DNA from: Chitinivibrio alkaliphilus ACht1
GTDB taxonomy: Bacteria > Fibrobacterota > Chitinivibrionia > Chitinivibrionales > Chitinivibrionaceae
DNA: 64,000 nucleotides
Assembly (NCBI RefSeq): GCF_000474745.1
Contig: NZ_ASJR01000005.1
Span: 1 to 64,000 of the forward strand
Direction of reading: 5' to 3'
Position 1 is the stretch's first letter. Each line of letters starts with the position of its first letter. The position numbers and the translations under genes were made by a program. Below are positions 1 to 64,000 of the stretch, piece by piece. The notes under the pieces were generated by a model. It saw nothing but the letters and a program-made list of their open reading frames with translations, was not told the origin of the DNA and did not search any database.

Positions 1-11
1 GTTTTTTTGTA

Positions 12-548
12 TTATTTTTCTGAGCGCCCAAGGGTTACCACAACCGCCTCTCTTTCCACGGCAATATTTTTAACCGTCCGTGCGGTGAGGTATCGTTGCG
101 CGCGTCTAGTCTCTGCGGTATACAGAAGATATCGATTTTCCACAGCTCTATCTATAATAGGGTTGATCACTGAGGATATAATGCTCCCCGTAGGATTTTC
201 TTCATGATGAGAAACCAAAGACACCCGCTCTTTCTCCCAATAGACACTGTTTTTGCTAACTACAAAACGCCCCTGCAGGTCAAGACGTATGGAGCGGGTA
301 AAGGGTACACGAAAAAATGTCCCGTGAGCAGTGCAGAAAAGATGGATCACAAGTTGTTCTTCAAACAGAGATACTTCAGCATCATCTAACAGGAGTTTTC
401 CACGAATCGGCCCCTGATCTATTGATACCGGAAAATACTTCGCCAGCTCAGAGCGTATTTCATCACGGGGTATATGCATGGTATGCGCACAGCCACCCCA
501 CAATAGAAGAGCAAATGAAATAACAAGGACAACGCCAAAACGTACCAC
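12..548 (-). CDS. YceB/DUF1439-like lipoprotein
   Basis: Probable envelope lipoprotein of about 178 residues. I chose the GTG at 548 because it directly precedes a short basic residue and a hydrophobic segment ending in LLLWGGC, a plausible though imperfect lipobox. An AAGGGA lies about 10 bases upstream. The open frame continues to 638, but that extension reads unlike a signal peptide. After the Cys the pattern matches DUF1439/YceB: a helix with a FP motif, a long beta-rich middle, a segment VINPIIDRAVENRYLLY, and a final strand VKNIAVEREAVVVTLG. Such proteins are thought to bind hydrophobic ligands, but their function is not settled. It is the last gene of the leftward carotenoid run, 93 bases after crtO, so a link to pigment or membrane lipid is possible but inferred. 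Confidence 0.6.
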   Translation of the reverse strand: MVRFGVVLVISFALLLWGGCAHTMHIPRDEIRSELAKYFPVSIDQGPIRGKLLLDDAEVSLFEEQLVIHLFCTAHGTFFRVPFTRSIRLDLQGRFVVSKNSVYWEKERVSLVSHHEENPTGSIISSVINPIIDRAVENRYLLYTAETRRAQRYLTARTVKNIAVEREAVVVTLGRSEK

Positions 549-641
549 GGCCTTACATCCCTTTGCTTTGAAGCCGAAACAAACGGGGGCGATTATAGCG
601 CTGAATGAGTATACACGGAACATTGGCACACAGAGCATACA

Positions 642-1028
642 TCACATGAACCGGCCATACCAGAGGTGGATTAAATAAAAAAAGAGAGGCACACAGGAGA
701 GAACAATCCAATGTACCAATTCACCTCGGCACGTCTCTCGCAACAGTACTGGCACTGTTTCACGATTCCACACAACCCCCTTTTTTGCAATCCCTCCAGG
801 AAACCATACCGCTCCATCGGGGATACGATCTTTCCAGCGCTTTACCCGAAGCAGGCGATATAAGTTGGCTTCCCCGCGAAGAGGAGCAAAAAGTCTCCAG
901 TCTATGGAAATACGTGCAGCGGGTAAAAGGGTGCCGCCAAAGGCAATGATAAGATGGAGACAAAGCCATCCTGCGATATTTCCAGCCACTAACCACGGCC
1001 ATGGGGGAACAAAAAGCGGGATACTCAC
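642..1028 (-). CDS. crtO: CrtO-like carotenoid glycoside acyltransferase
   Basis: Small membrane protein (about 128 residues) resembling glycosyl-4,4'-diaponeurosporenoate acyltransferase, which esterifies the sugar of the carotenoid glycoside with a fatty acid in the last staphyloxanthin step. Visible hallmarks are an N-terminal hydrophobic segment, the stretch KRWKDRIPDGAVWFPGG, a KK pair, and ETCRGELVHW followed by a C-terminal hydrophobic helix. The family shows a comparable W..K..PDG ... KK ... ET.R.EL.HW layout. The GTG at 1028 overlaps the crtQ stop codon (GTGA) and has GGGAG 8 bases upstream, so translational coupling is likely. A TTG at 1052 is the alternative. It is somewhat shorter than the staphylococcal protein. 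The assignment rests on motif memory plus the crtQ/crtP context. Confidence 0.75.
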   Translation of the reverse strand: MSIPLFVPPWPWLVAGNIAGWLCLHLIIAFGGTLLPAARISIDWRLFAPLRGEANLYRLLRVKRWKDRIPDGAVWFPGGIAKKGVVWNRETVPVLLRETCRGELVHWIVLSCVPLFFYLIHLWYGRFM

Positions 1029-2113
1029 AGAGATATCTCCCGCCCCCGCCAAGAAACCCGTTTGAGAATTTTGATTCGCACTGTAGATACGGCAAATACG
1101 GTAATAAAAAAGAGACCGTGCAAGGGCAAAACGAGGATGTTATACCACGAGAAAGAACCTGTGCGAAACATGACACATAAAAGCTGAATAGGAAACAGAA
1201 GAAGAAGAGCCGTAGAAATATGAGGAGCGCTCTGGAGGAAAAACTGAGGAGCCCATGTAAAGAGAAGGGCGGAAACCCAGAGAACAGACAGCAGTAAAAA
1301 TAGTGGTTTTGTACTATCTGCACCACTGGCAAAACCTTTCACCCACCCATCCCAGAGTTCTTTGACACCCTGAGGGTACATACGAAAAGCCAGTGCCCCT
1401 GCACCAACAAAAAGCTCTTGGTTCCCCCCTTCATCTTGCAGGATTCGCCCCAAGGAAAAATTCTCTAAGACGCAGTTTTTTACCCGCTCATGCCCTCCCA
1501 AGGAATCATAGGTGGTTCTATGAAGTGCCATGCATGGACCGAAACTTCCCGAAGGAGATGCGGAAAAAAGAGAAAAACCACCGGAGCCAGCAAGTTGCAA
1601 CAAATTAAATATGAGAGAGAGTTGTTCATACGGCTTCACAACCCGGTGCCATGGCTGAACAGATCGAATGGTTCCGCGAGGAATATTCGTGGCAAAGAGA
1701 CGACGCAGAAAGGAGGGCTGCGGCACTAGATCCGCATCCAGAAAAACAAGATATGTGCCGTGGGCATGACGTGCACCATACTGAAGTGCATAGGTTTTAC
1801 CCGTCCAACCAGCGGGCTTATCCGCCACCGATACAACCGATGCCCCATAGGAACGAGCCACCTCTGCGGTAGCATCGTCTGAGGAATCATCAACCACAAT
1901 AAGCTCCCGAAAGGAGATATCCTGTTGTTGTATCCCTGAAAGTAAAGAGGGAAGACGCTCTGCCTCATTTCGAGCAGGAATAATAATTGAACAATCAATT
2001 CTGCCTCCGAGTTCCGCATCATCACCCTGGGGAAGAAGGCGAATACGGCCAAGAACCAGAACACCAGCCACAGCCCCAAGACAGAGAATAATCGTGAGTA
2101 CCCCCAAGAGCAT
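1025..2113 (-). CDS. crtQ: CrtQ-like carotenoid glycosyltransferase (GT2)
   Basis: Family 2 glycosyltransferase of 362 residues, probably glucosylating the terminal carboxylate of a C30 carotenoid on the inner membrane. An N-terminal membrane segment precedes the GT-A fold, with CSIIIPARNEAERL, VVDDSSDDATAEVARSYGA and a FLDADLVP DxD-type motif. Next come SVQPWH, AFRMYPQG and GWVKGFASGADSTKP. This order (PARNE, ARSYGA, DAD, QPxH, AFRMYxxGF, W.KxxxxGAxxTKP) is what I recall for staphylococcal CrtQ. The C-terminal third holds several membrane segments. AAGGAGG sits 7 bases before the ATG. The gene is 12 bases downstream of crtP and overlaps crtO by 4 bases, consistent with one transcript. Confidence 0.82.
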   Translation of the reverse strand: MLLGVLTIILCLGAVAGVLVLGRIRLLPQGDDAELGGRIDCSIIIPARNEAERLPSLLSGIQQQDISFRELIVVDDSSDDATAEVARSYGASVVSVADKPAGWTGKTYALQYGARHAHGTYLVFLDADLVPQPSFLRRLFATNIPRGTIRSVQPWHRVVKPYEQLSLIFNLLQLAGSGGFSLFSASPSGSFGPCMALHRTTYDSLGGHERVKNCVLENFSLGRILQDEGGNQELFVGAGALAFRMYPQGVKELWDGWVKGFASGADSTKPLFLLLSVLWVSALLFTWAPQFFLQSAPHISTALLLLFPIQLLCVMFRTGSFSWYNILVLPLHGLFFITVFAVSTVRIKILKRVSWRGREISL

Positions 2114-2125
2114 CCTTACACCTCC

Positions 2126-3619
2126 TTAATAGAGAGGGAGTTCACGAGTAATCTGCCGTGCCGCCTGGATACCCGAAAGAACCGCCATGGGCATTCCTCC
2201 TCCTGGGTTCACACTGCCCCCGACAAACCAGAGATTTTCTAAATCTTTGCTCTTTTTGGGAATCTTCAGGGCAAAATTACGCCGATGTATCGTGTCGGTA
2301 CCATAAATAGCACCGCGGTTTGAATAGTACCGCTTCTGGATATCCCACGGACACCACTGATCACGTACCACAATATGACGACGCAGGTTCGGACATGCCA
2401 GCCGTTCTAATTTATTAATACAGACCTCTGCAAGAGTATCATACTCTTCCCGGGAAAGCGGGGTTTCAGGATCAAGAGGTGGTATATGAGGAAGTATTTT
2501 AATATTCTCACATCCTGCGGGGGCCTGAGAAGCATCCGTTCGCGTTGAAGCAACAACATACAGAGTTGGATCATCGGGAAGAATCTTCTTTCGGAATACC
2601 CGTTTAAAATGATCTATCTGATCGTGGGCATAGATAAAGTTATGATGGGCAAGGTTAGGGTAGGTCATGTCTACACCGAGGTGAATCACAATACCGGAGC
2701 AGGCAGGGGGAAACCGTTCTTCAAGTCGAGCGATTCTCTTTTCAGAAACCGAAGTAAGAGTACGAAGGGCAGGTAAAACCTCCATATTGCACACAACCAC
2801 TGATGCGAAAACATCTTTCCCATCAACAGATACCCCCGTCGCCTTCGTTCCATCTGTGCATATGTGCCGCACCTCCTGTCCCGTATGCAAACGTACTCCC
2901 ACCTCTCGCGCAAGTCGCTCCAGAGCACGAGAAAGAGAAAATAATCCGCCCTGTACATACCATAGGCCCTTTTCAAACTGAACTCCGCTCAAGAGATTCA
3001 TAAATCCCGGAGCATCCAAAGCAGAGGCTCCCACATATTTTATGAAATAATCGAAGGCATCACGTACCGGGGTGTTACCAAAATAAGCCGTGTTCGTTCG
3101 GTGCATGGTGCGAAAGATATCCAGTCGTCTTAGGAGATCTCCCAAAGGGGTCGCACGAAACATTCCGGTAAAAGTATCAACTCCCTTTGAAAAATACCCC
3201 CTCTGACAAATCTCATACTGCTCTTCGCAGTAGGCGAAATACGCATCCAGCTTTTTCCCCATTCCGGGAAAGAGCGCGTCTATCTCAGTGCGTGTTTTCT
3301 CTTTCGACGCTGAAAAATCAAAGACCGTACCATCTTCAAAGAAGTTACGCCAATGGGTTGAAAGCTCAAAGATAGTGCAGTAGTCATCAAAATTTTTTCC
3401 TGCCTCTGTAAAGAGCGTACGAAATATATCCGGCAAGGTCAGAATAGACGGTCCAAGATCAAATTGAAACCCTTCCATAGATGCTGTGTTGAGCTTCCCA
3501 CCCACGTGATCATTTTTTTCATAAAGGTCTACGGTGTAGCCCCGATTTGCCAAGGAAATTGCTGCTGACAGCCCCCCCAGCCCTCCGCCGATAACAACGG
3601 CTGTCTGTTTATTGTTCAT
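2126..3619 (-). CDS. crtP: CrtP-like diaponeurosporene oxygenase
   Basis: FAD-dependent carotenoid oxygenase of the CrtI/CrtN/CrtP family, 497 residues. In staphylococci CrtP oxidises the terminal methyl of 4,4'-diaponeurosporene. The dinucleotide site GGGLGG lies at residues 11-16 with the partner Glu (E34) 18 residues on. DLGPSILTLPDIF, YFIKYVGASALDAPGF, GLWYVQGG, PACSGIVIHLGV, LAHHNFIYAHD, LPDDPTLYVV and a C-terminal FVGGSVNPGGGMPMAVLSG follow. These segments are much closer to CrtP than to CrtN as I remember the two. I chose the ATG at 3619 (AGGA, 5-base spacing) rather than the open-frame limit at 3691, because the extension runs back inside the upstream gene. It overlaps the TPR gene by 11 bases. 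Confidence 0.85.
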   Translation of the reverse strand: MNNKQTAVVIGGGLGGLSAAISLANRGYTVDLYEKNDHVGGKLNTASMEGFQFDLGPSILTLPDIFRTLFTEAGKNFDDYCTIFELSTHWRNFFEDGTVFDFSASKEKTRTEIDALFPGMGKKLDAYFAYCEEQYEICQRGYFSKGVDTFTGMFRATPLGDLLRRLDIFRTMHRTNTAYFGNTPVRDAFDYFIKYVGASALDAPGFMNLLSGVQFEKGLWYVQGGLFSLSRALERLAREVGVRLHTGQEVRHICTDGTKATGVSVDGKDVFASVVVCNMEVLPALRTLTSVSEKRIARLEERFPPACSGIVIHLGVDMTYPNLAHHNFIYAHDQIDHFKRVFRKKILPDDPTLYVVASTRTDASQAPAGCENIKILPHIPPLDPETPLSREEYDTLAEVCINKLERLACPNLRRHIVVRDQWCPWDIQKRYYSNRGAIYGTDTIHRRNFALKIPKKSKDLENLWFVGGSVNPGGGMPMAVLSGIQAARQITRELPLY

Positions 3620-4343
3620 ACCCATCCTGTGCTTTCTTTCGCCCCAGACGGGCAAGACCGTCTTGAGGATTAATATCTTTGGCGCGATCATACCACGCCA
3701 TTGCCTGTGCTACATTTCCCTCAGCGCGATATATCTCACCGAGAAAAGCCCGCCCCGTACTATGTCCCCACTGCGGGGCAGCACGGCCAGTCTGCTCTTC
3801 TTCCATAAATAAGGAGTCGCTCCGCAGAAGATACTCCCGCCCTGCCGAAAAACCACCGCCGAGAAACCCCGGCATATGGTAATAACTCACCCCAAGCAGG
3901 TAGAGCGTTCGTGGGTTAGTTGAGTCAGCCGCAAAGGCTTCATCCAGCCCATTCTGTATCCTTCGTCCCAAAAAGGGTGCGCGAGTTGGATGGAGCGTCA
4001 CATAAACCCCGAGAATCGTCGCTTCAAGCGCCTCTACTTCGCCGGAAAAACGTCGTGGCTTTCGAATTGCCGCGAGGTCCGCTTGTACGGAGTCAATAAG
4101 AGCAAGCCCACGCCGCGTATCTCGATGGTGGTCATACCCGTATAAATAATAGTTTATCCAATGAAACCCCGTTACTGCCCGCCAATACCGGCCTGAATCA
4201 GTGTTCTGTGAGAAAGCGTCATAGGCCTCTGCAAAGGCGTCGCTATCCCACTCCGCATAGGCGTGTTGAAATAGATTCTGCCCTGTTTCCACAGCTCCCA
4301 CAGAGACCGATATATTAAGGAAAGCAAGAAAAAAGAGCCTCAA
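3609..4343 (-). CDS. secreted TPR-repeat protein in carotenoid operon
   Basis: Protein of 244 residues starting at a TTG with AAAGGAG 5 bases upstream. Residues 1-18 form a signal-peptide-like segment (MRLFFLAFLNISVSVGAV), so export is likely. The rest is helical and rich in Tyr, Ala and Arg. Tetratricopeptide-like helices are recognisable near residues 145-175 (LYLLGVSYYHMPGFLGGG) and 200-235 (FLGEIYRAEGNVAQAMAWYDRAKDINPQ). The latter is close to a textbook TPR. No catalytic motif is seen. It is the first gene of the leftward carotenoid run and overlaps crtP by 11 bases, so it is co-expressed with pigment enzymes. A scaffold or envelope-organising role is only a guess. Confidence 0.65.
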   Translation of the reverse strand: MRLFFLAFLNISVSVGAVETGQNLFQHAYAEWDSDAFAEAYDAFSQNTDSGRYWRAVTGFHWINYYLYGYDHHRDTRRGLALIDSVQADLAAIRKPRRFSGEVEALEATILGVYVTLHPTRAPFLGRRIQNGLDEAFAADSTNPRTLYLLGVSYYHMPGFLGGGFSAGREYLLRSDSLFMEEEQTGRAAPQWGHSTGRAFLGEIYRAEGNVAQAMAWYDRAKDINPQDGLARLGRKKAQDGYEQ

Positions 4344-4448
4344 CCCAACTCCTTTTGTGAATTATCGCTTCCTGTAATATAGTTTTATATACATGATCCA
4401 CAGCGTAATTTTTCTCGCTTTGTACAGAAAGATACAGGAATCTTACCA
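4344..4448. promoter_or_regulatory. divergent intergenic region of carotenoid locus
   Basis: AT-rich 105-base gap between two divergently read carotenoid arms, so promoters for both must lie here or within the flanking starts. TATA-like stretches occur around 4376-4392. No convincing -35/-10 pair with 17-base spacing could be fixed by eye in either direction, and no clear operator palindrome was seen. Confidence 0.4.
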
Positions 4449-5774
4449 ATGAAAACAGAGAATAGAGATATTGCAACACGCGTGCACGTACTCACCCAAA
4501 TTAAATCAGCCCTCATGGAAGGGGAGTCTGCCCTCGTGGCAGCTCTGAAAGAAGATTTGGGAAAACCATGGCATGAAGCATGGCCCAGTGAAATTGGTAT
4601 TGTCTATTCGGAAATAGATCATATTATAAAGCATCTTGCCGCGTGGATGCGTCCGAAAAAAATGCCTTTCTGTCCCCTTTTTTTTCCGGGCAGATCCTTC
4701 ACGGAACGCCATCCCTTTGGAACAGTGCTCATTATTTCACCCTGGAATTATCCCGCAGGACTTATTCTTTCTCCCCTCATTGGGGCCATTGCCGCAGGCA
4801 ACCGGGTAATCCTCAAACCATCAGAACGTGCCCCCAAAACCGAACAAGTCCTCTCAGAACTGTTTTCTCAAAAATGGTGCCGTCCGTATATTGAGCTTTG
4901 CACGGGAAGCACAGAAGAGGTGCGCAAACGTATAAAAATAGAGGCTGATATGGTCTGTTTTACCGGTTCAACAGCCACAGGACGGGTGGTAATGGCCGAT
5001 GCAGCACAACGTCCAATCCCTGTTTTACTTGAGCTGGGTGGAGCAAACCCTGCCTTGGTGTTTTCTCACGCAGACCTAAAAGCTGCCGCAGAGCGTATTG
5101 CTTGGGGGAAATTTTTCAATAGCGGCCAAACGTGCGTAGCCCCAAATCACTGCTATATCTCTGCAGATGTTGCCGAAGAGTTTACCCACCTACTACAACA
5201 AACAATCACGGAGTTCTATGGGGATGCTCCACAAGAATCCCCCCATTACGGGCGCATGATCGACTCCCGAGCCGTGGAAGAAGTCCAAAAGCGAATCCAG
5301 GGTGCGGAGATTATTTGTGGAGGAGATTTCTCTCCCTCTCAGAAGTATATTGCACCAACCCTGCTACGCTGTGACAAGGAGAGCCCCCTTGTGCAAGAAG
5401 AAATTTTTGCCCCCATACTCCCCCTTATTTCTGTGGAAAATATCGAAAACCACGTAGAGGAGCTTCTTGCACAGAACGACTCCCTTGCCCTCTACGGCTT
5501 TGGCGATACAAAGAAAACGAAAGCACGTCTTTCTGCAATTAATACGGGCTCCCTTGTTATTAATGGAACCCTCCATCGCATGGCCTCACCACGCATCCCC
5601 TTTGGTGGTGTCGGAAAAAGTGGTTTTGGCCGGTATCACGGTAAGGCCGGCTTTTTAGCCTTTTCCTATGAAAAGACCCTTGTTCTGAAACATAAAACGA
5701 GGGAGATATCCGGGATATACCCGCCCTATACGATGAGTAAAAAGATACTGAAATGGATCGGAAAATATATGTAG
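4449..5774 (+). CDS. aldH: aldehyde dehydrogenase (AldH-like, carotenoid)
   Basis: NAD(P)-dependent aldehyde dehydrogenase of 441 residues, the size of class-3 type enzymes. The catalytic Cys is C229 in NSGQTCVAPNHCYI. The general base Glu is E195 in LLELGGANPALVF, 34 residues earlier, the usual spacing. SPWNYP, the KPSERAP cofactor segment, FTGSTATGRVV, EEIFAPILPL and a C-terminal hydrophobic/basic tail are present. The ORF is complete with a plausible AGGA. It lies 7 bases before a crtN-like gene and divergent from crtP/crtQ/crtO. The likely role is therefore oxidation of diaponeurosporenal to diaponeurosporenoate, as described for staphylococcal AldH. A general fatty-aldehyde dehydrogenase is the alternative. 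Confidence 0.85.
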   Translation: MKTENRDIATRVHVLTQIKSALMEGESALVAALKEDLGKPWHEAWPSEIGIVYSEIDHIIKHLAAWMRPKKMPFCPLFFPGRSFTERHPFGTVLIISPWNYPAGLILSPLIGAIAAGNRVILKPSERAPKTEQVLSELFSQKWCRPYIELCTGSTEEVRKRIKIEADMVCFTGSTATGRVVMADAAQRPIPVLLELGGANPALVFSHADLKAAAERIAWGKFFNSGQTCVAPNHCYISADVAEEFTHLLQQTITEFYGDAPQESPHYGRMIDSRAVEEVQKRIQGAEIICGGDFSPSQKYIAPTLLRCDKESPLVQEEIFAPILPLISVENIENHVEELLAQNDSLALYGFGDTKKTKARLSAINTGSLVINGTLHRMASPRIPFGGVGKSGFGRYHGKAGFLAFSYEKTLVLKHKTREISGIYPPYTMSKKILKWIGKYM

Positions 5775-5786
5775 TTAGGAGTGATA

Positions 5787-7277
5787 ATGGCACCTCGAAT
5801 TGGTATTGTCGGCGCTGGCCCCGGAGGGCTCACCTCCGCCATGATTTTGGCACACAGAGGATATGATGTTGATGTCTTTGAAAAAGAAGCAACCCTTGGC
5901 GGTCGAAATGCGTCTTTACAATTGGGCGACTACACCTTCGATGTGGGCCCTACCTTTCTCATGATGACCTTTATTTTACGGGAGGTCTTTGAGCACGCGG
6001 GAAAGAATCTGGATGATTACTGTACGGTTATCCCCCTTGACCCAATGTACCGCCTTGATTTTGGTGAAATTTCCCTTGAACCGAGTGCGCATCATGAAAA
6101 GATGCGCGCTCAAATCGCACGCCTCTTTCCCGGAGAAGAGGAGGGCTTTGACCGATTACTGAAACGGGAAAAAAGCCGCTATGAATATATGTACCCCTGT
6201 TTACAGCGCCCATACAGCACTGCTGGCTCAATGCTTTCCAAAACGCTATTACGGGCAGTACCGCATCTCTCCATGGGAAAATCACTCTATGGCGTGCTCT
6301 CCGATTACTTTCAGAGTGAAGAGTTGAAAACAGCCTTCACCTTTCAGGCAAAATATATCGGTATGTCTCCTTGGCAATGCCCCGGCCTCTACACAATGAT
6401 CCCCTACGTGGAACACGCCTTCGGCATTGACCACGTCACGGGTGGCCTCAGTGCTATCTCAGAGGCAATGGCACAGGTAACCCGTGAACACGGTGGAAAA
6501 ATCTACCTCTCCACACCGGTAAAACAGATTGAGACAGACAGCAAAAAACGAGCACGGGGTGTTATTTTGGAATCGGGAGAACGACACTCCTACGATGCGG
6601 TAATTGTTAATGCAGACTTCGGCTACGCGGCAACCAACCTCTTTGCACCGGGAGTGATTCGCAAGTGGCAGAAAAAGACCCTTGATAAGAAAAAATATTC
6701 CTGCTCAACCTTTATGCTCTATCTTGGTCTGGATACACTCTATGACGAACCCCACCACCAAATTGTCTTTGCGGAAGACTACAAGGCAAACATCGGCGAT
6801 ATAGTGTCGGAGAAACGCCTCTCCGATGACATGTCAATTTATATTCGAAATGCCAGCAAAACAGATCCAACCCTAGCTCCCAAAGGTCATTCGGCGCTGT
6901 ACATTCTGGTGCCGGTCAGTAATACCCGCGCGCCCTTCTCATGGGATGAAAAACGGACCCGGGAATACCGGAGAAAAATCCTTGATCGTATCATTGCGCG
7001 AACAGGCATGAAAGATCTTGAGTCACATATTGTGGAAGAAAAATGCCTGACCCCTGATATGTGGGAACATGAGTTCAACCTCTTTGATGGTTCCACCTTT
7101 AATTTAGGACATAATCTTTCTCAAATGCTGTACCTGCGTCCACGAAATAAGTTTGAAGAAGTCGGGAACTGTTATTTGGTTGGCGGTGGTACCCACCCCG
7201 GCTCAGGGCTTCCCACCATTTATGAATCAGGGAAGATCTCTGCGAACCTCGTTTCCGAGGAGTATCCTCTCTCCTAA
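5787..7277 (+). CDS. crtN: CrtN-like C30 carotenoid desaturase
   Basis: FAD-dependent desaturase of 496 residues that probably converts dehydrosqualene (diapophytoene) to diaponeurosporene. The N-terminus has GAGPGG with the acidic partner in VFEKEATLGGR. TFDVGPTFLMM, FQAKYIGMSPWQCPGLYTMIP, a Gly-rich HVTGGLSAISEAMAQ segment, YSCSTFMLYLGLD, APKGHSALYILVPV and GGGTHPGSGLPTIYESG follow in the order I recall for CrtN. I used the ATG at 5787 with AGGAG 5 bases upstream. A GTG at 5781 is in frame. The aldH-crtN gap is only 12 bases from stop to start. A strong stem-loop with a T-run closes the unit. No squalene/phytoene synthase gene is in the window. Confidence 0.82.
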   Translation: MAPRIGIVGAGPGGLTSAMILAHRGYDVDVFEKEATLGGRNASLQLGDYTFDVGPTFLMMTFILREVFEHAGKNLDDYCTVIPLDPMYRLDFGEISLEPSAHHEKMRAQIARLFPGEEEGFDRLLKREKSRYEYMYPCLQRPYSTAGSMLSKTLLRAVPHLSMGKSLYGVLSDYFQSEELKTAFTFQAKYIGMSPWQCPGLYTMIPYVEHAFGIDHVTGGLSAISEAMAQVTREHGGKIYLSTPVKQIETDSKKRARGVILESGERHSYDAVIVNADFGYAATNLFAPGVIRKWQKKTLDKKKYSCSTFMLYLGLDTLYDEPHHQIVFAEDYKANIGDIVSEKRLSDDMSIYIRNASKTDPTLAPKGHSALYILVPVSNTRAPFSWDEKRTREYRRKILDRIIARTGMKDLESHIVEEKCLTPDMWEHEFNLFDGSTFNLGHNLSQMLYLRPRNKFEEVGNCYLVGGGTHPGSGLPTIYESGKISANLVSEEYPLS

Positions 7278-7287
7278 AGCCCCATTC

Positions 7288-7320
7288 GGGAGTTCCTCCG
7301 GCATGGAGAACTCCCTTTTT
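7288..7320 (+). terminator. intrinsic terminator after crtN-like gene
   Basis: An 8-base inverted repeat (GGGAGTTC at 7288-7295 and GAACTCCC at 7308-7315) is followed at once by TTTTT. It lies 10 bases after the crtN stop, so it probably ends the aldH-crtN transcript. Confidence 0.85.
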
Positions 7321-7328
7321 CGCACATA

Positions 7329-8561
7329 TTATTCAGAGAAAGAGCATCCCCAAAACCGCGAGGTATGAACATCCTCTTCTAAAGCCGCTGCTTCATGGGC
7401 AAGTTGCGCGAGCTGTGAGGGGGAGTAAGAAACTGCCCGGTCTACCCACGACGCACACACACAAGTAGCACCGCAGGTGCCGCAAGTCGTTGGTTTTGCC
7501 AGATAGGACTCTAAAAAACCGTTCAAACGCGTGTTATCAATGTAAATATAGCTGGAGTCGCGATCGTAGGCGTGTGGAATAAGGGATTCACCGAACCGCT
7601 TCATACGCAATAAACTTTTCATGGGAACCTTGCCCGGTTTAAACATGGTACGAATCATCTTCAGTCGTTGCCGCAGTTCTGTGCCCTGCTCTTTTTTTAT
7701 GGCAGCCACCGGCCCCACCAACTCATAGAGATTACCTGTAAAAGAACGACGGGCATACGCTTCCACCCGCTTGATAAGGAGATCTTTTGGACAGCTTCGC
7801 TCAAGAATCTTGAAGGAGTTAATCCCAATAGATTCGTAGATATGTACATCTTCTGGACGTATCCATACAGCGCGAAGAAAATTTCTCGGGTCGGAAAAAC
7901 GCTTTTGCGCACAATTAAGAATACAGTAATCAATACACATCCCTTTCAAGGGGTGCCCCTTGCGAGATGAGTCGCTGAGAAGATTCATATGAGTTGGCTC
8001 ATAGGCACAGTACGGCAGACAGGAAGAATTCACAATAAGCTGCAGATCTGTTTGTACGGAACGCCGGATGTCTTCAAGAAGTCTCAAATCTCTGTTGCAG
8101 GAAATGGCACTCAAACAAAGGGCATCACCCCCAAGATCTTCCCATTGCCGTGCCTTTTCGGGAGAATCAATCATGGCAAAGGCACTCACTCGTATGGAAA
8201 AATGCGGGTACTGCTTCTTGATAAGCCGCGTAAGAAACGGGGATGTTACGGTGAGACTGTCAACCCCCATGTGGCTTAATCGGTCTAGAAGTTTTCGTAT
8301 AATGCGGTGTCCGCGACGGGTCTGTTCAATACCGCCAAGACTTGCTCCGTTCAAAAGATAGTTGAAGGCGATTCCCTGGGCATGGCATTTTTGCACCGTT
8401 TTCGCCAGAGAGCGGAAGGATACTTGGCGTAAGGTATAGGAGGAACGTCCTCCCCCAAGGGGGTCTTCCCCGGCTTTACCGTACACTTCATATATTTCAG
8501 AATAGGGAGCCAGCCCTTCAATAAGTCCCGGCTCGAAGGTATATGCGACACTCAACTTCAT
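7329..8561 (-). CDS. peptidase U32-family protein
   Basis: Protein of 410 residues with the U32 layout: an N-terminal strand with AYSEIYEVYG-like text (GLAPYSEIYEVYGK), a TIM-barrel-like middle (NYLLNGAS, VDSLTVTSPFLTRLIKKQYPHFSIRVSAF), and Cys residues in NSSCLPYC and GMCIDYCILNC. The C-terminal domain adds a second cluster, CGTCGATCVC. Characterised U32 proteins include Fe-S proteins acting in RNA or ubiquinone hydroxylation and collagenase-like enzymes, so the substrate here cannot be named. Its ATG overlaps the stop of the yihY-like gene (ATGA). It lies at the end of a map-hflX-yihY run. The terminator before it belongs to the opposite strand. Confidence 0.72.
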   Translation of the reverse strand: MKLSVAYTFEPGLIEGLAPYSEIYEVYGKAGEDPLGGGRSSYTLRQVSFRSLAKTVQKCHAQGIAFNYLLNGASLGGIEQTRRGHRIIRKLLDRLSHMGVDSLTVTSPFLTRLIKKQYPHFSIRVSAFAMIDSPEKARQWEDLGGDALCLSAISCNRDLRLLEDIRRSVQTDLQLIVNSSCLPYCAYEPTHMNLLSDSSRKGHPLKGMCIDYCILNCAQKRFSDPRNFLRAVWIRPEDVHIYESIGINSFKILERSCPKDLLIKRVEAYARRSFTGNLYELVGPVAAIKKEQGTELRQRLKMIRTMFKPGKVPMKSLLRMKRFGESLIPHAYDRDSSYIYIDNTRLNGFLESYLAKPTTCGTCGATCVCASWVDRAVSYSPSQLAQLAHEAAALEEDVHTSRFWGCSFSE

Positions 8562-9427
8562 AAATTATACTTCCTTTCTGGCCCTGCCTCTTCAGAAGAG
8601 CTCATAGAGGCAATACACAGCCCACCAAACAGTATGGCCGCAGAGAATAGTAAGGACCAGGTCATAACCACAGCAACCCCGGCAAAGATCCCGTAAAAAA
8701 CTTCCGCTTCGCCGGAGCTGCTGATAATCCGGGCTCCCAGAAAATGAAAGACATGCCATAATACTGCAAGAGCAAAGGAGACAAGGGCAAGAATACGCCA
8801 GGAAAGGCCTTCACCATAACTCATAAGATACAGAGATGCCAAGGTAAGAAAGAGTACCATGGTCGTCACCCAATAGGACTGTACCCCCTCCAGAATTGGC
8901 GGAAGCGAGTCAACAGGAAGGAAGGAGTTGAGGACCATAGAGATCAGACTGAAAAGAACCACAAGAAATGCCACGAGATAGTGTACGGTAAAGGTGAATA
9001 GATGTCGAACCCATGGAGAGTGTGCAGGTTCATCAACCTGCATCATTACACGCAAGCCGTGTATAAGCGTAGAGAACAGAGAATTTGGCGCCCAGATAAG
9101 AATAACAATACCGAATATGCCGAGATTCCGCCACGAGCGACTACGGATAATCTCGTATATACGCTCCTGTACAAACTCTGATGCCGCCGGGGGGACCATT
9201 TCTACCAATTGTGAAATAAACACATTCTGCAACTCTACATTGCGTGACAGAAGCATACTTACCCCCCAGAGCAAAACCATAACAATGGGAATAAAGGTCA
9301 GAAGAAACGAGAAAGCCATGGCCTTAGCGTAGAAATTACCCCGCCGACGAATGTAGGTACGACACAACTGCCAAAACGTACTCAGGACAGAAAGTACAAC
9401 CTGTCCAGGAGCCCTCTTACCCCACAT
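8558..9427 (-). CDS. YihY/BrkB (RbnBN) family membrane protein
   Basis: Integral membrane protein of 289 residues. Visible family signs are RRGNFYAKAMAFSFLLTFIPIVMVLLW near the N-terminus (AxAxxFY..ls..P), a long amphipathic VPPAASEFVQERIYEIIRSR segment, IFGIVILIWAPNSLFSTLIHGLRVM, and several further hydrophobic helices with GIFAGVAVVMTWSLLFSAAILFGG. About six membrane segments are expected. The family was once called ribonuclease BN but has no proven RNase role, and the function is unknown. It overlaps hflX by 11 bases and the U32 gene by 4 bases. Confidence 0.82.
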   Translation of the reverse strand: MWGKRAPGQVVLSVLSTFWQLCRTYIRRRGNFYAKAMAFSFLLTFIPIVMVLLWGVSMLLSRNVELQNVFISQLVEMVPPAASEFVQERIYEIIRSRSWRNLGIFGIVILIWAPNSLFSTLIHGLRVMMQVDEPAHSPWVRHLFTFTVHYLVAFLVVLFSLISMVLNSFLPVDSLPPILEGVQSYWVTTMVLFLTLASLYLMSYGEGLSWRILALVSFALAVLWHVFHFLGARIISSSGEAEVFYGIFAGVAVVMTWSLLFSAAILFGGLCIASMSSSEEAGPERKYNL

Positions 9428-10586
9428 GGATATATGTTCCAGCTCGTTTTTCTATAGCTGCGGCCTGCTTTTTGTCGGCACGAACTTCATGGATGGTCTC
9501 TCCCAAATCGTGCTTTAATTGCTGGACAGACTCCTTATCCAGGGCTGATACAAAGGAAGCTTGGGGAAATTCACACTCAATCTGTCGTAACTGCAAAGGA
9601 TCATCCACACGATCAATCTTATTGAAGATAATCTTTGCTGGTTTATGCCCAGCAGAGAGATCACCCAAAACATCCCGCACCGTATCGAGCTGGTGTGAGA
9701 ACCATTTACTGGAAGCATCCATGACAATCAGAAGAAGATCTGTCTCCTGCGCCACCTCTAAGGTACTACGAAAGGAGGCCACCAAATGGTGGGGAAGCTT
9801 TCGCAAAAAACCAACGGTATCGGAAATAACAACCTCACCTACAGAGGGGATATACCCTTTTTTGGAGGCCGTATCAAGGGTTGCAAACAGTTCGTCCCGC
9901 ACGAGCACATCAGCCCCACACAGAGCATTCAGGAGGGTTGACTTACCCACATTGGTATACCCCACAAGGGAGATGCGGAAGGTATCAGAACGGCCCCGGC
10001 GTTGCACTTCACGACTTTTCTTAATTTTCTTAAGCGATTTTTTCAGCTGAGCAATCTTTTTTTGCACTAACCGTTTATCTGTCTCCAACTGTGTTTCACC
10101 GGGACCTCGCGTACCAATACCCCCGCTTTGACGAGACAAGTGAGACCACATGCGGGTCAAACGCGGGTACATGAGATTGAGCTGGGCCAATTCCACCTGA
10201 ATTTTTGCTTCATTCGTACGGGCATGAAGGGCAAAGATATCCAAAATAAGCTGACTTCTATCAATGACCTTCCCGCAGATGATAGCCTCGATATTTTGTA
10301 TTTGACTTGGCTTGAGCTCAGCATCTATCACCAGACATTTACTATTTGTTTCTTTCATGCGCCGAGAAATCTCATCTAATTTACCTGCACCAAACCACGT
10401 AGAAAAACGTGGTTTATCACGTTTTTGCACAAAGATATCTGCAACCTCAGCTCCGGCGGTTGCGATAAGGGTTTCCATCTCTGCTAAATCTTCTTCAAAG
10501 AGCTCTTCATCCATCTTTCGTGGCATGTAGAGAGCTGCCAAGATTACTGATTCTGAAAGCGACTGCTCTCGTTCAATATCAAACAT
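9417..10586 (-). CDS. hflX: GTPase HflX
   Basis: Ribosome-associated GTPase of 389 residues, implicated in rescue or splitting of stalled ribosomes in other bacteria. The N-terminal HflX domain contains VIDAELKPSQIQNIE and RSQLILDIFALHARTNEAK, then the signature GIGTRGPGETQLETDKR. The G domain shows G1 GYTNVGKST, G3 DTVGFLRKLPHHLVASFRST, and G4 NKID. I chose the ATG at 10586 (GGAG, 7-base spacing). The longer frame to 10655 runs into the map gene. It starts 4 bases after the map stop. Confidence 0.95.
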   Translation of the reverse strand: MFDIEREQSLSESVILAALYMPRKMDEELFEEDLAEMETLIATAGAEVADIFVQKRDKPRFSTWFGAGKLDEISRRMKETNSKCLVIDAELKPSQIQNIEAIICGKVIDRSQLILDIFALHARTNEAKIQVELAQLNLMYPRLTRMWSHLSRQSGGIGTRGPGETQLETDKRLVQKKIAQLKKSLKKIKKSREVQRRGRSDTFRISLVGYTNVGKSTLLNALCGADVLVRDELFATLDTASKKGYIPSVGEVVISDTVGFLRKLPHHLVASFRSTLEVAQETDLLLIVMDASSKWFSHQLDTVRDVLGDLSAGHKPAKIIFNKIDRVDDPLQLRQIECEFPQASFVSALDKESVQQLKHDLGETIHEVRADKKQAAAIEKRAGTYIHVG

Positions 10587-10590
10587 TATA

Positions 10591-11487
10591 TCACTCCGGT
10601 AGTACGATAAGGGTTCCCGCCTCTTTCTGAGATGCGGTCTGTGTAAGCACCTCATATCCGTCGTCGGTCACGAGAAGTGTGTGCTCAAACTGTGCTGAAA
10701 GACTGCCGTCCTTGGTGTACACCGTCCACCCATCAGTGCGATCAGTATACACGGCATACCCCCCCATGTTTACCATGGGTTCTATGGTGAAGGTCATGCC
10801 CGGCTCAAGAATTGTGCCCCGCCCTTCGCGATTTTTATGGTGGAGTACGGTCATATTCTCATGAAAGCGACTACCGATCCCGTGCCCGGTATAACTCCGC
10901 ACAACAGAATAGCCTGCCTGTCGTACAAAGGGGTCTATCTCATCTCCTACAATGGAGAGTGGTCTCCCCGGTGCAATCGCGCCAATAGCTCGCATAGTTG
11001 CTTCCGCTGTTACCCGTACGAGCTCTTTTACCGGTGGCGAAACGGCACCGATAAGAAATGTTTCTGATTGATCTCCAAAATATCCGTCCACCACAGTGGT
11101 AATATCCACATTTACGATATCTCCGTCACGCAGAATATCTTCCGAGGACGGGATGCCATGACAGACCACGTTGTTTATGGAGGTACAGAGAGACTTGGGA
11201 AATCCGTGATATCCGAGGGTTGCCGGACGATGCCCATGGTCTAGGGTGTATTCATGGGCGAGGCTGTTTATTTTTTCTGTGGAAATGCCTGGGACAATAA
11301 AGGGACGAAGGTAATCCATTAAAGAAGCGTTAAACGCCCCTGCAGCCCGCATCTTCTCAATCTCATCGGCACTTTTTATCAAGGGGTTTTTCTGCACCCC
11401 CCTGTTCTGCTCTTTATCTTGTCTCAGATGACATTTCTTATATTTCTTTCCCGAACCGCACCAGCATGGTTCATTCCGTCCTATCAT
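10591..11487 (-). CDS. map: methionine aminopeptidase with SEC-C zinc motif
   Basis: Type I methionine aminopeptidase, 298 residues, removing the initiator Met. A SEC-C motif occupies residues 1-22 (RNEPCWCGSGKKYKKCH), a zinc-binding extension found in a subset of bacterial MAPs. The catalytic core carries metal ligands in NVDITTVVDGYFGDQSE (two Asp), GHGIGSRFHE (His), FTIEPMVN (Glu) and QFEHTLLV (Glu). All five ligands are present. It is first in the map-hflX-yihY-U32 run and divergent from a methyltransferase gene. Confidence 0.95.
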   Translation of the reverse strand: MIGRNEPCWCGSGKKYKKCHLRQDKEQNRGVQKNPLIKSADEIEKMRAAGAFNASLMDYLRPFIVPGISTEKINSLAHEYTLDHGHRPATLGYHGFPKSLCTSINNVVCHGIPSSEDILRDGDIVNVDITTVVDGYFGDQSETFLIGAVSPPVKELVRVTAEATMRAIGAIAPGRPLSIVGDEIDPFVRQAGYSVVRSYTGHGIGSRFHENMTVLHHKNREGRGTILEPGMTFTIEPMVNMGGYAVYTDRTDGWTVYTKDGSLSAQFEHTLLVTDDGYEVLTQTASQKEAGTLIVLPE

Positions 11488-11590
11488 ACAACCTCACTTC
11501 AGAGTACACGTAAAAATAGATAAATTGGCTTCATCTGCGGAAGATACGCCTCAAAAAAGTATTTTAATTCATTACCCTGGAGGAAATTCT

Positions 11591-12313
11591 ATGCGCCGAC
11601 CCTGCTTTTTTTTGAAAACCCGGAGCCAAAAACCCGAGATGATGGACCTGCCCCATAGTGATAAAGAGAAACTCTACCGTACCCTTCGTCACTTTTCTCT
11701 CATAAACCTCTTCTTCACGGGATCACGGAAGCTGCTTCGGAGAACAGTCCTTCGTGACATGGAGCAATCCCCCAAAACACATCGGGTTCTTCTTGAAATC
11801 GGATCTGGAGGGGGAGACACCGCCCGTTGGCTTATCAAAAAAAGCAGATCTATGGGGCTCTCCCTCAGTATTATCTGCTGCGAGAAAGACCCGCGTGCCG
11901 TGGAGTTTCTTCGTACGGCCTGTGCCAAAGAACCGTGTATCACCATCGTTGAAGCAGACTTTTTTGATCTTTCAGGACCGGCCTATGAAGTAGATTACGT
12001 ATTTGCAAACCACCTACTACACCATCTCGCGGATGCACAGATCCCCCCCATGCTCACGCAAGCATACCAGCGCGCCCGCCGGGGAGTTGTCTTTAACGAT
12101 TTGCGTCGCTCTTGTATGGCCTACGTGCTCTACTTCTTTGCCGCCTCCCTATTCTTTCGTAAGAGCTTTGCACGGAAGGACGGCCTCTTATCAATACAAA
12201 AAGGATTTACTCACGATGAAGCACAGAATATGCTCCGGGCATGCCCTGATATCCCCCTTGTCACTCGTGGTACATTCCCTTTCCGGTGTATTTGGAAAAG
12301 TAGCTTCCTGTAA
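11591..12313 (+). CDS. class I SAM-dependent methyltransferase
   Basis: Methyltransferase of 240 residues. The SAM-binding motif I is VLLEIGSGGGDTARWL (residues 67-81), followed by an acidic loop CCEKDPRAVEFL and a motif VEADFFDL. A DYVFANHLLHHLAD segment is typical of UbiE/MenG-like enzymes acting on small molecules or lipids. The C-terminal part has a hydrophobic stretch (YVLYFFAASLFF), which suggests a membrane-associated substrate. The ATG at 11591 has GGAGG 7 bases upstream and is preferred over the upstream in-frame start. The substrate is unknown. It stands at the head of a three-gene plus-strand group with a YceI-like gene and a YqiA-like gene. Confidence 0.8.
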   Translation: MRRPCFFLKTRSQKPEMMDLPHSDKEKLYRTLRHFSLINLFFTGSRKLLRRTVLRDMEQSPKTHRVLLEIGSGGGDTARWLIKKSRSMGLSLSIICCEKDPRAVEFLRTACAKEPCITIVEADFFDLSGPAYEVDYVFANHLLHHLADAQIPPMLTQAYQRARRGVVFNDLRRSCMAYVLYFFAASLFFRKSFARKDGLLSIQKGFTHDEAQNMLRACPDIPLVTRGTFPFRCIWKSSFL

Positions 12314-12377
12314 CCGCCTATTTGGTATTATGAAACACACCACCTATATTACTTATATCTAGTATTAAGGAGTTATT

Positions 12378-12917
12378 ATGAAACACCTCTGCATTCTCAT
12401 TTGTATTCTTCCTCTAATCGTATGGGCAGACTCCCGTACAGCCGTTGCTGTTGTTGAAGGCGGATTCGACGCTCGCGCCACGGGACACTCTTTTTCAGGT
12501 GAGTTTCCCACCCAGTCTGGCGATGCCACGCTCCGTATGGACGATAGTACTGTATCCATGACCCTTTCTGTACCTGTTACAGATATCTCCACAAATAACT
12601 CACGGCGTGATAATAATATGTATGAAATGTTTGAAACTGACGCCTACGAAAATATCACCGGAGAAGTTACGGAGGTTCCCTTGAAGACCCTGCGCGATGC
12701 CCAGAAACTCCCCCTTTCCCTTACGATTAGGGATATGACAGAAGATATTAAAGGTACCATTTCAGACTGGGAAGATGAAAATGGACAGATCTCATTTTCT
12801 CTTTCTTTCACGGTCTCTCTCGAGACCTTTGACCTTGACCCCGGCTCTCCCTTGCCGGGATTACGCGTGCACGATGATGTAGAAGTATCTCTTTCTGTAT
12901 ATGTGGATCCGTCATGA
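12378..12917 (+). CDS. YceI-like periplasmic protein
   Basis: Exported protein of 179 residues with a signal peptide (MKHLCILICILPLIVWA). The mature part is beta-rich and follows the YceI pattern: GHSFSGEFPTQSGDATLRM, then NNSRRDNNMYEMFETDAYENITGEV, matching the RD..(M)xxxFxxxxYPxIxF region, then a repeated FTVSLETFDL segment near the end. YceI family members form lipocalin-like barrels that bind polyisoprenoid or long-chain lipids. Binding of a carotenoid precursor would fit the nearby pigment genes but is inference. AAGGAG precedes the ATG. The next gene overlaps it by 4 bases. Confidence 0.65.
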   Translation: MKHLCILICILPLIVWADSRTAVAVVEGGFDARATGHSFSGEFPTQSGDATLRMDDSTVSMTLSVPVTDISTNNSRRDNNMYEMFETDAYENITGEVTEVPLKTLRDAQKLPLSLTIRDMTEDIKGTISDWEDENGQISFSLSFTVSLETFDLDPGSPLPGLRVHDDVEVSLSVYVDPS

Positions 12918-13489
12918 TACTCTATATTCATGGCTTTGCCAGCTCCGGAACAGGCTATAAATCGTCTCTATTTCGAAGCCATTATGAGGGACGGGAGCCC
13001 TTTCTTTCTCCCACCCTCTCGGTGGTACCCGACTTAGCCATGCACACCTTGCGAGATCTCATCGACACCCTCAAGCCTGAACACCCCATAGGCCTTATCG
13101 GCTCTTCTCTGGGAGGGTTCTATGCACGAATTATTTCTCACGAATATGGTCTTCCAGCCGTTCTTATCAACCCCGCCTTAGCACCGCACACCCTGTTGCG
13201 ACACCATGCACAGCAAGTGCGCCACTACTACGATGGAAGCCGTTTTTATGTAGAAGAATCACACCTGCAAGCACTCAGCCATATGGCACAACAAACCGGC
13301 CACGATGATTCCGCCATTTTGGTGTTTCAAAAAAAGGGTGACGAAATACTCAATTACAGGACTGTACAGAACACATTCTCACCGGAGCAACTTGTTTTGG
13401 AAGAGGGAGGAGACCATGGTTTCAGCGATATTTCCCGGCATTTTTCTCACATCGACGGTTTTTTTGCCGAAGCGTCTTCTCGCTCATGA
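12914..13489 (+). CDS. YqiA/UPF0227-like alpha/beta hydrolase
   Basis: Small alpha/beta hydrolase of 191 residues. It opens with YIHGFASSGTGYKSSL. The nucleophile is S65 in LIGSSLGGFYA, followed by LINPALAPHTLL, and the catalytic His is in EEGGDHGFSD, all in the order seen in YqiA-type esterases. The acid is probably in the FQKKGDEILN loop. It starts within the YceI-like stop (ATGA overlap). Its last 43 bases lie antisense to the 3' end of the CE2-type gene, so the two transcripts must overlap. Confidence 0.85.
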   Translation: MILYIHGFASSGTGYKSSLFRSHYEGREPFLSPTLSVVPDLAMHTLRDLIDTLKPEHPIGLIGSSLGGFYARIISHEYGLPAVLINPALAPHTLLRHHAQQVRHYYDGSRFYVEESHLQALSHMAQQTGHDDSAILVFQKKGDEILNYRTVQNTFSPEQLVLEEGGDHGFSDISRHFSHIDGFFAEASSRS

Positions 13490-14802
13490 CGAATAAGACG
13501 GTGATACCGTTTCCCTGCATGGGTTTGTACTGAAAGGATGTACATCCCCGGTGAAAGTTTGTCGTCTAAAGAAAACACTCTTTCCGATATATGCAGCTCT
13601 TGGTGTTCTCCCCGCACTGAATACACCGATACTGATGAAATTTCCTCAGAAAGCCTATATCCCTGCGAAGTTATGTTCACGAGGGCGGTATTTGGCCTGT
13701 CCCTTTCTTCGGAGTACACAGAGGTAGGAAGAAAGAGCCCCTGTTCATAAATAAAGCCTTCAAGGGCTTCGGCAATTTCTGCATGTTCCTCCACAGAGGG
13801 GTGCCAATGCAAGGCATCAAGGGAGGTCGTGTAAGAGAACAGAGCGACATCTTCATGCCCTGCTTCGTGTTCGTCACGAATAAGGCGCTGGAGTGACTGG
13901 AGAATATACCGATTTGGCCAATCCTGAAACGCCATGAAGAGATAGTGTGCTGAGGGGTTTGTGTTCTTTGTACGTAGGCGATGCAAGAACGATTCAGCCC
14001 CTTTTCGAAACAGGGCGGTATCAGCGGGAGGAGCCGCGCCCTGATCGCTAAAGTCATTAATTCCAAGATGGATAATGGTGAGATCTGGATTCCATGAAGA
14101 AACATCCCAGATATCAACCTCTCTTCCCTGCTCTATATCTGCATGCACCGTGGCTTCATAGTATGCGGGAAACTCCCTTCCCGGAGAATCTCCACCGAGA
14201 TTTTGCACCATACCCTTGCCTGAATAGGCAAGGATGTGCCGCTTTGCCCCGAGGCGGTCTGCCAAGATGTGCCCAAAGGATTTTCCCGTATTCGTGGTTT
14301 CCGGCACCAAGCCGCTGTCCCGTCCTGATGCCTCATTACCATAACCAGCAACAAAGGAGTCTCCAAGAATCTCAATGGAGCCGGTGCGGGACAGGGACGG
14401 CGTGAAAAGGGTCTCTCCTGCTGAAACAACTACTCCGTGAAAACGCTGATCACTCCATGCGGTTTCATTTCGTTTGATCAGTCGCAACTCATGAGCCCCC
14501 TTGGGAAGGTCACGGGCAACAACAAAGGTGTCCACCTTCTCCGTCCCACTATCTGTGGAAAGTACACCAGCAGCGGAATCGTTAATCCAGATATCATACC
14601 GCCCAAGCCCATCTTCAAGAACAACGGAAACCTTCTGCCCGGTAAACCCCACTGAAATAGCGATTCCCGGCCAACTGAAACGGGGTGCAGCAGGATCGGA
14701 AAAATCAAACCGTCCTTCGTACATAAAAGAACGGTGATCTGCAGGGAAAAAGCCTGCCGCCACAAGGGCGACACTGCTCAAAAGAAACAAGATACATTTC
14801 AT
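13447..14802 (-). CDS. secreted CE2-type SGNH carbohydrate esterase
   Basis: Secreted esterase of 451 residues, likely removing acetyl groups from polysaccharide. A signal peptide spans residues 1-17. Residues 25-130 look like the beta-sandwich that precedes the hydrolase in CE2 enzymes. The SGNH domain follows: ILGDSFVAGYGNE with nucleophile S149, SGKGMVQNLGG, IIHLGINDF with N249, and LDALHWHPSVEEH with D329 and H334. Residues 375-440 form a Por-like C-terminal module (SVYSVRG..., LSPGMYILSVQTHAGKRYHRLIR) resembling type IX secretion sorting tails. GGAGG precedes the ATG. It is 69 bases downstream of a TonB receptor and in the same orientation. Confidence 0.78.
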   Translation of the reverse strand: MKCILFLLSSVALVAAGFFPADHRSFMYEGRFDFSDPAAPRFSWPGIAISVGFTGQKVSVVLEDGLGRYDIWINDSAAGVLSTDSGTEKVDTFVVARDLPKGAHELRLIKRNETAWSDQRFHGVVVSAGETLFTPSLSRTGSIEILGDSFVAGYGNEASGRDSGLVPETTNTGKSFGHILADRLGAKRHILAYSGKGMVQNLGGDSPGREFPAYYEATVHADIEQGREVDIWDVSSWNPDLTIIHLGINDFSDQGAAPPADTALFRKGAESFLHRLRTKNTNPSAHYLFMAFQDWPNRYILQSLQRLIRDEHEAGHEDVALFSYTTSLDALHWHPSVEEHAEIAEALEGFIYEQGLFLPTSVYSEERDRPNTALVNITSQGYRLSEEISSVSVYSVRGEHQELHISERVFSLDDKLSPGMYILSVQTHAGKRYHRLIRHEREDASAKKPSM

Positions 14803-14871
14803 GATACCTCCGAGAGCTACAGTATAAAATTGTTTCTGCTCCGAAGCAAGACTTTTTGTACCCTTTTCCCC

Positions 14872-16956
14872 TTAGAATGAAACCGTTGAACCAATCATAA
14901 AGGTTCTCCCCGCACCGGGAAAAATACCCCGGGGAGAACGAGAGGAGATGTACCGGGCATCCTCAATATTTTTGGCTGTACCAAAAACGCGCACCCGCCC
15001 TACCTCATAGGAAATATCACTATTCCATACATGATATCCGTCAATTTTACCTGCTCGGCCGTTGGGTGTTCCCGTGGAGAGGTTCTCATGATCCGTATAT
15101 TGTGATGACACCGCAGTGAGGGAGATGCCTGCAGTTATTCCTCCGGTGGAGAACCCGAAACGTGTATTTACAGTGTGTTTCGGCGCATAGGGAAGACGGT
15201 TTCCGTCGAAGGTTACCTGCTCGTTATCACTATTAAAGAGGTCACTTCTAAATTCTGCCACAGGCACCCATGTCCAGTTTGCATCAAGACTGAAAAACGC
15301 CGGAAGATCCATAACAACCCCGGTTTCAACACCTTGATTAAGACTTTTTCCGGCGTTTGTATTTTGTGTGGCAGAGGCTCCGCCTGCTTCACTGGCGGCA
15401 ATTATTTGATTATCAAAATCGTAGATAAAACCGGTCAGTTCATACCGTAGCCAATCCAGTGCGCCGCGTACCCCAAGTTCATAGTTTACACTTTCTTCTG
15501 CCTTAAGTTTTACCTCATTGCCCGCTCCATCAATTGCATCCTGCACTCGTGGTGGCGCAAACCCCCGATGAACCCCACCAAACACCTCTGCAGCATCACC
15601 AAAGGTATATCCCGCACTAATACCGGGAATAAAAACTGCATCATCACTGGTGGTTTCTATTGATACGGGGGCATACTCCTTTTGATGGTGTGTTCGTGTT
15701 TGCTGATAATACTCAAAGCGTGCCCCGGGAGTAATACGGAGGTTATCCGTAATATCTATACGGTTCATAGCAAAAACAGCCACATTATGTACTTCCCGCG
15801 TGTCGTGTTCACGCAACAACCCCTGAGTGCTTGTGAGAGGGTTTACATCGAGGGTGTCATGAACATCAATTCGGTTATTCTGCATCCGTTCATACTGTGG
15901 ACGTATCCCTGCTTCAAGATAGTGTTCCATATCGCCCATGGAATGGTCAAGGGAAATACGACTGTCTACCCCGGCAACGCTGAACTCTCGAACCCGTCCG
16001 GAACGCCATCCTTCCATTTCATTTTGTCCCGTTGCGGCATTAAAGGAAAACTCCTCACGAAACCAGTCTCGATGTGCATTATTTCCATAGATAAGAGTCT
16101 GTACTTGAGCTCTATCTGAGATCCAGGCACGATGGTTTATATCCAGTCCAAACCGTTCAACCTTCATGTGATCGTGATCGGCACGATTGAGCAGAGGATT
16201 GTGGCGGTACTCCTTGTCCGTAAGACCGATATACGTGTGATTTGCAGATTGGTCATAATAACTTGCTTTCACCGAAAAGGAGTGCATTTCGTTTGGGGTG
16301 ATACTGCCCCGTGCAACAATATCGTTTACCGTAAAGGGCATATCCCGCCATCCTTCTCCCTCCTTGCGAAGCATGGAGACGGATGCGGAAGTGGTATCCG
16401 TTGCGACACCAAAATCAAGTCCCACTGATCGATAGCCACGGTTTCCCGCAACAGCTGTTAGATGGCCGGAAGTACCTTTTTCGGGGCGCTTCGTTATATA
16501 GTTAATTGCACCACCGATAGTGGAAGGCCCATAGCGAAGAGAGCTACTGCCTTTCAACACTTCGATCTCTTTCATACGCTCCACGGGAGGACTATAGTAG
16601 GCCGCCGGATCTATGAAGGGCCCAAGCTGCACGGGGGCCCCATCTTCAAGAATCAAAACCTTCTTGCTCATATCAGGATTGAGCCCACGAATCCCAATGC
16701 GAGGGTAAAACCCGTACCCGTCTGTTTCTACCACATGTACCCCGGGGGTTGTTCGAAGCGCATCTTGCGTGCTTAAGGGTTGTAATTGCGCCAGGGCTTC
16801 TTCTGAGATACGTGTATAGCTACCGCCAGTAAAGGATGTTGTATCACCCCGGGTAGTGACAATATCAATCTGCGGCATCTCTTGGGGCTGTGCAGAAAGC
16901 ATGGAGAGCGTCGTTAAAATGCTCCCTAATCGTTTAAGCTGTACGAATTTGTTCAT
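14872..16956 (-). CDS. TonB-dependent receptor, FecA-like
   Basis: Outer-membrane TonB-dependent receptor of 694 residues. A signal peptide is followed by a TonB-box-like PQIDIVTTR at the mature N-terminus. The plug domain has TQDALRTTPGVHVVE, IGIRGLNPDMSKKVLILEDGAPVQLGPF and VERMKEIEVLKGSSSLRYGPSTIGGAINYITK, closest by eye to FecA/ferric-siderophore receptors. The remainder is a beta-barrel ending in Phe (TFMIGSTVSF). I used the ATG at 16956 (GGAG, 6 bases) rather than a TTG four codons upstream. The ligand is unknown: iron chelate is most likely, a glycan possible. No partner ABC transporter or regulator is adjacent. Confidence 0.9.
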   Translation of the reverse strand: MNKFVQLKRLGSILTTLSMLSAQPQEMPQIDIVTTRGDTTSFTGGSYTRISEEALAQLQPLSTQDALRTTPGVHVVETDGYGFYPRIGIRGLNPDMSKKVLILEDGAPVQLGPFIDPAAYYSPPVERMKEIEVLKGSSSLRYGPSTIGGAINYITKRPEKGTSGHLTAVAGNRGYRSVGLDFGVATDTTSASVSMLRKEGEGWRDMPFTVNDIVARGSITPNEMHSFSVKASYYDQSANHTYIGLTDKEYRHNPLLNRADHDHMKVERFGLDINHRAWISDRAQVQTLIYGNNAHRDWFREEFSFNAATGQNEMEGWRSGRVREFSVAGVDSRISLDHSMGDMEHYLEAGIRPQYERMQNNRIDVHDTLDVNPLTSTQGLLREHDTREVHNVAVFAMNRIDITDNLRITPGARFEYYQQTRTHHQKEYAPVSIETTSDDAVFIPGISAGYTFGDAAEVFGGVHRGFAPPRVQDAIDGAGNEVKLKAEESVNYELGVRGALDWLRYELTGFIYDFDNQIIAASEAGGASATQNTNAGKSLNQGVETGVVMDLPAFFSLDANWTWVPVAEFRSDLFNSDNEQVTFDGNRLPYAPKHTVNTRFGFSTGGITAGISLTAVSSQYTDHENLSTGTPNGRAGKIDGYHVWNSDISYEVGRVRVFGTAKNIEDARYISSRSPRGIFPGAGRTFMIGSTVSF

Positions 16957-17011
16957 CTTGGTCTCCAATTCTTTGATTGTTTATCTACATTGTCGCCTAA
17001 TATACAACAGG

Positions 17012-17035
17012 GTTGCAGAACATGTTAGACGCAAC
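17012..17035. promoter_or_regulatory. interrupted inverted repeat upstream of TonB receptor
   Basis: GTTGC (17012-17016) and GCAAC (17031-17035) flank a central palindrome AACATGTT (17019-17026). The halves are offset by two bases, so symmetry is imperfect. It lies 56-79 bases before the receptor ATG, a plausible operator position. It does not resemble a Fur box. Apart from this site and the small ORF, nothing else is recognisable in 16957-17200. Confidence 0.3.
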
Positions 17036-17200
17036 TTACTTTTGTCGTCTTTTTATTTGATCTCATCGGATTCGGTAAAAAAACCTTCTTTGGAAAAGCG
17101 CTTTACCCTGGTGACAAAGTATTTCTTAAAAGGAACCCCTCAGTGAAAGAGACAGAGTATATCTTTATATACGCTGAAATTTATACGAGAGGAGCTGCAT

Positions 17201-17305
17201 ATGAAAGTGTCGAAAATTGTTAAACTTGTGGTAGTTTTCAAAGCGGTAAAATACATATACAACCGTTTTTTTTCTACTTCAATCCCTACTCATTACGACG
17301 ATTAA
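17201..17305 (+). CDS. putative 34-residue small protein
   Basis: Short ORF in the 469-base gap between the TonB receptor and the DUF2723 gene. It begins MKVSKIVKLVVVFKAV, a basic and hydrophobic N-terminal half, and ends in a polar tail with His, Tyr and two Asp. AGAGGAG lies 6 bases before the ATG, a strong ribosome site. A stem-loop terminator follows 44 bases after the stop. Shine-Dalgarno, coding frame and terminator together suggest a real transcription unit. No family is recognised. Membrane association or a short leader peptide are both possible. Confidence 0.45.
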   Translation: MKVSKIVKLVVVFKAVKYIYNRFFSTSIPTHYDD

Positions 17306-17317
17306 CCCATCAAAGAA

Positions 17318-17333
17318 CGGGGATCTCTCCCCG
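17318..17333. terminator. short stem-loop after small ORF
   Basis: CGGGGA/TCCCCG with a 4-base loop, just after the small ORF and just before the stronger terminator. It has no T-run of its own. It may act with the following hairpin. Confidence 0.35.
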
Positions 17334-17348
17334 CTCTGTACACAAAAA

Positions 17349-17374
17349 AAGAAGGTCCTGCAAGGGACCTTCTT
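17349..17374. terminator. bidirectional intrinsic terminator
   Basis: A 10-base perfect stem (AAGAAGGTCC at 17349-17358 and GGACCTTCTT at 17365-17374) is flanked by an A-run on the left and TTTTATAT-like sequence on the right. It can therefore terminate the small ORF transcript rightward and the long riboflavin/DUF2723 operon leftward. Confidence 0.85.
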
Positions 17375-17425
17375 TTATATTCTTTTCGTCAGCGTATGGT
17401 AAGGGGGGCACCCACAATTGCGTAG

Positions 17426-20400
17426 TTACTGACGTGTAAGATACTCCGCGGGCAACATCTCTTCCATCTCCTGTTGTAGAAGACGCACCCGTTCCATATC
17501 GCCCATTTCTTCAAGAATACCAAGAAGCATGTGATATAAATCAGCATTTTCAGGAATACGACATGCATCAATACCGGTTCGAAGAGTAGCGATAGCCGCT
17601 TCAACATCTTCTGCAGCCCGATAAATCTCAGCTTTCGTAATATAGGACATGGGGAATTTCGGCAATAACTCTATGGCCCGATCGGCGTAGTACAACGCTT
17701 CTTCAACATGTTCATCAAACCCCTGGAGAAGACGGTCTAACTCATCTTGGGCACGAACTTTTTCACCCTCTATTTGACTGATCTGCTGTCGAAGAGAGTG
17801 AACAAATTCAGCTTGCTCCGGACTCCCCTCGGCCTCAAACTGCGCAAGGCGTTCCCGCCGCATGGGAAGAAGTTGCTCCGCTTGACGAATCATTTGTCTA
17901 TTCTGCTGAATCTGACGCAGCCCGGTAAGCTCATTTATGTAACGAAAATACATAAAGACATAGTGACGGACTGTTTTCTCCGCCGTCTCACTAAGCACAA
18001 CAGACTCATCACCGGAGATACCACGGAACTGGTACACACTATCCATAAGATATTTTGTTCGTTCCATATCCATTTGATTTCCCCGACTCCGCCGAAGACG
18101 ACGAACCATACCATGGGTCTCCATATAAGGCTCCAGCCCCATGAGATCACTCCCTTGCGTCCCAAAAGCAAAGTAAAGTGGCTTCTCCCAAGCATTCTCA
18201 TCAACAATCTTCAAAAGCATCTTATTTGATACCGAAAGAAAGGGCTTCTGATCGTAGGTTGGCGGAGTAATACTAATATTTGCATTCTCCAAAAATTGAG
18301 GTCGCGGTTGTTGTTGCGGTTCAAGATCAATCCCATATTCATTCCGGGACGGAGAAAGCTGATCTATCTCGTAGTCGGAAAGGGTAATAGGAACTCGGGG
18401 CTCAAGATCACGCAATTGGCGAATGTACCATTTTGTATTTAAAAGAGAAAAATTCACCACACGCACATCACGCCGAACCCCGGCTGCTTCCTGAATAAAC
18501 CACAGAGGAAAGGTGTCATTATCGCCCCCCGTAAACAGAATTGCATTCTCTGAACACGAGTTGAGCAAGTTATAGGCATAATCGTAGGGTATCCAGTCAT
18601 GACTCCGGTCATTTAACTCATAGTTTTGAGTGAGAGGAAGAAGGGGAGCCACGAGGAACAGGGCTGCAGCAAAGGGTGCTACCAGCTCTTTTACCTGTGG
18701 TACAGGAGAGTAAAACAGGGTAAAAAGAATTCCTGCCACGGCAAGACCAATCCACATACCAAAAGACATAAACCCGGCAGTGTAGAAATAATCCCGTATG
18801 CGCACTTCCCGATGCACAAGTCGCGCCTCTGGCTTATTATCCTCCAATTGAGAGATGACACGATCAACCTCATCAACATTTACCTGGGGATTATTCAAGG
18901 CCATGACCCGAATTTCTTGAAACTCATCCAGTCGCTCCTGCCACTGCTCTACCTGTTGTTCATACACCTCAACATCGCGGCGAGAATCCGGTCGAGTCCC
19001 GTCTGCAAAGTTCATGTAGAGGCCAAACGCAATGGTTGTGGTTACTAAAAGCACCGTGAGCATTATGGTTGCGGGCTTGTTTTGCCCATACCAGAAGTAG
19101 ATCCCCCAGAGCATAATAAGAGTTGGGATGAGGTACACCAGAAAAGCAAAGAAAGAAAACGCACCGTGATCTCCCAGGACAGTATTGCGCATACGTGCAC
19201 CGGGGCGAAAGTGCTCATCCTCGGCCGTGGCCATACGATCTTGATAGATATGATCACCGAAATGAAAAAACTGCGTAAGATGAAACCCGAGATATCCCAT
19301 ATGCCCATCAAAGCCAAACTGCGTTGTTACATCACCACGACGATGAAACATACGAGTAATCATAGATTCGGTTCCATACTGTTGCCGCTCAAGAAACCCG
19401 CGAAAATCATCCCAGTGGAGATCAAACACCGAGGCATACCCAAGGGCCTGTTCAAAATCTTCATATGCTGCACGACGTTGGGTGTCCTGTTCCAAGGCAG
19501 CACGGAATGCTTCATACGAAGCAGCAGCATCAGGATGCTCTTCAAGGGCTTCCAAAAACTCTTCATAGGCATCTTTGCCAACACGGTTTCGCCGAACTGC
19601 ATCCATGTAGCGCATACGCAAACGTGCCAACTCTTCATCGTCCTCTACGGTCTCGACGAATTCTCCATACTGCTCCGCAACGGGCCCACGCGATTCGGCA
19701 AGGGTTCGCTCAAACTTCGCAAGAAGGCTATCACCATGAGGGGCATTGTTTTCTATGGCAGACACAAGGTCGGTATAGTATGACTGAAACCCTTGTTGTT
19801 CCAAAGCATCCTGCAATTCATTATACGCATTTTGAAGGATGGGGGTTTCCCGTAGTACTTCCTGTAACTCTTCATATACACGGCTTCCTTCACGAGTGGT
19901 ACGAGCCCGTACAAAGTTACGATACAAAGCACCCACTGTGTCATGGGAGCGAACCGTGCGGATATACTGCACATAGGATTGACGCAGATCCGCCTCACCA
20001 GCACGCAAGGAATTTGTAAAGGCTTCATGCAATGCTTGCACCTCCTCACGGGGAGCCTCTTCTTCCAAGGCATTCTGATACATCTCAAAGGCGTGGGCTT
20101 GTTCATCATTCTCCGCAAGAGCATCCATAAACGCACGACGATATGTAACTAAATCGGTTTCTTCAAGAGCCCTTTGGAATGCTTCATACGCCGCATGAGG
20201 AGAGAGATAGTCACCGGTAAGACTTCGACGTAACTCCCGCCAAAGGTCATACGCCTCTTCATGCTCCTGCAACGTCTCCTGAAAGGCTTCATAGGCAGGT
20301 CCCGCTTGATTTTCCTCTGAAAGAAGTGTTTTGAATGCCTCATAGGCGTGTTGAGAGCGATTCCGATTTCCCAACTCAATGGTCGGATGATTCTCATTAA

Positions 20401-21427
20401 TGACGGGTTCCATGGCTGAACGAATCGGGATGAACGCGTGAATAGAAAACCCCAACAGTGAAAACACAACAAGGGAAAAGACAAAACGCCATCGCCGCAA
20501 CGAAGCTTCAATGCCTTCTGTGGTAAAAAAGGCATACACAGTCATACCTGCAAACAAAAGAAAAGGAGCAAGTCCAATAAGCCCACCGACATTCAACTCT
20601 CCCGCACCATGAGCAGTAACCAACTTGTACATCACGAGGGATACCGCCACGAGCACATTAACCACTCGCGCTGCCATAAGAGGTAGGTAGGTGTATAAGC
20701 CGGTGGTCAACAAAAGAAAGGGGGCTATAATAATAAAGGAAGAAACATCGTAAGCGACACTTCCAAGAATGAGAGCAATACACCACAGACGCCAGTCTTG
20801 ACGCATATCCCGATCAATCAACATTACATAAGCCATGACGGGGATAAGAGCAAAAAGGGCCATCATATGGATGCCGATACCAAGAAAGGCAATGTATGAA
20901 AAAAGTAAGAGATATCGATCGCGATTTGACTCCGTCGATTGGGCCCACACAAGTGCGGTATATACCCCAATCAGAACCGTAAGAATTGAGGGAATATAGA
21001 CAGATGCCTCTACAGCAGAGAACCAAAAGGTGTAGTTAAACACACCGAAAAAAGCACCCACAACACCAGAGATATAGAAGATTGCCCGATCTGCTCGTTT
21101 TTCAGGTGTTCCCCAAGTGGCCCGTAAAATACGGCCGATGATTAAGTAGATGAACAGAGCACTAAAGGCCGCCGAAATAACAGAGATACTATTGATACGC
21201 TGTGCCACAGGAATTTCGGTGACACTGAGAAGTATTGAAAAAAATCGTCCCAGTACTATATAAAAAGGGTTTCCCGGAGGATGGGGAATACCAAGAATAT
21301 GCGTTGTTGCGATATACTCCCCGCAATCCCAGAACGAGACCGAAGGCGCCATAGTACTAAGGAAAACTAAGAAGGCGGTAAGAAAAACCGCACATCCAAT
21401 AAGACGATGGGCAACACTGTGTTTCAC
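17426..21427 (-). CDS. DUF2723 membrane protein with large repeat insertion
   Basis: Protein of 1333 residues. The N-terminal 340 residues form about ten membrane helices and start with the DUF2723 signature (MAPSVSFWDCGEYIATTHILGIPHPPGNPFY). The family resembles PMT-type glycosyltransferases and is common in Fibrobacterota and Bacteroidota, where it may glycosylate exported proteins. Residues about 355-680 are an unusual soluble insertion of degenerate 17-residue units of YEAF..AL type. More membrane helices follow, then a periplasmic-like domain (FTGGDNDTFPLWFIQEAAGVRRDVRVVNFSLLN has typical DUF2723 text, shown here only in part as GGDNDTFPLWFIQE). A C-terminal region about 1150-1325 has a coiled coil and a TPR-like end. 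It is the last gene of the rib-nusB operon, 4 bases after nusB. Confidence 0.85.
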   Translation of the reverse strand: MKHSVAHRLIGCAVFLTAFLVFLSTMAPSVSFWDCGEYIATTHILGIPHPPGNPFYIVLGRFFSILLSVTEIPVAQRINSISVISAAFSALFIYLIIGRILRATWGTPEKRADRAIFYISGVVGAFFGVFNYTFWFSAVEASVYIPSILTVLIGVYTALVWAQSTESNRDRYLLLFSYIAFLGIGIHMMALFALIPVMAYVMLIDRDMRQDWRLWCIALILGSVAYDVSSFIIIAPFLLLTTGLYTYLPLMAARVVNVLVAVSLVMYKLVTAHGAGELNVGGLIGLAPFLLFAGMTVYAFFTTEGIEASLRRWRFVFSLVVFSLLGFSIHAFIPIRSAMEPVINENHPTIELGNRNRSQHAYEAFKTLLSEENQAGPAYEAFQETLQEHEEAYDLWRELRRSLTGDYLSPHAAYEAFQRALEETDLVTYRRAFMDALAENDEQAHAFEMYQNALEEEAPREEVQALHEAFTNSLRAGEADLRQSYVQYIRTVRSHDTVGALYRNFVRARTTREGSRVYEELQEVLRETPILQNAYNELQDALEQQGFQSYYTDLVSAIENNAPHGDSLLAKFERTLAESRGPVAEQYGEFVETVEDDEELARLRMRYMDAVRRNRVGKDAYEEFLEALEEHPDAAASYEAFRAALEQDTQRRAAYEDFEQALGYASVFDLHWDDFRGFLERQQYGTESMITRMFHRRGDVTTQFGFDGHMGYLGFHLTQFFHFGDHIYQDRMATAEDEHFRPGARMRNTVLGDHGAFSFFAFLVYLIPTLIMLWGIYFWYGQNKPATIMLTVLLVTTTIAFGLYMNFADGTRPDSRRDVEVYEQQVEQWQERLDEFQEIRVMALNNPQVNVDEVDRVISQLEDNKPEARLVHREVRIRDYFYTAGFMSFGMWIGLAVAGILFTLFYSPVPQVKELVAPFAAALFLVAPLLPLTQNYELNDRSHDWIPYDYAYNLLNSCSENAILFTGGDNDTFPLWFIQEAAGVRRDVRVVNFSLLNTKWYIRQLRDLEPRVPITLSDYEIDQLSPSRNEYGIDLEPQQQPRPQFLENANISITPPTYDQKPFLSVSNKMLLKIVDENAWEKPLYFAFGTQGSDLMGLEPYMETHGMVRRLRRSRGNQMDMERTKYLMDSVYQFRGISGDESVVLSETAEKTVRHYVFMYFRYINELTGLRQIQQNRQMIRQAEQLLPMRRERLAQFEAEGSPEQAEFVHSLRQQISQIEGEKVRAQDELDRLLQGFDEHVEEALYYADRAIELLPKFPMSYITKAEIYRAAEDVEAAIATLRTGIDACRIPENADLYHMLLGILEEMGDMERVRLLQQEMEEMLPAEYLTRQ
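19390..20370 (-). repeat. coding repeats: ~19 degenerate 17-residue YEAF units
   Basis: Within the DUF2723 gene the frame repeats a pattern aYEaFxxaLe with about 17-residue spacing. Clear copies are HAYEAFKTLL, PAYEAFQETL, AAYEAFQRAL, RVYEELQEVL, NAYNELQDAL, DAYEEFLEAL, ASYEAFRAAL and AAYEDFEQAL, with weaker copies between. The last unit, DDFRGFLERQQYG, corresponds to the single short F..L.R.QYG element of ordinary DUF2723 proteins. The array therefore looks like an in-place amplification. At DNA level the units have diverged apart from recurrent CTTCATA-type stretches on the plus strand. Confidence 0.75.
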
Positions 21428-21431
21428 AAGA

Positions 21432-21875
21432 CTACTCCTTGTTTATTTTTTGAATTTCATTCTTTGCGGCATCGAGCACTCCATTAATAAAGGAGGCAGA
21501 CTCATCCGTCCCATACTCCTTTGCAATTTCCACCGCTTCGTTAATTACCACTGCAAAGGGAGTTGCATGATCGCTAATAATTTCAGCGGCGGCAAGACGA
21601 AGGGTATTCCTATCAATGGAGGATAACCGCGTAATATCCCAGTTATCTGTATAATCAGACAATACTTTATCAATATGGGTAATATATCGCACCGCAAGGA
21701 CACAAAGGGACTTTGCAAAACGAATTGTGTCATTCGATGATAGTCCTGCCTCAGGAATACTGCTTACGGCCTCAAATACATCTACGATAGATGCACTGCG
21801 ATTATGCTCATAACTGTACAACACCTGCAAAGCCAGAATTCTACCTTTGCGCTTCTGCGTTTTACTTAATTCCAT
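21432..21875 (-). CDS. nusB: transcription antitermination factor NusB
   Basis: All-helical NusB of 147 residues, which binds boxA RNA with NusE in rRNA antitermination. The opening is RKGRILALQVLYSYEHNR, then an internal WDITRLSSIDRNTLRLAAAEI and FAVVINEAVEIAKEYGTDESASFINGVLD, the three classic conserved blocks. It lies 7 bases after ribH, the common ribH-nusB arrangement, and 4 bases before the DUF2723 gene. Confidence 0.95.
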   Translation of the reverse strand: MELSKTQKRKGRILALQVLYSYEHNRSASIVDVFEAVSSIPEAGLSSNDTIRFAKSLCVLAVRYITHIDKVLSDYTDNWDITRLSSIDRNTLRLAAAEIISDHATPFAVVINEAVEIAKEYGTDESASFINGVLDAAKNEIQKINKE

Positions 21876-21882
21876 GAAGTTC

Positions 21883-22347
21883 CTATAGTTTTTCCAAAAC
21901 GTTAATCATTTCAATAGCTGTTACGGCTGCATCAAAGCCCTTATTCCCCGATTTTGTACCAGCCCGCTCCACAGCCTGCTCGATAGTGTCTGTTGTAAGA
22001 ACACCAAATATAACAGGCACCCCGGTTTCAAGAGAAACCTGCCCAATACCCTTCGCAAGCTCACTGGAAACATATTCAAAGTGCGGTGTGGCACCACGGA
22101 TAACCGCTCCAAGGCAGATCACCGCATCATACTGCTTGCTCACCGCAAGCTTGCGAGCTGCCAGGGGAATCTCAAAGGCACCGGGAACCTTTACCACGGT
22201 AATCGCATCGCTCTGCACCCCGTGACGAATCAACCCATCCACGGCACCGCCCTGCAGTTTTTCTGTGATAAGGTCATTAAAGCGCCCCGTTACCAGAGCA
22301 ACCTTTCGCCCCTTACCCGTAAGCATTCCCTCTATTACCTGTGCCAT
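21883..22347 (-). CDS. ribH: 6,7-dimethyl-8-ribityllumazine synthase
   Basis: Lumazine synthase, 154 residues, condensing the ribityl pyrimidine with dihydroxybutanone phosphate, the penultimate step to riboflavin. Visible motifs are [45 protein letters not shown] with the catalytic His, and [20 protein letters not shown]. The length is normal. It sits between ribBA and nusB in a tight operon, 21 bases after ribBA. Confidence 0.96.
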
Positions 22348-22368
22348 TATCTGCTCCTTTACTTCCAG

Positions 22369-23664
22369 TTACAGTGTTTCCAGGCCGAACCCTGCAAGAT
22401 CAGAGCGGTCATCATCTTGCGACGACTCCTCCACGTTCTCAACAGATTCTTCCTGCTCTTTTTCGTCTACAAAAAGATGCCCCAACTTGTCTCGTTTGGT
22501 ACTCAAGTAGGCACGATTATGTTCACACTCTTCTGTCACAATGGGAAGTCGTTCTACAATCTCTATCCCATAGCCTTCGAGGCCAACAACCTTCCGCATA
22601 TTATTTGTAAGAAGACGAATCTTTTCTACCCCAAGTTCATTTAGAATCTGGGCACCAATACCATAATCACGTAAATCATCTTCAAAGCCAAGTTCATGAT
22701 TTGCCTCAACCGTATCATAGCCGTCATCTTGCAAACCATACGCCTTTATTTTGTTGGCAAGGCCAATGCCGCGCCCCTCTTGACGCAAATAAATGACTAC
22801 CCCGCGCCCTTCACGGGACACCTGCTCCATGGCATGGGCAAGCTGATTTCCGCAATCACATCGCAAAGACCCAAGCACATCACCGGTAAGACACTCGGAG
22901 TGCATACGGGTTATAACCGGCTCACCGGAAGAGATATCCCCAATAAACAGCGCAACATGGGTTTTACCGGAGAGGGTATCTTCATAGGCACGAATGCGAA
23001 ACTCACCGTGGCTTGTGGGCATATTTGCCTCGGCACTTTGGACAATTAAGGTCTCGGTGCGCCGTCGATACCGCACAATATCCGCCACAGAAATAATGGG
23101 GATTGAATGGGTGTGTGAAAACTCATCTAATTCAGGACGTCGGGCCATGGTGCCGTCTTCATTCATAATTTCGCAAATAACAGCAACCGGCTCTAATCCG
23201 GCCAGCTTTGCAAGGTCAACACTTCCTTCCGTCTGACCGATACGCTGCAACACTCCCCCGGGCTTGGCCTTCAAGGGAAACATATGTCCCGGAATAACAA
23301 AGTCTGCATGGGTCGAGTTTGGATCGCTCAATGCGAGAATTGTCGTACTTCTATCCTCGGCTGATATTCCCGTGGTGGTCCCTTCACGAGCTTCTACGGA
23401 TACCGTAAAGGCGGTCTCAAGATAGGCCGTATTGTTACTGGTCATCATGGGAAGTTGCAACCGCTCAATAACAGGAGCATCGCAAGCAGCGCAAATAAGC
23501 CCCCGACCATACCGAGCCATAAAATTCACCTTTTCGGGCGTGGAAAACTGACCGGCATAGGCAAGGTCACCTTCATTTTCCCGATCCTCATCATCCACAA
23601 TAATAACCATACCACCCTGTTTATATACTTCAATGATGGCCTGTATCTCTTCAAGGGATTTCAA
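22369..23664 (-). CDS. ribBA: bifunctional DHBP synthase / GTP cyclohydrolase II
   Basis: Fused enzyme of 431 residues providing both riboflavin precursors. The N-terminal half is 3,4-dihydroxy-2-butanone-4-phosphate synthase: VIIVDDEDRENEGDL, STEDRSTTILALSDP-like text read as AEDRSTTILALSD, and GHMFPLKAKPGGVLQR. The C-terminal half is GTP cyclohydrolase II, with Zn ligands in CLTGDVLGSLRCDCG and YLRQEGRGIGLANKIKAY, then NELGVEKIRLLTNNM. An acidic tail of about 30 residues rich in Glu extends beyond the usual end. It overlaps ribE by 4 bases. Confidence 0.96.
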   Translation of the reverse strand: MKSLEEIQAIIEVYKQGGMVIIVDDEDRENEGDLAYAGQFSTPEKVNFMARYGRGLICAACDAPVIERLQLPMMTSNNTAYLETAFTVSVEAREGTTTGISAEDRSTTILALSDPNSTHADFVIPGHMFPLKAKPGGVLQRIGQTEGSVDLAKLAGLEPVAVICEIMNEDGTMARRPELDEFSHTHSIPIISVADIVRYRRRTETLIVQSAEANMPTSHGEFRIRAYEDTLSGKTHVALFIGDISSGEPVITRMHSECLTGDVLGSLRCDCGNQLAHAMEQVSREGRGVVIYLRQEGRGIGLANKIKAYGLQDDGYDTVEANHELGFEDDLRDYGIGAQILNELGVEKIRLLTNNMRKVVGLEGYGIEIVERLPIVTEECEHNRAYLSTKRDKLGHLFVDEKEQEESVENVEESSQDDDRSDLAGFGLETL

Positions 23665-24314
23665 AACCCACTCCTTTGCAATAAATTCATAAGACCAGTA
23701 TCTCCCCGCCCCTCATCATCTTTTGATGTACAGCGGAGAAGTCGTTCAACATAGCGGGCGAGAATATCGCACTCAATGTTTACCTTGTTGTGTATTTTTG
23801 TACAATGAAGATTTGTTTCTTCCATAGTAACGGGGATAACAGAAACCCAAAAACGCCCTTTTTCCTGACGGGCTATGGTCAGTGAGATACCATCTATTGC
23901 CACAGAACCTTTGGATACAATATAGGGTTCATGGGCAGCCGGAATATCAAATCCGTATAAGAAGGAATCTCCCACAGGGCGTATTTCCACAAGGGTCGCC
24001 TGCGTATCCACATGCCCCTGCACAATATGTCCATCAAGACGCCCTCCCACAGCAAGGGCCCGTTCCATATTTACAACCCCCCCATGAGATACAGTGCCCA
24101 AGGTGGTGCTTGCAACCGTTTCAAAGACAGCCCGAAAGAACAGCTCTCTTCCGCGAGACCGCTCTACCGTAAGACAGACACCATTTATGGCCACGGAATC
24201 CCCCCGTGAAACGTCGTAGGGGTCGGTTTGAGGGGTAATGCCCATTACCAAACTTCGGTTTTCACGAAAGATGGTCGTTACAACACCGGTGGTCTCTATA
24301 AGCCCGGTAAACAC
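23661..24314 (-). CDS. ribE: riboflavin synthase alpha chain
   Basis: Riboflavin synthase, 217 residues, dismutating two lumazines. It shows the internal duplication of two lumazine-binding barrels. The first starts MFTGLIETTGVV with DSVAINGVCLTV. The second begins near DGHIVQGHVDTQATLVEI with GSVAIDGISLTIAR. The start lies directly at the end of the FabD-like gene (no gap), and the stop overlaps ribBA. No ribD is in the window and no FMN riboswitch is seen upstream of the operon. Confidence 0.96.
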   Translation of the reverse strand: MFTGLIETTGVVTTIFRENRSLVMGITPQTDPYDVSRGDSVAINGVCLTVERSRGRELFFRAVFETVASTTLGTVSHGGVVNMERALAVGGRLDGHIVQGHVDTQATLVEIRPVGDSFLYGFDIPAAHEPYIVSKGSVAIDGISLTIARQEKGRFWVSVIPVTMEETNLHCTKIHNKVNIECDILARYVERLLRCTSKDDEGRGDTGLMNLLQRSGF

Positions 24315-25295
24315 TTATACCTCCTGCGCTGTGATAAAGCGATTCAACGCCTCAACAGTGGAGAGACTATGGTAGGAGGTTATTTTTTTCTGCAGACCGT
24401 TCGCACGAAGGGTTGATTTTAAAATCCCCCCCGGCCCTAACTCGTATACGGTGGTACACCCATAAAAATCAACGGCTGAGGTAAGACATTTGCCCCAATA
24501 TACCGGAGACACCAGTTGGTCCGCAATACGTTGGCATATCACCGATGCAGACACCTCACAGGAACCGGTCGCGTTCATGATGAGCGGTATGGAGGCATCA
24601 TGGAACGTACGAGTGGGAGCCCATTCAATAAAAGCGGCACGAGCCTCTTCAAGAAACGGTGTGTGCCAAGGACCATTCACGGCAAGTCGCTTCGTACGGA
24701 AGGTATGGGAGCGCTCCAAGGATGCAGCAAGTGTATCAAAGGCACGAACAGTCCCGGAAAGCACCAGCTGTTGCGGAGCATTTATATTCGCAATATAGAG
24801 TTCTTTATCCAGTCCCAGACGACGAATCTCTTCAGCAACCGTATCATACTCCAGAAATAACGGGACAAACATTCCTCCCGTAACCGCTGCGGCACATTGA
24901 TCCATGTGAATTCCTCGAAATGCTGCTGTTTCAATGGTCTCTTCCGGAGAAAGAACGCCGGCCACACCGAGAGCACTAATCTCTCCCAGGGAGTGTCCCA
25001 GAACATAATCAACTTCCACACCAGCATCTTGTAAGAGAGCGTAATAGGCCAAGCTTATGGCTGTGATAAGCGGTTGGATGTAGGCAGACCGGCAAAAGGA
25101 GTGCGAATCCATATCTTCACCAAGACGTGAGAGATCTTCCCCCGCATAATCACTGGCTGCTTCCAAGTAATAGGGGAAACGTGACGCCGTGCATGAAAGA
25201 AGGTCACGTCCCATTCCTGGGAAATGCGCCCCTTGTCCGGGAAGTAGAATAATCCGGGTCTCTCCCATGGCCTCACCATCTGAAAAACGAAACAT
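24315..25295 (-). CDS. second FabD-like acyltransferase heading rib operon
   Basis: Malonyl-CoA:ACP transacylase family protein of up to 326 residues. The acyltransferase hallmarks are LLPGQGAHFPGMGRDL, the nucleophile Ser in LGHSLGEISALGVAGVL, and the His in NGPWHTPFLEEARAAF. The Arg-bearing segment usual after GHSxG is less clear. The start is uncertain: the ATG at 25268 (MGETRIILLP) fits the family N-terminus but both candidates have weak ribosome sites. This is a paralogue of the canonical FabD at 44573-45487 and is not next to fatty-acid genes. It instead leads the ribE-ribBA-ribH-nusB-DUF2723 run. The substrate could be malonyl-CoA or another acyl-CoA. Confidence 0.82.
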   Translation of the reverse strand: MFRFSDGEAMGETRIILLPGQGAHFPGMGRDLLSCTASRFPYYLEAASDYAGEDLSRLGEDMDSHSFCRSAYIQPLITAISLAYYALLQDAGVEVDYVLGHSLGEISALGVAGVLSPEETIETAAFRGIHMDQCAAAVTGGMFVPLFLEYDTVAEEIRRLGLDKELYIANINAPQQLVLSGTVRAFDTLAASLERSHTFRTKRLAVNGPWHTPFLEEARAAFIEWAPTRTFHDASIPLIMNATGSCEVSASVICQRIADQLVSPVYWGKCLTSAVDFYGCTTVYELGPGGILKSTLRANGLQKKITSYHSLSTVEALNRFITAQEV

Positions 25296-25313
25296 TACTA
25301 GGGTGGAAAATAT

Positions 25314-25344
25314 ATCAAATATGTATGCATCCCAAATATTTGAT
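25314..25344. promoter_or_regulatory. 9-base perfect inverted repeat in divergent region
   Basis: ATCAAATAT (25314-25322) and ATATTTGAT (25336-25344) are separated by 13 bases, within the 127-base AT-rich gap between the divergent riboflavin operon and the lytic transglycosylase gene. Position and symmetry suggest an operator or transcription-factor site. No factor can be named. Confidence 0.45.
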
Positions 25345-25422
25345 TATTTTTTTATACAATACGCTTTTACTACAGCTCTACGAAAACGTATTTTAGAAAC
25401 ATTCAACAAATAAATGGGGCCT

Positions 25423-28038
25423 ATGAAAACACCACTTCTTTTTTGTACAATTGTAGGTATTCTCCTCATATCTGCCTGCTCTCCCGCCATGCGCGAGGAG
25501 CGCGTGAGAAGCCGCGCTGAGGTGGTCCGTGACTCCCTGGAACAAACCCAAGAGCCCCGAAAGGACCTTCCGGAGGATGAAAGTCGCCTCATCACCGACC
25601 CTATTGAGGTGCTCTTAATTTCTGATACACTCATCTCTGCAGCGGAATTATTTGCCATGGATGGCGACTTTTCCACGGGGAATGAGTTGGTACAACTTGC
25701 CTTTGAAGTGCTTTTATCGCACGAAGAAATTTCTCACCATGAAGACCTTATCGCGGAATTACGCATTTACGAACGCATGGGGAATTTTTATGTCAATCTT
25801 GCCCCCGAAAGCTATCTCGACTCTCTGCCCGATGAAATAGCCCCCTACGTTACACAAATGCAGCTGGAATCTGTTATGAGTAGTCTCGACACGACGACCA
25901 TGGATACCGCCCTTATTCCCACAGACTGTTTTTCCGCCCCGTATAATATCCCCATAACCCATAACGCACGGGTCAACGCGGCACTATTGACACTCCTTGC
26001 AGAACATCGACGGCCCTATATGAACCGTCTCCTACACCGGGGGGAACAATTCCGCCCCTTTATGAATGAGATCTATGAAGAATACGGCCTCCCCACAGAT
26101 CTCACCTATCTGCCCCTTCTTGAGAGCGCCTTTAATCTCAAAGCGTATTCCGTGGCACACGCCTCGGGAGTATGGCAGTTTATTCCTTCAACAGGAAAAA
26201 TCTTTGATCTCCGTCAGAATTACTGGATTGATGAACGACGCGACCCCATAAAAGCAACCATTGCATCTGCCCGGTATTTTTCTCGGCTCCATGGACTATT
26301 TGATGATTGGTATCTTGCCTTGGCAGCCTATAATTGTGGTGAGGGACGGGTCCGACGAGAACTAAACCGCTCCGATGGCGATACATACTGGGATTTAGAC
26401 CGTCTTCCCCGTGAAACCATGAACTACGTGCCTCTCTATATTGCCTATCAAATTATTGCCAAGAATGCCCGCTGTTTTGGCTTTGACTACGGTCCCGTGG
26501 AAGAGCTCTACACTTTCGATACGGTCATGGTGTCAGACTGCCTTGACATGCGGAGAATTGCTGAAGGAATCGGCGTTACCTATGATGAGCTACAAAGCTT
26601 AAACCCCCACATTCTCCACTGGGCAACTCCGCCTAATATGGATGATGTTATTTTGTATCTGCCTGAGGGAACACGGGACGCCTTCGATACCTACTACGCC
26701 AGCCTTACCCCAGCAGATATGGTTGAGTGGTATCGGTATAAAGTGCAACCCGGTGACAACCTCAGCACCATTGCCCGTACGTTTAATACCAGCGTCAGCG
26801 CCATTCAATCCATTAATTCCATGCGGAGCAGTCGCATTGTGGCCGGACGGTATATCTTTATTCCCGTTGAATCAACCCAGGAGGCAGAACGACTGTTAAA
26901 ACAGCGGGGGAAGCCTCAGGACACGGGAAGACAAAAACGAAGATATCGTGTTTCTGCCGGAGAAACAGCCTCTGAAATAGCTCATACCATGGGAGTGTCC
27001 CTTTCTGATATGCGTTCTTGGAACCCCGATGTGTCCCTTTCTCGTATACGACCAGGACAAATACTTACTATCTACACCGACCATGATCATGCCAAAACCC
27101 ATCGGGTCGTCTCCGGAGATTCTGGATATGCCATTGCACGGAAGTACGGGATCAGCCTCGACGAATTACGCCAACATAACCCAGGAAAAAATCTCGCCCG
27201 CCTCAGTGTAGGAGACACGCTCTTTCTGGGATCTCCTGAAACAGGAACACCCCCTGAGTCTGCTTCAGCAAAACCAAGCCGGAACCAAAAACAGTACCAC
27301 AGGGTGGAATCGGGAGAAACAGCCTATGCCATCAGCAGGGAGTACGCGGTCTCTCTTGACAGCCTGCGATCATGGAATGCAGGACACGATCTAGGGCGCC
27401 TTTCCATTGGTGATACTCTTACCATATTCGGAGAACAACCCAAAGATGAAACAGCGCACCAAGAAACTACTCCTCCTGCCGAAGAACCCTCTTCCTCTTC
27501 TTCAGAGGAAAAAGAAAAGCGTTACTATCGGGTATCCCAGGGAGAAACTCTTTTTTCCATCTCGCAGGCTCTCTCTGTTCCGGTAAGTTCACTGATTACC
27601 TGGAATGACAAGGATGTACACGCTCCGGTAATCCACCCTGGGGAACGCCTTATCTACTATACAACCTCTCAGGCCCCACAAGACCACATTCGATACCGTG
27701 TCAACCGTGGTGATAGCTATTTTAGCATTGCCCGAAAATTTAGTACCTCAGCAAAAGAAATTGCCGCCGCGAACAACCGGGACACCACGGAGGTTCTTCG
27801 CGTTGGGGAGATTCTTCACATTCCTGATACAACAGGGCCCCGCCCCTCTCAAGAAAAACCAGCAGCCGCATCCGACTCCGCGGAGTTGACAACCTACACT
27901 GTCCAGCAGGGAGATAATCTCTGGAGTATTTCACGTGCCTTTAATACAACCGTACATGAAATTTGCGTCACCAATAATATTGAAACATCAACACGTCTGT
28001 ATCCCGGTGATACCCTACTGATACGTCAATCGGAGTAG
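25423..28038 (+). CDS. MltD-type lytic transglycosylase with seven LysM
   Basis: Lipoprotein peptidoglycan lyase of about 871 residues. I prefer the ATG at 25423 because it gives a clean lipoprotein signal (MKTPLLFCTIVGILLISAC). An in-frame ATG lies 9 bases earlier. A region to about residue 180 has helical, TPR-like character. The GH23 lytic transglycosylase domain follows, with catalytic E234 in LPLLESAFN, then SGVWQFIPSTGKIF and LAAYNCGEGRV. Seven LysM repeats fill residues about 440-871, each with Y.V..GD(E)...IA...v....l...N patterns, separated by Ser/Pro/Glu linkers. MltD-like enzymes usually carry two to four LysM, so this is expanded. sppA begins 3 bases after the stop. Confidence 0.9.
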   Translation: MKTPLLFCTIVGILLISACSPAMREERVRSRAEVVRDSLEQTQEPRKDLPEDESRLITDPIEVLLISDTLISAAELFAMDGDFSTGNELVQLAFEVLLSHEEISHHEDLIAELRIYERMGNFYVNLAPESYLDSLPDEIAPYVTQMQLESVMSSLDTTTMDTALIPTDCFSAPYNIPITHNARVNAALLTLLAEHRRPYMNRLLHRGEQFRPFMNEIYEEYGLPTDLTYLPLLESAFNLKAYSVAHASGVWQFIPSTGKIFDLRQNYWIDERRDPIKATIASARYFSRLHGLFDDWYLALAAYNCGEGRVRRELNRSDGDTYWDLDRLPRETMNYVPLYIAYQIIAKNARCFGFDYGPVEELYTFDTVMVSDCLDMRRIAEGIGVTYDELQSLNPHILHWATPPNMDDVILYLPEGTRDAFDTYYASLTPADMVEWYRYKVQPGDNLSTIARTFNTSVSAIQSINSMRSSRIVAGRYIFIPVESTQEAERLLKQRGKPQDTGRQKRRYRVSAGETASEIAHTMGVSLSDMRSWNPDVSLSRIRPGQILTIYTDHDHAKTHRVVSGDSGYAIARKYGISLDELRQHNPGKNLARLSVGDTLFLGSPETGTPPESASAKPSRNQKQYHRVESGETAYAISREYAVSLDSLRSWNAGHDLGRLSIGDTLTIFGEQPKDETAHQETTPPAEEPSSSSSEEKEKRYYRVSQGETLFSISQALSVPVSSLITWNDKDVHAPVIHPGERLIYYTTSQAPQDHIRYRVNRGDSYFSIARKFSTSAKEIAAANNRDTTEVLRVGEILHIPDTTGPRPSQEKPAAASDSAELTTYTVQQGDNLWSISRAFNTTVHEICVTNNIETSTRLYPGDTLLIRQSE

Positions 28039-28040
28039 TC

Positions 28041-28931
28041 ATGAAAAAATATCTCCCTCTCTGTATAGTGCTCATTGCTCTTATCGGTCTTCCGCTTCTT
28101 ATTGCCCTTGTAAAGGTACATCTCTTTGGTGACTACTTCGATGCATACGGACGTGTATCGCCATTTCAACATCCTGTAATCGGTGTGGTTACCATCGACG
28201 GCATCATCATGGATTCCCAAGATATTGTTGAGCGTATTGCAAAATTGGAACGAACCCCTACGGTGAAGGCTATTCTTGTGGAAATAAACAGCCCCGGTGG
28301 AGCTGTTGCCCCATCTCAGGAAATATTTGAGGCCCTGCACGCATCTACAAAGCCTACGGTGACAACAATGCAGTCGGTTTCAGCTTCGGGGGGATACTAT
28401 ATAGCTGCCGGTACGGATAAAATTTTTGCCAACCCAAGTACCCTCACCGGCAGTATCGGTGTTATTATGCAACTGCCCCGATACGACAACCTTCTCAATA
28501 CACTTGGCGTTGAAATGCGGGTAATTACCGCGGGAAATCGAAAAGACGCGGGCAGCCCGTATCGATCCATGAGTGATGGAGAGCACGAATATTTCCAGAA
28601 TATCCTCACAGAAACCCATGAGAGATTTATTGCTGATATTGCCCGTGGAAGAGATATGGACAAAGAAGATCTTTCCCTCTATGCAGAGGGTGAAATTTTC
28701 ACGGGAACAACGGCATTCCAGCATGGATTAATTGACTCTATCGGAAGCAGCGCCACGGCCGTCCAATATATTATTGACACCCTTGGTCTTCCCGCTCAAA
28801 CCCCCATGGCACGGAAAAAAGAACCGCACCCACTGTTGCAGCATCTTCAGGAAAGCTCTTTGTGGAATAGAGTTTTTGGCTCACAGAGATTGGAAAGTGG
28901 CCTGTATTATCTTGCCCCGTCTCTTCTCTAA
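28041..28931 (+). CDS. sppA: signal peptide peptidase SppA
   Basis: Membrane-anchored S49 serine protease of 296 residues that degrades cleaved signal peptides. An N-terminal membrane helix (residues 5-26) is followed by the protease domain, with AILVEINSPGGAV, the nucleophile S116 in SVSASGGYYIA, and the general base K168 in AGNRKDAGSPYR. The 52-residue Ser-Lys spacing equals that of short-form Gram-positive SppA. NPSTLTGSIGVIMQ and the C-terminal FTGTTAFQHGLIDSIG are also present. It is 3 bases after the lytic transglycosylase, so co-transcription is likely. Its last 4 bases converge with the histidine kinase gene. Confidence 0.93.
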   Translation: MKKYLPLCIVLIALIGLPLLIALVKVHLFGDYFDAYGRVSPFQHPVIGVVTIDGIIMDSQDIVERIAKLERTPTVKAILVEINSPGGAVAPSQEIFEALHASTKPTVTTMQSVSASGGYYIAAGTDKIFANPSTLTGSIGVIMQLPRYDNLLNTLGVEMRVITAGNRKDAGSPYRSMSDGEHEYFQNILTETHERFIADIARGRDMDKEDLSLYAEGEIFTGTTAFQHGLIDSIGSSATAVQYIIDTLGLPAQTPMARKKEPHPLLQHLQESSLWNRVFGSQRLESGLYYLAPSLL

Positions 28932-31177
28932 TCATTTCTTCCAGAATTCGGCATGGTTCTCTGTAGTACTGCAGCAACCATACGGCTCAACTCAACCCGA
29001 TTAAAGGGCTTACTGATAAAGCCATCAAGCCCCTGTAAATACAGGCTCTGCAAAGCTTCATCACGGGAAAATCCCGATGAAATAATAATCTTAATATCCT
29101 GCCGCACACGGCGAAGCCGTTCAAAGGTATCCCGCCCACCCATAACAGGCATAATCATATCAAGAAGAACCAGGTCAAAGGTTTCAGGCTCTCTTTGAAA
29201 CAGCTGTAATCCTTCAAGGCCATTCTGCGCACTCACGACCTCATAGCCCAGAGACTCTAACATGGCCGTGGCTGTGTAACGCATAATTTCATCATCATCT
29301 ATAACCAACAATAGCCCCGCTCCATGCACCACCTTCTCTGAAGTATCCCGCACCTCACCCGTCAGAAGCACACGGGGAAAATAGAGACGAAAGACCGTCC
29401 CAACCCCTTCTTCACTATACACCGTGACAGCTCCGCCATGATCCTGCATGGCGCCATATACTGCAGACAAACCTAAGCCGGTGCCCTTACCCATCTCTTT
29501 CGTGGTAAAAAAGGGTTCAAAAATACGCTGCTGTACCGCAGAAGACATACCGCATCCCGTATCACGAACAGCTATTTCAACATACTCCCCCGGTGAAAGG
29601 GAAAAGGTACTTTTTTCACAATAGGCAGCATCGAGGGATACTATGCTGACACGGTATTGAAGTGCCCCCCCGCGAGGCATGGCATGACTTGCATTAATTC
29701 CCAAGTTTATAAGAGCATTCTGTAGTAAGGTTTCATCTCCATTGATATACACGGAAGAACCAATCGTGTTTTGTACGGTAATATCAATAGATTTATCAAG
29801 GGTTCTTTCAAGAATTTCCTCCGTTTCCTCTACGAGAGAGACGACCTCCATCTGCCGTTTTTCCGCATCACCTTTCCGAGAAAAGGAGAGTAATTTTCGG
29901 GTTAATCCGGCCCCCCGATCAGCGGTGGTACGAATGAGTTCGGCGTAGTTTTCACGCTCCTCACGGGAAAGATCTTCACTGGTGAGCAATTCCGCAGCTC
30001 CAAGAATCCCCCCAAGAATATTGTTAAAATCGTGGGCAATCCCCCCGGATAACTGACCAAGGGCATCCATTTTCTGAGACTGATTTAATTTTTCCTGTAG
30101 GGCTACCTCTTCGCTCATATCGTGAAATACGACAACCGCCCCCATAACTTCTCCCGATGCCGCACGTATGGGAGCAGCTGAATCTCCAATATGATACTCC
30201 TGTCCATGCCGTGAGACAATAAGTACGTTTCTCTCAATACTCTGTGTCTTTCCTTGAGATATGACCGTATCAATAGGACTTACGACCCTCTCACGAGTAT
30301 GGGCATGAATCAGATGAAATACTTCGTCAAAGGGGGTTCCCTCCACTTCTTTGAAGGACTCCCCCGTCAATCGCTCCGCCACAGGATTCATACGTGTAAT
30401 ACACCCGGCCATGTCCGTGGTTACGACGGCATCCCCAATTGAGGCAAGAGTAACCCGTAAATCTTCTTCGCGCTGTTGGATTTCCTGCTCGGCTTGTTTT
30501 TGCATTAAAAGATCGTGCTTAATTCGACTGGCCATTTTTTCCAGAGCATCAACAAGACGATCGAGTTCGTCTGTACCACGCCTAAAACCGTTTCTTTTTA
30601 GAACGATCTTTGCCGGAGAGTTTTCAACATCAAATGTTTCGACATACTCCATAATAGTCCGCATGTGTTTTCCAAAAAGAACATAGAAAAGCCCTAAAAA
30701 AAACACGGCCAAAGTGATCGTACGTCCCAGCTCGCCAATAACCATCCCAGGAATATCGCGAAGAATTGTTTTGCGAAGAGACTCCTCCGTGCCAAAGAGA
30801 GCAATATCTCCCACATGTACCGGTGGGTCTTGGTACACATGGTAAATATTTCCAGACACAGAGAGCTCATCCACGTGATCCTCTCGATCACCGTACGTGC
30901 GTATTCCTCCCCGAAGATCAGAAATTTTCACCCCCACCACAGAAGGTGAGTTGGCCATACTCTCCATTTGCAGTTGAATGGAGGGCTCATCAAAACGCCA
31001 TAGATTCTGACCGAGAGTAGCCCCGTGGGTTTCCATGAGATTCTGCAATTCAGCCTGTATATCGTCCAATCCGCGAACATAGCGATTGCGAATTTCTATA
31101 CCCGATACGATAACAGTGGAAAAAATACTAAAGAGAGAGAGAAGTAATACCAGCTTAAACTGTAGACGATTTCGCAT
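28928..31177 (-). CDS. hybrid sensor histidine kinase / receiver
   Basis: Membrane histidine kinase of 749 residues. Domains: membrane helix 7-26, periplasmic sensor 27-150, second helix 152-169, short linker, PAS 240-350, HisKA about 370-435 with phospho-acceptor H382 in GGIAHDFNNILGG, and a HATPase with NLGINASHAM, DTGCGM and GKGTGLGLSAVYG. A C-terminal receiver spans 620-745, with DDD at 627-629 and phospho-Asp D673 in LLDMIMP, and KPF at its end. There is no output domain, so the signal must pass to a separate partner not in the window. It lies 86 bases downstream of the usher gene in the same orientation, with no terminator seen between. Control of the pilus locus is therefore conceivable but unproven. 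Confidence 0.93.
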   Translation of the reverse strand: MRNRLQFKLVLLLSLFSIFSTVIVSGIEIRNRYVRGLDDIQAELQNLMETHGATLGQNLWRFDEPSIQLQMESMANSPSVVGVKISDLRGGIRTYGDREDHVDELSVSGNIYHVYQDPPVHVGDIALFGTEESLRKTILRDIPGMVIGELGRTITLAVFFLGLFYVLFGKHMRTIMEYVETFDVENSPAKIVLKRNGFRRGTDELDRLVDALEKMASRIKHDLLMQKQAEQEIQQREEDLRVTLASIGDAVVTTDMAGCITRMNPVAERLTGESFKEVEGTPFDEVFHLIHAHTRERVVSPIDTVISQGKTQSIERNVLIVSRHGQEYHIGDSAAPIRAASGEVMGAVVVFHDMSEEVALQEKLNQSQKMDALGQLSGGIAHDFNNILGGILGAAELLTSEDLSREERENYAELIRTTADRGAGLTRKLLSFSRKGDAEKRQMEVVSLVEETEEILERTLDKSIDITVQNTIGSSVYINGDETLLQNALINLGINASHAMPRGGALQYRVSIVSLDAAYCEKSTFSLSPGEYVEIAVRDTGCGMSSAVQQRIFEPFFTTKEMGKGTGLGLSAVYGAMQDHGGAVTVYSEEGVGTVFRLYFPRVLLTGEVRDTSEKVVHGAGLLLVIDDDEIMRYTATAMLESLGYEVVSAQNGLEGLQLFQREPETFDLVLLDMIMPVMGGRDTFERLRRVRQDIKIIISSGFSRDEALQSLYLQGLDGFISKPFNRVELSRMVAAVLQRTMPNSGRND

Positions 31178-31263
31178 GTCCCATCCTTCTTATGTTCCCT
31201 TGAGGATATCATAAAAACATGGATTACACAAGTTTTTTCCGCACCCCCTTCGTAATTCACCCC

Positions 31264-34200
31264 TTATTCACCAAGGTCTTTCCCAGTGTCTCCCATGGGC
31301 TCTGATACCACAGGGAGAGAGAGCGTCTGCGGCGTACCCGTTGGGTCAATACGAAACACAATGGGAGTAAAATAGTCATGAGCTGTTTCATCAATAAGAC
31401 GCGGTACCGAGCGCAGGGTATACTCACCGGGGGGGAGTCCTCCAAAGGAGTAATATCCTGTACTATCGGTATAGATAACCGTTACCGGCTGCATATGATG
31501 ATCAACAATTTCAATGGGGATATCTTGCACCGCACGCCGCGAAGCAAACACACCCAGGGAAACTACTGCCGTATGGGGTGATGACTCTTCTCCCATAATA
31601 CGGGGACGGGGCTGCTGAATTCGTATACCCTCAGGAGAAAAACCAAGGGTGTCAACAAGATAATCCTTTGCTTTTTGAGCCGTTTTTTCAGCCTCTTGAT
31701 AGGTATAGGAATCCATCATTCCCCCGGTGGAAAGAACAAGATCGTAGGTTGTTTGAATACGCAGGGAAAACCCTTGAATAGAGGAAAGGGTAGTGGCACT
31801 ATTCTCTAAAGCCGCTCGGTCACGTTGCGTGATACTTGGAGTATCTTCCGGGAAGGATATTGAAAAAGTTCGTACCATATCATCAGGAAAATAGGAGTCA
31901 CTACGATCCGGCACATGGTACATATATCCCGCAACTTGTACAGCAGGAGTATCGGCAACCACCGTAAGATCCACCCCATCAACAAAGTCACCATCATATT
32001 CCGCCTCTATTTCAATAGTTGGTATTTCCTGAGGAGGAATGTAGAAGCCCCGTTGATAGAGAGTCTGCAAACATGGACGAAGGGAGTATGTTCCCGGCAA
32101 AAGCCCCATATAACTGTAGTATCCATCACCTTCTGTTGAGACGGTCTCAATAATTCGCCCCGTCTCATCAAGAATAGTAAGGGGCATTCGTCCTGCTGCT
32201 GAACGGGTATAAAATTGAGATCGCTCTTCAGATGAAAGCTGTTCCCATTGTGGAGGGGGAACAGAAAAATCATCTGCCCCACGAAGAAACACCTTGATCT
32301 CTTCCTTCTTTGTCCACGCATCCTGCTCCTGTTCAGTCGTATCATGGGGAGCCCTTTTCATGGCAATTTGCTTTTTTGTGATAAACTGACGATCTTCTAA
32401 GAGTTGCGCCAAAGCAGTTAGGCGGTGTGTTTGCAGCAGCGTATCCGTGCCCTGAGCAACCAGCAGAATCTCTGCTTTGGGATTATTTTCAACAAGGTAT
32501 TGATACTCCCGGATACGCCTGTATTCTGCTTCTGCTAGATATATTTGCTCTGACTCATACGCTACTGAAAGAAGCAGAGTATCATCCATCGGGAGGGGAC
32601 GCTCATCTCTCCGAGGATAATCAATAGACACCGAACCGGTAACCTCTCCCACAACATGCACCGGTATGTATACGGTTTTTTCCTGGTGCGGGTCAATCTC
32701 CACACGAATTTTTTCAAAGGGAAACTCCCAACCAATGTAAGGAAGATCCAGTTTCTTGAGAGAAATATCATGTCGCGTAAAGGATGACGTAAGAGGGATT
32801 CGTGTGAGTTCTTCCCCGCGCTCAAGGGAACGATCATCCGTGGCAACCGGTATGAAAAGAAGGCTGTCACCGGGGTCAAACTGATGAGAATAATTTCTGT
32901 CAAGAAAAGGTTGTAGCACCGCTGTCCCTCGGCGTAAGGACGGTTCATGCGTGAAAGAAGCCTTCTTGCTTCCCCCCAAAAGCACTGACCCAGAAGCTGA
33001 TTGAGAAAACTGTATTCGCTCTGGAGTACGATGAGCTGCATAGGTAGTACGAAGTGCGGGAAAATCGTAGTTGTATGTCAAGGATACGGTATTACTTCCA
33101 GAGGAAAGGGCATGTTCAACCTGGGCGGTAAGAATCCCCTTTGAAAGACGTTTTGAAGCACCCATGGTAACTCTTTGCCATTTTCTCTGCGTAAGATCAC
33201 AATATACGGAAGAACGAAGGGAAAGCCCCGCAGATGTTCGATACGATAAAGATTGCTGATAATTCGTATGTGCGCCCCGCTGTTCTACCCGGCGTATAAT
33301 TGAGCTGGAGCGAAACCTCCCATAAGCAAGGGATAGGGTGCCAGAAATTTCTGTTCGCTCAAAGGACGAATAGTACGTACGACCAATTCCCGTACGGACA
33401 AATCCGGAAAAGGGAGAAATACGATACGGTATATGGACCCTGCTTCCCCAAGAATGGGTTGCCTGAGAAGACCGATTCTCTTCATGATACACCGTCGCGT
33501 CATTCATCACGGAGAAACGTGGGGATAGCCTGAGATTCAGAGAGAATCTATCGTGCTGCTCATATATTCGTTCATAGACACAAAAAAAACGCCTATTTGG
33601 CTGAAAGGCTACACGAGAGTAAGGAGTAAGACTCTCTTTCGTTGTGTCGTTGAGGTACTCCAGACCTCCGGAGAGTGTCATATATCGATTTAATCCGTAG
33701 TGAAAGGATCCCTGCATAAATGCACCGTCATCGTCATACAAGGCTCCACCGGAAAGGGTATACCGAAAGGTATTTAACCCCATAACTGCATAGGGGGTGT
33801 TTACTGAGACATACTCCTCTTCTTCCTCTCCCGATGGCCCGTAGGCAATAGTCTTAAGGTCAGTGCGCCCCTGCATAATAGGAACATCAAAGACAAAGAC
33901 CCCTGCGGGATCAGCCGTGGCAACGTCTATGAGAGTACCATTGAGATACAGCTCTACCAGCCAGTGCGGCTCCGTATATCCGCTATAAATATACTGCCCG
34001 GTGGAGCGTTTTTGAGTAATGGGACTATTTGTTATACGTGCCCCATGAATACGTTGTGAGGAAACTGTTCCCGCACCAATGCGTCCCAAAACAACCTGCC
34101 TCACAAGGTTCTTTGAATCATCAGCCCATCGCCACTGATATGAGAGGTTATCCTGATGCCACGGTTGTTGATCAGAAAAGGAGGTCTGTATGGTTGTCTC

Positions 34201-34926
34201 TCCACCCAGAAGTTCTGTCCCAAGGCCAATTCCCACGGTGTTTGAAACAGCATTATCGGTGGACTGCCGACCGCGGTAAGACCACTGTAAATGGCCGTGC
34301 GGAACAGCCCAATTGTATATCCGTTCGTATACCGTATCAGGAACAAAGTCTTTTCCCTGCATACGTAAGGCCTCTTCACGAATACGTTGTAAGCGCATCT
34401 CCTTAAAACGTGGGAGTTCAAACTCAGCCTGTAGGCTCAACCGAAAATTCCTGATATTGAGATCTGTGTGAATGCCGAAAATTTCTCCAAGCAACTCATT
34501 TTTTATATATAAATGATCATTATACAAAATGAGCTCATCTCCAACAGCATAGGTTTTATCTTCAAAGATAATGCTTTGATCTGTATGAGATACACGATAT
34601 GTTCTTCCCTGGTTCTCTATCCAGCCGGAAATCGTTCTTCCCCGATCATGCTTTTCATAATAGAGATCAAGCTGAGAAAAAAGATCTTCCATATGAATAT
34701 AGGTGTCAAAATCTTCTGTAATAAGGAGAAACACTTCAAAGCCCCAATGCCGATCTAAAGACACCGAAACGGGTATCTCATCAAAGGAGCTGAGGCCGGT
34801 ATCATCCAGGGAATAAACCATGCATACCATGCTCACCAGGAAAAGAGCAGCACCCTTTGCTAGGAATGGTGCTCCGAAGCGTTTTTGACAGAGGAAAATC
34901 TCATTGATGATCGATTTGCAGGACAA
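31264..34926 (-). CDS. non-canonical outer-membrane usher
   Basis: Large exported protein (about 1220 residues). The start is uncertain: I used the TTG at 34926 with GGGGTGG just upstream, which yields a signal-like N-terminus. The frame is open to 35010. After a periplasmic N-terminal domain comes an usher-type barrel. Its plug-like strand text is WLVELYLNGTLIDVATADPA, FVFDVPIMQGRTDL, and then NTFRYTLSGG and YGLNRYMTLSGGLEYL, as in PapC/TcfC-type ushers. Beyond about residue 750 it departs from known ushers: two stretches resembling degenerate OmpA-like folds (near 819 and 1059) alternate with two carboxypeptidase-regulatory-like modules (near 914 and 1139, GYYSYMGLLPGTYSLRP and GYYSFGGLPPGEYTLRS). 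It follows a DUF4402 pilin, a chaperone and a second subunit. Confidence 0.75.
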   Translation of the reverse strand: MSCKSIINEIFLCQKRFGAPFLAKGAALFLVSMVCMVYSLDDTGLSSFDEIPVSVSLDRHWGFEVFLLITEDFDTYIHMEDLFSQLDLYYEKHDRGRTISGWIENQGRTYRVSHTDQSIIFEDKTYAVGDELILYNDHLYIKNELLGEIFGIHTDLNIRNFRLSLQAEFELPRFKEMRLQRIREEALRMQGKDFVPDTVYERIYNWAVPHGHLQWSYRGRQSTDNAVSNTVGIGLGTELLGGETTIQTSFSDQQPWHQDNLSYQWRWADDSKNLVRQVVLGRIGAGTVSSQRIHGARITNSPITQKRSTGQYIYSGYTEPHWLVELYLNGTLIDVATADPAGVFVFDVPIMQGRTDLKTIAYGPSGEEEEEYVSVNTPYAVMGLNTFRYTLSGGALYDDDGAFMQGSFHYGLNRYMTLSGGLEYLNDTTKESLTPYSRVAFQPNRRFFCVYERIYEQHDRFSLNLRLSPRFSVMNDATVYHEENRSSQATHSWGSRVHIPYRISPFSGFVRTGIGRTYYSSFERTEISGTLSLAYGRFRSSSIIRRVEQRGAHTNYQQSLSYRTSAGLSLRSSVYCDLTQRKWQRVTMGASKRLSKGILTAQVEHALSSGSNTVSLTYNYDFPALRTTYAAHRTPERIQFSQSASGSVLLGGSKKASFTHEPSLRRGTAVLQPFLDRNYSHQFDPGDSLLFIPVATDDRSLERGEELTRIPLTSSFTRHDISLKKLDLPYIGWEFPFEKIRVEIDPHQEKTVYIPVHVVGEVTGSVSIDYPRRDERPLPMDDTLLLSVAYESEQIYLAEAEYRRIREYQYLVENNPKAEILLVAQGTDTLLQTHRLTALAQLLEDRQFITKKQIAMKRAPHDTTEQEQDAWTKKEEIKVFLRGADDFSVPPPQWEQLSSEERSQFYTRSAAGRMPLTILDETGRIIETVSTEGDGYYSYMGLLPGTYSLRPCLQTLYQRGFYIPPQEIPTIEIEAEYDGDFVDGVDLTVVADTPAVQVAGYMYHVPDRSDSYFPDDMVRTFSISFPEDTPSITQRDRAALENSATTLSSIQGFSLRIQTTYDLVLSTGGMMDSYTYQEAEKTAQKAKDYLVDTLGFSPEGIRIQQPRPRIMGEESSPHTAVVSLGVFASRRAVQDIPIEIVDHHMQPVTVIYTDSTGYYSFGGLPPGEYTLRSVPRLIDETAHDYFTPIVFRIDPTGTPQTLSLPVVSEPMGDTGKDLGE

Positions 34927-35437
34927 TCCCACCCCAGTAACTCCCCCGTCCAATGGTCGATGGAATATCGAGACAGCCCCCGATAGAGAGTATCTGCATG
35001 GTACACCCATTTGGTAAAAGCGTATCCTGTACTATTTCTATGTCGTGAGGCGTAAAATCCATTCTGTGGTCGGTATAGTTTGAAAAAACGCCTTCTGAAA
35101 GCAGAGAAATAATGACAAGAGAGGATTGCGATTGCTCCATATCGGGACAGAGAGTAAGCGAGAATTGTGCTGGCTGCCCCCGCGCAGGCATGTCGATCAC
35201 ATCAACAGCTCCCGTGCCAAAGAATCCCCCAGCACTGGTAATAGTAACACTGCCGCCGGCACCTCCTACAAGAAAGGAACCCATCTGCATATCCTGTACT
35301 TTCTCGATTTCCAAAGACATCTCCGCAGGAACATATACTTCGTGTTGATCAAAAAGATGGAGCGGTCCTGCAGAAATAACCAGGACAAAAAAACAAATAC
35401 TACCGAGAACGAGCAAGGCCTTACTACATCCCCCCAT
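34901..35437 (-). CDS. second DUF4402-like secreted subunit
   Basis: Exported protein of 178 residues with a hydrophobic signal segment (KALLVLGSICFFVLVISA). The mature part shows the same skeleton as the major pilin: a leading FxxxxVYVPAEM strand, a MGSFLVGGAGGSVTITSAGG element, a central beta region, and a C-terminal GGCLDIPSTIGRGSYWGGI with the closing GxYxGxxxLQI strand of DUF4402 proteins. Unlike the pilin it has three Cys residues in the mature part, including NGC and GGC. It is probably a minor, tip or anchor subunit. The ATG at 35437 (a GTG at 35443 is possible) overlaps or abuts the chaperone stop. It overlaps the usher start by 26 bases. Confidence 0.65.
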   Translation of the reverse strand: MGGCSKALLVLGSICFFVLVISAGPLHLFDQHEVYVPAEMSLEIEKVQDMQMGSFLVGGAGGSVTITSAGGFFGTGAVDVIDMPARGQPAQFSLTLCPDMEQSQSSLVIISLLSEGVFSNYTDHRMDFTPHDIEIVQDTLLPNGCTMQILSIGGCLDIPSTIGRGSYWGGIVLQIDHQ

Positions 35438-35439
35438 AA

Positions 35440-36249
35440 TCACAACTCTATGAAATGTTCTGCGAGGGGAGAATCCTCTGCAGCATCTTCCTCGAGAAGT
35501 CGAAGCCGAAGAGTTCCTGTGGAAAGGGTCTCATCAAGGGGTATTTCATAGGTTCGCTGAGAAAGTTCATGGTATATAAGCACAGCTTCACGGCCGACTC
35601 GTACAGGATCACTCCCGTCCTGTGGCAGATGCTCTAGCAGAAGAGATCCTACAAATTCCCTATTTCCCGTACGTTCCAAATCTACCACCAAGGAAGGGCT
35701 ACCGCTTGAATCGGGCTGTACATACCCATTCTCTATGGAGGAACGAGAAGAGGGAGTACCAACATGAATTCGTACGGGGATAGAGACACTCACCACAGTG
35801 TTAATTTGTGTACCCAACCCTTCCCTCTCTTCCTGCGACTCCTCTATGCGGGATTCCGACACTGGCTCGGGGGTAAACAACAGATGCGAACGATACTCTC
35901 CTTCCGCCATATCCGAACTTCTGCGATACTGAATAATGACCGCTTGACGTTCTCGGGGAGGAACCACAATGGATCGTGGATAGATCCGCAAGTAAGGGCT
36001 GGCAGGGCGATGTGTTTCTGGTACAGAATCAATTGAAACCGTGGAGAAAGATCCATCTGAATGCATAATTCTCTCAGTAAAACGAATAGTATACCGTGCA
36101 GTATCACTACCCACATTCATAAAGGAAACATGCTTTCTCCGTACATTGTCTGTAAGCAGGGCACTTCTATCAAGCATGGCCAACATACCGGCCGACGAAG
36201 ACGTAACAAATACAGCAAAGAAAACAACCGTAAAAACAAAATGGTTCAT
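35440..36249 (-). CDS. PapD-like periplasmic pilus chaperone
   Basis: Periplasmic chaperone of 269 residues with a signal peptide ending near SSSAG. The Ig-like N-terminal domain follows the PapD family: VSFMNVGSDTARYTIRF, then YLRIYPRSIVVPPRERQAVIIQYR, matching the F.PR...L.P...Q.VR.. strand that donates to subunits, then EGEYRSHLLF, the equivalent of the GEYR..L.F motif. The second domain (after about 135) is beta-rich and less conserved. It is probably the folding partner of the two DUF4402 subunits flanking it. GGGAG precedes the ATG. Confidence 0.8.
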   Translation of the reverse strand: MNHFVFTVVFFAVFVTSSSAGMLAMLDRSALLTDNVRRKHVSFMNVGSDTARYTIRFTERIMHSDGSFSTVSIDSVPETHRPASPYLRIYPRSIVVPPRERQAVIIQYRRSSDMAEGEYRSHLLFTPEPVSESRIEESQEEREGLGTQINTVVSVSIPVRIHVGTPSSRSSIENGYVQPDSSGSPSLVVDLERTGNREFVGSLLLEHLPQDGSDPVRVGREAVLIYHELSQRTYEIPLDETLSTGTLRLRLLEEDAAEDSPLAEHFIEL

Positions 36250-36277
36250 GGGGCACTCCCGAGATGATATAGAAATA

Positions 36278-36303
36278 GCAGGCAGCGGAACCCCACTACC
36301 TGC
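36278..36303 (-). promoter_or_regulatory. stem-loop between pilin and chaperone genes
   Basis: GCAGG (36278-36282) and CCTGC (36299-36303) form a short stem in the 75-base gap after the pilin stop. It lacks a T-run, so it is more likely a partial terminator or RNA-stabilising hairpin that lets the pilin be made in excess of the chaperone and usher, as in other pilus operons. Confidence 0.35.
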
Positions 36304-36324
36304 CGAAATATTGACACAACCGGG

Positions 36325-36969
36325 TTAGTTATACTCTACCATAACGGTTATATCACCGGTGTATGTTCCAACCCGCTGATCTCCAGAAATACCAAGAACT
36401 GCCCCCACGGAGACTACATCATAATCATCGATATTGCCATCAGCAAGGGTATTATCAAAACTATTATCAGATGGATCAAATGCTTCATCAACATTTGCTG
36501 TACTCATGGTTCGTCCTTCACCGCCCAGAACGGCGAAATTGCCGATTTCCATGGTGGCTGTTGTTTGATCTTCAGCACCAAAGGCGGGTGGGTTTTCAAG
36601 GGTTGCTGTCTCGGGAAGAGTTACAGTATACCCAGTTCCATCTTCACCACCCCATACAACGAACTGCAATTGTGACGCTTCAGTATCATCAATTTCCCCG
36701 CCCGTTACACTTGCGTTTCCATCTCCTTCACCATGTGCTTGAGGTTGGATTTGTGCTTGTACCGCTGAACCAGTTCCGGCCAAAGTAATCAATCCAAAAT
36801 TCATCTCTGAAAGTATTTTTGCATTTATTTCCATGCGCGCAATTTCTACTTGTGCTTCAGAGGTAAATTCAACTTGTGCATCTCCCGTAAAGGTTTGGCC
36901 AAAGGACATGCTTACAAAGAAAATGAGAGCAAGGGCAATACTCGCTACGTTGGTTTGTACATTTCTCAT
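36325..36969 (-). CDS. DUF4402 major pilin-like subunit
   Basis: Exported protein of 214 residues with a signal peptide (residues 1-24, ending SMSFGQ). The mature protein is a DUF4402 domain: an ARMEINAKILSEMNFGLITL strand, a Gly-rich middle, a TGYTVTLPETATLENP strand, and a C-terminal DVVSVGAVLGI ... GTYTGDITVMVEYN ending, the characteristic G.Y.G...VtV.Y tail that could be donated between subunits. Very acidic, with no Cys in the mature part. First gene of the chaperone-usher run, with GGAG upstream of the ATG and its own long leader, which fits a major structural subunit. Confidence 0.75.
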   Translation of the reverse strand: MRNVQTNVASIALALIFFVSMSFGQTFTGDAQVEFTSEAQVEIARMEINAKILSEMNFGLITLAGTGSAVQAQIQPQAHGEGDGNASVTGGEIDDTEASQLQFVVWGGEDGTGYTVTLPETATLENPPAFGAEDQTTATMEIGNFAVLGGEGRTMSTANVDEAFDPSDNSFDNTLADGNIDDYDVVSVGAVLGISGDQRVGTYTGDITVMVEYN

Positions 36970-36993
36970 AATAAAACTCCTGTTGATACGTAT

Positions 36994-37040
36994 GCCGGCC
37001 CGTCATCCCTGGGGACCGACCGTTTATTTTACTAGTAAAA
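36994..37040. promoter_or_regulatory. palindrome and GC-rich leader upstream of pilin
   Basis: TTTTACTAGTAAAA at 37027-37040 is a perfect 14-base palindrome, 58-71 bases before the pilin start, a good operator or promoter-overlapping position. Between it and the gene lies a GC-rich stretch (36994-37022) able to form a hairpin in the pilin leader RNA. Both sit in the 258-base divergent gap shared with the solute-binding-type gene. No known riboswitch consensus is satisfied. Confidence 0.45.
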
Positions 37041-37227
37041 CCAGTCTTTGCACGAACAAAGTGTATGTGTGATCCCCCTTTCTGGATACAGTGTGAATCG
37101 TGCGAAGCCTGACTTGTTTCGAATAAGTACACTAAAGATTTTACTATTACTTTTTTTTTCCACTTCTTTTTATTTATTTTTTCGAATATGGTATACTATG
37201 GGAAATTCACTTTTCAAGGAAACTCCC

Positions 37228-37959
37228 ATGAACACCCCATCCATCTTTCTTTGCATGATACTCCTGCTCGTGTCACTCTCTGGCTCTCCCATAGAAGATG
37301 CACATATTGTGTTTTCTTCAGATACGTGGCATGATTTAACCCGGAGCGATGAGAGCGGGCTCTATTTTGATCTAATTCGTGCCGTCTACGAACCCCACGG
37401 ATATACCGTTTCTTTTGAGATTGTTCCCTACGCACGATCGGTCTATCTTGTGCAGGATACCCTTGTAGATGGCTGGGTTGCTTCCTTCATGGATGAGAAG
37501 GATTTTCCCCAGTACCCTCGCTGGCATTTTGATAGAAATCGACAAATCGCAGTGTCCCACGTAGATGGGGGGCAGACATTCACAGGAGCCGAAAGCCTCG
37601 TGGGAAAAGATCTCATATGGTTGCGAGATTTTAACTTAGACCAATATCTCCCCTATGATGTAACCTACGAAGAGATAGACTACATTAGTGGCCTTTTTTC
37701 TATGTTGAAAGAGGGACGGGCAGACTTTTTTATTGGAGCCGAATCAGACATTATGGATGCTGTTGCGGAATATGACATTGATACATCTCAATTTAATTTC
37801 GACTTTGTCATGCATCTCAAGCTCTACATGGCTTTTGCTCAAACAGAACGGGGAGACTATCTAAAAACCCTTTGGGACAAGACCATGGATGATCTCCATA
37901 GAACCCCGGAGTTCCGAAATATATATAAAAACTATGGCTATCCAATCCCCTTTGATTAA
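37228..37959 (+). CDS. periplasmic solute-binding (family 3-like) protein
   Basis: Exported protein of 243 residues, with the ATG at 37228 preceded by AAGGA and a signal peptide of about 19 residues. The body follows the family 3 binding-protein fold: a strand with FSSDTWHDL, then GLYFDLIRAVYEPHGYTVSFEIVPYARSVYLV (the usual G.d.dl...v....g....), a domain-crossing LVGKDLIWLRDFNLDQYLP, then ISGLFSMLKEGRADFFIGAESD, and a C-terminal YLKTLWDKTMDDLHRTPEFRNIYKNYG helix. No transporter genes adjoin it, so it may act as a stand-alone sensor protein. It is divergent from the pilin operon and converges on the GH8 gene. Confidence 0.78.
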   Translation: MNTPSIFLCMILLLVSLSGSPIEDAHIVFSSDTWHDLTRSDESGLYFDLIRAVYEPHGYTVSFEIVPYARSVYLVQDTLVDGWVASFMDEKDFPQYPRWHFDRNRQIAVSHVDGGQTFTGAESLVGKDLIWLRDFNLDQYLPYDVTYEEIDYISGLFSMLKEGRADFFIGAESDIMDAVAEYDIDTSQFNFDFVMHLKLYMAFAQTERGDYLKTLWDKTMDDLHRTPEFRNIYKNYGYPIPFD

Positions 37960-37961
37960 TA

Positions 37962-37983
37962 GGGCTGCCGTTTCCGGCAGCCC
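37962..37983. terminator. stem-loop between convergent genes
   Basis: GGGCTGCCG (37962-37970) and CGGCAGCCC (37975-37983) form a 9-base perfect stem with a 4-base loop between the solute-binding-type stop and the GH8 stop. T-runs are weak on both sides, so it may be a bidirectional but leaky terminator or a 3' stabiliser. Confidence 0.6.
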
Positions 37984-37989
37984 CATGGG

Positions 37990-40791
37990 TTATCGTACAA
38001 TGTGTCGATTTACCACCTGACCTTCCGGCCCATTCACGCGCAGTATCACCATACCACGGGGCAGTTGACCCTGCACGGAAATACGATGGTCTCCTGCTGA
38101 AAGGTGCTGCTCTGTAGTATACACACGTTGGCCATTGAGCGCATACGCTGAGACAGAATACAGACCAGATGCGTCAGTTGAAATCTGTATGCTTTGCGGG
38201 GTTACCCCATGTATTGCTAAGGGACTTTTCCGTACCGTCTCTCTTTCTACAAGGTTCACCGAGTCGTCATCGTCATCATACTCAAAACCAACCAGACGTA
38301 TGGCGTGCACCTCTATGGATACTGCGCCCTCCTCTGCCGTGGCAAAACCGACACCATAGATATCGCTCATGTGCAACTCATCGCTATCACCCCAACTTTT
38401 TTCAAAGTCTGAGATCTCTATACGAACCGTCTCACCTGTACCGGAGCTTTGCGGTGCAATAAATCCATATGTCTCGGTGCCAAGACTAACATTGAAATCT
38501 GCGTCTGAACTGTATTCAATTTCTATCGCCTGGACATCTCCAAAATCCTGCCCCATGGATGCCGTGGCATTTGCATAGGCCCAATGTCCTGCATCACCAT
38601 CGCTTGTTCCTTGGACAAGATCTATCACCACAGGGATATCACTATCAGCAATGTCTGCTGATGATCCGGTTTCATAGGAGTCTGTAGTAACAGACCACCC
38701 CGCAACAGTGAGGATATCTTCCACGGGCAACTCATCACCGTCATCATCACCGTCATCATCACCGTCATCATCACCGTCATCATCACCGTCATCATCACCG
38801 TCGTCATCACCGTCGTCATCACCGTCATCATCACCGTCATCATCACCGTCGTCATCACCGTCATCATCGCCGTCGTCATCATCTTCTACGTATTCAAAGT
38901 CGAAGGTGTGCGTTGTGATACCGTTGAATTGGATATACTCAAGTTCTATCTCTGCCGAGGAAACATCATCCGGCAATGAAAGGGTGACCCCTGTTGCCCG
39001 TGATGCCCCATCAGCGGCCCACGTCATGCCTTCATTTTCTTCGTCCGACCAGGGTGCAGGACTAAGTAAACTCACCGGAATCTGATACTTTTCAGAAGAG
39101 TTGCTCAACCTAATGTTACGTCCATATCCTCCCCAATATGATTCTGCCGAACCATCATTTTCCGTAGTAAAGGTTAAACGCATGTTATCACTCCCTCTGC
39201 CACGTACGGTTACACCACTCATCTGAGAAAGATCAACCACCATATCATCAGGAAAGGGAGCATGAAGAGCACCGCGTTCTTCAATGGTAATACGAAGGGT
39301 TCCAGCAGTAGAATCGAACATTTTTGCCGTGTTGTCACTATCAATTTCGGTGCCATCAGAAGCGAAAATGCCACCTTCATCACCCCCAACATAGGTATAC
39401 CAATACCCTCCTGCTTCCCACGGCTCGTCGGGCATAGTCGCACGGCCGTACTCATATCCAAGGTTTGTTTGCGCAAGGTTTTCATCTTCAAAATGGTCAA
39501 AATAAATACCGCTGGTATCAAAATCATCATCGCCATCATCCACGGGAGAGTCGCTCCAACTCCACCAATTTCCCGAAATAAGCAACATGGACTGCAAACG
39601 GATGGCTCGCGAGAAATGGTCACTTCCCTCCATATAAGATCGTTGCAAATAGTTCCACCCATCTGTGACAAAATTCTGGTCACCCGCCACGGCCGCAGCA
39701 GCAATAAAGGGGGCGGTAAAGGTCGGAGACGTATAGTTGGTAGTCAGGGGAGTACCGCTTAAGTAGTAACCAGGGTATATCTGTTCTACATTACCATTAC
39801 TTGCATCAATAACAAACTCACCCAGTCGTTGTGCCGCCTCACGGGCATTCTGCGTGCCAAAATGAGCATAATCGGCCGTGATACGCCACGGTACACGTGA
39901 TGAATTTGTAGAAAACTGATTATCATGCTCCATTTCAAGAAAGTAAGAATCTACATTCCATGTTCCATATTGGGGATGATGGTACACAAAATCGGAAATA
40001 AGCCCTGTTTCAGATGCTCCATTTTGCGGTTCATTCAGAAAAGCATTGTAAATCTCGTATGCCTTATCAGCAACGGCGTTCCATTTTGTGTCCCCCGTTG
40101 CTTCAGCAAAGGTTCGCATATGGCCGCCCATCCAATCTGCCGGGCGTGTATTGTAATACATATCACTGGCTGAAGTTGCCCAGTTTCCCATGCGTAATGC
40201 CTGGGTCTCAGGGTGTACCAAATGATCATAGATATCATTAAGCATAGCCCGCGCCTGATTGAGATATCGTTGCTCCCCCCACTGCTTATAGGCAAGAAGT
40301 AAGGCATAGGCAATATCCAGATCGCCATCAGTGGCAGAATTTCTTCGGGTCTGTGTATCTTCCCAAGAACCAACTCCCCCATCTATACGCCACGTCATGA
40401 GGTTAGATCCACCTGCTCCTGTAGCAGGAAAGGCTTTATAAAAATTATACATACCATCAAAATAGTATTGTGCCGAATCATCGTATCCAGCCATGTGTGT
40501 TAGAATTACCATACCCCACCCATGGGCTTCAGAAACGGTCACGCCCTCATCATGGGTGGAAGTCTCACTCATATAATACGCATTTTCAACATTTTGTGCA
40601 CGTGTGAGATGATTTCGTTTATATGTGTCATAGGCATCACGAATATGCTGGTTCATGAGCTCCTGTGAAATTCCGGGTTTTACCATGCCGTCGTATGATC
40701 GACTTTGGGGAAAGGGCATGTGTTCGCCTGCGATTCCGGAGAAAACCATTCCAAAACAGGCCAGCCAAGTTACCAGTATTTTTCGTTTCAT
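37990..40791 (-). CDS. modular secreted GH8 glycosidase
   Basis: Secreted enzyme of 933 residues. Signal peptide 1-22. Residues about 30-415 are a glycoside hydrolase family 8 (alpha/alpha)6 barrel, with general acid E88 in TVSEAHGWGM and Asp residues D155/D157/D159 in NSATDGDLDIAYALL. The family includes endoglucanases, xylanases and chitosanases, and the substrate cannot be fixed here. A beta-sandwich carbohydrate-binding-like module (about 430-640) follows, then a (DDDG)n linker, a second such module (about 700-850), and a Por-like C-terminal tail (VSAYALNGQRVY, LPRGMVILRVNGPEGQVV). ATG at 40791 with GAGAGG, 7 bases. It stands alone between yciH and a solute-binding-type gene. Confidence 0.88.
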   Translation of the reverse strand: MKRKILVTWLACFGMVFSGIAGEHMPFPQSRSYDGMVKPGISQELMNQHIRDAYDTYKRNHLTRAQNVENAYYMSETSTHDEGVTVSEAHGWGMVILTHMAGYDDSAQYYFDGMYNFYKAFPATGAGGSNLMTWRIDGGVGSWEDTQTRRNSATDGDLDIAYALLLAYKQWGEQRYLNQARAMLNDIYDHLVHPETQALRMGNWATSASDMYYNTRPADWMGGHMRTFAEATGDTKWNAVADKAYEIYNAFLNEPQNGASETGLISDFVYHHPQYGTWNVDSYFLEMEHDNQFSTNSSRVPWRITADYAHFGTQNAREAAQRLGEFVIDASNGNVEQIYPGYYLSGTPLTTNYTSPTFTAPFIAAAAVAGDQNFVTDGWNYLQRSYMEGSDHFSRAIRLQSMLLISGNWWSWSDSPVDDGDDDFDTSGIYFDHFEDENLAQTNLGYEYGRATMPDEPWEAGGYWYTYVGGDEGGIFASDGTEIDSDNTAKMFDSTAGTLRITIEERGALHAPFPDDMVVDLSQMSGVTVRGRGSDNMRLTFTTENDGSAESYWGGYGRNIRLSNSSEKYQIPVSLLSPAPWSDEENEGMTWAADGASRATGVTLSLPDDVSSAEIELEYIQFNGITTHTFDFEYVEDDDDGDDDGDDDGDDDGDDDGDDDGDDDGDDDGDDDGDDDGDDDGDDDGDELPVEDILTVAGWSVTTDSYETGSSADIADSDIPVVIDLVQGTSDGDAGHWAYANATASMGQDFGDVQAIEIEYSSDADFNVSLGTETYGFIAPQSSGTGETVRIEISDFEKSWGDSDELHMSDIYGVGFATAEEGAVSIEVHAIRLVGFEYDDDDDSVNLVERETVRKSPLAIHGVTPQSIQISTDASGLYSVSAYALNGQRVYTTEQHLSAGDHRISVQGQLPRGMVILRVNGPEGQVVNRHIVR
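38735..38882 (-). repeat. 12 tandem 12-base units encoding a DDDG linker
   Basis: The 12-base unit CCGTCATCATCA on the plus strand, with occasional C-to-T silent changes, recurs with exact 12-base spacing (CCG at 38738, 38750 and so on to 38870). It encodes about twelve DDDG units joining two binding modules of the GH8 enzyme. The perfect spacing and low divergence make it prone to slippage, so linker length may vary between isolates. Confidence 0.9.
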
Positions 40792-40942
40792 ATACAATCC
40801 TCTCTCTGAGTATTTTACGTTCTCTCAGTAAGATACACAAATATATTTCACAAGTGAGGTCTCCGTCATTTTGTGAAGAAAAGGAGATTACAAGGAATGT
40901 TTTGCTTTTTTGTCGGTAGAAACGCAAAGAAAAGAACGCCTA

Positions 40943-40955
40943 TATCAAATTGATA
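40943..40955. promoter_or_regulatory. TATCAA-A-TTGATA palindrome upstream of GH8 gene
   Basis: Perfect 13-base palindrome with a central A, about 150 bases upstream of the GH8 start, in the 227-base gap after yciH. It may be an operator. The half-site ATCAAAT also occurs in the inverted repeat at 25314-25322. The rest of the gap is AT-rich without a clear promoter pair. Confidence 0.35.
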
Positions 40956-41018
40956 TTTTAGAGAAGTAAAGGATTTTAATATCTATCATAAGCCTTTTAC
41001 AAGACAATAAAGAAGGAT

Positions 41019-41369
41019 TTACGCACCAGCTATTTTACAGACATACCCCTTTTTCTCCAGAATCTTCTTAAGGGTAGTGCGCACATCTCCTTGAATCTCA
41101 ATCTCTCCGTTTCGGACTGTTCCTCCACAACCACACGTCTGTTTCAGCTCTTTTGCAAGGAGCTTACATGCCATATCAGAAAGGGCAAGCCCAGTAATAC
41201 AGGTGACCCCTTTCCCTTTTCTCCCCTTCGTCTCGCGACGCAAATACACCACCCCCTGTGGGGCAGTATGTGCGGAGGACTGCTGCTTGCATTCACATCG
41301 ATTTTGCGGCTGCTCACACTGGGGACACACACGCCCCGAGTCAGTGGAATAGACCAAGGAAGAACTCAT
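41019..41369 (-). CDS. yciH: YciH/SUI1-family translation factor
   Basis: Homologue of eukaryotic eIF1, 116 residues. The N-terminus has a Cys cluster (VCPQCEQPQNRCEC) of the kind seen in many bacterial YciH proteins. The SUI1 domain follows: VYLRRETKGRKGKGVTCITGL, then LAKELKQTCGCGGTVRNGEIEIQGD, closing LKKILEKKGY. Its role in bacteria is uncertain; start-codon stringency has been proposed. Its ATG overlaps the rnc stop (ATGA), making it the last gene of the fab-rnc operon. Confidence 0.92.
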   Translation of the reverse strand: MSSSLVYSTDSGRVCPQCEQPQNRCECKQQSSAHTAPQGVVYLRRETKGRKGKGVTCITGLALSDMACKLLAKELKQTCGCGGTVRNGEIEIQGDVRTTLKKILEKKGYVCKIAGA

Positions 41370-42169
41370 GCCTTTTTGCTCCGGTGCTCCCGTGCTTTTG
41401 CAACAAAAGACTCCGTATATTTCGGAATTGCCACACGGGCTGCTTCCTGCTGAGCTGCTTTTTTATTTTTCCCGGAGCCTTCACCGAGACGCAGCCCTCC
41501 GACCTCAACGGCCACAATAAAATGCTTATTATGCTCCGGTCCTTTCTGTGAAAGGGTTATGTATCGGGGAGATCCCAGATGATCGCCTTGAGCAAGCTCT
41601 AAGATACGCGACTTGTAATTGCGATTTTCCACATCATTGATAAAATGATTGATACTGGGATATAACAGCTGTGCCAGAATAGATCTGACCGCCGTAAAAT
41701 CGCTGCCACTATCAAGAAACGCAGCACCGATTAAAGCCTCAAAGGCATTGGACGCAATGGAATTAACCTGCTTTTGAGGCCCCCGCTTCTCCCCCGGGCC
41801 AGTCAAAAGAAATTCCGATAGATTAATCCGTTCGGCAAGGACCCCGAGAATTTTACGACTCACGAGAAGCGACTTATACTTTGATAGATGCCCTTCCGGT
41901 TTATCGGGGAATCGATGGTATAACTCCTCAGTAACCAGACAGTTTACAACGGCATCACCGAGAAATTCCAAACGCTCATTTGATTCAATTCCCCGAGGAT
42001 CTTTCTCGGCAGAGACACTTGACTTATGACGTAACGCTTTGGTAAGATAGGATGTATCACGAAAGGTATACCCAATGCGTTCTTCAAGGGCTGCGTAAGA
42101 GGTATCTCCCGTTTCTTTTTCACGAGACACCCCTTTTTTTCCTAAAAACTGTTTAAACGTATCAATCAA
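41366..42169 (-). CDS. rnc: ribonuclease III
   Basis: Double-strand-specific RNase of 267 residues that processes rRNA precursors and mRNAs. The catalytic domain has the signature ERLEFLGDAVVNCLVTEELY (Glu/Asp ligands), preceded by TKALRHKSS. NSIASNAFEALIGAAFLDSG carries the second acidic pair. A dsRNA-binding domain follows (residues about 180-255), ending GEGSGKNKKAAQQEAARVAI. A basic tail closes the protein. fabF lies 8 bases upstream, a very common acpP-fabF-rnc order. Confidence 0.96.
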   Translation of the reverse strand: MIDTFKQFLGKKGVSREKETGDTSYAALEERIGYTFRDTSYLTKALRHKSSVSAEKDPRGIESNERLEFLGDAVVNCLVTEELYHRFPDKPEGHLSKYKSLLVSRKILGVLAERINLSEFLLTGPGEKRGPQKQVNSIASNAFEALIGAAFLDSGSDFTAVRSILAQLLYPSINHFINDVENRNYKSRILELAQGDHLGSPRYITLSQKGPEHNKHFIVAVEVGGLRLGEGSGKNKKAAQQEAARVAIPKYTESFVAKAREHRSKKA

Positions 42170-42177
42170 AAGGTACG

Positions 42178-43419
42178 CTACTCCCGAAACGCTTCGACAA
42201 TTAAGGAGGCGTTATGCCCGCCAAATCCAAAGGAATTACTCATAACCCGCCGCACGGTCCGTTTATTTGCTGTATTAGGAGTATAATCTAAATCAAGACC
42301 TTCGTCGGGATCTTCATAATTGATAGTGGGGGGAATAATCCCTTCGCGTATCGCCTGTATTGAGGCAATGAGTTCTATAGCCCCGGAGGCACCAAGGAGA
42401 TGCCCCGTCATAGATTTCGTAGAGCTCACAGAGAGATCATAGGCATGATCACCAAAGGTTGTCTTAATAGCCGCAGTTTCGTTTTTATCATTCATTGGAG
42501 TTGACGTACCGTGGGCATTAATATAATCAATATCTTCAGGAGCACACTCTGCTGTACGCAGGGCCATATTCATAGAACGAACTGCACCCTCACCATTAGG
42601 AGCTGGGGAAGAAAGATGATGGGCATCTCCCGTGGCACCATATCCGGTGAGCTCTGCATAAATTGGAGCCCCGCGCTGTAAGGCATGTTCAAGGGTTTCA
42701 ATCACGAGCACACCGCTTCCTTCACCCATAACAAAGCCATCTCGTTTGCGATCAAAGGGAGAGCTCGCTTTTTGAGGAGACTCATTTCGTGTGGACAAGG
42801 CCTTCATTGAAGCAAATCCAGCATAGGAAAGACGAGAGATAGCTGCTTCTGCACCACCCACAAGGCATGCATCCATCATGCCGGCCCGCAATGCCATAAA
42901 GCCGTCTCCAATGGAGTGAGAGCTTGACGCACAGGCACTTACCACGCAATAGTTTGGCCCTTTCAGACCGTATTTCATCGACACAAAGCCCGATGCCATA
43001 TCGGCAATCATCATGGGGATAAGAAAGGGAGAAACACGACGTGCTCCCTTATTCAGCAAATTTGAGTGGTTTGTTTCAAGAGTGTCTATCCCGCCAATAC
43101 CGGATCCGATAATTGTACCAACCCGTTCCATATCAGGGGCAGATTCTAATAACTTTGAATCCTGAAGGGCTTCTTGGGCTGCCGCCATTGCAAGTAGAAT
43201 ATAGCGATCGGTCTTTTTTACTTCTTTACGATCGACATATTCAGAAAAGTCAACCCCCGTAACTTCGCCTGCAATTTGCGACGGTATTTTTTCGTCGGTA
43301 AAATGAGTGAGGGTATCAATCCCGCTTTTCCCCGCGATTAATCCATCCCAATACTCGTGTACAGAATTACCGACGGGATTTACCGTACCCATGCCGGTAA
43401 CAACTACTCTTTTGCTCAT
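42178..43419 (-). CDS. fabF: beta-ketoacyl-ACP synthase II
   Basis: Elongating condensing enzyme of type II fatty-acid synthesis, 413 residues. The catalytic triad is visible: C163 in VVSACASSSHSIG, His in INAHGTSTPMND, and His in SMTGHLLGASGAIE. The C-terminal NSFGFGGHNASLI glycine-rich segment is intact. I chose the ATG at 43419 with AAGGGA 7 bases upstream over the TTG at 43440. It is 66 bases downstream of acpP. Confidence 0.97.
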   Translation of the reverse strand: MSKRVVVTGMGTVNPVGNSVHEYWDGLIAGKSGIDTLTHFTDEKIPSQIAGEVTGVDFSEYVDRKEVKKTDRYILLAMAAAQEALQDSKLLESAPDMERVGTIIGSGIGGIDTLETNHSNLLNKGARRVSPFLIPMMIADMASGFVSMKYGLKGPNYCVVSACASSSHSIGDGFMALRAGMMDACLVGGAEAAISRLSYAGFASMKALSTRNESPQKASSPFDRKRDGFVMGEGSGVLVIETLEHALQRGAPIYAELTGYGATGDAHHLSSPAPNGEGAVRSMNMALRTAECAPEDIDYINAHGTSTPMNDKNETAAIKTTFGDHAYDLSVSSTKSMTGHLLGASGAIELIASIQAIREGIIPPTINYEDPDEGLDLDYTPNTANKRTVRRVMSNSFGFGGHNASLIVEAFRE

Positions 43420-43485
43420 ATATGATTCCCTTTTCTTCAAAAACAGCAGGCTACACCAGGTTAATGCGGTGTACCTGCCTGTAAT

Positions 43486-43722
43486 TTACTGCTTTTCTAC
43501 GTAATCTAACACATCCTGTACTGTGGCAAACTTCTCAGAGTCTTCCTCAGGAATACCATCTTCAATTTCAAACTTTTCTTCAAGCTCCATAACAAGCTCG
43601 GCAAGATCAAGAGAGTCGGCTCCAAGATCCTCAACAAATTTCTTTTCCGCCGTCACCTCTGACTCTTCAATTCCGAGTTGCTCTGCTACAACTTCCTGCA
43701 CTTTTTTCAAATTATCACTCAC
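43486..43722 (-). CDS. acpP: acyl carrier protein
   Basis: Acidic 78-residue acyl carrier protein. Phosphopantetheine is attached to S37 in [13 protein letters not shown], the standard DSL motif. The remainder ([25 protein letters not shown], partly given) matches the usual helix II-III. Located between fabG and fabF, the classical position. Confidence 0.98.
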
Positions 43723-43763
43723 AACGCACTCCTTAAAATAGTAGTATAGTAGTTAGTATTTTC

Positions 43764-44510
43764 TTACATTGCCATTCCGCCATTTACCCCCATTACCTGG
43801 CCGGTAATATAGGAAGATAAATCGGAAGAAAGGAAAAGAACCGCATGGGCGATGTCTTCTGGATCACCCAATTCCTTGAGAGGAATCGCTTCCTCATATT
43901 GAGAAATCACCTCAGGTGAGAGTTTATCTGTCATAGCCGATTTTATAAACCCCGGTGCCACCGCATTCACACGCACGGCTTTACCGGCATATTCTTTAGC
44001 CAAGGACTTAGTAAGCCCGAGCATTCCCGCCTTCGCTGCAGAGTAATTTACCTGACCAGCATTGCCCGTTACTCCCACAACAGAAGAGATATTAATAATG
44101 CTACCCTGTTTTGCCTTCAGCATTTTTCGTGCTGCTGTTCTGCTACACAGAAAGGCGCTTTTTAAATTAATGTTCAGAACTGCATCCCAATCAGACTCTT
44201 TCATACGAAGAGAGAGGCCATCCTTGGTGATACCCGCATTATTTACCAAAATATCTATGCCTCCAAAGGTTTCTACAAACCCTTGTATCATGGTTTTTAC
44301 ATCTGCTTCAGAGGAAACATCTGCCTGAATAGACCATGTTTCAACCCCATACTGTGCAGCAATCTGTTCTGCTGTCTCCGCGGCTGCTTCAGCATTGATA
44401 TCATTAATGCCGATTTTTGCACCAGCAGCAGCAAGCTTTTCGGCAATACTCCGACCGATACCACGGGCGGATCCAGTAATCAGGGCTGATTTTCCTGTCA
44501 AATCAATCAC
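43764..44510 (-). CDS. fabG: 3-oxoacyl-ACP reductase
   Basis: NADPH-dependent short-chain dehydrogenase of 248 residues, reducing 3-oxoacyl-ACP. The nucleotide-binding motif is ITGSARGIG near the N-terminus, with NNAGI. The catalytic Ser is in INISSVVG, with Tyr/Lys in YSAAKAGM. GFIKSAMT and the C-terminal YITGQVMGVNGGMAM are typical of FabG. It lies between fabD and acpP with 41- and 62-base gaps. Confidence 0.97.
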   Translation of the reverse strand: MIDLTGKSALITGSARGIGRSIAEKLAAAGAKIGINDINAEAAAETAEQIAAQYGVETWSIQADVSSEADVKTMIQGFVETFGGIDILVNNAGITKDGLSLRMKESDWDAVLNINLKSAFLCSRTAARKMLKAKQGSIINISSVVGVTGNAGQVNYSAAKAGMLGLTKSLAKEYAGKAVRVNAVAPGFIKSAMTDKLSPEVISQYEEAIPLKELGDPEDIAHAVLFLSSDLSSYITGQVMGVNGGMAM

Positions 44511-44572
44511 GTCTTCCTCCTTCAGATAACGGGCAATCGAAATTTAATATACAATATTTATAGAGTCCCATA

Positions 44573-45487
44573 CTAACAATTTTTTTCTATGCTTGCAAGG
44601 TCACCACAGGATTTTACCCGCATTTTTCGGTCATATGCACGAAGTAACCCGGCCAAAACCTTCCCGGGACCCACTTCAAGATACCCATCAAGGTCATATC
44701 CTGAAAGGGTGTGCTCTGAGGCAACCCACTGCACAGGAGAAAGAAGCTGATCTACCAGCAACCCTTTCAATACAGCCCCGCTGGTTTCCGCTTTGGCAGT
44801 TACGTTGGAAATTACAGGACAGTGTGGATCTGCAAAGGTAATCTCCTCAAGCGCTGTGGCAAGCTTATCCGCAGCAGGTTGCATGAGGGGAGAGTGAAAT
44901 GCACCGCTTACTGCAAGGGGGACGACCCGTTTTGCCCCCGCTGCTTCCAAGAGAGCAGAAGCTTCCTCGACGGCCTCTTTTTCTCCAGAAATAACCGTCT
45001 GAACCGGGGAGTTCACATTGGCAGAAACAACCGTGCCAGAAGATACCTTCTCTAAGGTTCGGGCAATATCCTCGGGGGATACTCCAATTACAGCTGCCAT
45101 GGTACCCGTACTTTCAGCTCCCGCTTCAGCCATGTATTTTCCACGCCGCGCTATTAAGGAGAGTCCTGTTTCAAAGGAGAAGACCTTCCCCGCATAGAGA
45201 GCACCATACTCCCCCAAGGAATGTCCCATGGCAATAGCAGGTTGACAGCCCCGCTCTGCAAGAATTTCCGTAATGATCGCCTCAAGGGTAAACAGGGCCG
45301 GTTGCGTATACTCTGTTTGTCCAAGTCGAGACTGAGAATCTTCAAAAACAATCTCTGTCAAATCATATCCGAGGACCTCTTCAGCACGCTTGAAATAGTC
45401 TTGCGCCACAGGAAACGCATCGTACAGATCTTTTCCCATACCAATTTTCTGAGCACCCTGTCCGGGATAAAGAAAGGCGTATTTCAT
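44573..45487 (-). CDS. fabD: malonyl-CoA:ACP transacylase
   Basis: Canonical FabD, 304 residues, loading malonate on ACP. LYPGQGAQKIGMGKDLY opens the protein. The nucleophile Ser is in AMGHSLGEYGALYAG, the substrate Arg in IARRGKYMAEA, and the His in VSGAFHSPLMQPA, with the EVGPGKVLAGLL end. All key residues are present. It lies in the expected fabH-fabD-fabG order, 9 bases after fabH, and so is the housekeeping copy. Confidence 0.97.
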   Translation of the reverse strand: MKYAFLYPGQGAQKIGMGKDLYDAFPVAQDYFKRAEEVLGYDLTEIVFEDSQSRLGQTEYTQPALFTLEAIITEILAERGCQPAIAMGHSLGEYGALYAGKVFSFETGLSLIARRGKYMAEAGAESTGTMAAVIGVSPEDIARTLEKVSSGTVVSANVNSPVQTVISGEKEAVEEASALLEAAGAKRVVPLAVSGAFHSPLMQPAADKLATALEEITFADPHCPVISNVTAKAETSGAVLKGLLVDQLLSPVQWVASEHTLSGYDLDGYLEVGPGKVLAGLLRAYDRKMRVKSCGDLASIEKNC

Positions 45488-45496
45488 AATCTCTCC

Positions 45497-46453
45497 TTAA
45501 AAACGAATAATTGTTGCACCGGCCGTAACGCCCCCACCAAGAGCGGTAAAGCCCACTAACGCCCCAGGAAAAACCCGGGATTCCTCCCACGCCTCGTAGA
45601 GAGCAATGGGGATGGTGGCCGACGAAGTATTGCCATATCTTGCCACATTTGAAACAACACGTTGAGGGTCTAAGCCTAACTTCTCCCCAACCTTAGTAAT
45701 AATACGTTGATTTGCCTGATGCGGAATCAAAAGATCGAGATCATCCGGTGTATAGGATGTTTTCTCCAAAGCCGACCGGATCATCTGCGGCATGAGGTGA
45801 ACCGCCTGTTTATATACAGGTTTGCCGTCCATTTCCAAAATCTGTTGTGAATCCCATGAGGGGAGTTTTAGAACATCACCCAAGGAAGGATCCGTATAGT
45901 TATAGGACGCAAGGACTCCTGCTTCACTGGTACTGGGCTCCAGCAGCACTGCTCCGGCCCCATCTCCAAAAAGAATACAGGTTCCCCGATCTGAAAAGTC
46001 TAAACTTCGGGAGATAATTTCACTCCCCACCAAAAGCACTCGGGAGCTTTGCCCCGACTCAATTAACGAGGCGGCCAAGGTCATTCCATAGACAAAACCG
46101 GAACAGGCCGCAGATATATCCATGGCAAAGGCATTGGTAATTCCCATTTTTGCACAAATGCCCGCTGCGGTGGAGGGAAAGAAGTTATCCGGCGTGAAGG
46201 TGGCGCAAATAACCGTATCCACTGACTCGGGAGAAACATCGGCGCGATGGAGGGCGTGATTCCCTGCACGGGCGCCCAGTTCGGCACAGGCATCGGCAGG
46301 AGCATTTTCCCAGATACGGCGTTCCCGAATTCCCGTTCGGCGGACAATCCACTCATCGGTGGTATCCAGATACTCTTCATAGTATGCATTTGTACGTACC
46401 GTTTCCGGGAGCGCAACCCCCACAGACACAATAGAACCTCTTCGTATACTCAT
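45497..46453 (-). CDS. fabH: beta-ketoacyl-ACP synthase III
   Basis: Initiating condensing enzyme of 318 residues joining acetyl-CoA (or a branched starter) with malonyl-ACP. The Cys-His-Asn triad is C117 in MDISAACSGFVYG, H245 in LIPHQANQRI and N275 in ARYGNTSSATIPIAL. The N-terminal TTDEWIVRRTGIRERR is characteristic. Length is normal. 26 bases downstream of plsX. Confidence 0.97.
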   Translation of the reverse strand: MSIRRGSIVSVGVALPETVRTNAYYEEYLDTTDEWIVRRTGIRERRIWENAPADACAELGARAGNHALHRADVSPESVDTVICATFTPDNFFPSTAAGICAKMGITNAFAMDISAACSGFVYGMTLAASLIESGQSSRVLLVGSEIISRSLDFSDRGTCILFGDGAGAVLLEPSTSEAGVLASYNYTDPSLGDVLKLPSWDSQQILEMDGKPVYKQAVHLMPQMIRSALEKTSYTPDDLDLLIPHQANQRIITKVGEKLGLDPQRVVSNVARYGNTSSATIPIALYEAWEESRVFPGALVGFTALGGGVTAGATIIRF

Positions 46454-46479
46454 ATCTCTATGCCTTTATAAATTCAATC

Positions 46480-47418
46480 TTACAAATATAATGTTTTCGC
46501 AGCAGTCACCAAAGCATTGGTAAGGGCTGTTACCGATGAAGAGCCATGTGCCTTATAGACGTGCCCTCGAACCCCCAAGAGCGGCACTGCACCATACAGC
46601 TCCGCATCAAAACAATGAAGTTTCTTTCTGCCGCGGTCATTAAGGCCATCTTGAAACTCCCGTCGAACAAACCGGAAAATACCCTCACTTAATTTTAACA
46701 CCGCATTGCCCACAAAGCCATTGCACACAATCACATCAGCATCACCGGTAAGAACACGGTTGCCCTCAATATATCCATCATAGACAAGGCGAGAAGACTT
46801 TGAAAGTGCCTCATGGGCCTGACGAACCTCACGCGTCCCTTTGTGAGATTCCATACCAACATTCAACAAAGAAACCACGGGGGGAGCCGTGATAACCCGC
46901 TCCATAAAGGTACTTCCAAGATGGGCAAAATCAATTAAATGCTGACTACGACACGTAAGGTTCGCACCGACATCCAGAAGCAGCACCACAGACCCCCGAG
47001 CTGAGGGAACTGTTGCAGCAAGGGCAGGACGCTCGATACCTGACTGCCGTCCTAATAAAAACAGAGCCGCGCCGTACAACGCGCCTGTATCGCCGGCAGA
47101 GAGAGAAAGGGTGACAGCCCCTTCTTTCTGAAGCGCCACGGATCTCACAAGAGAAGAATCAGAATGTTTTTTATAAAAAGCGCTCGCAGAAGCCCCTACG
47201 GGCACATTGTGCGCGTATACAAGACGAATCCGCCCTGAATCAACCAGCGGCTCAAGGCGGTTTCTTTGAATAAAGGGTGCAAGAGACGACTCTTCACCAC
47301 ACAAAACGACCGAAAGGGTTTCCGGCAAGTACGGTAATGAGGCATACACAGCCTCTCCCATGGCAGAAAACCCGTAGTCGCCGCCGTGCATATCCACAGC
47401 GATAGAAAAATCAGACAT
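46480..47418 (-). CDS. plsX: phosphate acyltransferase PlsX
   Basis: Acyl-ACP:phosphate acyltransferase of 312 residues, supplying acyl-phosphate for phospholipid synthesis. It starts SIAVDMHGGDYG. The conserved block SAGDTGALYGAALFLLGRQSGIERPALA is visible (partly: SAGDTGALYGAALFLLG), then LLDVGANLTC and DVIVCNGFVGNAVLKLSEG. It begins 2 bases after the rpmF stop, the usual rpmF-plsX linkage. Confidence 0.96.
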   Translation of the reverse strand: MSDFSIAVDMHGGDYGFSAMGEAVYASLPYLPETLSVVLCGEESSLAPFIQRNRLEPLVDSGRIRLVYAHNVPVGASASAFYKKHSDSSLVRSVALQKEGAVTLSLSAGDTGALYGAALFLLGRQSGIERPALAATVPSARGSVVLLLDVGANLTCRSQHLIDFAHLGSTFMERVITAPPVVSLLNVGMESHKGTREVRQAHEALSKSSRLVYDGYIEGNRVLTGDADVIVCNGFVGNAVLKLSEGIFRFVRREFQDGLNDRGRKKLHCFDAELYGAVPLLGVRGHVYKAHGSSSVTALTNALVTAAKTLYL

Positions 47419-47420
47419 CC

Positions 47421-47600
47421 CTACTCTTCTATAACGACTACTTCTTCGCCTTTATAGAAGCCGCAATTGGGGCATACCCGATGTGATAGCTTCGGCTCTC
47501 CACAGTTTTTGCATTTTGCCGGAGCCACTGCATTGAGCGCGTCATGCGAGCGTCGCTTGTCTCTTCTTGTCCGTGAAGTTCTTCTTTTTGGTACTGCCAT
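47421..47600 (-). CDS. rpmF: 50S ribosomal protein L32
   Basis: 59-residue ribosomal protein. The N-terminus reads [18 protein letters not shown], the hallmark of L32. Four Cys in CKNCGEP and CPNCGFYKG form a zinc ribbon, so this is the zinc-binding (C+) type. The acidic C-terminus overlaps the region that supplies the plsX ribosome site. It lies between yceD and plsX. Confidence 0.97.
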
Positions 47601-47608
47601 AACTACTC

Positions 47609-48112
47609 TTACTCCAAATTATTGTTAGTACTGTTCTGTAATTTCAAAAGCGCATGCCACCGATGATCTACACCGGAAGAGCCCTTCTCGTTCTTTGTTG
47701 AGTAACTGCTCACCCCCGAACACTCTTTGGAGCAAACAGCCTTCATGGGAACCTGCAGGAGAAGATCTTCATAGAGATACTCCTCAACATCAACCCATCC
47801 TTCAGCATACGTGTAGGTGAGCACATCGGTCTCGCTCCGCACATATGCACCGTCATCATCTTCCGGCTTAAACACAAATTTTCGTACGCCCGAAACCGGG
47901 AGATCATACTGCTGTAAGCACCGTCCACACTCACGATGCACCACCCCCGTATAGGTGAGCCTTGCAAAAAAGACATGGTGCACACGCTCAATATCACCAG
48001 AAACGGCCAACTCAGGAGCCATTCCCCCAAGACGACATCGTTCCGCAGAAAAATGAAGTGTATCGGAGTAGGAACTTGTCCCCTGTGATAATTCGTGTAG
48101 TCTAATCTTCAT
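47609..48112 (-). CDS. yceD: YceD/DUF177 protein
   Basis: 167-residue DUF177 protein, linked in other bacteria to 23S rRNA or L32 metabolism and nearly always encoded before rpmF. Visible hallmarks are [16 protein letters not shown] (the conserved Cys pair), an acidic VFKPEDDDG stretch, [25 protein letters not shown], and the closing [12 protein letters not shown], the family's D.RW..L..L end. 8 bases upstream of rpmF. Confidence 0.92.
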
Positions 48113-48160
48113 AATAGCACGGAAAGATAAAAAATAACCACTCTCCTTGTCAAGACAATT

Positions 48161-48865
48161 TTATTCTGACGTAGTTAGAAGCGTTCGTACTTGCGAAAGC
48201 TTTGACAAGGATTCCTGCGCAGAACGACGCATTACATTTTCCCGTTGCGCCTCCTGTGCAGAGGTCTCGGCAGTATAATATCGTTGAAAGGCTTCGGTTG
48301 ATCGTTCAAGCGCTTTCAGGGCATCTGCCACGTCCGGCCCGAGGGATACAAAAAAGGAAAGATCTTGCTGTAAACGGGAAAAGGCATCTGTATGTCGACG
48401 AACGCGCCCGGCATACCGACTTGCACGACCTGTCAACTGCCCATACTCCATGCCATGCTCCACCAATCGCATATTTTGCAAATCCCGTGCTGTTTGCTCC
48501 AGATCCGTGATAAATGAGAGTATTTTCTGGGCTTCATCTTGACGCGCTTCCATCTTTCGTTCACGATCTTCCCGGGCCTCCTGTTCAATAGCCGCTTTCT
48601 GCTCTGCAAGCTTTTCAGCAAGAACTTCACGTTCCAACGCAGCCTGTTCTGCAGAATCATCTCTGCCTTCACTTCTCACCGCTACGGGATTATTAACATA
48701 CTGAACAACCGTAAAGACATTGGTACCAAGAAGTATGGTCGCCATAAGAAAGGAGAGTGAAATACGGGTAATTCCCTGTGCATTCAGGGCAATCATGTAG
48801 GCAAGTATCGTCAGGGATGACAGTAGAATAAGCCCAATAACCTCTGCAGTAAGAACAAAATTCAT
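48161..48865 (-). CDS. membrane-anchored coiled-coil protein, unknown
   Basis: Protein of 234 residues, not recognised. Two hydrophobic helices (residues about 5-25 and 36-56) are followed by a long charged coiled coil (about 70-140) rich in Ala, Glu, Lys and Arg, and further helices with Gln and Arg. No catalytic motif is visible. It may be an envelope or cytoskeletal-type protein. I used the ATG at 48865 with GAGG 5 bases upstream. It overlaps the CNNM-type gene by 4 bases (ATGA), so the two are coupled. A 48-base gap separates it from yceD. Confidence 0.6.
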   Translation of the reverse strand: MNFVLTAEVIGLILLSSLTILAYMIALNAQGITRISLSFLMATILLGTNVFTVVQYVNNPVAVRSEGRDDSAEQAALEREVLAEKLAEQKAAIEQEAREDRERKMEARQDEAQKILSFITDLEQTARDLQNMRLVEHGMEYGQLTGRASRYAGRVRRHTDAFSRLQQDLSFFVSLGPDVADALKALERSTEAFQRYYTAETSAQEAQRENVMRRSAQESLSKLSQVRTLLTTSE

Positions 48866-49977
48866 AAACACCTCTTTATCTGAATTTTCCGAATACGACG
48901 AGCATCGGCAGCAACAACGGTGAATATATATGATTCAAGGCGAAAACTATACCCTCGCGGAGGAATTTTTCCCAAATACCCAATTACTGCGCCATTGATG
49001 GTTTTGCAGTTTTCCCCTACCGCGCGGAGCTTCTCGGGCAATAGTGTTGTATAGGCAGTTACCGGAGCATCTCCCCGAATAAACAGGGGGAAATGCGCAG
49101 CATGAACTGGTGGATTAACCACATTCTGCCAATACTGCAACACATCACAGACACGACACACACCGTAATAATCGCCATATTCATCATTCAATAGAACAAG
49201 GGACACACCCTGCTCCCGGAAAAACTCTAAGATCTCACCAATAGAGCGGTGTACAGAAAACCATGGCGGATCTATATGGTGTCCCTCATAGACCACATGC
49301 TCAGGAACTCTCCCCGACTGGGGAAACACCATGTGTAAATTCGGAATGGCCCCCACTTCAAAGCGGTGAGAAGCGCACACTGTCACAGAACGTTGCCCCA
49401 AAGACATGTACTGCATAATGAAATCGTACGCCTCCTGAGACACCTCATGACGTTGCTTACTTTTTCGTAAGGCCGTGAGATATTCATCGGGGGTTACATA
49501 GGGAGCCGGCGCTCGCAATATATAACTACTGTTAAAATAAAGCAGGCGTCGATTTATGGTCTTAAACAGAAACACCCCCGGGGAAAGAGCGTTCGTCACA
49601 AAGCGAAGTATGGGGGCGCAAAACCGTGCATATTCCGTAGCATGAGAGACAGCACGACTCTTCGGAATAATCTCTCCAAATACCAGAAGTATTCCCGTGG
49701 ACCCTGCCACAGAGATAAGGAGAGAATCTCCAAAAGAAGCGTGAAGCAGATGTGTGGTTCCGCTAATAATAAAAAGATTGAGGCAAAGATTTGCCAAAAG
49801 GATTGTTATTATGGTTTCTTCGGGAGTTTTGAGAAGACTGTAAATTGCCTTATCCCGAAAATCTCCCTGCGAAAGACGGCTGACCTCTTCACGACGCAGG
49901 GAAAATAGCGCAGTCTCGGCAGCAGAGAAAAACCCCGATACAAGGAGAAGGAGTACTGTTGCTATGAATGAAACCAT
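48862..49977 (-). CDS. CNNM/DUF21 transporter with CBS-like domain
   Basis: Integral membrane protein of 371 residues in the CNNM/CorC (DUF21) family, associated with divalent cation export. The N-terminal DUF21 region begins LLLVSGFFSAAETALFSL (GxFSAxExA motif), then four hydrophobic helices including FGEIIPKSRAV. Two weak CBS-like repeats follow (about 190-280, YGDYYGVCRVCDVLQYW), and a C-terminal CorC-like region (GAVIGYLGKIPPRGYSF). It is preceded by a 26-base palindrome. The family's transport role is established only for some members. Confidence 0.85.
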   Translation of the reverse strand: MVSFIATVLLLLVSGFFSAAETALFSLRREEVSRLSQGDFRDKAIYSLLKTPEETIITILLANLCLNLFIISGTTHLLHASFGDSLLISVAGSTGILLVFGEIIPKSRAVSHATEYARFCAPILRFVTNALSPGVFLFKTINRRLLYFNSSYILRAPAPYVTPDEYLTALRKSKQRHEVSQEAYDFIMQYMSLGQRSVTVCASHRFEVGAIPNLHMVFPQSGRVPEHVVYEGHHIDPPWFSVHRSIGEILEFFREQGVSLVLLNDEYGDYYGVCRVCDVLQYWQNVVNPPVHAAHFPLFIRGDAPVTAYTTLLPEKLRAVGENCKTINGAVIGYLGKIPPRGYSFRLESYIFTVVAADARRIRKIQIKRCL

Positions 49978-49990
49978 ACACTCCCCGATG

Positions 49991-50016
49991 ATACCCGGAG
50001 CAGCTGCTCCGGGTAT
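49991..50016. repeat. 26-base perfect palindrome between genes
   Basis: ATACCCGGAGCAG followed by its exact complement CTGCTCCGGGTAT. It lies 7 bases after the stop of the 578-residue gene and 13 bases before the CNNM-type start, both on the minus strand. No T-run follows, so it is more an RNA stabiliser or partial terminator than a full one. Its symmetry also allows a dimeric protein site. Confidence 0.7.
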
Positions 50017-50023
50017 CTCCTAA

Positions 50024-51760
50024 TTACCACGTTTGATACATGTCATCCAAGTCGCTCATGAGCTCCACAAGCCCTACGAGAAAGGGTTTACCAAAGGTTG
50101 TAGAAAGACGCACCTTTTCGTAATACATATCATCACTTCTCTCGTCGGCGTACACATACAGATACTGAAACCGCCGTATCTGCTCTGAAAGAGATTTCAG
50201 CTCTTGGGCCGCCGAGGGGTCTCCCATGGCTACAATACCACCTAAGGAAAGAAGCAGATCCGCCGTCTGATGAAAATCAAGGTAGGAAAGCCCCACAGGG
50301 GTATGACGAACCATATGCTCTTCCACCGTCTCATAGGGAAGATATTTAAAAACACGCCCATCTCGTCGGGGCTGAGCAATATCTTCCACATGGCTCTTTT
50401 CTGTAGTTAAGACAAACTCTGTCGGAGTGGTTCCCACATAGATATTACCAAAGATACCCATGAGGTTGATACGATAAAAGGAGTTCCCGACAATCTCTTC
50501 CTGACGCACGGTTATCATCTCCGGAATACGATGACGATTTGCTGCAAAGACAGCATCTAATAGGGAATCCATACCAGCCTGATCAGATATGCCCATGGTG
50601 AAAACCGTATTATACGTTCCCAGGGTTATCTCGTCAGCACCAAAGAGACCAAAGGTGATGCCCTCTCCAAGAACAGGCAAGATCTCCGATGCCGGATCCA
50701 CTCCCAATTCATCACCCACCTGCTGAATGAGTTCTGCTGCGGCAGTAGCGCCCTCATCAGTAATCATACGTGCAATAAAACGAACATACCCTTCGATATC
50801 CACCCCGAGGACAGACAAAAGGGTCGGAACATCTTCTATCTGCTGCGTGCCACGATTTCGAAAGGGGGCTACAAAGAAATCCCGTGTAAAAGCTGGCGAT
50901 TGATCCACATGGGTTACGGTTTCCCAGAGAAAATCTTCACCCGTCATGGATATACCGCTCAGCACTCCCTTATAGGAGCTGAGGAAAGAAAAGAAGTTTT
51001 CATGAGAAAGGAGGGAGTATTCAATTTCCAATAGATTCCATGCTTCAAAAACCATGGCGCCCATGTAGGAAGGATCGATATACATCAACACATCATTGGT
51101 GTTGCGTAGTGCGCCAAGCTTTTTTTGAAAGGAGGAACTCTGTGACAAGGATGTCTGATCCCCTGCAAGGGCTGCATACTCTTCATGGGCCTGTTCCGGT
51201 GTTGCACCGTAGGTCATAAGAAGGTAGGAATCCTTATTCATTCCCACAATGAGGCTCATGGGAGTATCACCGGCAAAGGTCAGATGGAGCTCCTGCCCGT
51301 CCCACTCAACTGTGGCCTCAGTCTCATCAATCTCTTCCATAATATACTCAACCAAGCGATATTTCAAAGCAGGGTCGGAAAGGGGGAGAAAGAAGGTAAA
51401 TGACCCCGTAAAATCATCCATCTTGAGTTCCATATTCGTACTGACAATCCCAAGGGGGCGGTACGGGTCGATGCCACGAAAAAACTCCGCAGGGCTTGTT
51501 TCATCCGAAATCTCTGCTCCCTCAGCAAAAAGCTGCCACGCCTCTTTCACTGAAAACTGGCCAAGAATAGAGTCTTCTTCCACATCATACTGCAAGGCCT
51601 CTCCCAGAGACGCAAAAGAGCGTGCCATGGTAAAAAACACCGCCTTGTCGGGAATAAATGCGGGAACTTCATCCTTCAAGGGACGATCCGTCCAGTGAAA
51701 AACAACAATTGATATGGCAACAACCGCAAGGACAAGAACAGGAACGAGCATCTTTTTCAT
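50024..51760 (-). CDS. membrane-anchored protein of unknown function
   Basis: Protein of 578 residues with an N-terminal membrane anchor (residues 4-22) and a large, acidic, presumably periplasmic part rich in Tyr, Asp, Glu and Phe. It has no catalytic motif I can name. The text (PAFIPDKAVFFTMARSFASLGEAL, then repeated FTFFLPLSDPALKYRLVEY-like and NTVFTMGISDQAGMDSLLDAV segments) resembles DUF3352/DUF4836-type proteins with paired alpha/beta repeats. It sits between an OppC-like permease and a CNNM-type gene. Confidence 0.6.
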   Translation of the reverse strand: MKKMLVPVLVLAVVAISIVVFHWTDRPLKDEVPAFIPDKAVFFTMARSFASLGEALQYDVEEDSILGQFSVKEAWQLFAEGAEISDETSPAEFFRGIDPYRPLGIVSTNMELKMDDFTGSFTFFLPLSDPALKYRLVEYIMEEIDETEATVEWDGQELHLTFAGDTPMSLIVGMNKDSYLLMTYGATPEQAHEEYAALAGDQTSLSQSSSFQKKLGALRNTNDVLMYIDPSYMGAMVFEAWNLLEIEYSLLSHENFFSFLSSYKGVLSGISMTGEDFLWETVTHVDQSPAFTRDFFVAPFRNRGTQQIEDVPTLLSVLGVDIEGYVRFIARMITDEGATAAAELIQQVGDELGVDPASEILPVLGEGITFGLFGADEITLGTYNTVFTMGISDQAGMDSLLDAVFAANRHRIPEMITVRQEEIVGNSFYRINLMGIFGNIYVGTTPTEFVLTTEKSHVEDIAQPRRDGRVFKYLPYETVEEHMVRHTPVGLSYLDFHQTADLLLSLGGIVAMGDPSAAQELKSLSEQIRRFQYLYVYADERSDDMYYEKVRLSTTFGKPFLVGLVELMSDLDDMYQTW

Positions 51761-51807
51761 GAAAATTTTCCTTCTGAAAAAAGAGAGTAATGCGCCTTTA
51801 AAATAGC

Positions 51808-52911
51808 TTATTTTACCCTGTCCGGCATATTTTTTCCTGAACGTGGTGCGTATTCTCCATGGGGGTCTAAAACATCACGCAGGGCATCCCCCAAAAAGTT
51901 GTATGCCATTACGGTAATCAAGATAAAAAATCCGGGGATGAGGAGCCACGGATAGGCCGCAATACGTGTTACGTCCATAGCATCGGAAAGCAGCAATCCC
52001 CAGCTCACCTGCGGATCCTGTATGCCCAACCCCAAAAAACTAAGACTGCTTTCAAAAATAATGTATCCTGGAATAGAGATAGTAAGGGTTACCACGAGGT
52101 ATGAAAAGGTTTGTGGAATAATATGGCGTAGTATAATTCGTACGGGATGCTGCCCCATGGCCTGCGCCGCCTGTACATACTCTTCCTCGCGAATGGCCTT
52201 GGCCATACCTCGAATAATACGGGACATCCCCGCCCATCCGATAAAACTCAGGATAAACACGATCATAAAATAGACCTGGGAAGAGGGCATATCCATGGGA
52301 AAAATAACCCGCAACCCCAAGAGGAGGTAGAACCCGGGAATCATCATCACAACTTCCGTAAGACGCATAATAGCCCCATCAACCATGCCACCAACATACC
52401 CTGCAAGCCCACCAAGGAACACCCCCACAAGGGTACTCACGGCAACACCAACAAAACCAATGGTCAGAGAGACCCGTGAGCCATAGAGTATACGGCTGAA
52501 GAGGTCCCGCCCACGCATGTCTGCTCCTAAAAGATAAAAACGGCCTTCGCCGCAGGTAGTACCCACAAGACGACGCCCAAGGGGAAATACCCCCCAGAGG
52601 CGAGCCGATGGATCCGGTGCAAAAAGCCGAAGATAGTAGGGACGCCTCCGCTCTTCACGATATACCCGCTGGCGATAGTGATCAAAGGTGTATTCACTCT
52701 GGTAGAAAAAGGGACGAAAGGAAAAATTCCCCTCTGCATCAAAAAAATAAATGCGTGTCGGCGGTGCATAGGAGTGACGACGCCACTCGTCATCCGGTTC
52801 CAAGGGCGCGAGAAACTCCGCGAACAACATTACCCCATACAAAAGAAGGAGAACTCCTCCGCCAACCAGAGCAAAGGGATGCCTTTTGAGAGCATCAACG
52901 GTTGTCTTCAC
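51808..52911 (-). CDS. orphan OppC/DppC-like ABC permease
   Basis: Membrane permease of 367 residues, related to oligopeptide/dipeptide ABC permeases. The N-terminal helix is followed by an unusually long periplasmic loop (about residues 35-130) rich in Arg, Tyr and Phe. The core has LLGADMRGRDLFSRILYGSRVSL, and the conserved EAA loop is in EEEYVQAAQAMGQHPVRIILRHIIPQ. SFLGLGIQDPQVSWGLLLSDA and the C-terminal NFLGDALRDVLDP are family signatures. No partner permease, ATPase or binding protein is in the window. It overlaps the next gene by 4 bases. Possible partners must lie elsewhere. Confidence 0.85.
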   Translation of the reverse strand: MKTTVDALKRHPFALVGGGVLLLLYGVMLFAEFLAPLEPDDEWRRHSYAPPTRIYFFDAEGNFSFRPFFYQSEYTFDHYRQRVYREERRRPYYLRLFAPDPSARLWGVFPLGRRLVGTTCGEGRFYLLGADMRGRDLFSRILYGSRVSLTIGFVGVAVSTLVGVFLGGLAGYVGGMVDGAIMRLTEVVMMIPGFYLLLGLRVIFPMDMPSSQVYFMIVFILSFIGWAGMSRIIRGMAKAIREEEYVQAAQAMGQHPVRIILRHIIPQTFSYLVVTLTISIPGYIIFESSLSFLGLGIQDPQVSWGLLLSDAMDVTRIAAYPWLLIPGFFILITVMAYNFLGDALRDVLDPHGEYAPRSGKNMPDRVK

Positions 52912-53570
52912 AGCGCCTCCTGATCCTCCTCAGAAACCGCAGAATCATCCAGGGGTTCCCCATCGGCCTGTTCATTGCCGGAAAGCCGCTTCCAGAGATC
53001 GACAAAATACTCTCGGTCATCTCCCCGGGCAATGCCATAATAGAGTTCACTATTTCGCGCATCAAGCACACTTACGGTTGGGCGCTGCTCCACGACATCA
53101 TCCTCCGCCAGATCTGCCAAGGCGGTATGCATCTTATGCAATCCAATAATTACAGACATCTGCCCCTTATGCTCCCAATAGGCGGAGAGGCTGGCATAAG
53201 GAGAAAGAGAAATAACATCGTGCTCTTCGGGAATACGCTCTGCCTCTTCGGAAGTTACTAAGAAACCTGCCATATAGTGGAGCAAACTATCTTCCCCCCC
53301 ATCATAGGGATAAAACACACTCATCAGGGGTGAGAGAGTATCAACACCAACCTCGGAAAGATCCGACATCAGCGAATCCAACAGTGTTCCCGCTATTTCA
53401 TAGGGATTTTGCGCTGATACGGTAATGGGAACCAGATATCCCCCGGGACGGTAATCTTCTACAAATTCAACTCGGGAATACCCCCCATAATAGGCATAAA
53501 TTCCAATGAGCACCACAGCTACTGCTGCAACAGCAAAAAAAAGATTTCGAATCAGTTTATTCCGTATCAT
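52908..53570 (-). CDS. anchored protein, GyrI-like fold suspected
   Basis: 220-residue protein with one N-terminal membrane helix (residues 8-28). The rest resembles a GyrI/AraC-effector-type small-molecule-binding domain by its order of alpha/beta elements (VFYPYDGGEDSLLHYMAGFLV, then ISLSPYASLSAYWEHKGQM), but no decisive motif is seen and I hold this loosely. It is encoded immediately upstream of the orphan permease with a 4-base overlap, so the two probably work together, for instance as a regulator or accessory lipid-facing protein. Confidence 0.5.
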   Translation of the reverse strand: MIRNKLIRNLFFAVAAVAVVLIGIYAYYGGYSRVEFVEDYRPGGYLVPITVSAQNPYEIAGTLLDSLMSDLSEVGVDTLSPLMSVFYPYDGGEDSLLHYMAGFLVTSEEAERIPEEHDVISLSPYASLSAYWEHKGQMSVIIGLHKMHTALADLAEDDVVEQRPTVSVLDARNSELYYGIARGDDREYFVDLWKRLSGNEQADGEPLDDSAVSEEDQEAL

Positions 53571-53580
53571 ACAATACCTC

Positions 53581-54570
53581 TTACTCGTTCAAGGGATCAC
53601 GTTCAAACAGATCATACTCCTGAGGAGAAAGATCCAGAATTGTCATTGCTTTGGAAAAATCGCTCTGCAGGGGAGCTGTAAAGATCTGCTTCTTTTGGGT
53701 AAAGGGAGAGACAAAGGAAATATATCTGGAATGCAGGGCTTGGCGAGAAAATGCTGCGTACATGCGATATGCAAAGGGACGCTCCATGGGTTCCAACAAC
53801 TTCACCCGACTCTTATCCCCCAAATAGAGATCGTCACGTACAATGGGAAAACCAGCATAGGCAGAATGAACACGAATTTGATGCGTCCTTCCCGTATGAA
53901 TACGAAATGCCATGGCAGAGATTCCGCATCGATAGCGTAATAGTGCATAGTCAGTACAGGCTGCCCGCCCATCCTGCCGCACGGCTCGTTTAATAGGGCT
54001 CGACTTACTACGCCCCAGGGGAGCCTCAATACGGCCGGATCGCTCCGGGTATCGGCCAAGACAAATGCCAAGATAGCCCTTGTAGACTTGTCGATCCATA
54101 AAAAGACGGCTCATTTTCTCATGCACTTCTTCATTCTTGGCAACAAGAAGAATGCCGCTAGTATCTTTATCGAGGCGGTGAATCAGACGTGGGGTGCCGG
54201 GGCATGAACGCAAATAGTGATATACGCCGTTGAGAATCGTCCCTCCGGGGTTTCCATTACCGGGGTGTACAATCTGTCCTGCCGGTTTATTTAGCACCAT
54301 AATATGTGCATCTTCGTGCACAATATCAAGGGGAATATCTTCAGGCTCTACGACCATCTCCCGGGGAGGTGCTAAAAGCTCCTGCAACAAAACTGACACA
54401 AGATCACCTTCCCAGAGAACACAACTTTTTTTACTCTTCTTTCCATTTACTAACACCTGTCCTTTTTGGATAGCGGTTTGGATTCTAGTCCGAGATGCCT
54501 CAGAAAGAAGATGAGAGAGAAACACATCAAGGCGAATTTCAGCCTCGTTGGGGGTTATACGGAACTCCAT
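53581..54570 (-). CDS. RluA-family pseudouridine synthase
   Basis: RNA pseudouridine synthase of 329 residues. An N-terminal S4 domain (residues about 10-75, RLDVFLSHLL ... VLVNGKKSKKSCVL) is followed by the catalytic domain with the RluA motif LIHRLDKDTSGILLVAKNEE, containing the catalytic Asp in HRLDKDTSG. VYKGYLGICLG and the late FRIHTGRTHQIRVHSAYAGFPIVRDDLYLG block complete it. RluD-like (23S rRNA) function is likely but the target is not certain. It begins exactly where lspA ends. Confidence 0.93.
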   Translation of the reverse strand: MEFRITPNEAEIRLDVFLSHLLSEASRTRIQTAIQKGQVLVNGKKSKKSCVLWEGDLVSVLLQELLAPPREMVVEPEDIPLDIVHEDAHIMVLNKPAGQIVHPGNGNPGGTILNGVYHYLRSCPGTPRLIHRLDKDTSGILLVAKNEEVHEKMSRLFMDRQVYKGYLGICLGRYPERSGRIEAPLGRSKSSPIKRAVRQDGRAACTDYALLRYRCGISAMAFRIHTGRTHQIRVHSAYAGFPIVRDDLYLGDKSRVKLLEPMERPFAYRMYAAFSRQALHSRYISFVSPFTQKKQIFTAPLQSDFSKAMTILDLSPQEYDLFERDPLNE

Positions 54571-55101
54571 TCAGGCCCCCTTTCCAGAAGATTCATCCTC
54601 TTCGCCACGCACAGTGCCAATAAGAATAGCGGCAATACCAAGGCTCAGCCAAATATCAGCAAAATTGAATATGGGCCACGGGTCTGCTGGAAAGAAACCA
54701 AGGTCAACCTTAATAAAATCAACCACCCCTTCCGGATATATCAATCGATCCATCAAATTTCCCAAGGCACCGCCAAGTACAAAGGCACTTCCCACAAACA
54801 TCCATGGGGTTTTTTCCCAGGAAAGCGACCGCACAAAGAAGGAAAGAACCACAAGGGCGATCATGCCGAAAATAATGAAGAAAGCGCGACTTGAAAGCCC
54901 GGGAATAAAAACCGATGGGTCAATACTCCAGAGAGCACCGGGATTAAATACCAGGGTAAGGGAAAAAACATCACCCCACACTGACAGATCGGTATAGGGT
55001 TCAAGATATCGCAAAGCAAGACGCTTGGTTACAAGATCTATAATAAAGGCCGAACAACTAATTAGAAAGAACCATCGCCACGCAAGACTCGGTGTTTTCA
55101 T
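54571..55101 (-). CDS. lspA: lipoprotein signal peptidase
   Basis: Signal peptidase II, 176 residues, four membrane helices, cleaving prolipoproteins. The catalytic Asp pair is in GGALGNLMDRLIYPEGVVDFI and IFNFADIWLSLG, the standard NxxD and FNxAD boxes. The early NPGALWSI element corresponds to the N.GA.. motif. Linkage to rluA is very common. It follows a 35-base gap after the radical SAM gene. Confidence 0.95.
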   Translation of the reverse strand: MKTPSLAWRWFFLISCSAFIIDLVTKRLALRYLEPYTDLSVWGDVFSLTLVFNPGALWSIDPSVFIPGLSSRAFFIIFGMIALVVLSFFVRSLSWEKTPWMFVGSAFVLGGALGNLMDRLIYPEGVVDFIKVDLGFFPADPWPIFNFADIWLSLGIAAILIGTVRGEEDESSGKGA

Positions 55102-55136
55102 ACAACCCTCACGAAAAATAACATGGCTAAATATAA

Positions 55137-56045
55137 TTAGAAACCGGGAGGCACATTAAGATTCCTGGAAATTTTATCTTGCAAGAACGCAAGGCTTTTA
55201 TGCTTATCATAACTCCAAAGAGGTGCACAGAGGGTATTATCGTGCCGTGGCGTATCAGCCATAATACGATGATACACCATGCTACGGGGAAGCACACGCA
55301 TCATTTCAATCAGAAGAGCTCCATATTCATCTAGAGAGACGGGCGCAATCTCCCCTGCTTGATAGAGTTTTTCAAAGGGGGTATTACGAACAATCATCAA
55401 CTGATGAATTTTTACGCCTGCCACAGGAAGCTGCCCGACACGGCGGGCTGTATCCAGAACCTGCTCGCGCGTTTCTCCCGGAAGGCCTACCATAAGATGC
55501 GCAACCACCTCAACCCCTTGAGCGTGCAAGGCTTCAACGGAGTTGACAAAATCATCAAAGGTGTGTCCCCGGTTAATACGCGCCAAGGTTGTATCGTGGG
55601 CACTTTGCAAGCCGAGTTCAACGGAGATATATGCGCGCTGCGCAAGCGTTCCTAGATAGGCATACAGCTCGTGCGTAAAAGCATCGGGACGGGTTCCCAC
55701 AGCAAGACCCACGACATCGGGAACCCCCAAAAGGGCCTCGTAAAGCTCCTCCAATACCGGTTGCGGAGCATAGGTGTTGGTATAGGGCTGCAAATATGCA
55801 ATAAAGGATGTCTTTTTTTTATGGCGCCGCGCCAGACGACGGCAGGACTCATGCAGCTCCCGGGCAACATCGGTAGATACGCGCTGTGCCACCGGGCTAA
55901 AAACAGTGTTGTCACAGAAGAAACACCCTCCGGATGCCCCCTGCATATGCGGACAAGAGAACCCCCCGTTGATAGGGACCTTAACAACAGGCATTCCAAA
56001 GCGTTCTTTGAGATACTGCCGATAGGTGCGATAGGGAAGGCTCAT
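55137..56045 (-). CDS. YhcC/TIGR01212-type radical SAM protein
   Basis: Radical SAM protein of about 302 residues. The cluster-binding Cys lie in FSCPHMQGASGGCFFCDN (C-x10-C-x2-C), the atypical spacing of the YhcC/TIGR01212 family. SVELGLQSAHDTTLARINRGH and VVAHLMVGLPGETREQVLDTA are matching radical SAM core motifs. The function of the family is unproven; sulfur or tRNA-related roles have been suggested. The frame is open to 56087, but the first 14 codons lie in an intrinsic terminator. I therefore start at the ATG at 56045. Its ribosome site is weak. Confidence 0.85.
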   Translation of the reverse strand: MSLPYRTYRQYLKERFGMPVVKVPINGGFSCPHMQGASGGCFFCDNTVFSPVAQRVSTDVARELHESCRRLARRHKKKTSFIAYLQPYTNTYAPQPVLEELYEALLGVPDVVGLAVGTRPDAFTHELYAYLGTLAQRAYISVELGLQSAHDTTLARINRGHTFDDFVNSVEALHAQGVEVVAHLMVGLPGETREQVLDTARRVGQLPVAGVKIHQLMIVRNTPFEKLYQAGEIAPVSLDEYGALLIEMMRVLPRSMVYHRIMADTPRHDNTLCAPLWSYDKHKSLAFLQDKISRNLNVPPGF

Positions 56046-56050
56046 ACTAC

Positions 56051-56080
56051 AAAAAAAGTCCCGCACACTTGTCGGGACTT
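56051..56080 (-). terminator. intrinsic terminator after rpmA
   Basis: An 8-base stem (AAGTCCCG/CGGGACTT) at 56056-56063 and 56073-56080 is followed on the minus strand by a run of T. It ends the rplU-rpmA transcript 26 bases after the rpmA stop and just precedes the radical SAM start. Confidence 0.88.
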
Positions 56081-56105
56081 TACACAATCGATTTTCATAG
56101 TTCCC

Positions 56106-56360
56106 TTACGCGGGAATAATACTAACGAACTTCCGCTTGTTTTTGCGGGTTCGGAACTCAACAGTACCTTCAGCTTTAGCAAAAAGAGTATTGTCACTTC
56201 CAATACCGACATTTTGCCCAGGATGAATTTTGGTACCTTTTTGACGAACAATGATGCTGCCCGCAGTAACAAGCTGTCCACCGTAGGCTTTTACACCGAG
56301 CATCTTCGGATTACTATCGCGTCCATTACTGGAACTACCCTGACCTTTTTTATGTGCCAT
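56106..56360 (-). CDS. rpmA: 50S ribosomal protein L27
   Basis: 84-residue L27. [29 protein letters not shown] contains the family block (here given in part as [19 protein letters not shown]), followed by [15 protein letters not shown] and [16 protein letters not shown]. The N-terminus begins directly with AHKKG, so no Firmicute-type cleaved leader is present. 14 bases downstream of rplU. Confidence 0.98.
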
Positions 56361-56374
56361 TATACTCTCCGAAT

Positions 56375-56686
56375 TTAGCTGTTTATAGAGGTAATCTTAA
56401 TTTTCGTATAGGCTTGTCTATGCCCATTCTTTCTCTTGTAATCCTTCCGACGTTTCCGCTTGATTACAAGAACCTTTGCACCCTTACCGTGCTCTACTAC
56501 TTCCGCTTTTACTTCTGCACCGTCAACAGTGGGAGAACCGACCTTTGTATCTGCTCCATCACTTAAAAGCAGTACGCGGTCAAGAACAATCTCGTCACCC
56601 TCTTTTGCATCAATAAGCGGAACTTCAAGGACATCACCCTCAGTTACCTTATACTGGAAACCGGCCTGTTCCACGATTGAAAACAT
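56375..56686 (-). CDS. rplU: 50S ribosomal protein L21
   Basis: 103-residue L21, starting [19 protein letters not shown] chose the ATG at 56686, with GGAGATAATA upstream; the frame is open to 56749. The C-terminal [20 protein letters not shown] and [11 protein letters not shown] segments are diagnostic. First gene of rplU-rpmA, divergent from ddh across a 205-base AT-rich gap that must hold both promoters. Confidence 0.98.
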
Positions 56687-56891
56687 TATTATCTCCTTAT
56701 ATCCATGATTTTCCGCTTGAAAATAGATCAATCCATCAATGAAAAGCAATTTTTTTTATAAAAACACCGGAAAACCACTCCGTGCCAAACCTTGAAGGAA
56801 AAAATACCCCCATACCTTTTGGTTTTACTGCTCAAAACGTATTTTACACGGCAAAATAAATCGAAAATGTACTATACAAAAGGATTAGACC
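56687..56891. promoter_or_regulatory. divergent rplU / ddh intergenic region
   Basis: AT-rich 205-base gap holding promoters for ribosomal genes leftward and ddh-lysA rightward. TTTACA-like (around 56842) and TACTAT (around 56871) elements lie before ddh, but their spacing is too long to accept as a pair. No L-box or lysine riboswitch features were seen. Confidence 0.35.
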
Positions 56892-57884
56892 ATGTCTCAA
56901 AAAATTGCAGTAGCGATTATCGGTTACGGAAATGTTGGACGCGGCGTACAGACCGCCCTCAAACAGAACCCTGATATGGAACTTATGGGGATATTCTCCC
57001 GATCTCCTGAGCGGGTAAAACAGGATGTTCAGGATGTGCCCGTATATTCTGTGGACGATTTGCAGGCCTTACAGAAATGCTCCGTGGCAATACTCTGTGG
57101 AGGATCAAAAAACGACCTTCCCGTACAGGGGCCCCATTTCGCCGCTCACATAAGTACTGTGGACAGCTATGACAACCACAGCTGTATCCCTGAGTATTTT
57201 AATAAAATGAACCCGATTGCCCGGGATAACAAAACTGTTTCTGTTATTTCTACCGGATGGGATCCAGGAACCTTTTCCTTAGAACGAGTCTTAGGCAACG
57301 CCTTTCTTCCCGGAACAAAAACATACGGATTTTACGGTGTCTCGGAAAAGGGCGGACTCAGCATGGGGCACTCTGATGCACTCCGCACCATAGAAGGAGT
57401 AGCCGATGCACGACAATATACCCATGCGATCCCTGAAGCCATTGAGCGGGTACGCCGTGGAGAAAACCCTGATCTAAAACCGGAAGAAATGCATTGGCGG
57501 GAATGCTACGTTGTATTAGAAGATGGTGCAGATGCAGAAAAGATTGAAAAAGAGATTACAACCATGCCGGCCTATTTTGCGCCATACAAAACAGAAGTCC
57601 ACTTTATATCTGCCGAAGAGCTCAAAGAAAACCACGCAGGGTTTCCCCATGGAGGAATGGTTATCGGTTCGGGATCTCTGGGCGGCACGAATCGCGGTAC
57701 AATTGAATATCACAATACGTGGGACAGCAACCCCGCTGCCACGGCAAATATTCTCGTGGCCCACGCACGAGCCGCGCATCGCCTGCGGGAAGAGGAAAAA
57801 TTTGGTGCGTATACGATTGTTGATATTCCTCCAGCCTATTTTTCCCCAAAAAGCCACGACGAACTTCTCGCAGAATTTCTCTAG
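56892..57884 (+). CDS. ddh: meso-diaminopimelate dehydrogenase
   Basis: NADPH-dependent enzyme of 330 residues making meso-DAP in one step from tetrahydrodipicolinate. The nucleotide motif is VAIIGYGNVGRGVQTAL. AILCGGSKNDLPVQGPHFA, STVDSYDNHSCIPEY, ISTGWDPGTFSLERVLGNAFLPG, YGVSEKGGLSMGHSDALR and the C-terminal NTWDSNPAATANILVAHARA are recognisable Ddh segments. It is first of a ddh-lysA pair, 9 bases before lysA. Confidence 0.93.
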   Translation: MSQKIAVAIIGYGNVGRGVQTALKQNPDMELMGIFSRSPERVKQDVQDVPVYSVDDLQALQKCSVAILCGGSKNDLPVQGPHFAAHISTVDSYDNHSCIPEYFNKMNPIARDNKTVSVISTGWDPGTFSLERVLGNAFLPGTKTYGFYGVSEKGGLSMGHSDALRTIEGVADARQYTHAIPEAIERVRRGENPDLKPEEMHWRECYVVLEDGADAEKIEKEITTMPAYFAPYKTEVHFISAEELKENHAGFPHGGMVIGSGSLGGTNRGTIEYHNTWDSNPAATANILVAHARAAHRLREEEKFGAYTIVDIPPAYFSPKSHDELLAEFL

Positions 57885-57893
57885 GGAGGAGCT

Positions 57894-59222
57894 GTGAAAA
57901 CTACCACAATTGGCCCAAATAGGCTCCCCGTAGAAGCGGTGCAAAATTGTCTCCGTCGTGGGAAAACCCCATTCTACCTGTACGATCAAGGACTTATTCG
58001 GAAACGATGCCGCCTGCTTCAGGAGATGCCCAACGCCTTTGGTGTATTTCCCCGCTACGCCATGAAGGCAAACTCAACTCGGGCTATTCTGCAAGAAATC
58101 CATGCTGCGGGCGTGGGCATTGACGCCAGCTCCTTTAATGAAGTACGTCGTGCAGAAATGGCTGGCATCCCTCTTGAGAACATGCTCCTTACCACCCAGG
58201 AAGCTCCTTTTGGAGAAGATCTTGATACGCTCGTAACCTCTATTGAACAAGGCTTGCGCTACAATATTTGCTCTCAGACCCAACTCGAAAATATTGCTGT
58301 GCGCCTTGCACCGGAAAAGCGCCGCTTTTCCATACGCGTCCACCCCGGTGTCGGTTCAGGAGAATCTGTCACACGTAATACAGGAGATAAATACTCCTGC
58401 TTTGGGGTGCATCTCAGTGATCTCCCGGCGCTGCTGTCACGCGCCCATGAATTGGGTGTTGTCTTTGATCAAGTCCATGTCCATATCGGTTCCGGCGGTG
58501 ATCCTGCCGTGTGGGAAGAAAATATCGATCGTGAACTTGGCTTTGTGGAAACCTATTTTCCCCAGGCAACACGGGTAAACTTCGGTGGCGGATTTAAAGA
58601 GGCTCGCATGCCTCATGAAACAGCAGCAGATGTGTACAAACTCGGCCAGACTGCCAAAAAGAAGGTAGAAGAATTTTACGAGAAGACAGGCAGAAAGCTT
58701 ACTACAGAGGTAGAACCGGGAAATTTTCTTGTGGCCAATAGTGGGTATCTTGTGACCCGTGTAGCAGATATCAAGCAAACCGGGGATCAGGGGTTCACCT
58801 TTATTCTTCTCGATGGAGGTATGGAGGTAAATCTCCGCCCGCTCCTCTATGGAGCACAGCACCCCTTCTACATCCTTGACGAACATGGCACTGTTCGCTT
58901 TGATGAGTTCCATACTGATCAACACTGTGAGGAACGTGAAGATCTTATTGTCGTGGGGCGCTGTTGCGAAAGTGGAGATTCCTACACACTACAGGACGAC
59001 CATGCCATTGTGCCGCGCAGTATGATTCGTCCGCGGGTTGGCGACACCTGTATCGTGGGAGGAGTAGGGGCGTATTGCTCAAGCATGACGCCCTTTAACT
59101 ACAACTCTCACGAGCAAATTAGTGAATATCTTCTTACGGAACGTGGAGAGTGCCACTGCATACGCAGTCGGCAACGCCTTGAGCAGATTGTTCAAAACGA
59201 ACACTCTCTACCGCCGGCTTAA
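57894..59222 (+). CDS. lysA: diaminopimelate decarboxylase
   Basis: PLP-dependent decarboxylase of 442 residues, producing lysine from meso-DAP. The PLP-binding Lys is in YAMKANSTRAIL. HVHIGSGGDP, NFGGGFKEARMPH, TEVEPGNFLVANSGYLV and the acidic/Cys motif GRCCESGDSYTL (in the usual position of CES(G)D) are present. The start is a GTG with GGAGG upstream. A related carboxynorspermidine decarboxylase is the alternative, but the neighbouring ddh supports LysA. The gene ends at a 9-base-stem hairpin. Confidence 0.88.
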   Translation: MKTTTIGPNRLPVEAVQNCLRRGKTPFYLYDQGLIRKRCRLLQEMPNAFGVFPRYAMKANSTRAILQEIHAAGVGIDASSFNEVRRAEMAGIPLENMLLTTQEAPFGEDLDTLVTSIEQGLRYNICSQTQLENIAVRLAPEKRRFSIRVHPGVGSGESVTRNTGDKYSCFGVHLSDLPALLSRAHELGVVFDQVHVHIGSGGDPAVWEENIDRELGFVETYFPQATRVNFGGGFKEARMPHETAADVYKLGQTAKKKVEEFYEKTGRKLTTEVEPGNFLVANSGYLVTRVADIKQTGDQGFTFILLDGGMEVNLRPLLYGAQHPFYILDEHGTVRFDEFHTDQHCEEREDLIVVGRCCESGDSYTLQDDHAIVPRSMIRPRVGDTCIVGGVGAYCSSMTPFNYNSHEQISEYLLTERGECHCIRSRQRLEQIVQNEHSLPPA

Positions 59223-59227
59223 CAAAC

Positions 59228-59249
59228 GTGCGGGAGAACACTCCCGCAC
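59228..59249. terminator. hairpin between convergent lysA and DUF4954 gene
   Basis: GTGCGGGAG (59228-59236) and CTCCCGCAC (59241-59249), a 9-base perfect stem with a 4-base loop, placed 5 bases after the lysA stop and 3 before the facing stop. The T-runs are short, so termination strength is uncertain. Confidence 0.65.
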
Positions 59250-59252
59250 TAG

Positions 59253-61238
59253 TTATTGCACAGAGGCAAGTTTGGCATCAATAAAATCATACAGCTGTTT
59301 CTTACTCTGTTTATGCGCATTAATACGGCTCACAAAGGAGTTGGTTTCAAAACACCCCCGAACGGCATTGAAATCGCTGTTGCAGCATTCGCCATCACCG
59401 TCGATACCAAAGCCCACCATGGAACGTGAATCAAACTCCTTTGATGCATCTTCAATAAAGTAGTCGTCCAAACGCATGGTTATCTCAAGCCACTCCGCAA
59501 GGTACTTTTGTAACTTTTCCACAGGCATCTCATGGGGATACTGACCACAAAAGGTCTTCACTCGGGCACAGACCCAGTTCCAGGCATATTCATGATAGGA
59601 ATCATGGAATACAGCCATGCGCTCAAGAAGTGCATCAGGAGTATCAACCTCTCCCCGTTCAACCTCTTCTAAAAGGGCCTCCACACACACCTTGGGCACA
59701 ATACATCCAGCCACATCAACCCACTCCCCCATTCCTGTTTCCGAGGAAGGGGAAAGGACTGTGCGCAACTCCTCCACAGTGGAAAAGGTTCTCCATTGCA
59801 AGCGGTTACAAAAGACATTACCGCAATACTTCTTAATGCCCATACTGTAATAAACGAGCCCCTTTTCGAGGGAATAGAGCGGGATGTCAACCCCTTTATA
59901 TTGGCAAAATTCGCGGTTAAACCCCTTTTCTTCATGAAGCCGAAGTAAAATATCACGGCCACGTATAATGGCATCGACACTGTTTGGGGTCAGCAAATCA
60001 AAATTAATAAGATCTCGGCAATGACCGGTTCGTCCGTCCCGAGTGGGCCATTTATCGGCATCACGAATTGTTCCCACAGATTTCAGGTTTACCCCAGGCA
60101 CTAAGATTGACAGGGAATTTTTTCCTTCGAGAAGATAGGAGTAGGGTAAATCCTTTGTATCACAATGAGAGGTGTGCCGCCCCATAAGGAGGGTAAAATC
60201 GCCTACCCGCGCTGGCCATAAGATATAGGAATCACTGGCCGTTTTTGACCCCCGTCCCATAACCCCTTGATGTATGGGACCTAACTTATAGGCATGATTA
60301 CTCTGATTTGAACCACTTCCCGCATTCATAAAAGAAAGATACGCTGAAATAAGGAGGGTCGAACGGTGATGGGTTGCCGTGAAAGGAGCTGCAAATACCG
60401 CAAAGGCTTCTCCATGATGCCCAATAAAATTCGCAAAAAAGAGGGAGTGCTCCGCCGAATACTGTTTTGCCAACTCGGCTCCTTCGCCAATGAAGCAGTT
60501 TGACACAATAGAGGCATCGAGTAACACAGCATTTTCATTAATAATGAAATTATCCGCAATAACCCCCGTGCCAATACGCACAGCACCCTCCATGGTACTA
60601 TTTATGGAACCATTTCGCAGGCGTTCTGCCCCAGTAATACGGGCATTTTCTCCAATAGCAACATTCACAATGTTTCTGGAGCTCACAATGCGTGTATAAT
60701 CTCCTACCCACCCTCGTGTTCCCCGTTTTTTATCAATACAGTGCTGTGCAAAGCAACGAAGCTTTTCCATCATACGAGGTCGATGGCGATAAAACACATA
60801 GAAGTAGGCAAATTGCGCACTGAGAGAATCAAACATGGGGACGGCACGCCCCCCTTTTTCATTGAGAACCCGTACGGAAACACCATTGCCGAAGGTGCTC
60901 TCTCCTTTTACATAGAGGGCATCGACATTTTCAATAAGAACATTATTGCCAATGGTGTAATTTGCAATATAGTTATGAACCCGATGAATAAGGGTGTCAC
61001 TGCCAATTTCACAGTTGTGAATACGAACATCATATACCCCGGAAGGGGTTTTTATTCCTGCAGCATTCGTAAAACTGCGCCGAAAACACCCCAAGCGTAC
61101 TTCGCCGGAAAAACGAGTGTTTCGCACACGGCTCTGATCAAAGGGCGGTTGAACATGAACGCAACTCCAATCCTCCGCTGAACAGCCATTTTTTTCAAGC
61201 GCCTCGATTTCCCCTGAAGTAAGCTCGCGATATTCCAT
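59253..61238 (-). CDS. DUF4954 left-handed beta-helix protein
   Basis: Protein of 661 residues with the DUF4954 layout. Residues about 70-330 are hexapeptide-repeat-like (VRIHNCEIGSDTLIHRVHNYIANYTIGNNVLI, in part; NIVNVAIGENARITGAERLRNG; VRIGTGVIADNFIINENAVL), consistent with a left-handed beta-helix as in sugar acyl- or nucleotidyltransferases. GSKTASDSYILWPARVGDFTLLMGRH and the helical C-terminal third complete it. The enzymatic activity of the family is not established. It lies downstream of dapF on the same strand, 47 bases away. Confidence 0.78.
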   Translation of the reverse strand: MEYRELTSGEIEALEKNGCSAEDWSCVHVQPPFDQSRVRNTRFSGEVRLGCFRRSFTNAAGIKTPSGVYDVRIHNCEIGSDTLIHRVHNYIANYTIGNNVLIENVDALYVKGESTFGNGVSVRVLNEKGGRAVPMFDSLSAQFAYFYVFYRHRPRMMEKLRCFAQHCIDKKRGTRGWVGDYTRIVSSRNIVNVAIGENARITGAERLRNGSINSTMEGAVRIGTGVIADNFIINENAVLLDASIVSNCFIGEGAELAKQYSAEHSLFFANFIGHHGEAFAVFAAPFTATHHRSTLLISAYLSFMNAGSGSNQSNHAYKLGPIHQGVMGRGSKTASDSYILWPARVGDFTLLMGRHTSHCDTKDLPYSYLLEGKNSLSILVPGVNLKSVGTIRDADKWPTRDGRTGHCRDLINFDLLTPNSVDAIIRGRDILLRLHEEKGFNREFCQYKGVDIPLYSLEKGLVYYSMGIKKYCGNVFCNRLQWRTFSTVEELRTVLSPSSETGMGEWVDVAGCIVPKVCVEALLEEVERGEVDTPDALLERMAVFHDSYHEYAWNWVCARVKTFCGQYPHEMPVEKLQKYLAEWLEITMRLDDYFIEDASKEFDSRSMVGFGIDGDGECCNSDFNAVRGCFETNSFVSRINAHKQSKKQLYDFIDAKLASVQ

Positions 61239-61285
61239 ATATCACCATGATTGTGTTTAAGTTATGAGTAGTATACTACGCAATT

Positions 61286-62134
61286 CTACATTGTGCCAGT
61301 CTTTTTTAGATCATCAAGAAAAAGAGAGCCATCAAAGATTTTCTTTGCCGGACCTGTCATATACACAGAATCGTCCACCGCTCCGCCCCACTGAATGTGT
61401 AAATCCCCCCCCGCAAGATGAACCGTTACACTTGTACCATGACGATTGGTCAAAACCCCGGCAACCACCGCGGCGCATGCTCCCGTTCCGCACGCCATGG
61501 TTTCACCGCAACCGCGTTCCCACACACGCATCTCAACCTCAGTAGGAGAAATACATCGAATAAACTCAACATTGGCTTTATGGGGAAAGATATCCATCTG
61601 CTCAATACGAGGGCCATCCTCCTGTACCATCTTCGTGGTTATCTGGGGAACATGTAGTACAACATGGGGGTTTCCCATGGACACAGCCGTCATGGTGTAT
61701 GTCCGATCGCCCAGAGATAAAGGGGCGTTCACACAGGTATCACTCTCCCAGACAAGGGGGATATTCTCCGTAGTAAGAATGGGAACCCCCATATCAACCC
61801 GAAACCCCTTCGGATCAGCAGTGACTTCCTTTATACCGGCTGCAGTCTCAACGGCCATACTCGCTTGAGTCCACCCGCGCTTTTCCTGCACAAAGGCTGC
61901 AAAACAGCGAATGCCGTTACCGCACATTTCAGCTTCACTCCCGTCACTATTATATATACGCATGCGGAAGTCTCCCGCCCCCTCAGGGGGAAGGAGAAAA
62001 ATTACTCCATCGGCACCAACGCCAAAGTCAGGGTCGCATAGGGCGGGGACAAAGGATTTTATTTTCGTGTCATCATCATCAATAAGAAGAAAGGTATTAC
62101 CTAAACCGCTCATTTTCGTAAAAGAGATATTCAT
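61286..62134 (-). CDS. dapF: diaminopimelate epimerase
   Basis: DapF, 282 residues, converting LL- to meso-DAP. The two catalytic Cys are present in EMCGNGIRCFAAF and MACGTGACAAVVAG. FTKMSGLGNTFLLIDD at the N-terminus and VGADGVIFL are typical. I chose the ATG at 62134 with GGATGG 4 bases upstream. The frame is open to 62158. It overlaps nothing and starts 2 bases before the lptE-like stop. Its coexistence with ddh gives two routes to meso-DAP. Confidence 0.95.
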   Translation of the reverse strand: MNISFTKMSGLGNTFLLIDDDDTKIKSFVPALCDPDFGVGADGVIFLLPPEGAGDFRMRIYNSDGSEAEMCGNGIRCFAAFVQEKRGWTQASMAVETAAGIKEVTADPKGFRVDMGVPILTTENIPLVWESDTCVNAPLSLGDRTYTMTAVSMGNPHVVLHVPQITTKMVQEDGPRIEQMDIFPHKANVEFIRCISPTEVEMRVWERGCGETMACGTGACAAVVAGVLTNRHGTSVTVHLAGGDLHIQWGGAVDDSVYMTGPAKKIFDGSLFLDDLKKTGTM

Positions 62135-62135
62135 A

Positions 62136-62624
62136 CTACCATCCGGGAAAAGATGCATCTAAGATATTTTGACTTATTAGTTCTACAGCCCTGCTCCGCC
62201 CAATTTGTTCACTCTCACTGTGCGCATCATACACGCCGCGTTCATGAAGCATGCCTGAAAAGAGAGTATCCCGCTCTACCGCATCAATAAACAGGACCTC
62301 CACCTGTACATAAATGGAGTAGGAGGAAATTTCCGTGTCGTGCCGCGCCCCGCGATACTCTTCCGCCTCTTCTCGATACTGACGAATGGTTGCCTGCAAA
62401 TGAGCATCTCCATCAGAACCAACCACAGAAAGGCCACGTCGCCCAAAGAGAGCACGAAGGCTGTCGGTCAGCTCTTCATCGAGACCGTATACCAAAGCCG
62501 CATCATCGGCAAGGGGGATTTCCACCCGTCGAATATGGGGTGGAATGGAGGTGCCGTGAAAACTATAATAGGCACACCCCGTAACACAGAGAAAGGTGAC
62601 AACAAGCCACCTAAGAGAGCCCAT
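62136..62624 (-). CDS. LptE-like outer-membrane lipoprotein
   Basis: Lipoprotein of 162 residues. The ATG at 62624 (GGAG, 7 bases) opens MGSLRWLVVTFLCVTGC with a lipobox ending in VTGC. YYSFHGTSIPPHIRRVEIPL followed by LDEELTDSLRALFGRRG and a SSYSIYVQVEVLFIDAV strand follow the LptE pattern (a mixed beta sheet with two helices). LptE partners LptD in lipopolysaccharide insertion, and no lptD is in the window. It overlaps the mcsB-like gene by 14 bases. Confidence 0.75.
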   Translation of the reverse strand: MGSLRWLVVTFLCVTGCAYYSFHGTSIPPHIRRVEIPLADDAALVYGLDEELTDSLRALFGRRGLSVVGSDGDAHLQATIRQYREEAEEYRGARHDTEISSYSIYVQVEVLFIDAVERDTLFSGMLHERGVYDAHSESEQIGRSRAVELISQNILDASFPGW

Positions 62625-63663
62625 GTTCCAACTCCAGAAAACGTCGGGCCCGATCTGCACGAAGACGATCCAGAGTATCCGACGTGGGGCTGTCTATCTC
62701 TGAAGAGAGAGCAATGCTGCTCTGCATAAGCTCTGCGGTAATACTGTTTATGGTGTCCACAGAGCAAAAATCAACGATGCCACACGCTATGCCGAGACGA
62801 ATATTGGACGTCAGATTGAGCATTTGTGAAATGGAGAGAAGTCGGGCATATTTTAAATATCCCAGGGAGCGAAAGACCTTATCTTCCAATTCAAGCGGAG
62901 CTTCTTCCATAAGAATCCTCCGCGCCTCTTTCTCCTTTTCAGCCACGGAGGCAAAGACGTCCTCCGCTTGCGCCATAATCTCTTCCTCCGTGTCACCCGC
63001 ATAGGCTCCTGCAGTTACTGTAAAAAGAGCACCCCACGCATCCGACCCCGCGCGAAACTTCCCCTCTGCAGCACAGCCCAACTGACTGATACCGCTCAAT
63101 ACATCGGTAATTGTATCCGTGAGAACAAGGGCTGGCAAATGCATGGTTCCTTCCACGGAGAGCCCCGTACCGCAATCTTTCACCCGCGAGAGAAGAAACC
63201 CATTTTTATCAGTGTAGGCATAGGGAAGATATTCACCTAATACGGTATCCGCATCATTCACCCGCTTCCACCCCTCTGCCATACAGGCGGGAGACACATC
63301 GGCAAACAGGGCAAGATGATTTTCTCCGTTCACGGTCATTATCGGCTCTGACTGGTGTAAGGCCACCCCGCGATCACCATCCTCCTTTGTCACCGCCAGG
63401 GAGATGTAGTCGCGTTCAAAAAGAAGAGTCTTCTCAACATCGTGCAAAGAGCTAATATTCAACACCTCGTACTGCGGGGAGAGCCGTTGCGATGCCGTTG
63501 TAACTTCCTGAAACACCATGCTTTTCTCCATGAGAGAGGCTTGGGAAGGAAAGGGATATTTCTCAAGATTTCGTGACAATTTCAACCGCACTGCCAATAG
63601 GGCAGACGCATCCGTTTTGCGTAACCAGAGGGGTTTTTCCCGTACAAGAGCTTCCATATTCAT
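62611..63663 (-). CDS. McsB-like protein with degenerate kinase site
   Basis: Protein of 350 residues clearly related to protein-arginine kinase McsB by its full-length pattern (LSRNLEKYPFP, FERDYISLAV, GTMHLPALVLTDTI, LELEDKVFRSLGYLKYARLLS). Catalytic features are altered. The phosphagen-kinase NEEDH box reads NGENH (112-116). The SCPTN(V)GT box with the reactive Cys reads SRVKDCGTG (159-167), with Arg where Cys is expected. The SxRxRxxR segment reads AVRLKLSR. The Arg after the GTGL turn is missing. It is probably a pseudokinase or has shifted chemistry. It begins directly after mcsA and overlaps the lptE-like gene by 14 bases. Confidence 0.75.
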   Translation of the reverse strand: MNMEALVREKPLWLRKTDASALLAVRLKLSRNLEKYPFPSQASLMEKSMVFQEVTTASQRLSPQYEVLNISSLHDVEKTLLFERDYISLAVTKEDGDRGVALHQSEPIMTVNGENHLALFADVSPACMAEGWKRVNDADTVLGEYLPYAYTDKNGFLLSRVKDCGTGLSVEGTMHLPALVLTDTITDVLSGISQLGCAAEGKFRAGSDAWGALFTVTAGAYAGDTEEEIMAQAEDVFASVAEKEKEARRILMEEAPLELEDKVFRSLGYLKYARLLSISQMLNLTSNIRLGIACGIVDFCSVDTINSITAELMQSSIALSSEIDSPTSDTLDRLRADRARRFLELEHGLS

Positions 63664-64000
63664 TTATAAACCAGTCTCCATTCTATGTATTTTGTCGCGC
63701 AATACTGCGGCAAGCTCATATTTCTGTTTTTTAACGGCCCGATCAAGCTCATAGCGCAAATACTCTATCTCAGAGTGAAACCCCTTTGTTTTCGCGTAGT
63801 GATAGGGTTTCCCGTGATAATATCTACTCCGCCGGTTTGCCCGTAATTTCTCACGGACAACACCATCAAAGGTGTCATAACAACTACGGCATCCTGCTTG
63901 AAGATCTTTCTGAAAGGCGCTCTCTTTTTTTCCACAGCGGTAACAACGTTTCTCAGGAGGGACAAACTCATCAACCTCCTGCTCGTCGACAGAGGAAAAT
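63664..64000 (-). CDS. mcsA: McsA-like zinc/UVR protein, 5' end cut
   Basis: Carboxy-terminal 112 codons of a gene whose start lies beyond the window. Reading from the edge, a CYRCGKKESAFQKDLQAGC segment with a further CRSCYDTF forms a paired CxxC zinc site. A C-terminal YELAAVLRDKIHRM matches a UVR motif. This order is that of McsA, the activator of McsB. The stop is immediately followed by the mcsB-like ATG. Whether ctsR lies further upstream cannot be seen. Confidence 0.75.
   Translation of the reverse strand, partial: FSSVDEQEVDEFVPPEKRCYRCGKKESAFQKDLQAGCRSCYDTFDGVVREKLRANRRSRYYHGKPYHYAKTKGFHSEIEYLRYELDRAVKKQKYELAAVLRDKIHRMETGL

What the first reader, a model, noticed from the sequence alone, without database searches (positions are those of the whole stretch)
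31264..36969. Compact non-canonical chaperone-usher pilus locus with DUF4402 subunits
In one leftward run lie a DUF4402 pilin, a PapD-like chaperone, a second DUF4402-like subunit with Cys, and a divergent usher. Classical chaperone-usher systems use other subunit families and are best known from Proteobacteria. DUF4402 proteins beside chaperones and ushers have been noted in some groups, but the specific usher architecture and the phylum context look little described. It is the best candidate in this window for a poorly characterised surface-fibre system.
Basis: partly seen in the sequence, partly recalled or inferred. Interest (0 to 1): 0.75.

Follow-up and report, generated by a model that had tools for sequence, protein, structure and literature searches.

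The report
Unnamed chaperone-usher pilus with wall-binding kin
These four genes encode a hair-like surface fibre and the pump that assembles it, belonging to a widespread branch of chaperone-usher pili for which I found no published description and whose outer-membrane pore often carries domains that grip the cell wall.

Summary
Window 31264-36969 (minus strand) holds two DUF4402 subunits, a chaperone and a large usher. The chaperone and usher give no usable Pfam match: neither PapD_N nor PF00577. Identity rests on three things: relatives in 86 other loci, most with the same operon; an AlphaFold2 usher model whose 19 best PDB matches are all FimD/PapC (E 1e-25); and a pilin model matching Caf1, CfaB, CsuA/B and FimG.

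The system is a divergent, non-classical chaperone-usher family common in Bacteroidota (86 of 396 genomes match) and Pseudomonadota. In the window's own phylum (genome inferred to be Chitinivibrio alkaliphilus) it occurs in 1 of 168 genomes. I found no publication on it in an open-licence library.

Unexpectedly, many relatives of the usher end in periplasmic peptidoglycan-binding domains: SPOR in 20 of 44 Bacteroidota/Ignavibacteriota ushers and 7 of 71 others, LysM in one. The window usher instead has a unique ~460-residue tail of two transthyretin-like domains with inserts, one weakly OmpA-like without the canonical motif. Best explanation: an ordinary donor-strand pilus whose usher is moored to the cell wall. 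The pilus part is well supported; the mooring is inferred, more securely for relatives than for the window.

The parts
36325..36969 (-). DUF4402 pilin, 214 aa, probable main fibre subunit; signal peptide, then an N-terminal extension with alternating hydrophobic residues
   Evidence: PF14352 E 1.6e-10; AF2 pLDDT 83.5 with no strand in the first 23 mature residues; Foldseek best matches are Caf1, CfaB, CsuA/B, FimG; ribosome-binding site AGGAG
36277..36304 (-). 12-pair stem-loop between pilin and chaperone genes, possible attenuator or processing site
   Evidence: scan; fold z = -2.3 for the surrounding 101 nt; no Rfam match
35440..36249 (-). PapD-like periplasmic chaperone, 269 aa, non-classical type
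   Evidence: 24-29% identical to chaperones of the same operon elsewhere; relatives pass PapD_N cut-off; profile best PDB matches PapD, CupB2, FimC; Pro91 and Arg120 line up with EcpB Pro60 and Arg89
34901..35443 (-). second DUF4402 subunit, 180 aa, placed between chaperone and usher as in Bacteroidota; possible tip or initiating subunit (inferred). Its GTG start overlaps the chaperone stop
   Evidence: PF14352 E 1.1e-9; gene order
31264..34926 (-). usher, about 1220 aa from a TTG start (longest ORF reaches 35010)
   Evidence: family alignment and tree; AF2; Foldseek: best 19 matches all FimD/PapC
34417..34779 (-). usher N-terminal periplasmic domain; two relatives match Cu_amine_oxidN1, none of those scanned matches PapC_N
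   Evidence: AF2 pLDDT mostly above 85; PF07833 in L061 and L080
32887..34299 (-). usher beta-barrel with inserted plug-like domain (about 33772-33966)
   Evidence: AF2; Foldseek; invariant Pro/Trp/Leu/Tyr/Gly residues in the plug segment; FimD aligns here weakly, E 0.0067
31975..32655 (-). first transthyretin-like (CarboxypepD_reg/SdrD_B) domain, interrupted by an insert of about 115 residues (32251-32601) of unknown fold
   Evidence: alignment with Bacteroidota ushers; AF2 confidence in insert below 60; OmpA not supported
31612..31824 (-). second insert, weakly OmpA-like (helix-strand-strand-helix-strand)
   Evidence: hhalign against this genome's own OmpA domains, 72 columns, reached by 2 of 60 shuffles; AF2 pLDDT 57-81; no Pfam match
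31306..31548 (-). second transthyretin-like domain, a duplicate of the first
   Evidence: 39% identity over 46 residues, 0 of 500 shuffles; CarboxypepD_reg/SdrD_B

Best explanation
A non-classical chaperone-usher pilus. Subunits enter the periplasm by Sec; the PapD-like chaperone completes their Ig fold with its G1 strand; the usher threads them through its barrel while each subunit's N-terminal strand replaces the chaperone strand of its neighbour, giving a DUF4402 fibre for attachment (for this organism, perhaps to chitin or other cells). The usher's C-terminal tail stays in the periplasm. In many relatives it carries SPOR or LysM domains and so holds the assembly platform to peptidoglycan; in the window an unrelated tail with one weakly OmpA-like insert may do the same. 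Shown by computation: homology, gene order, usher fold, pilin fold, SPOR/LysM domains in relatives. Inferred: donor-strand exchange, the substrate bound, and wall anchoring.
For: Usher fold: Foldseek ranks 1-19 all FimD/PapC, E 1e-25 to 9e-10, before any porin at 2e-7. Pilin fold: best matches are chaperone-usher fibre subunits. Family: 133 relatives by tblastn; chaperone in 78 and DUF4402 in 78 of 87 loci. Chaperone: relatives reach PapD_N; profile best PDB chaperone matches PapD/CupB2/FimC; the Arg and Pro of archaic/alternative chaperones are conserved, Arg120 in 42 of 46 and Pro91 in 46 of 46 (residues defined in PMC4654587). Tail: SPOR in 9/15 + 11/29 Bacteroidota/Ignavibacteriota ushers and 7/71 others; LysM in one; separate SPOR genes beside the operon in Pseudoalteromonas.
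Against: Sequence similarity to classical ushers is below Pfam detection. Pilin Foldseek E-values are modest (0.001 at best). The window tail itself has no SPOR, LysM or OmpA profile match; one insert is weakly OmpA-like and lacks the LSxxRAxxV motif, the other is unidentified. About half of the Bacteroidota/Ignavibacteriota ushers and about nine tenths of the others carry no detected wall-binding domain (some carry TPR), so anchoring is not universal. No chaperone-subunit complex was modelled.
Confidence: 0.85

Rival explanations
1. The chaperone-usher pilus is right, but the C-terminal tails have nothing to do with the cell wall. They are periplasmic docking platforms that bind chaperone-subunit complexes or partner proteins, as the CTD1/CTD2 domains of FimD do.
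For: 8 of 29 further Bacteroidota ushers end in TPR, a protein-binding repeat. The transthyretin-like domains lie where FimD has its C-terminal domains. The window's inserts have no wall-binding motif.
Against: SPOR and LysM are established peptidoglycan-binding folds and recur, up to four SPOR matches in one usher.
Confidence: 0.35
2. The large protein is not an usher but another outer-membrane barrel (porin, TonB-independent transporter or LptD-like) that happens to sit beside pilin genes.
For: No PF00577 match in the window protein; barrel folds in general share signal (LptD, Occ porins at about 1e-7).
Against: Best usher matches are about 18 orders of magnitude better than porins; plug-like segment; conserved linkage to chaperone and DUF4402.
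Confidence: 0.04
3. On origin: the locus is old in the FCB group and was lost almost everywhere in this phylum, rather than acquired by transfer.
For: The usher is sister to 13 Bacteroidota ushers with an Ignavibacteriota/Bacteroidota pair outside; G+C of the locus equals its surroundings.
Against: 1 of 168 genomes in the phylum by three searches; relatives occur on plasmids, one copy between IS6 elements. The chaperone tree does not resolve the question.
Confidence: 0.35

Closest known systems
Classical chaperone-usher pili (type 1 FimA-FimC-FimD, P pili)
   Same: Gene trio, usher fold with N-terminal domain, barrel, plug and C-terminal domains, Ig-like subunits
   Different: No PF00577/PapC_N match; subunits DUF4402; the column of the classical cleft Lys (PapD Lys112) is Pro158; very large tail
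Archaic (sigma, Csu, CupE) and alternative (alpha, ECP, CFA/I) chaperone-usher pili
   Same: Chaperone keeps the Arg in strand F of domain 1 (EcpB Arg89) and the invariant Pro; CsuA/B and CfaB are among the best fold matches of the pilin
   Different: DUF4402 instead of SCPU or Mat/ECP subunits; usher barrel not alignable to EcpC; transthyretin-like, SPOR, LysM or TPR tails
DUF4402 (PF14352) - 'molecular chaperone' - 'carboxypeptidase regulatory-like domain-containing protein' operons in GenBank/PLSDB
   Same: This is the same system; the window is a member
   Different: Not named or described in the papers searched; window gene order matches the Bacteroidota type; window tail unique
PorE/PG1058 of type IX secretion (PMC5053529)
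   Same: A part of an outer-membrane export machine that combines a carboxypeptidase-regulatory-like domain with an OmpA-like putative peptidoglycan-binding domain (precedent for mooring)
   Different: Not a barrel, not an usher; its OmpA domain has the canonical motif
Inverse autotransporters such as YeeJ (PMC5595812)
   Same: Outer-membrane barrel adhesin that binds peptidoglycan
   Different: Type V secretion; no chaperone, usher or fibre subunits

Membership tests
Chaperone-usher pathway (superfamily) | Usher: beta-barrel with plug, periplasmic N- and C-terminal domains | tested here: met
   AF2 + Foldseek, best 19 matches FimD/PapC
Chaperone-usher pathway (superfamily) | Two-domain PapD-like periplasmic chaperone with G1 donor strand | tested here: met
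   Relatives pass PapD_N, profile hits PapD/CupB2/FimC; G1 strand by alignment only, not modelled
Chaperone-usher pathway (superfamily) | Incomplete Ig-fold subunits with N-terminal donor strand | tested here: met
   AF2 pilin model and Foldseek; donor role of the extension inferred
Chaperone-usher pathway (superfamily) | Donor-strand exchange between subunits | not testable with these tools
   only single chains can be modelled
Pfam Usher PF00577 | Profile match over cut-off | tested here: not met
   some relatives match at 0.001-0.4, below cut-off
Classical (FGS/FGL) chaperones | Cleft Arg8 + Lys112 | tested here: not met
   Arg8 column is Arg in 43 of 46 (Ser in the window, Arg one residue earlier); Lys112 column is Pro in 44 of 46 (the Lys112 column placed by eye on the following Arg)
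Archaic/alternative chaperones | Arg89 in domain 1 strand F and invariant Pro | tested here: met
   Arg120 42/46, Pro91 46/46, aligned to EcpB by hhalign
Archaic/alternative chaperones | Domain 2 Tyr and Arg anchoring the subunit carboxylate | tested here: inconclusive
   Arg193 and Tyr226 are conserved (41 and 44 of 46) but their alignment to EcpB Arg148/Tyr169 is uncertain
Archaic (sigma) pili | Spore coat U (SCPU) subunits | tested here: not met
   subunits match PF14352, not SCPU
Ushers with SPOR/LysM tail (relatives) | SPOR or LysM after the transthyretin-like domain | tested here: not met
   SPOR in 20/44 Bacteroidota/Ignavibacteriota relatives, not in the window usher
OmpA-like peptidoglycan-binding domain | PF00691 match and LSxxRAxxV motif in the window tail | tested here: not met
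   no Pfam match; weak profile similarity of the second insert only

The most novel reading that the evidence does not exclude
A whole branch of chaperone-usher pili, running through Bacteroidota, Pseudomonadota and other phyla, uses ushers that are themselves tethered to peptidoglycan by SPOR, LysM or OmpA-like tails. This fixes the pilus base mechanically and, through SPOR, could direct pilus assembly to the division septum or new poles. The window usher would be a case where the tether was replaced by an independently evolved module.
Probability: 0.35. Interest if true: 0.75.

Novelty: new variant of a known kind. Interest (0 to 1): 0.55.

Why it matters
Chaperone-usher pili are among the best-studied protein fibres, yet this common branch is invisible to the standard usher profile and its parts are filed as DUF4402, 'molecular chaperone' and 'carboxypeptidase regulatory-like protein'. 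Naming it would give a likely function to a large set of uncharacterised Bacteroidota and proteobacterial genes. If the SPOR tails bind the wall, they would offer an answer to how an outer-membrane fibre platform resists pulling forces and how its position in the cell is chosen.

Tried and rejected
Single-protein scan of genome contigs with the usher: nothing. Pfam, NCBIfam and PDB sequence searches with the window usher and chaperone: nothing useful; the antibody hits are chance. Reading both tail inserts as OmpA domains: the first is not distinguishable from shuffles, the second is weak. A c-di-GMP riboswitch around the pilin-chaperone gap, suggested by a GGTAGGTAG-like string: no Rfam match. 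Finding the tail elsewhere in the phylum: none. A missing donor strand in the usher-proximal DUF4402 subunit as proof of a tip subunit: suggestive by eye in L032, L040, L041 and L042, but my distance measure was too crude to use. Chaperone tree for origin: unresolved, long branch. DUF4402 profile against PDB sequences: none.

Full report
What is in the window. On the minus strand, from 36969 down to 31264, lie a DUF4402 protein (214 aa), a periplasmic protein (269 aa), a second DUF4402 protein (180 aa) and a large protein. Pfam recognises the two DUF4402 proteins (E 1.6e-10 and 1.1e-9) but gives nothing for the 269-aa protein and, above cut-off, only C-terminal transthyretin-like domains (SdrD_B, CarboxypepD_reg) for the large one. 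The usher family PF00577 does not match anywhere in the genome. The genes are tightly packed: the second DUF4402 gene starts in the chaperone stop codon, and the usher's likely TTG start (34926) overlaps the end of the gene before it. A 12-pair stem-loop lies between pilin and chaperone.

Host. The genome has 2,591,328 bases in 99 contigs. The phylum-level paper PMC4704652 lists Chitinivibrio alkaliphilus ACht1 with 2.6 Mb, 99 contigs and 46.2% G+C, so I infer that this is the source. That paper's inventory of attachment genes lists type IV pili and fibro-slime proteins and, in the passages I read, no chaperone-usher system.

Finding the family. tblastn against plasmids found the chaperone at 24-29% identity in Novosphingobium, Polaromonas, Sphingopyxis and Pseudoalteromonas. 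Those examined lie in operons of one or two DUF4402 genes (sometimes with a further small gene), chaperone, and a 'carboxypeptidase regulatory-like' or hypothetical protein that aligns along the whole usher. A scan of genome contigs with an alignment of four ushers gave 133 relatives, 80 of them kept. The best are Bacteroidota (L031, 32%, E 3e-112). Of the 87 loci (80 + 6 plasmids + window), 78 also have a chaperone and 78 a DUF4402 gene; most of those lacking one are short contigs or contig ends. In Bacteroidota loci L031, L032, L040, L041 and L042 the chaperone is followed by a DUF4402 gene and then the usher, the window's order; in Pseudomonadota it is mostly DUF4402 - DUF4402 - chaperone - usher.

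Distribution. In the window's own phylum the usher barrel and DUF4402 occur in 1 of 168 genomes (the other matches cover only the terminal domains). In Bacteroidota, the window usher matches 86 of 396 sampled genomes at E <= 0.001, though the weaker matches cover only part of the protein. The usher tree puts the window beside 13 Bacteroidota ushers (SH-aLRT 99), inside a clade with Ignavibacteriota; the chaperone tree does not resolve it. Transfer from Bacteroidota or their neighbours is likely but not shown.

Is it an usher? AlphaFold2 with 78 sequences gave a model of mean pLDDT 76, mostly above 80 in the barrel. Foldseek against the PDB ranks FimD and PapC chains 1-19 (E 1.1e-25 to 8.6e-10); the first non-usher is a porin at 1.9e-7. 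TM-scores to the FimD translocation domain are 0.56-0.58 by target length and sequence identity is 10-13%.

Are the DUF4402 proteins pilins? The model of the first one (pLDDT 83.5) has no strand in its first 23 mature residues. Its best PDB matches are Caf1 fibre subunits, CfaB, CsuA/B and FimG. E-values are modest (0.001 at best), but almost all of the best 50 are chaperone-usher subunits.

Is the small protein a chaperone? Three of its relatives pass the PapD_N cut-off. A 46-member profile has PapD, CupB2 and FimC as its best PDB matches (E 0.004, 0.004, 0.07). Aligned to E. coli EcpB (hhalign E 1.9e-4), window Arg120 falls on EcpB Arg89 and Pro91 on Pro60. PMC4654587 calls these the Arg characteristic of archaic and alternative chaperones and the only invariant Pro of the superfamily. 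The classical cleft Lys column is Pro158. The system is therefore of non-classical type, though I do not file it under the archaic or alternative families because the subunits and usher differ.

The unusual part. After the barrel and a transthyretin-like domain, many ushers of this family continue into domains that bind peptidoglycan. Pfam finds SPOR in 9 of 15 Bacteroidota/Ignavibacteriota ushers (best 4.9e-23), in 11 of 29 further Bacteroidota ushers (best 6.1e-18) and in 7 of 71 from other groups; LysM in one (L043); TPR in 8 of the 29. Some Pseudoalteromonas carry SPOR genes beside the operon instead. FimD and PapC have no such domains (established knowledge). Searches for 'chaperone-usher' with 'SPOR domain', 'peptidoglycan-binding domain' or 'OmpA-like domain' found no paper that, by title and abstract start, describes such ushers, and 'DUF4402' occurs in no paper of that open-licence library. 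Subscription journals are not covered, so an existing description cannot be excluded.

The window usher differs from these. It has a ~460-residue tail found nowhere else in the phylum, made of two transthyretin-like domains that are duplicates of one another (39% over 46 residues, 0 of 500 shuffles), each apparently interrupted by an insert. The second insert resembles this genome's own OmpA domains weakly (72 columns, 2 of 60 shuffles as good) and is modelled with a compatible order of helices and strands at middling confidence; it lacks the canonical motif. The first insert is of unknown fold. PorE/PG1058 (PMC5053529) is a precedent for joining a carboxypeptidase-regulatory-like domain to an OmpA-like domain in an outer-membrane export machine.

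Conclusion. An ordinary mechanism (chaperone-usher, donor strand) in an undescribed, widespread branch, with a new kind of usher tail in many relatives. Novelty: new variant of a known kind. The confidence of 0.85 is for the chaperone-usher statement; wall anchoring as a theme of the family I put at about 0.35-0.5, and for the window itself it is only a possibility.

Noticed in passing
L028 1809-9412 (Polaromonas sp. JS666 plasmid 2): The whole DUF4402 operon lies between two IS6 transposase genes, as in a composite transposon; the related L029 also has IS6 and other transposase genes nearby. The operon is probably mobile.
   Followed up: no
L061 5887-9936, L080 7482-11333: The usher N-terminal domain matches Cu_amine_oxidN1 (PF07833, to 5.5e-9), a fold not reported for ushers as far as I know.
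   Followed up: partly
L132, L133, L136, L138-L140, L142-L144: Bacteroidota ushers with a C-terminal TPR-like tail in place of SPOR.
   Followed up: partly
window 37990-40797: GH8-family protein with a long (DDDG)n linker coded by a simple repeat at about 38700-38880 and a Por_Secre_tail-like end.
   Followed up: no
window 28928-31177: Hybrid histidine kinase (PAS, HisKA, HATPase, receiver) 86 bases downstream of the usher on the same strand; possibly co-transcribed.
   Followed up: no
window 24315-25295 and 44573-45487: Two separate FabD-like acyltransferases, only the second inside the fatty-acid cluster.
   Followed up: no
window 41019-42169: SUI1-family gene overlapping an RNase III gene.
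   Followed up: no
window 17426-21427: 1333-aa TMEM260-like (protein O-mannosyltransferase-like) protein with a weak C-terminal TPR match.
   Followed up: no
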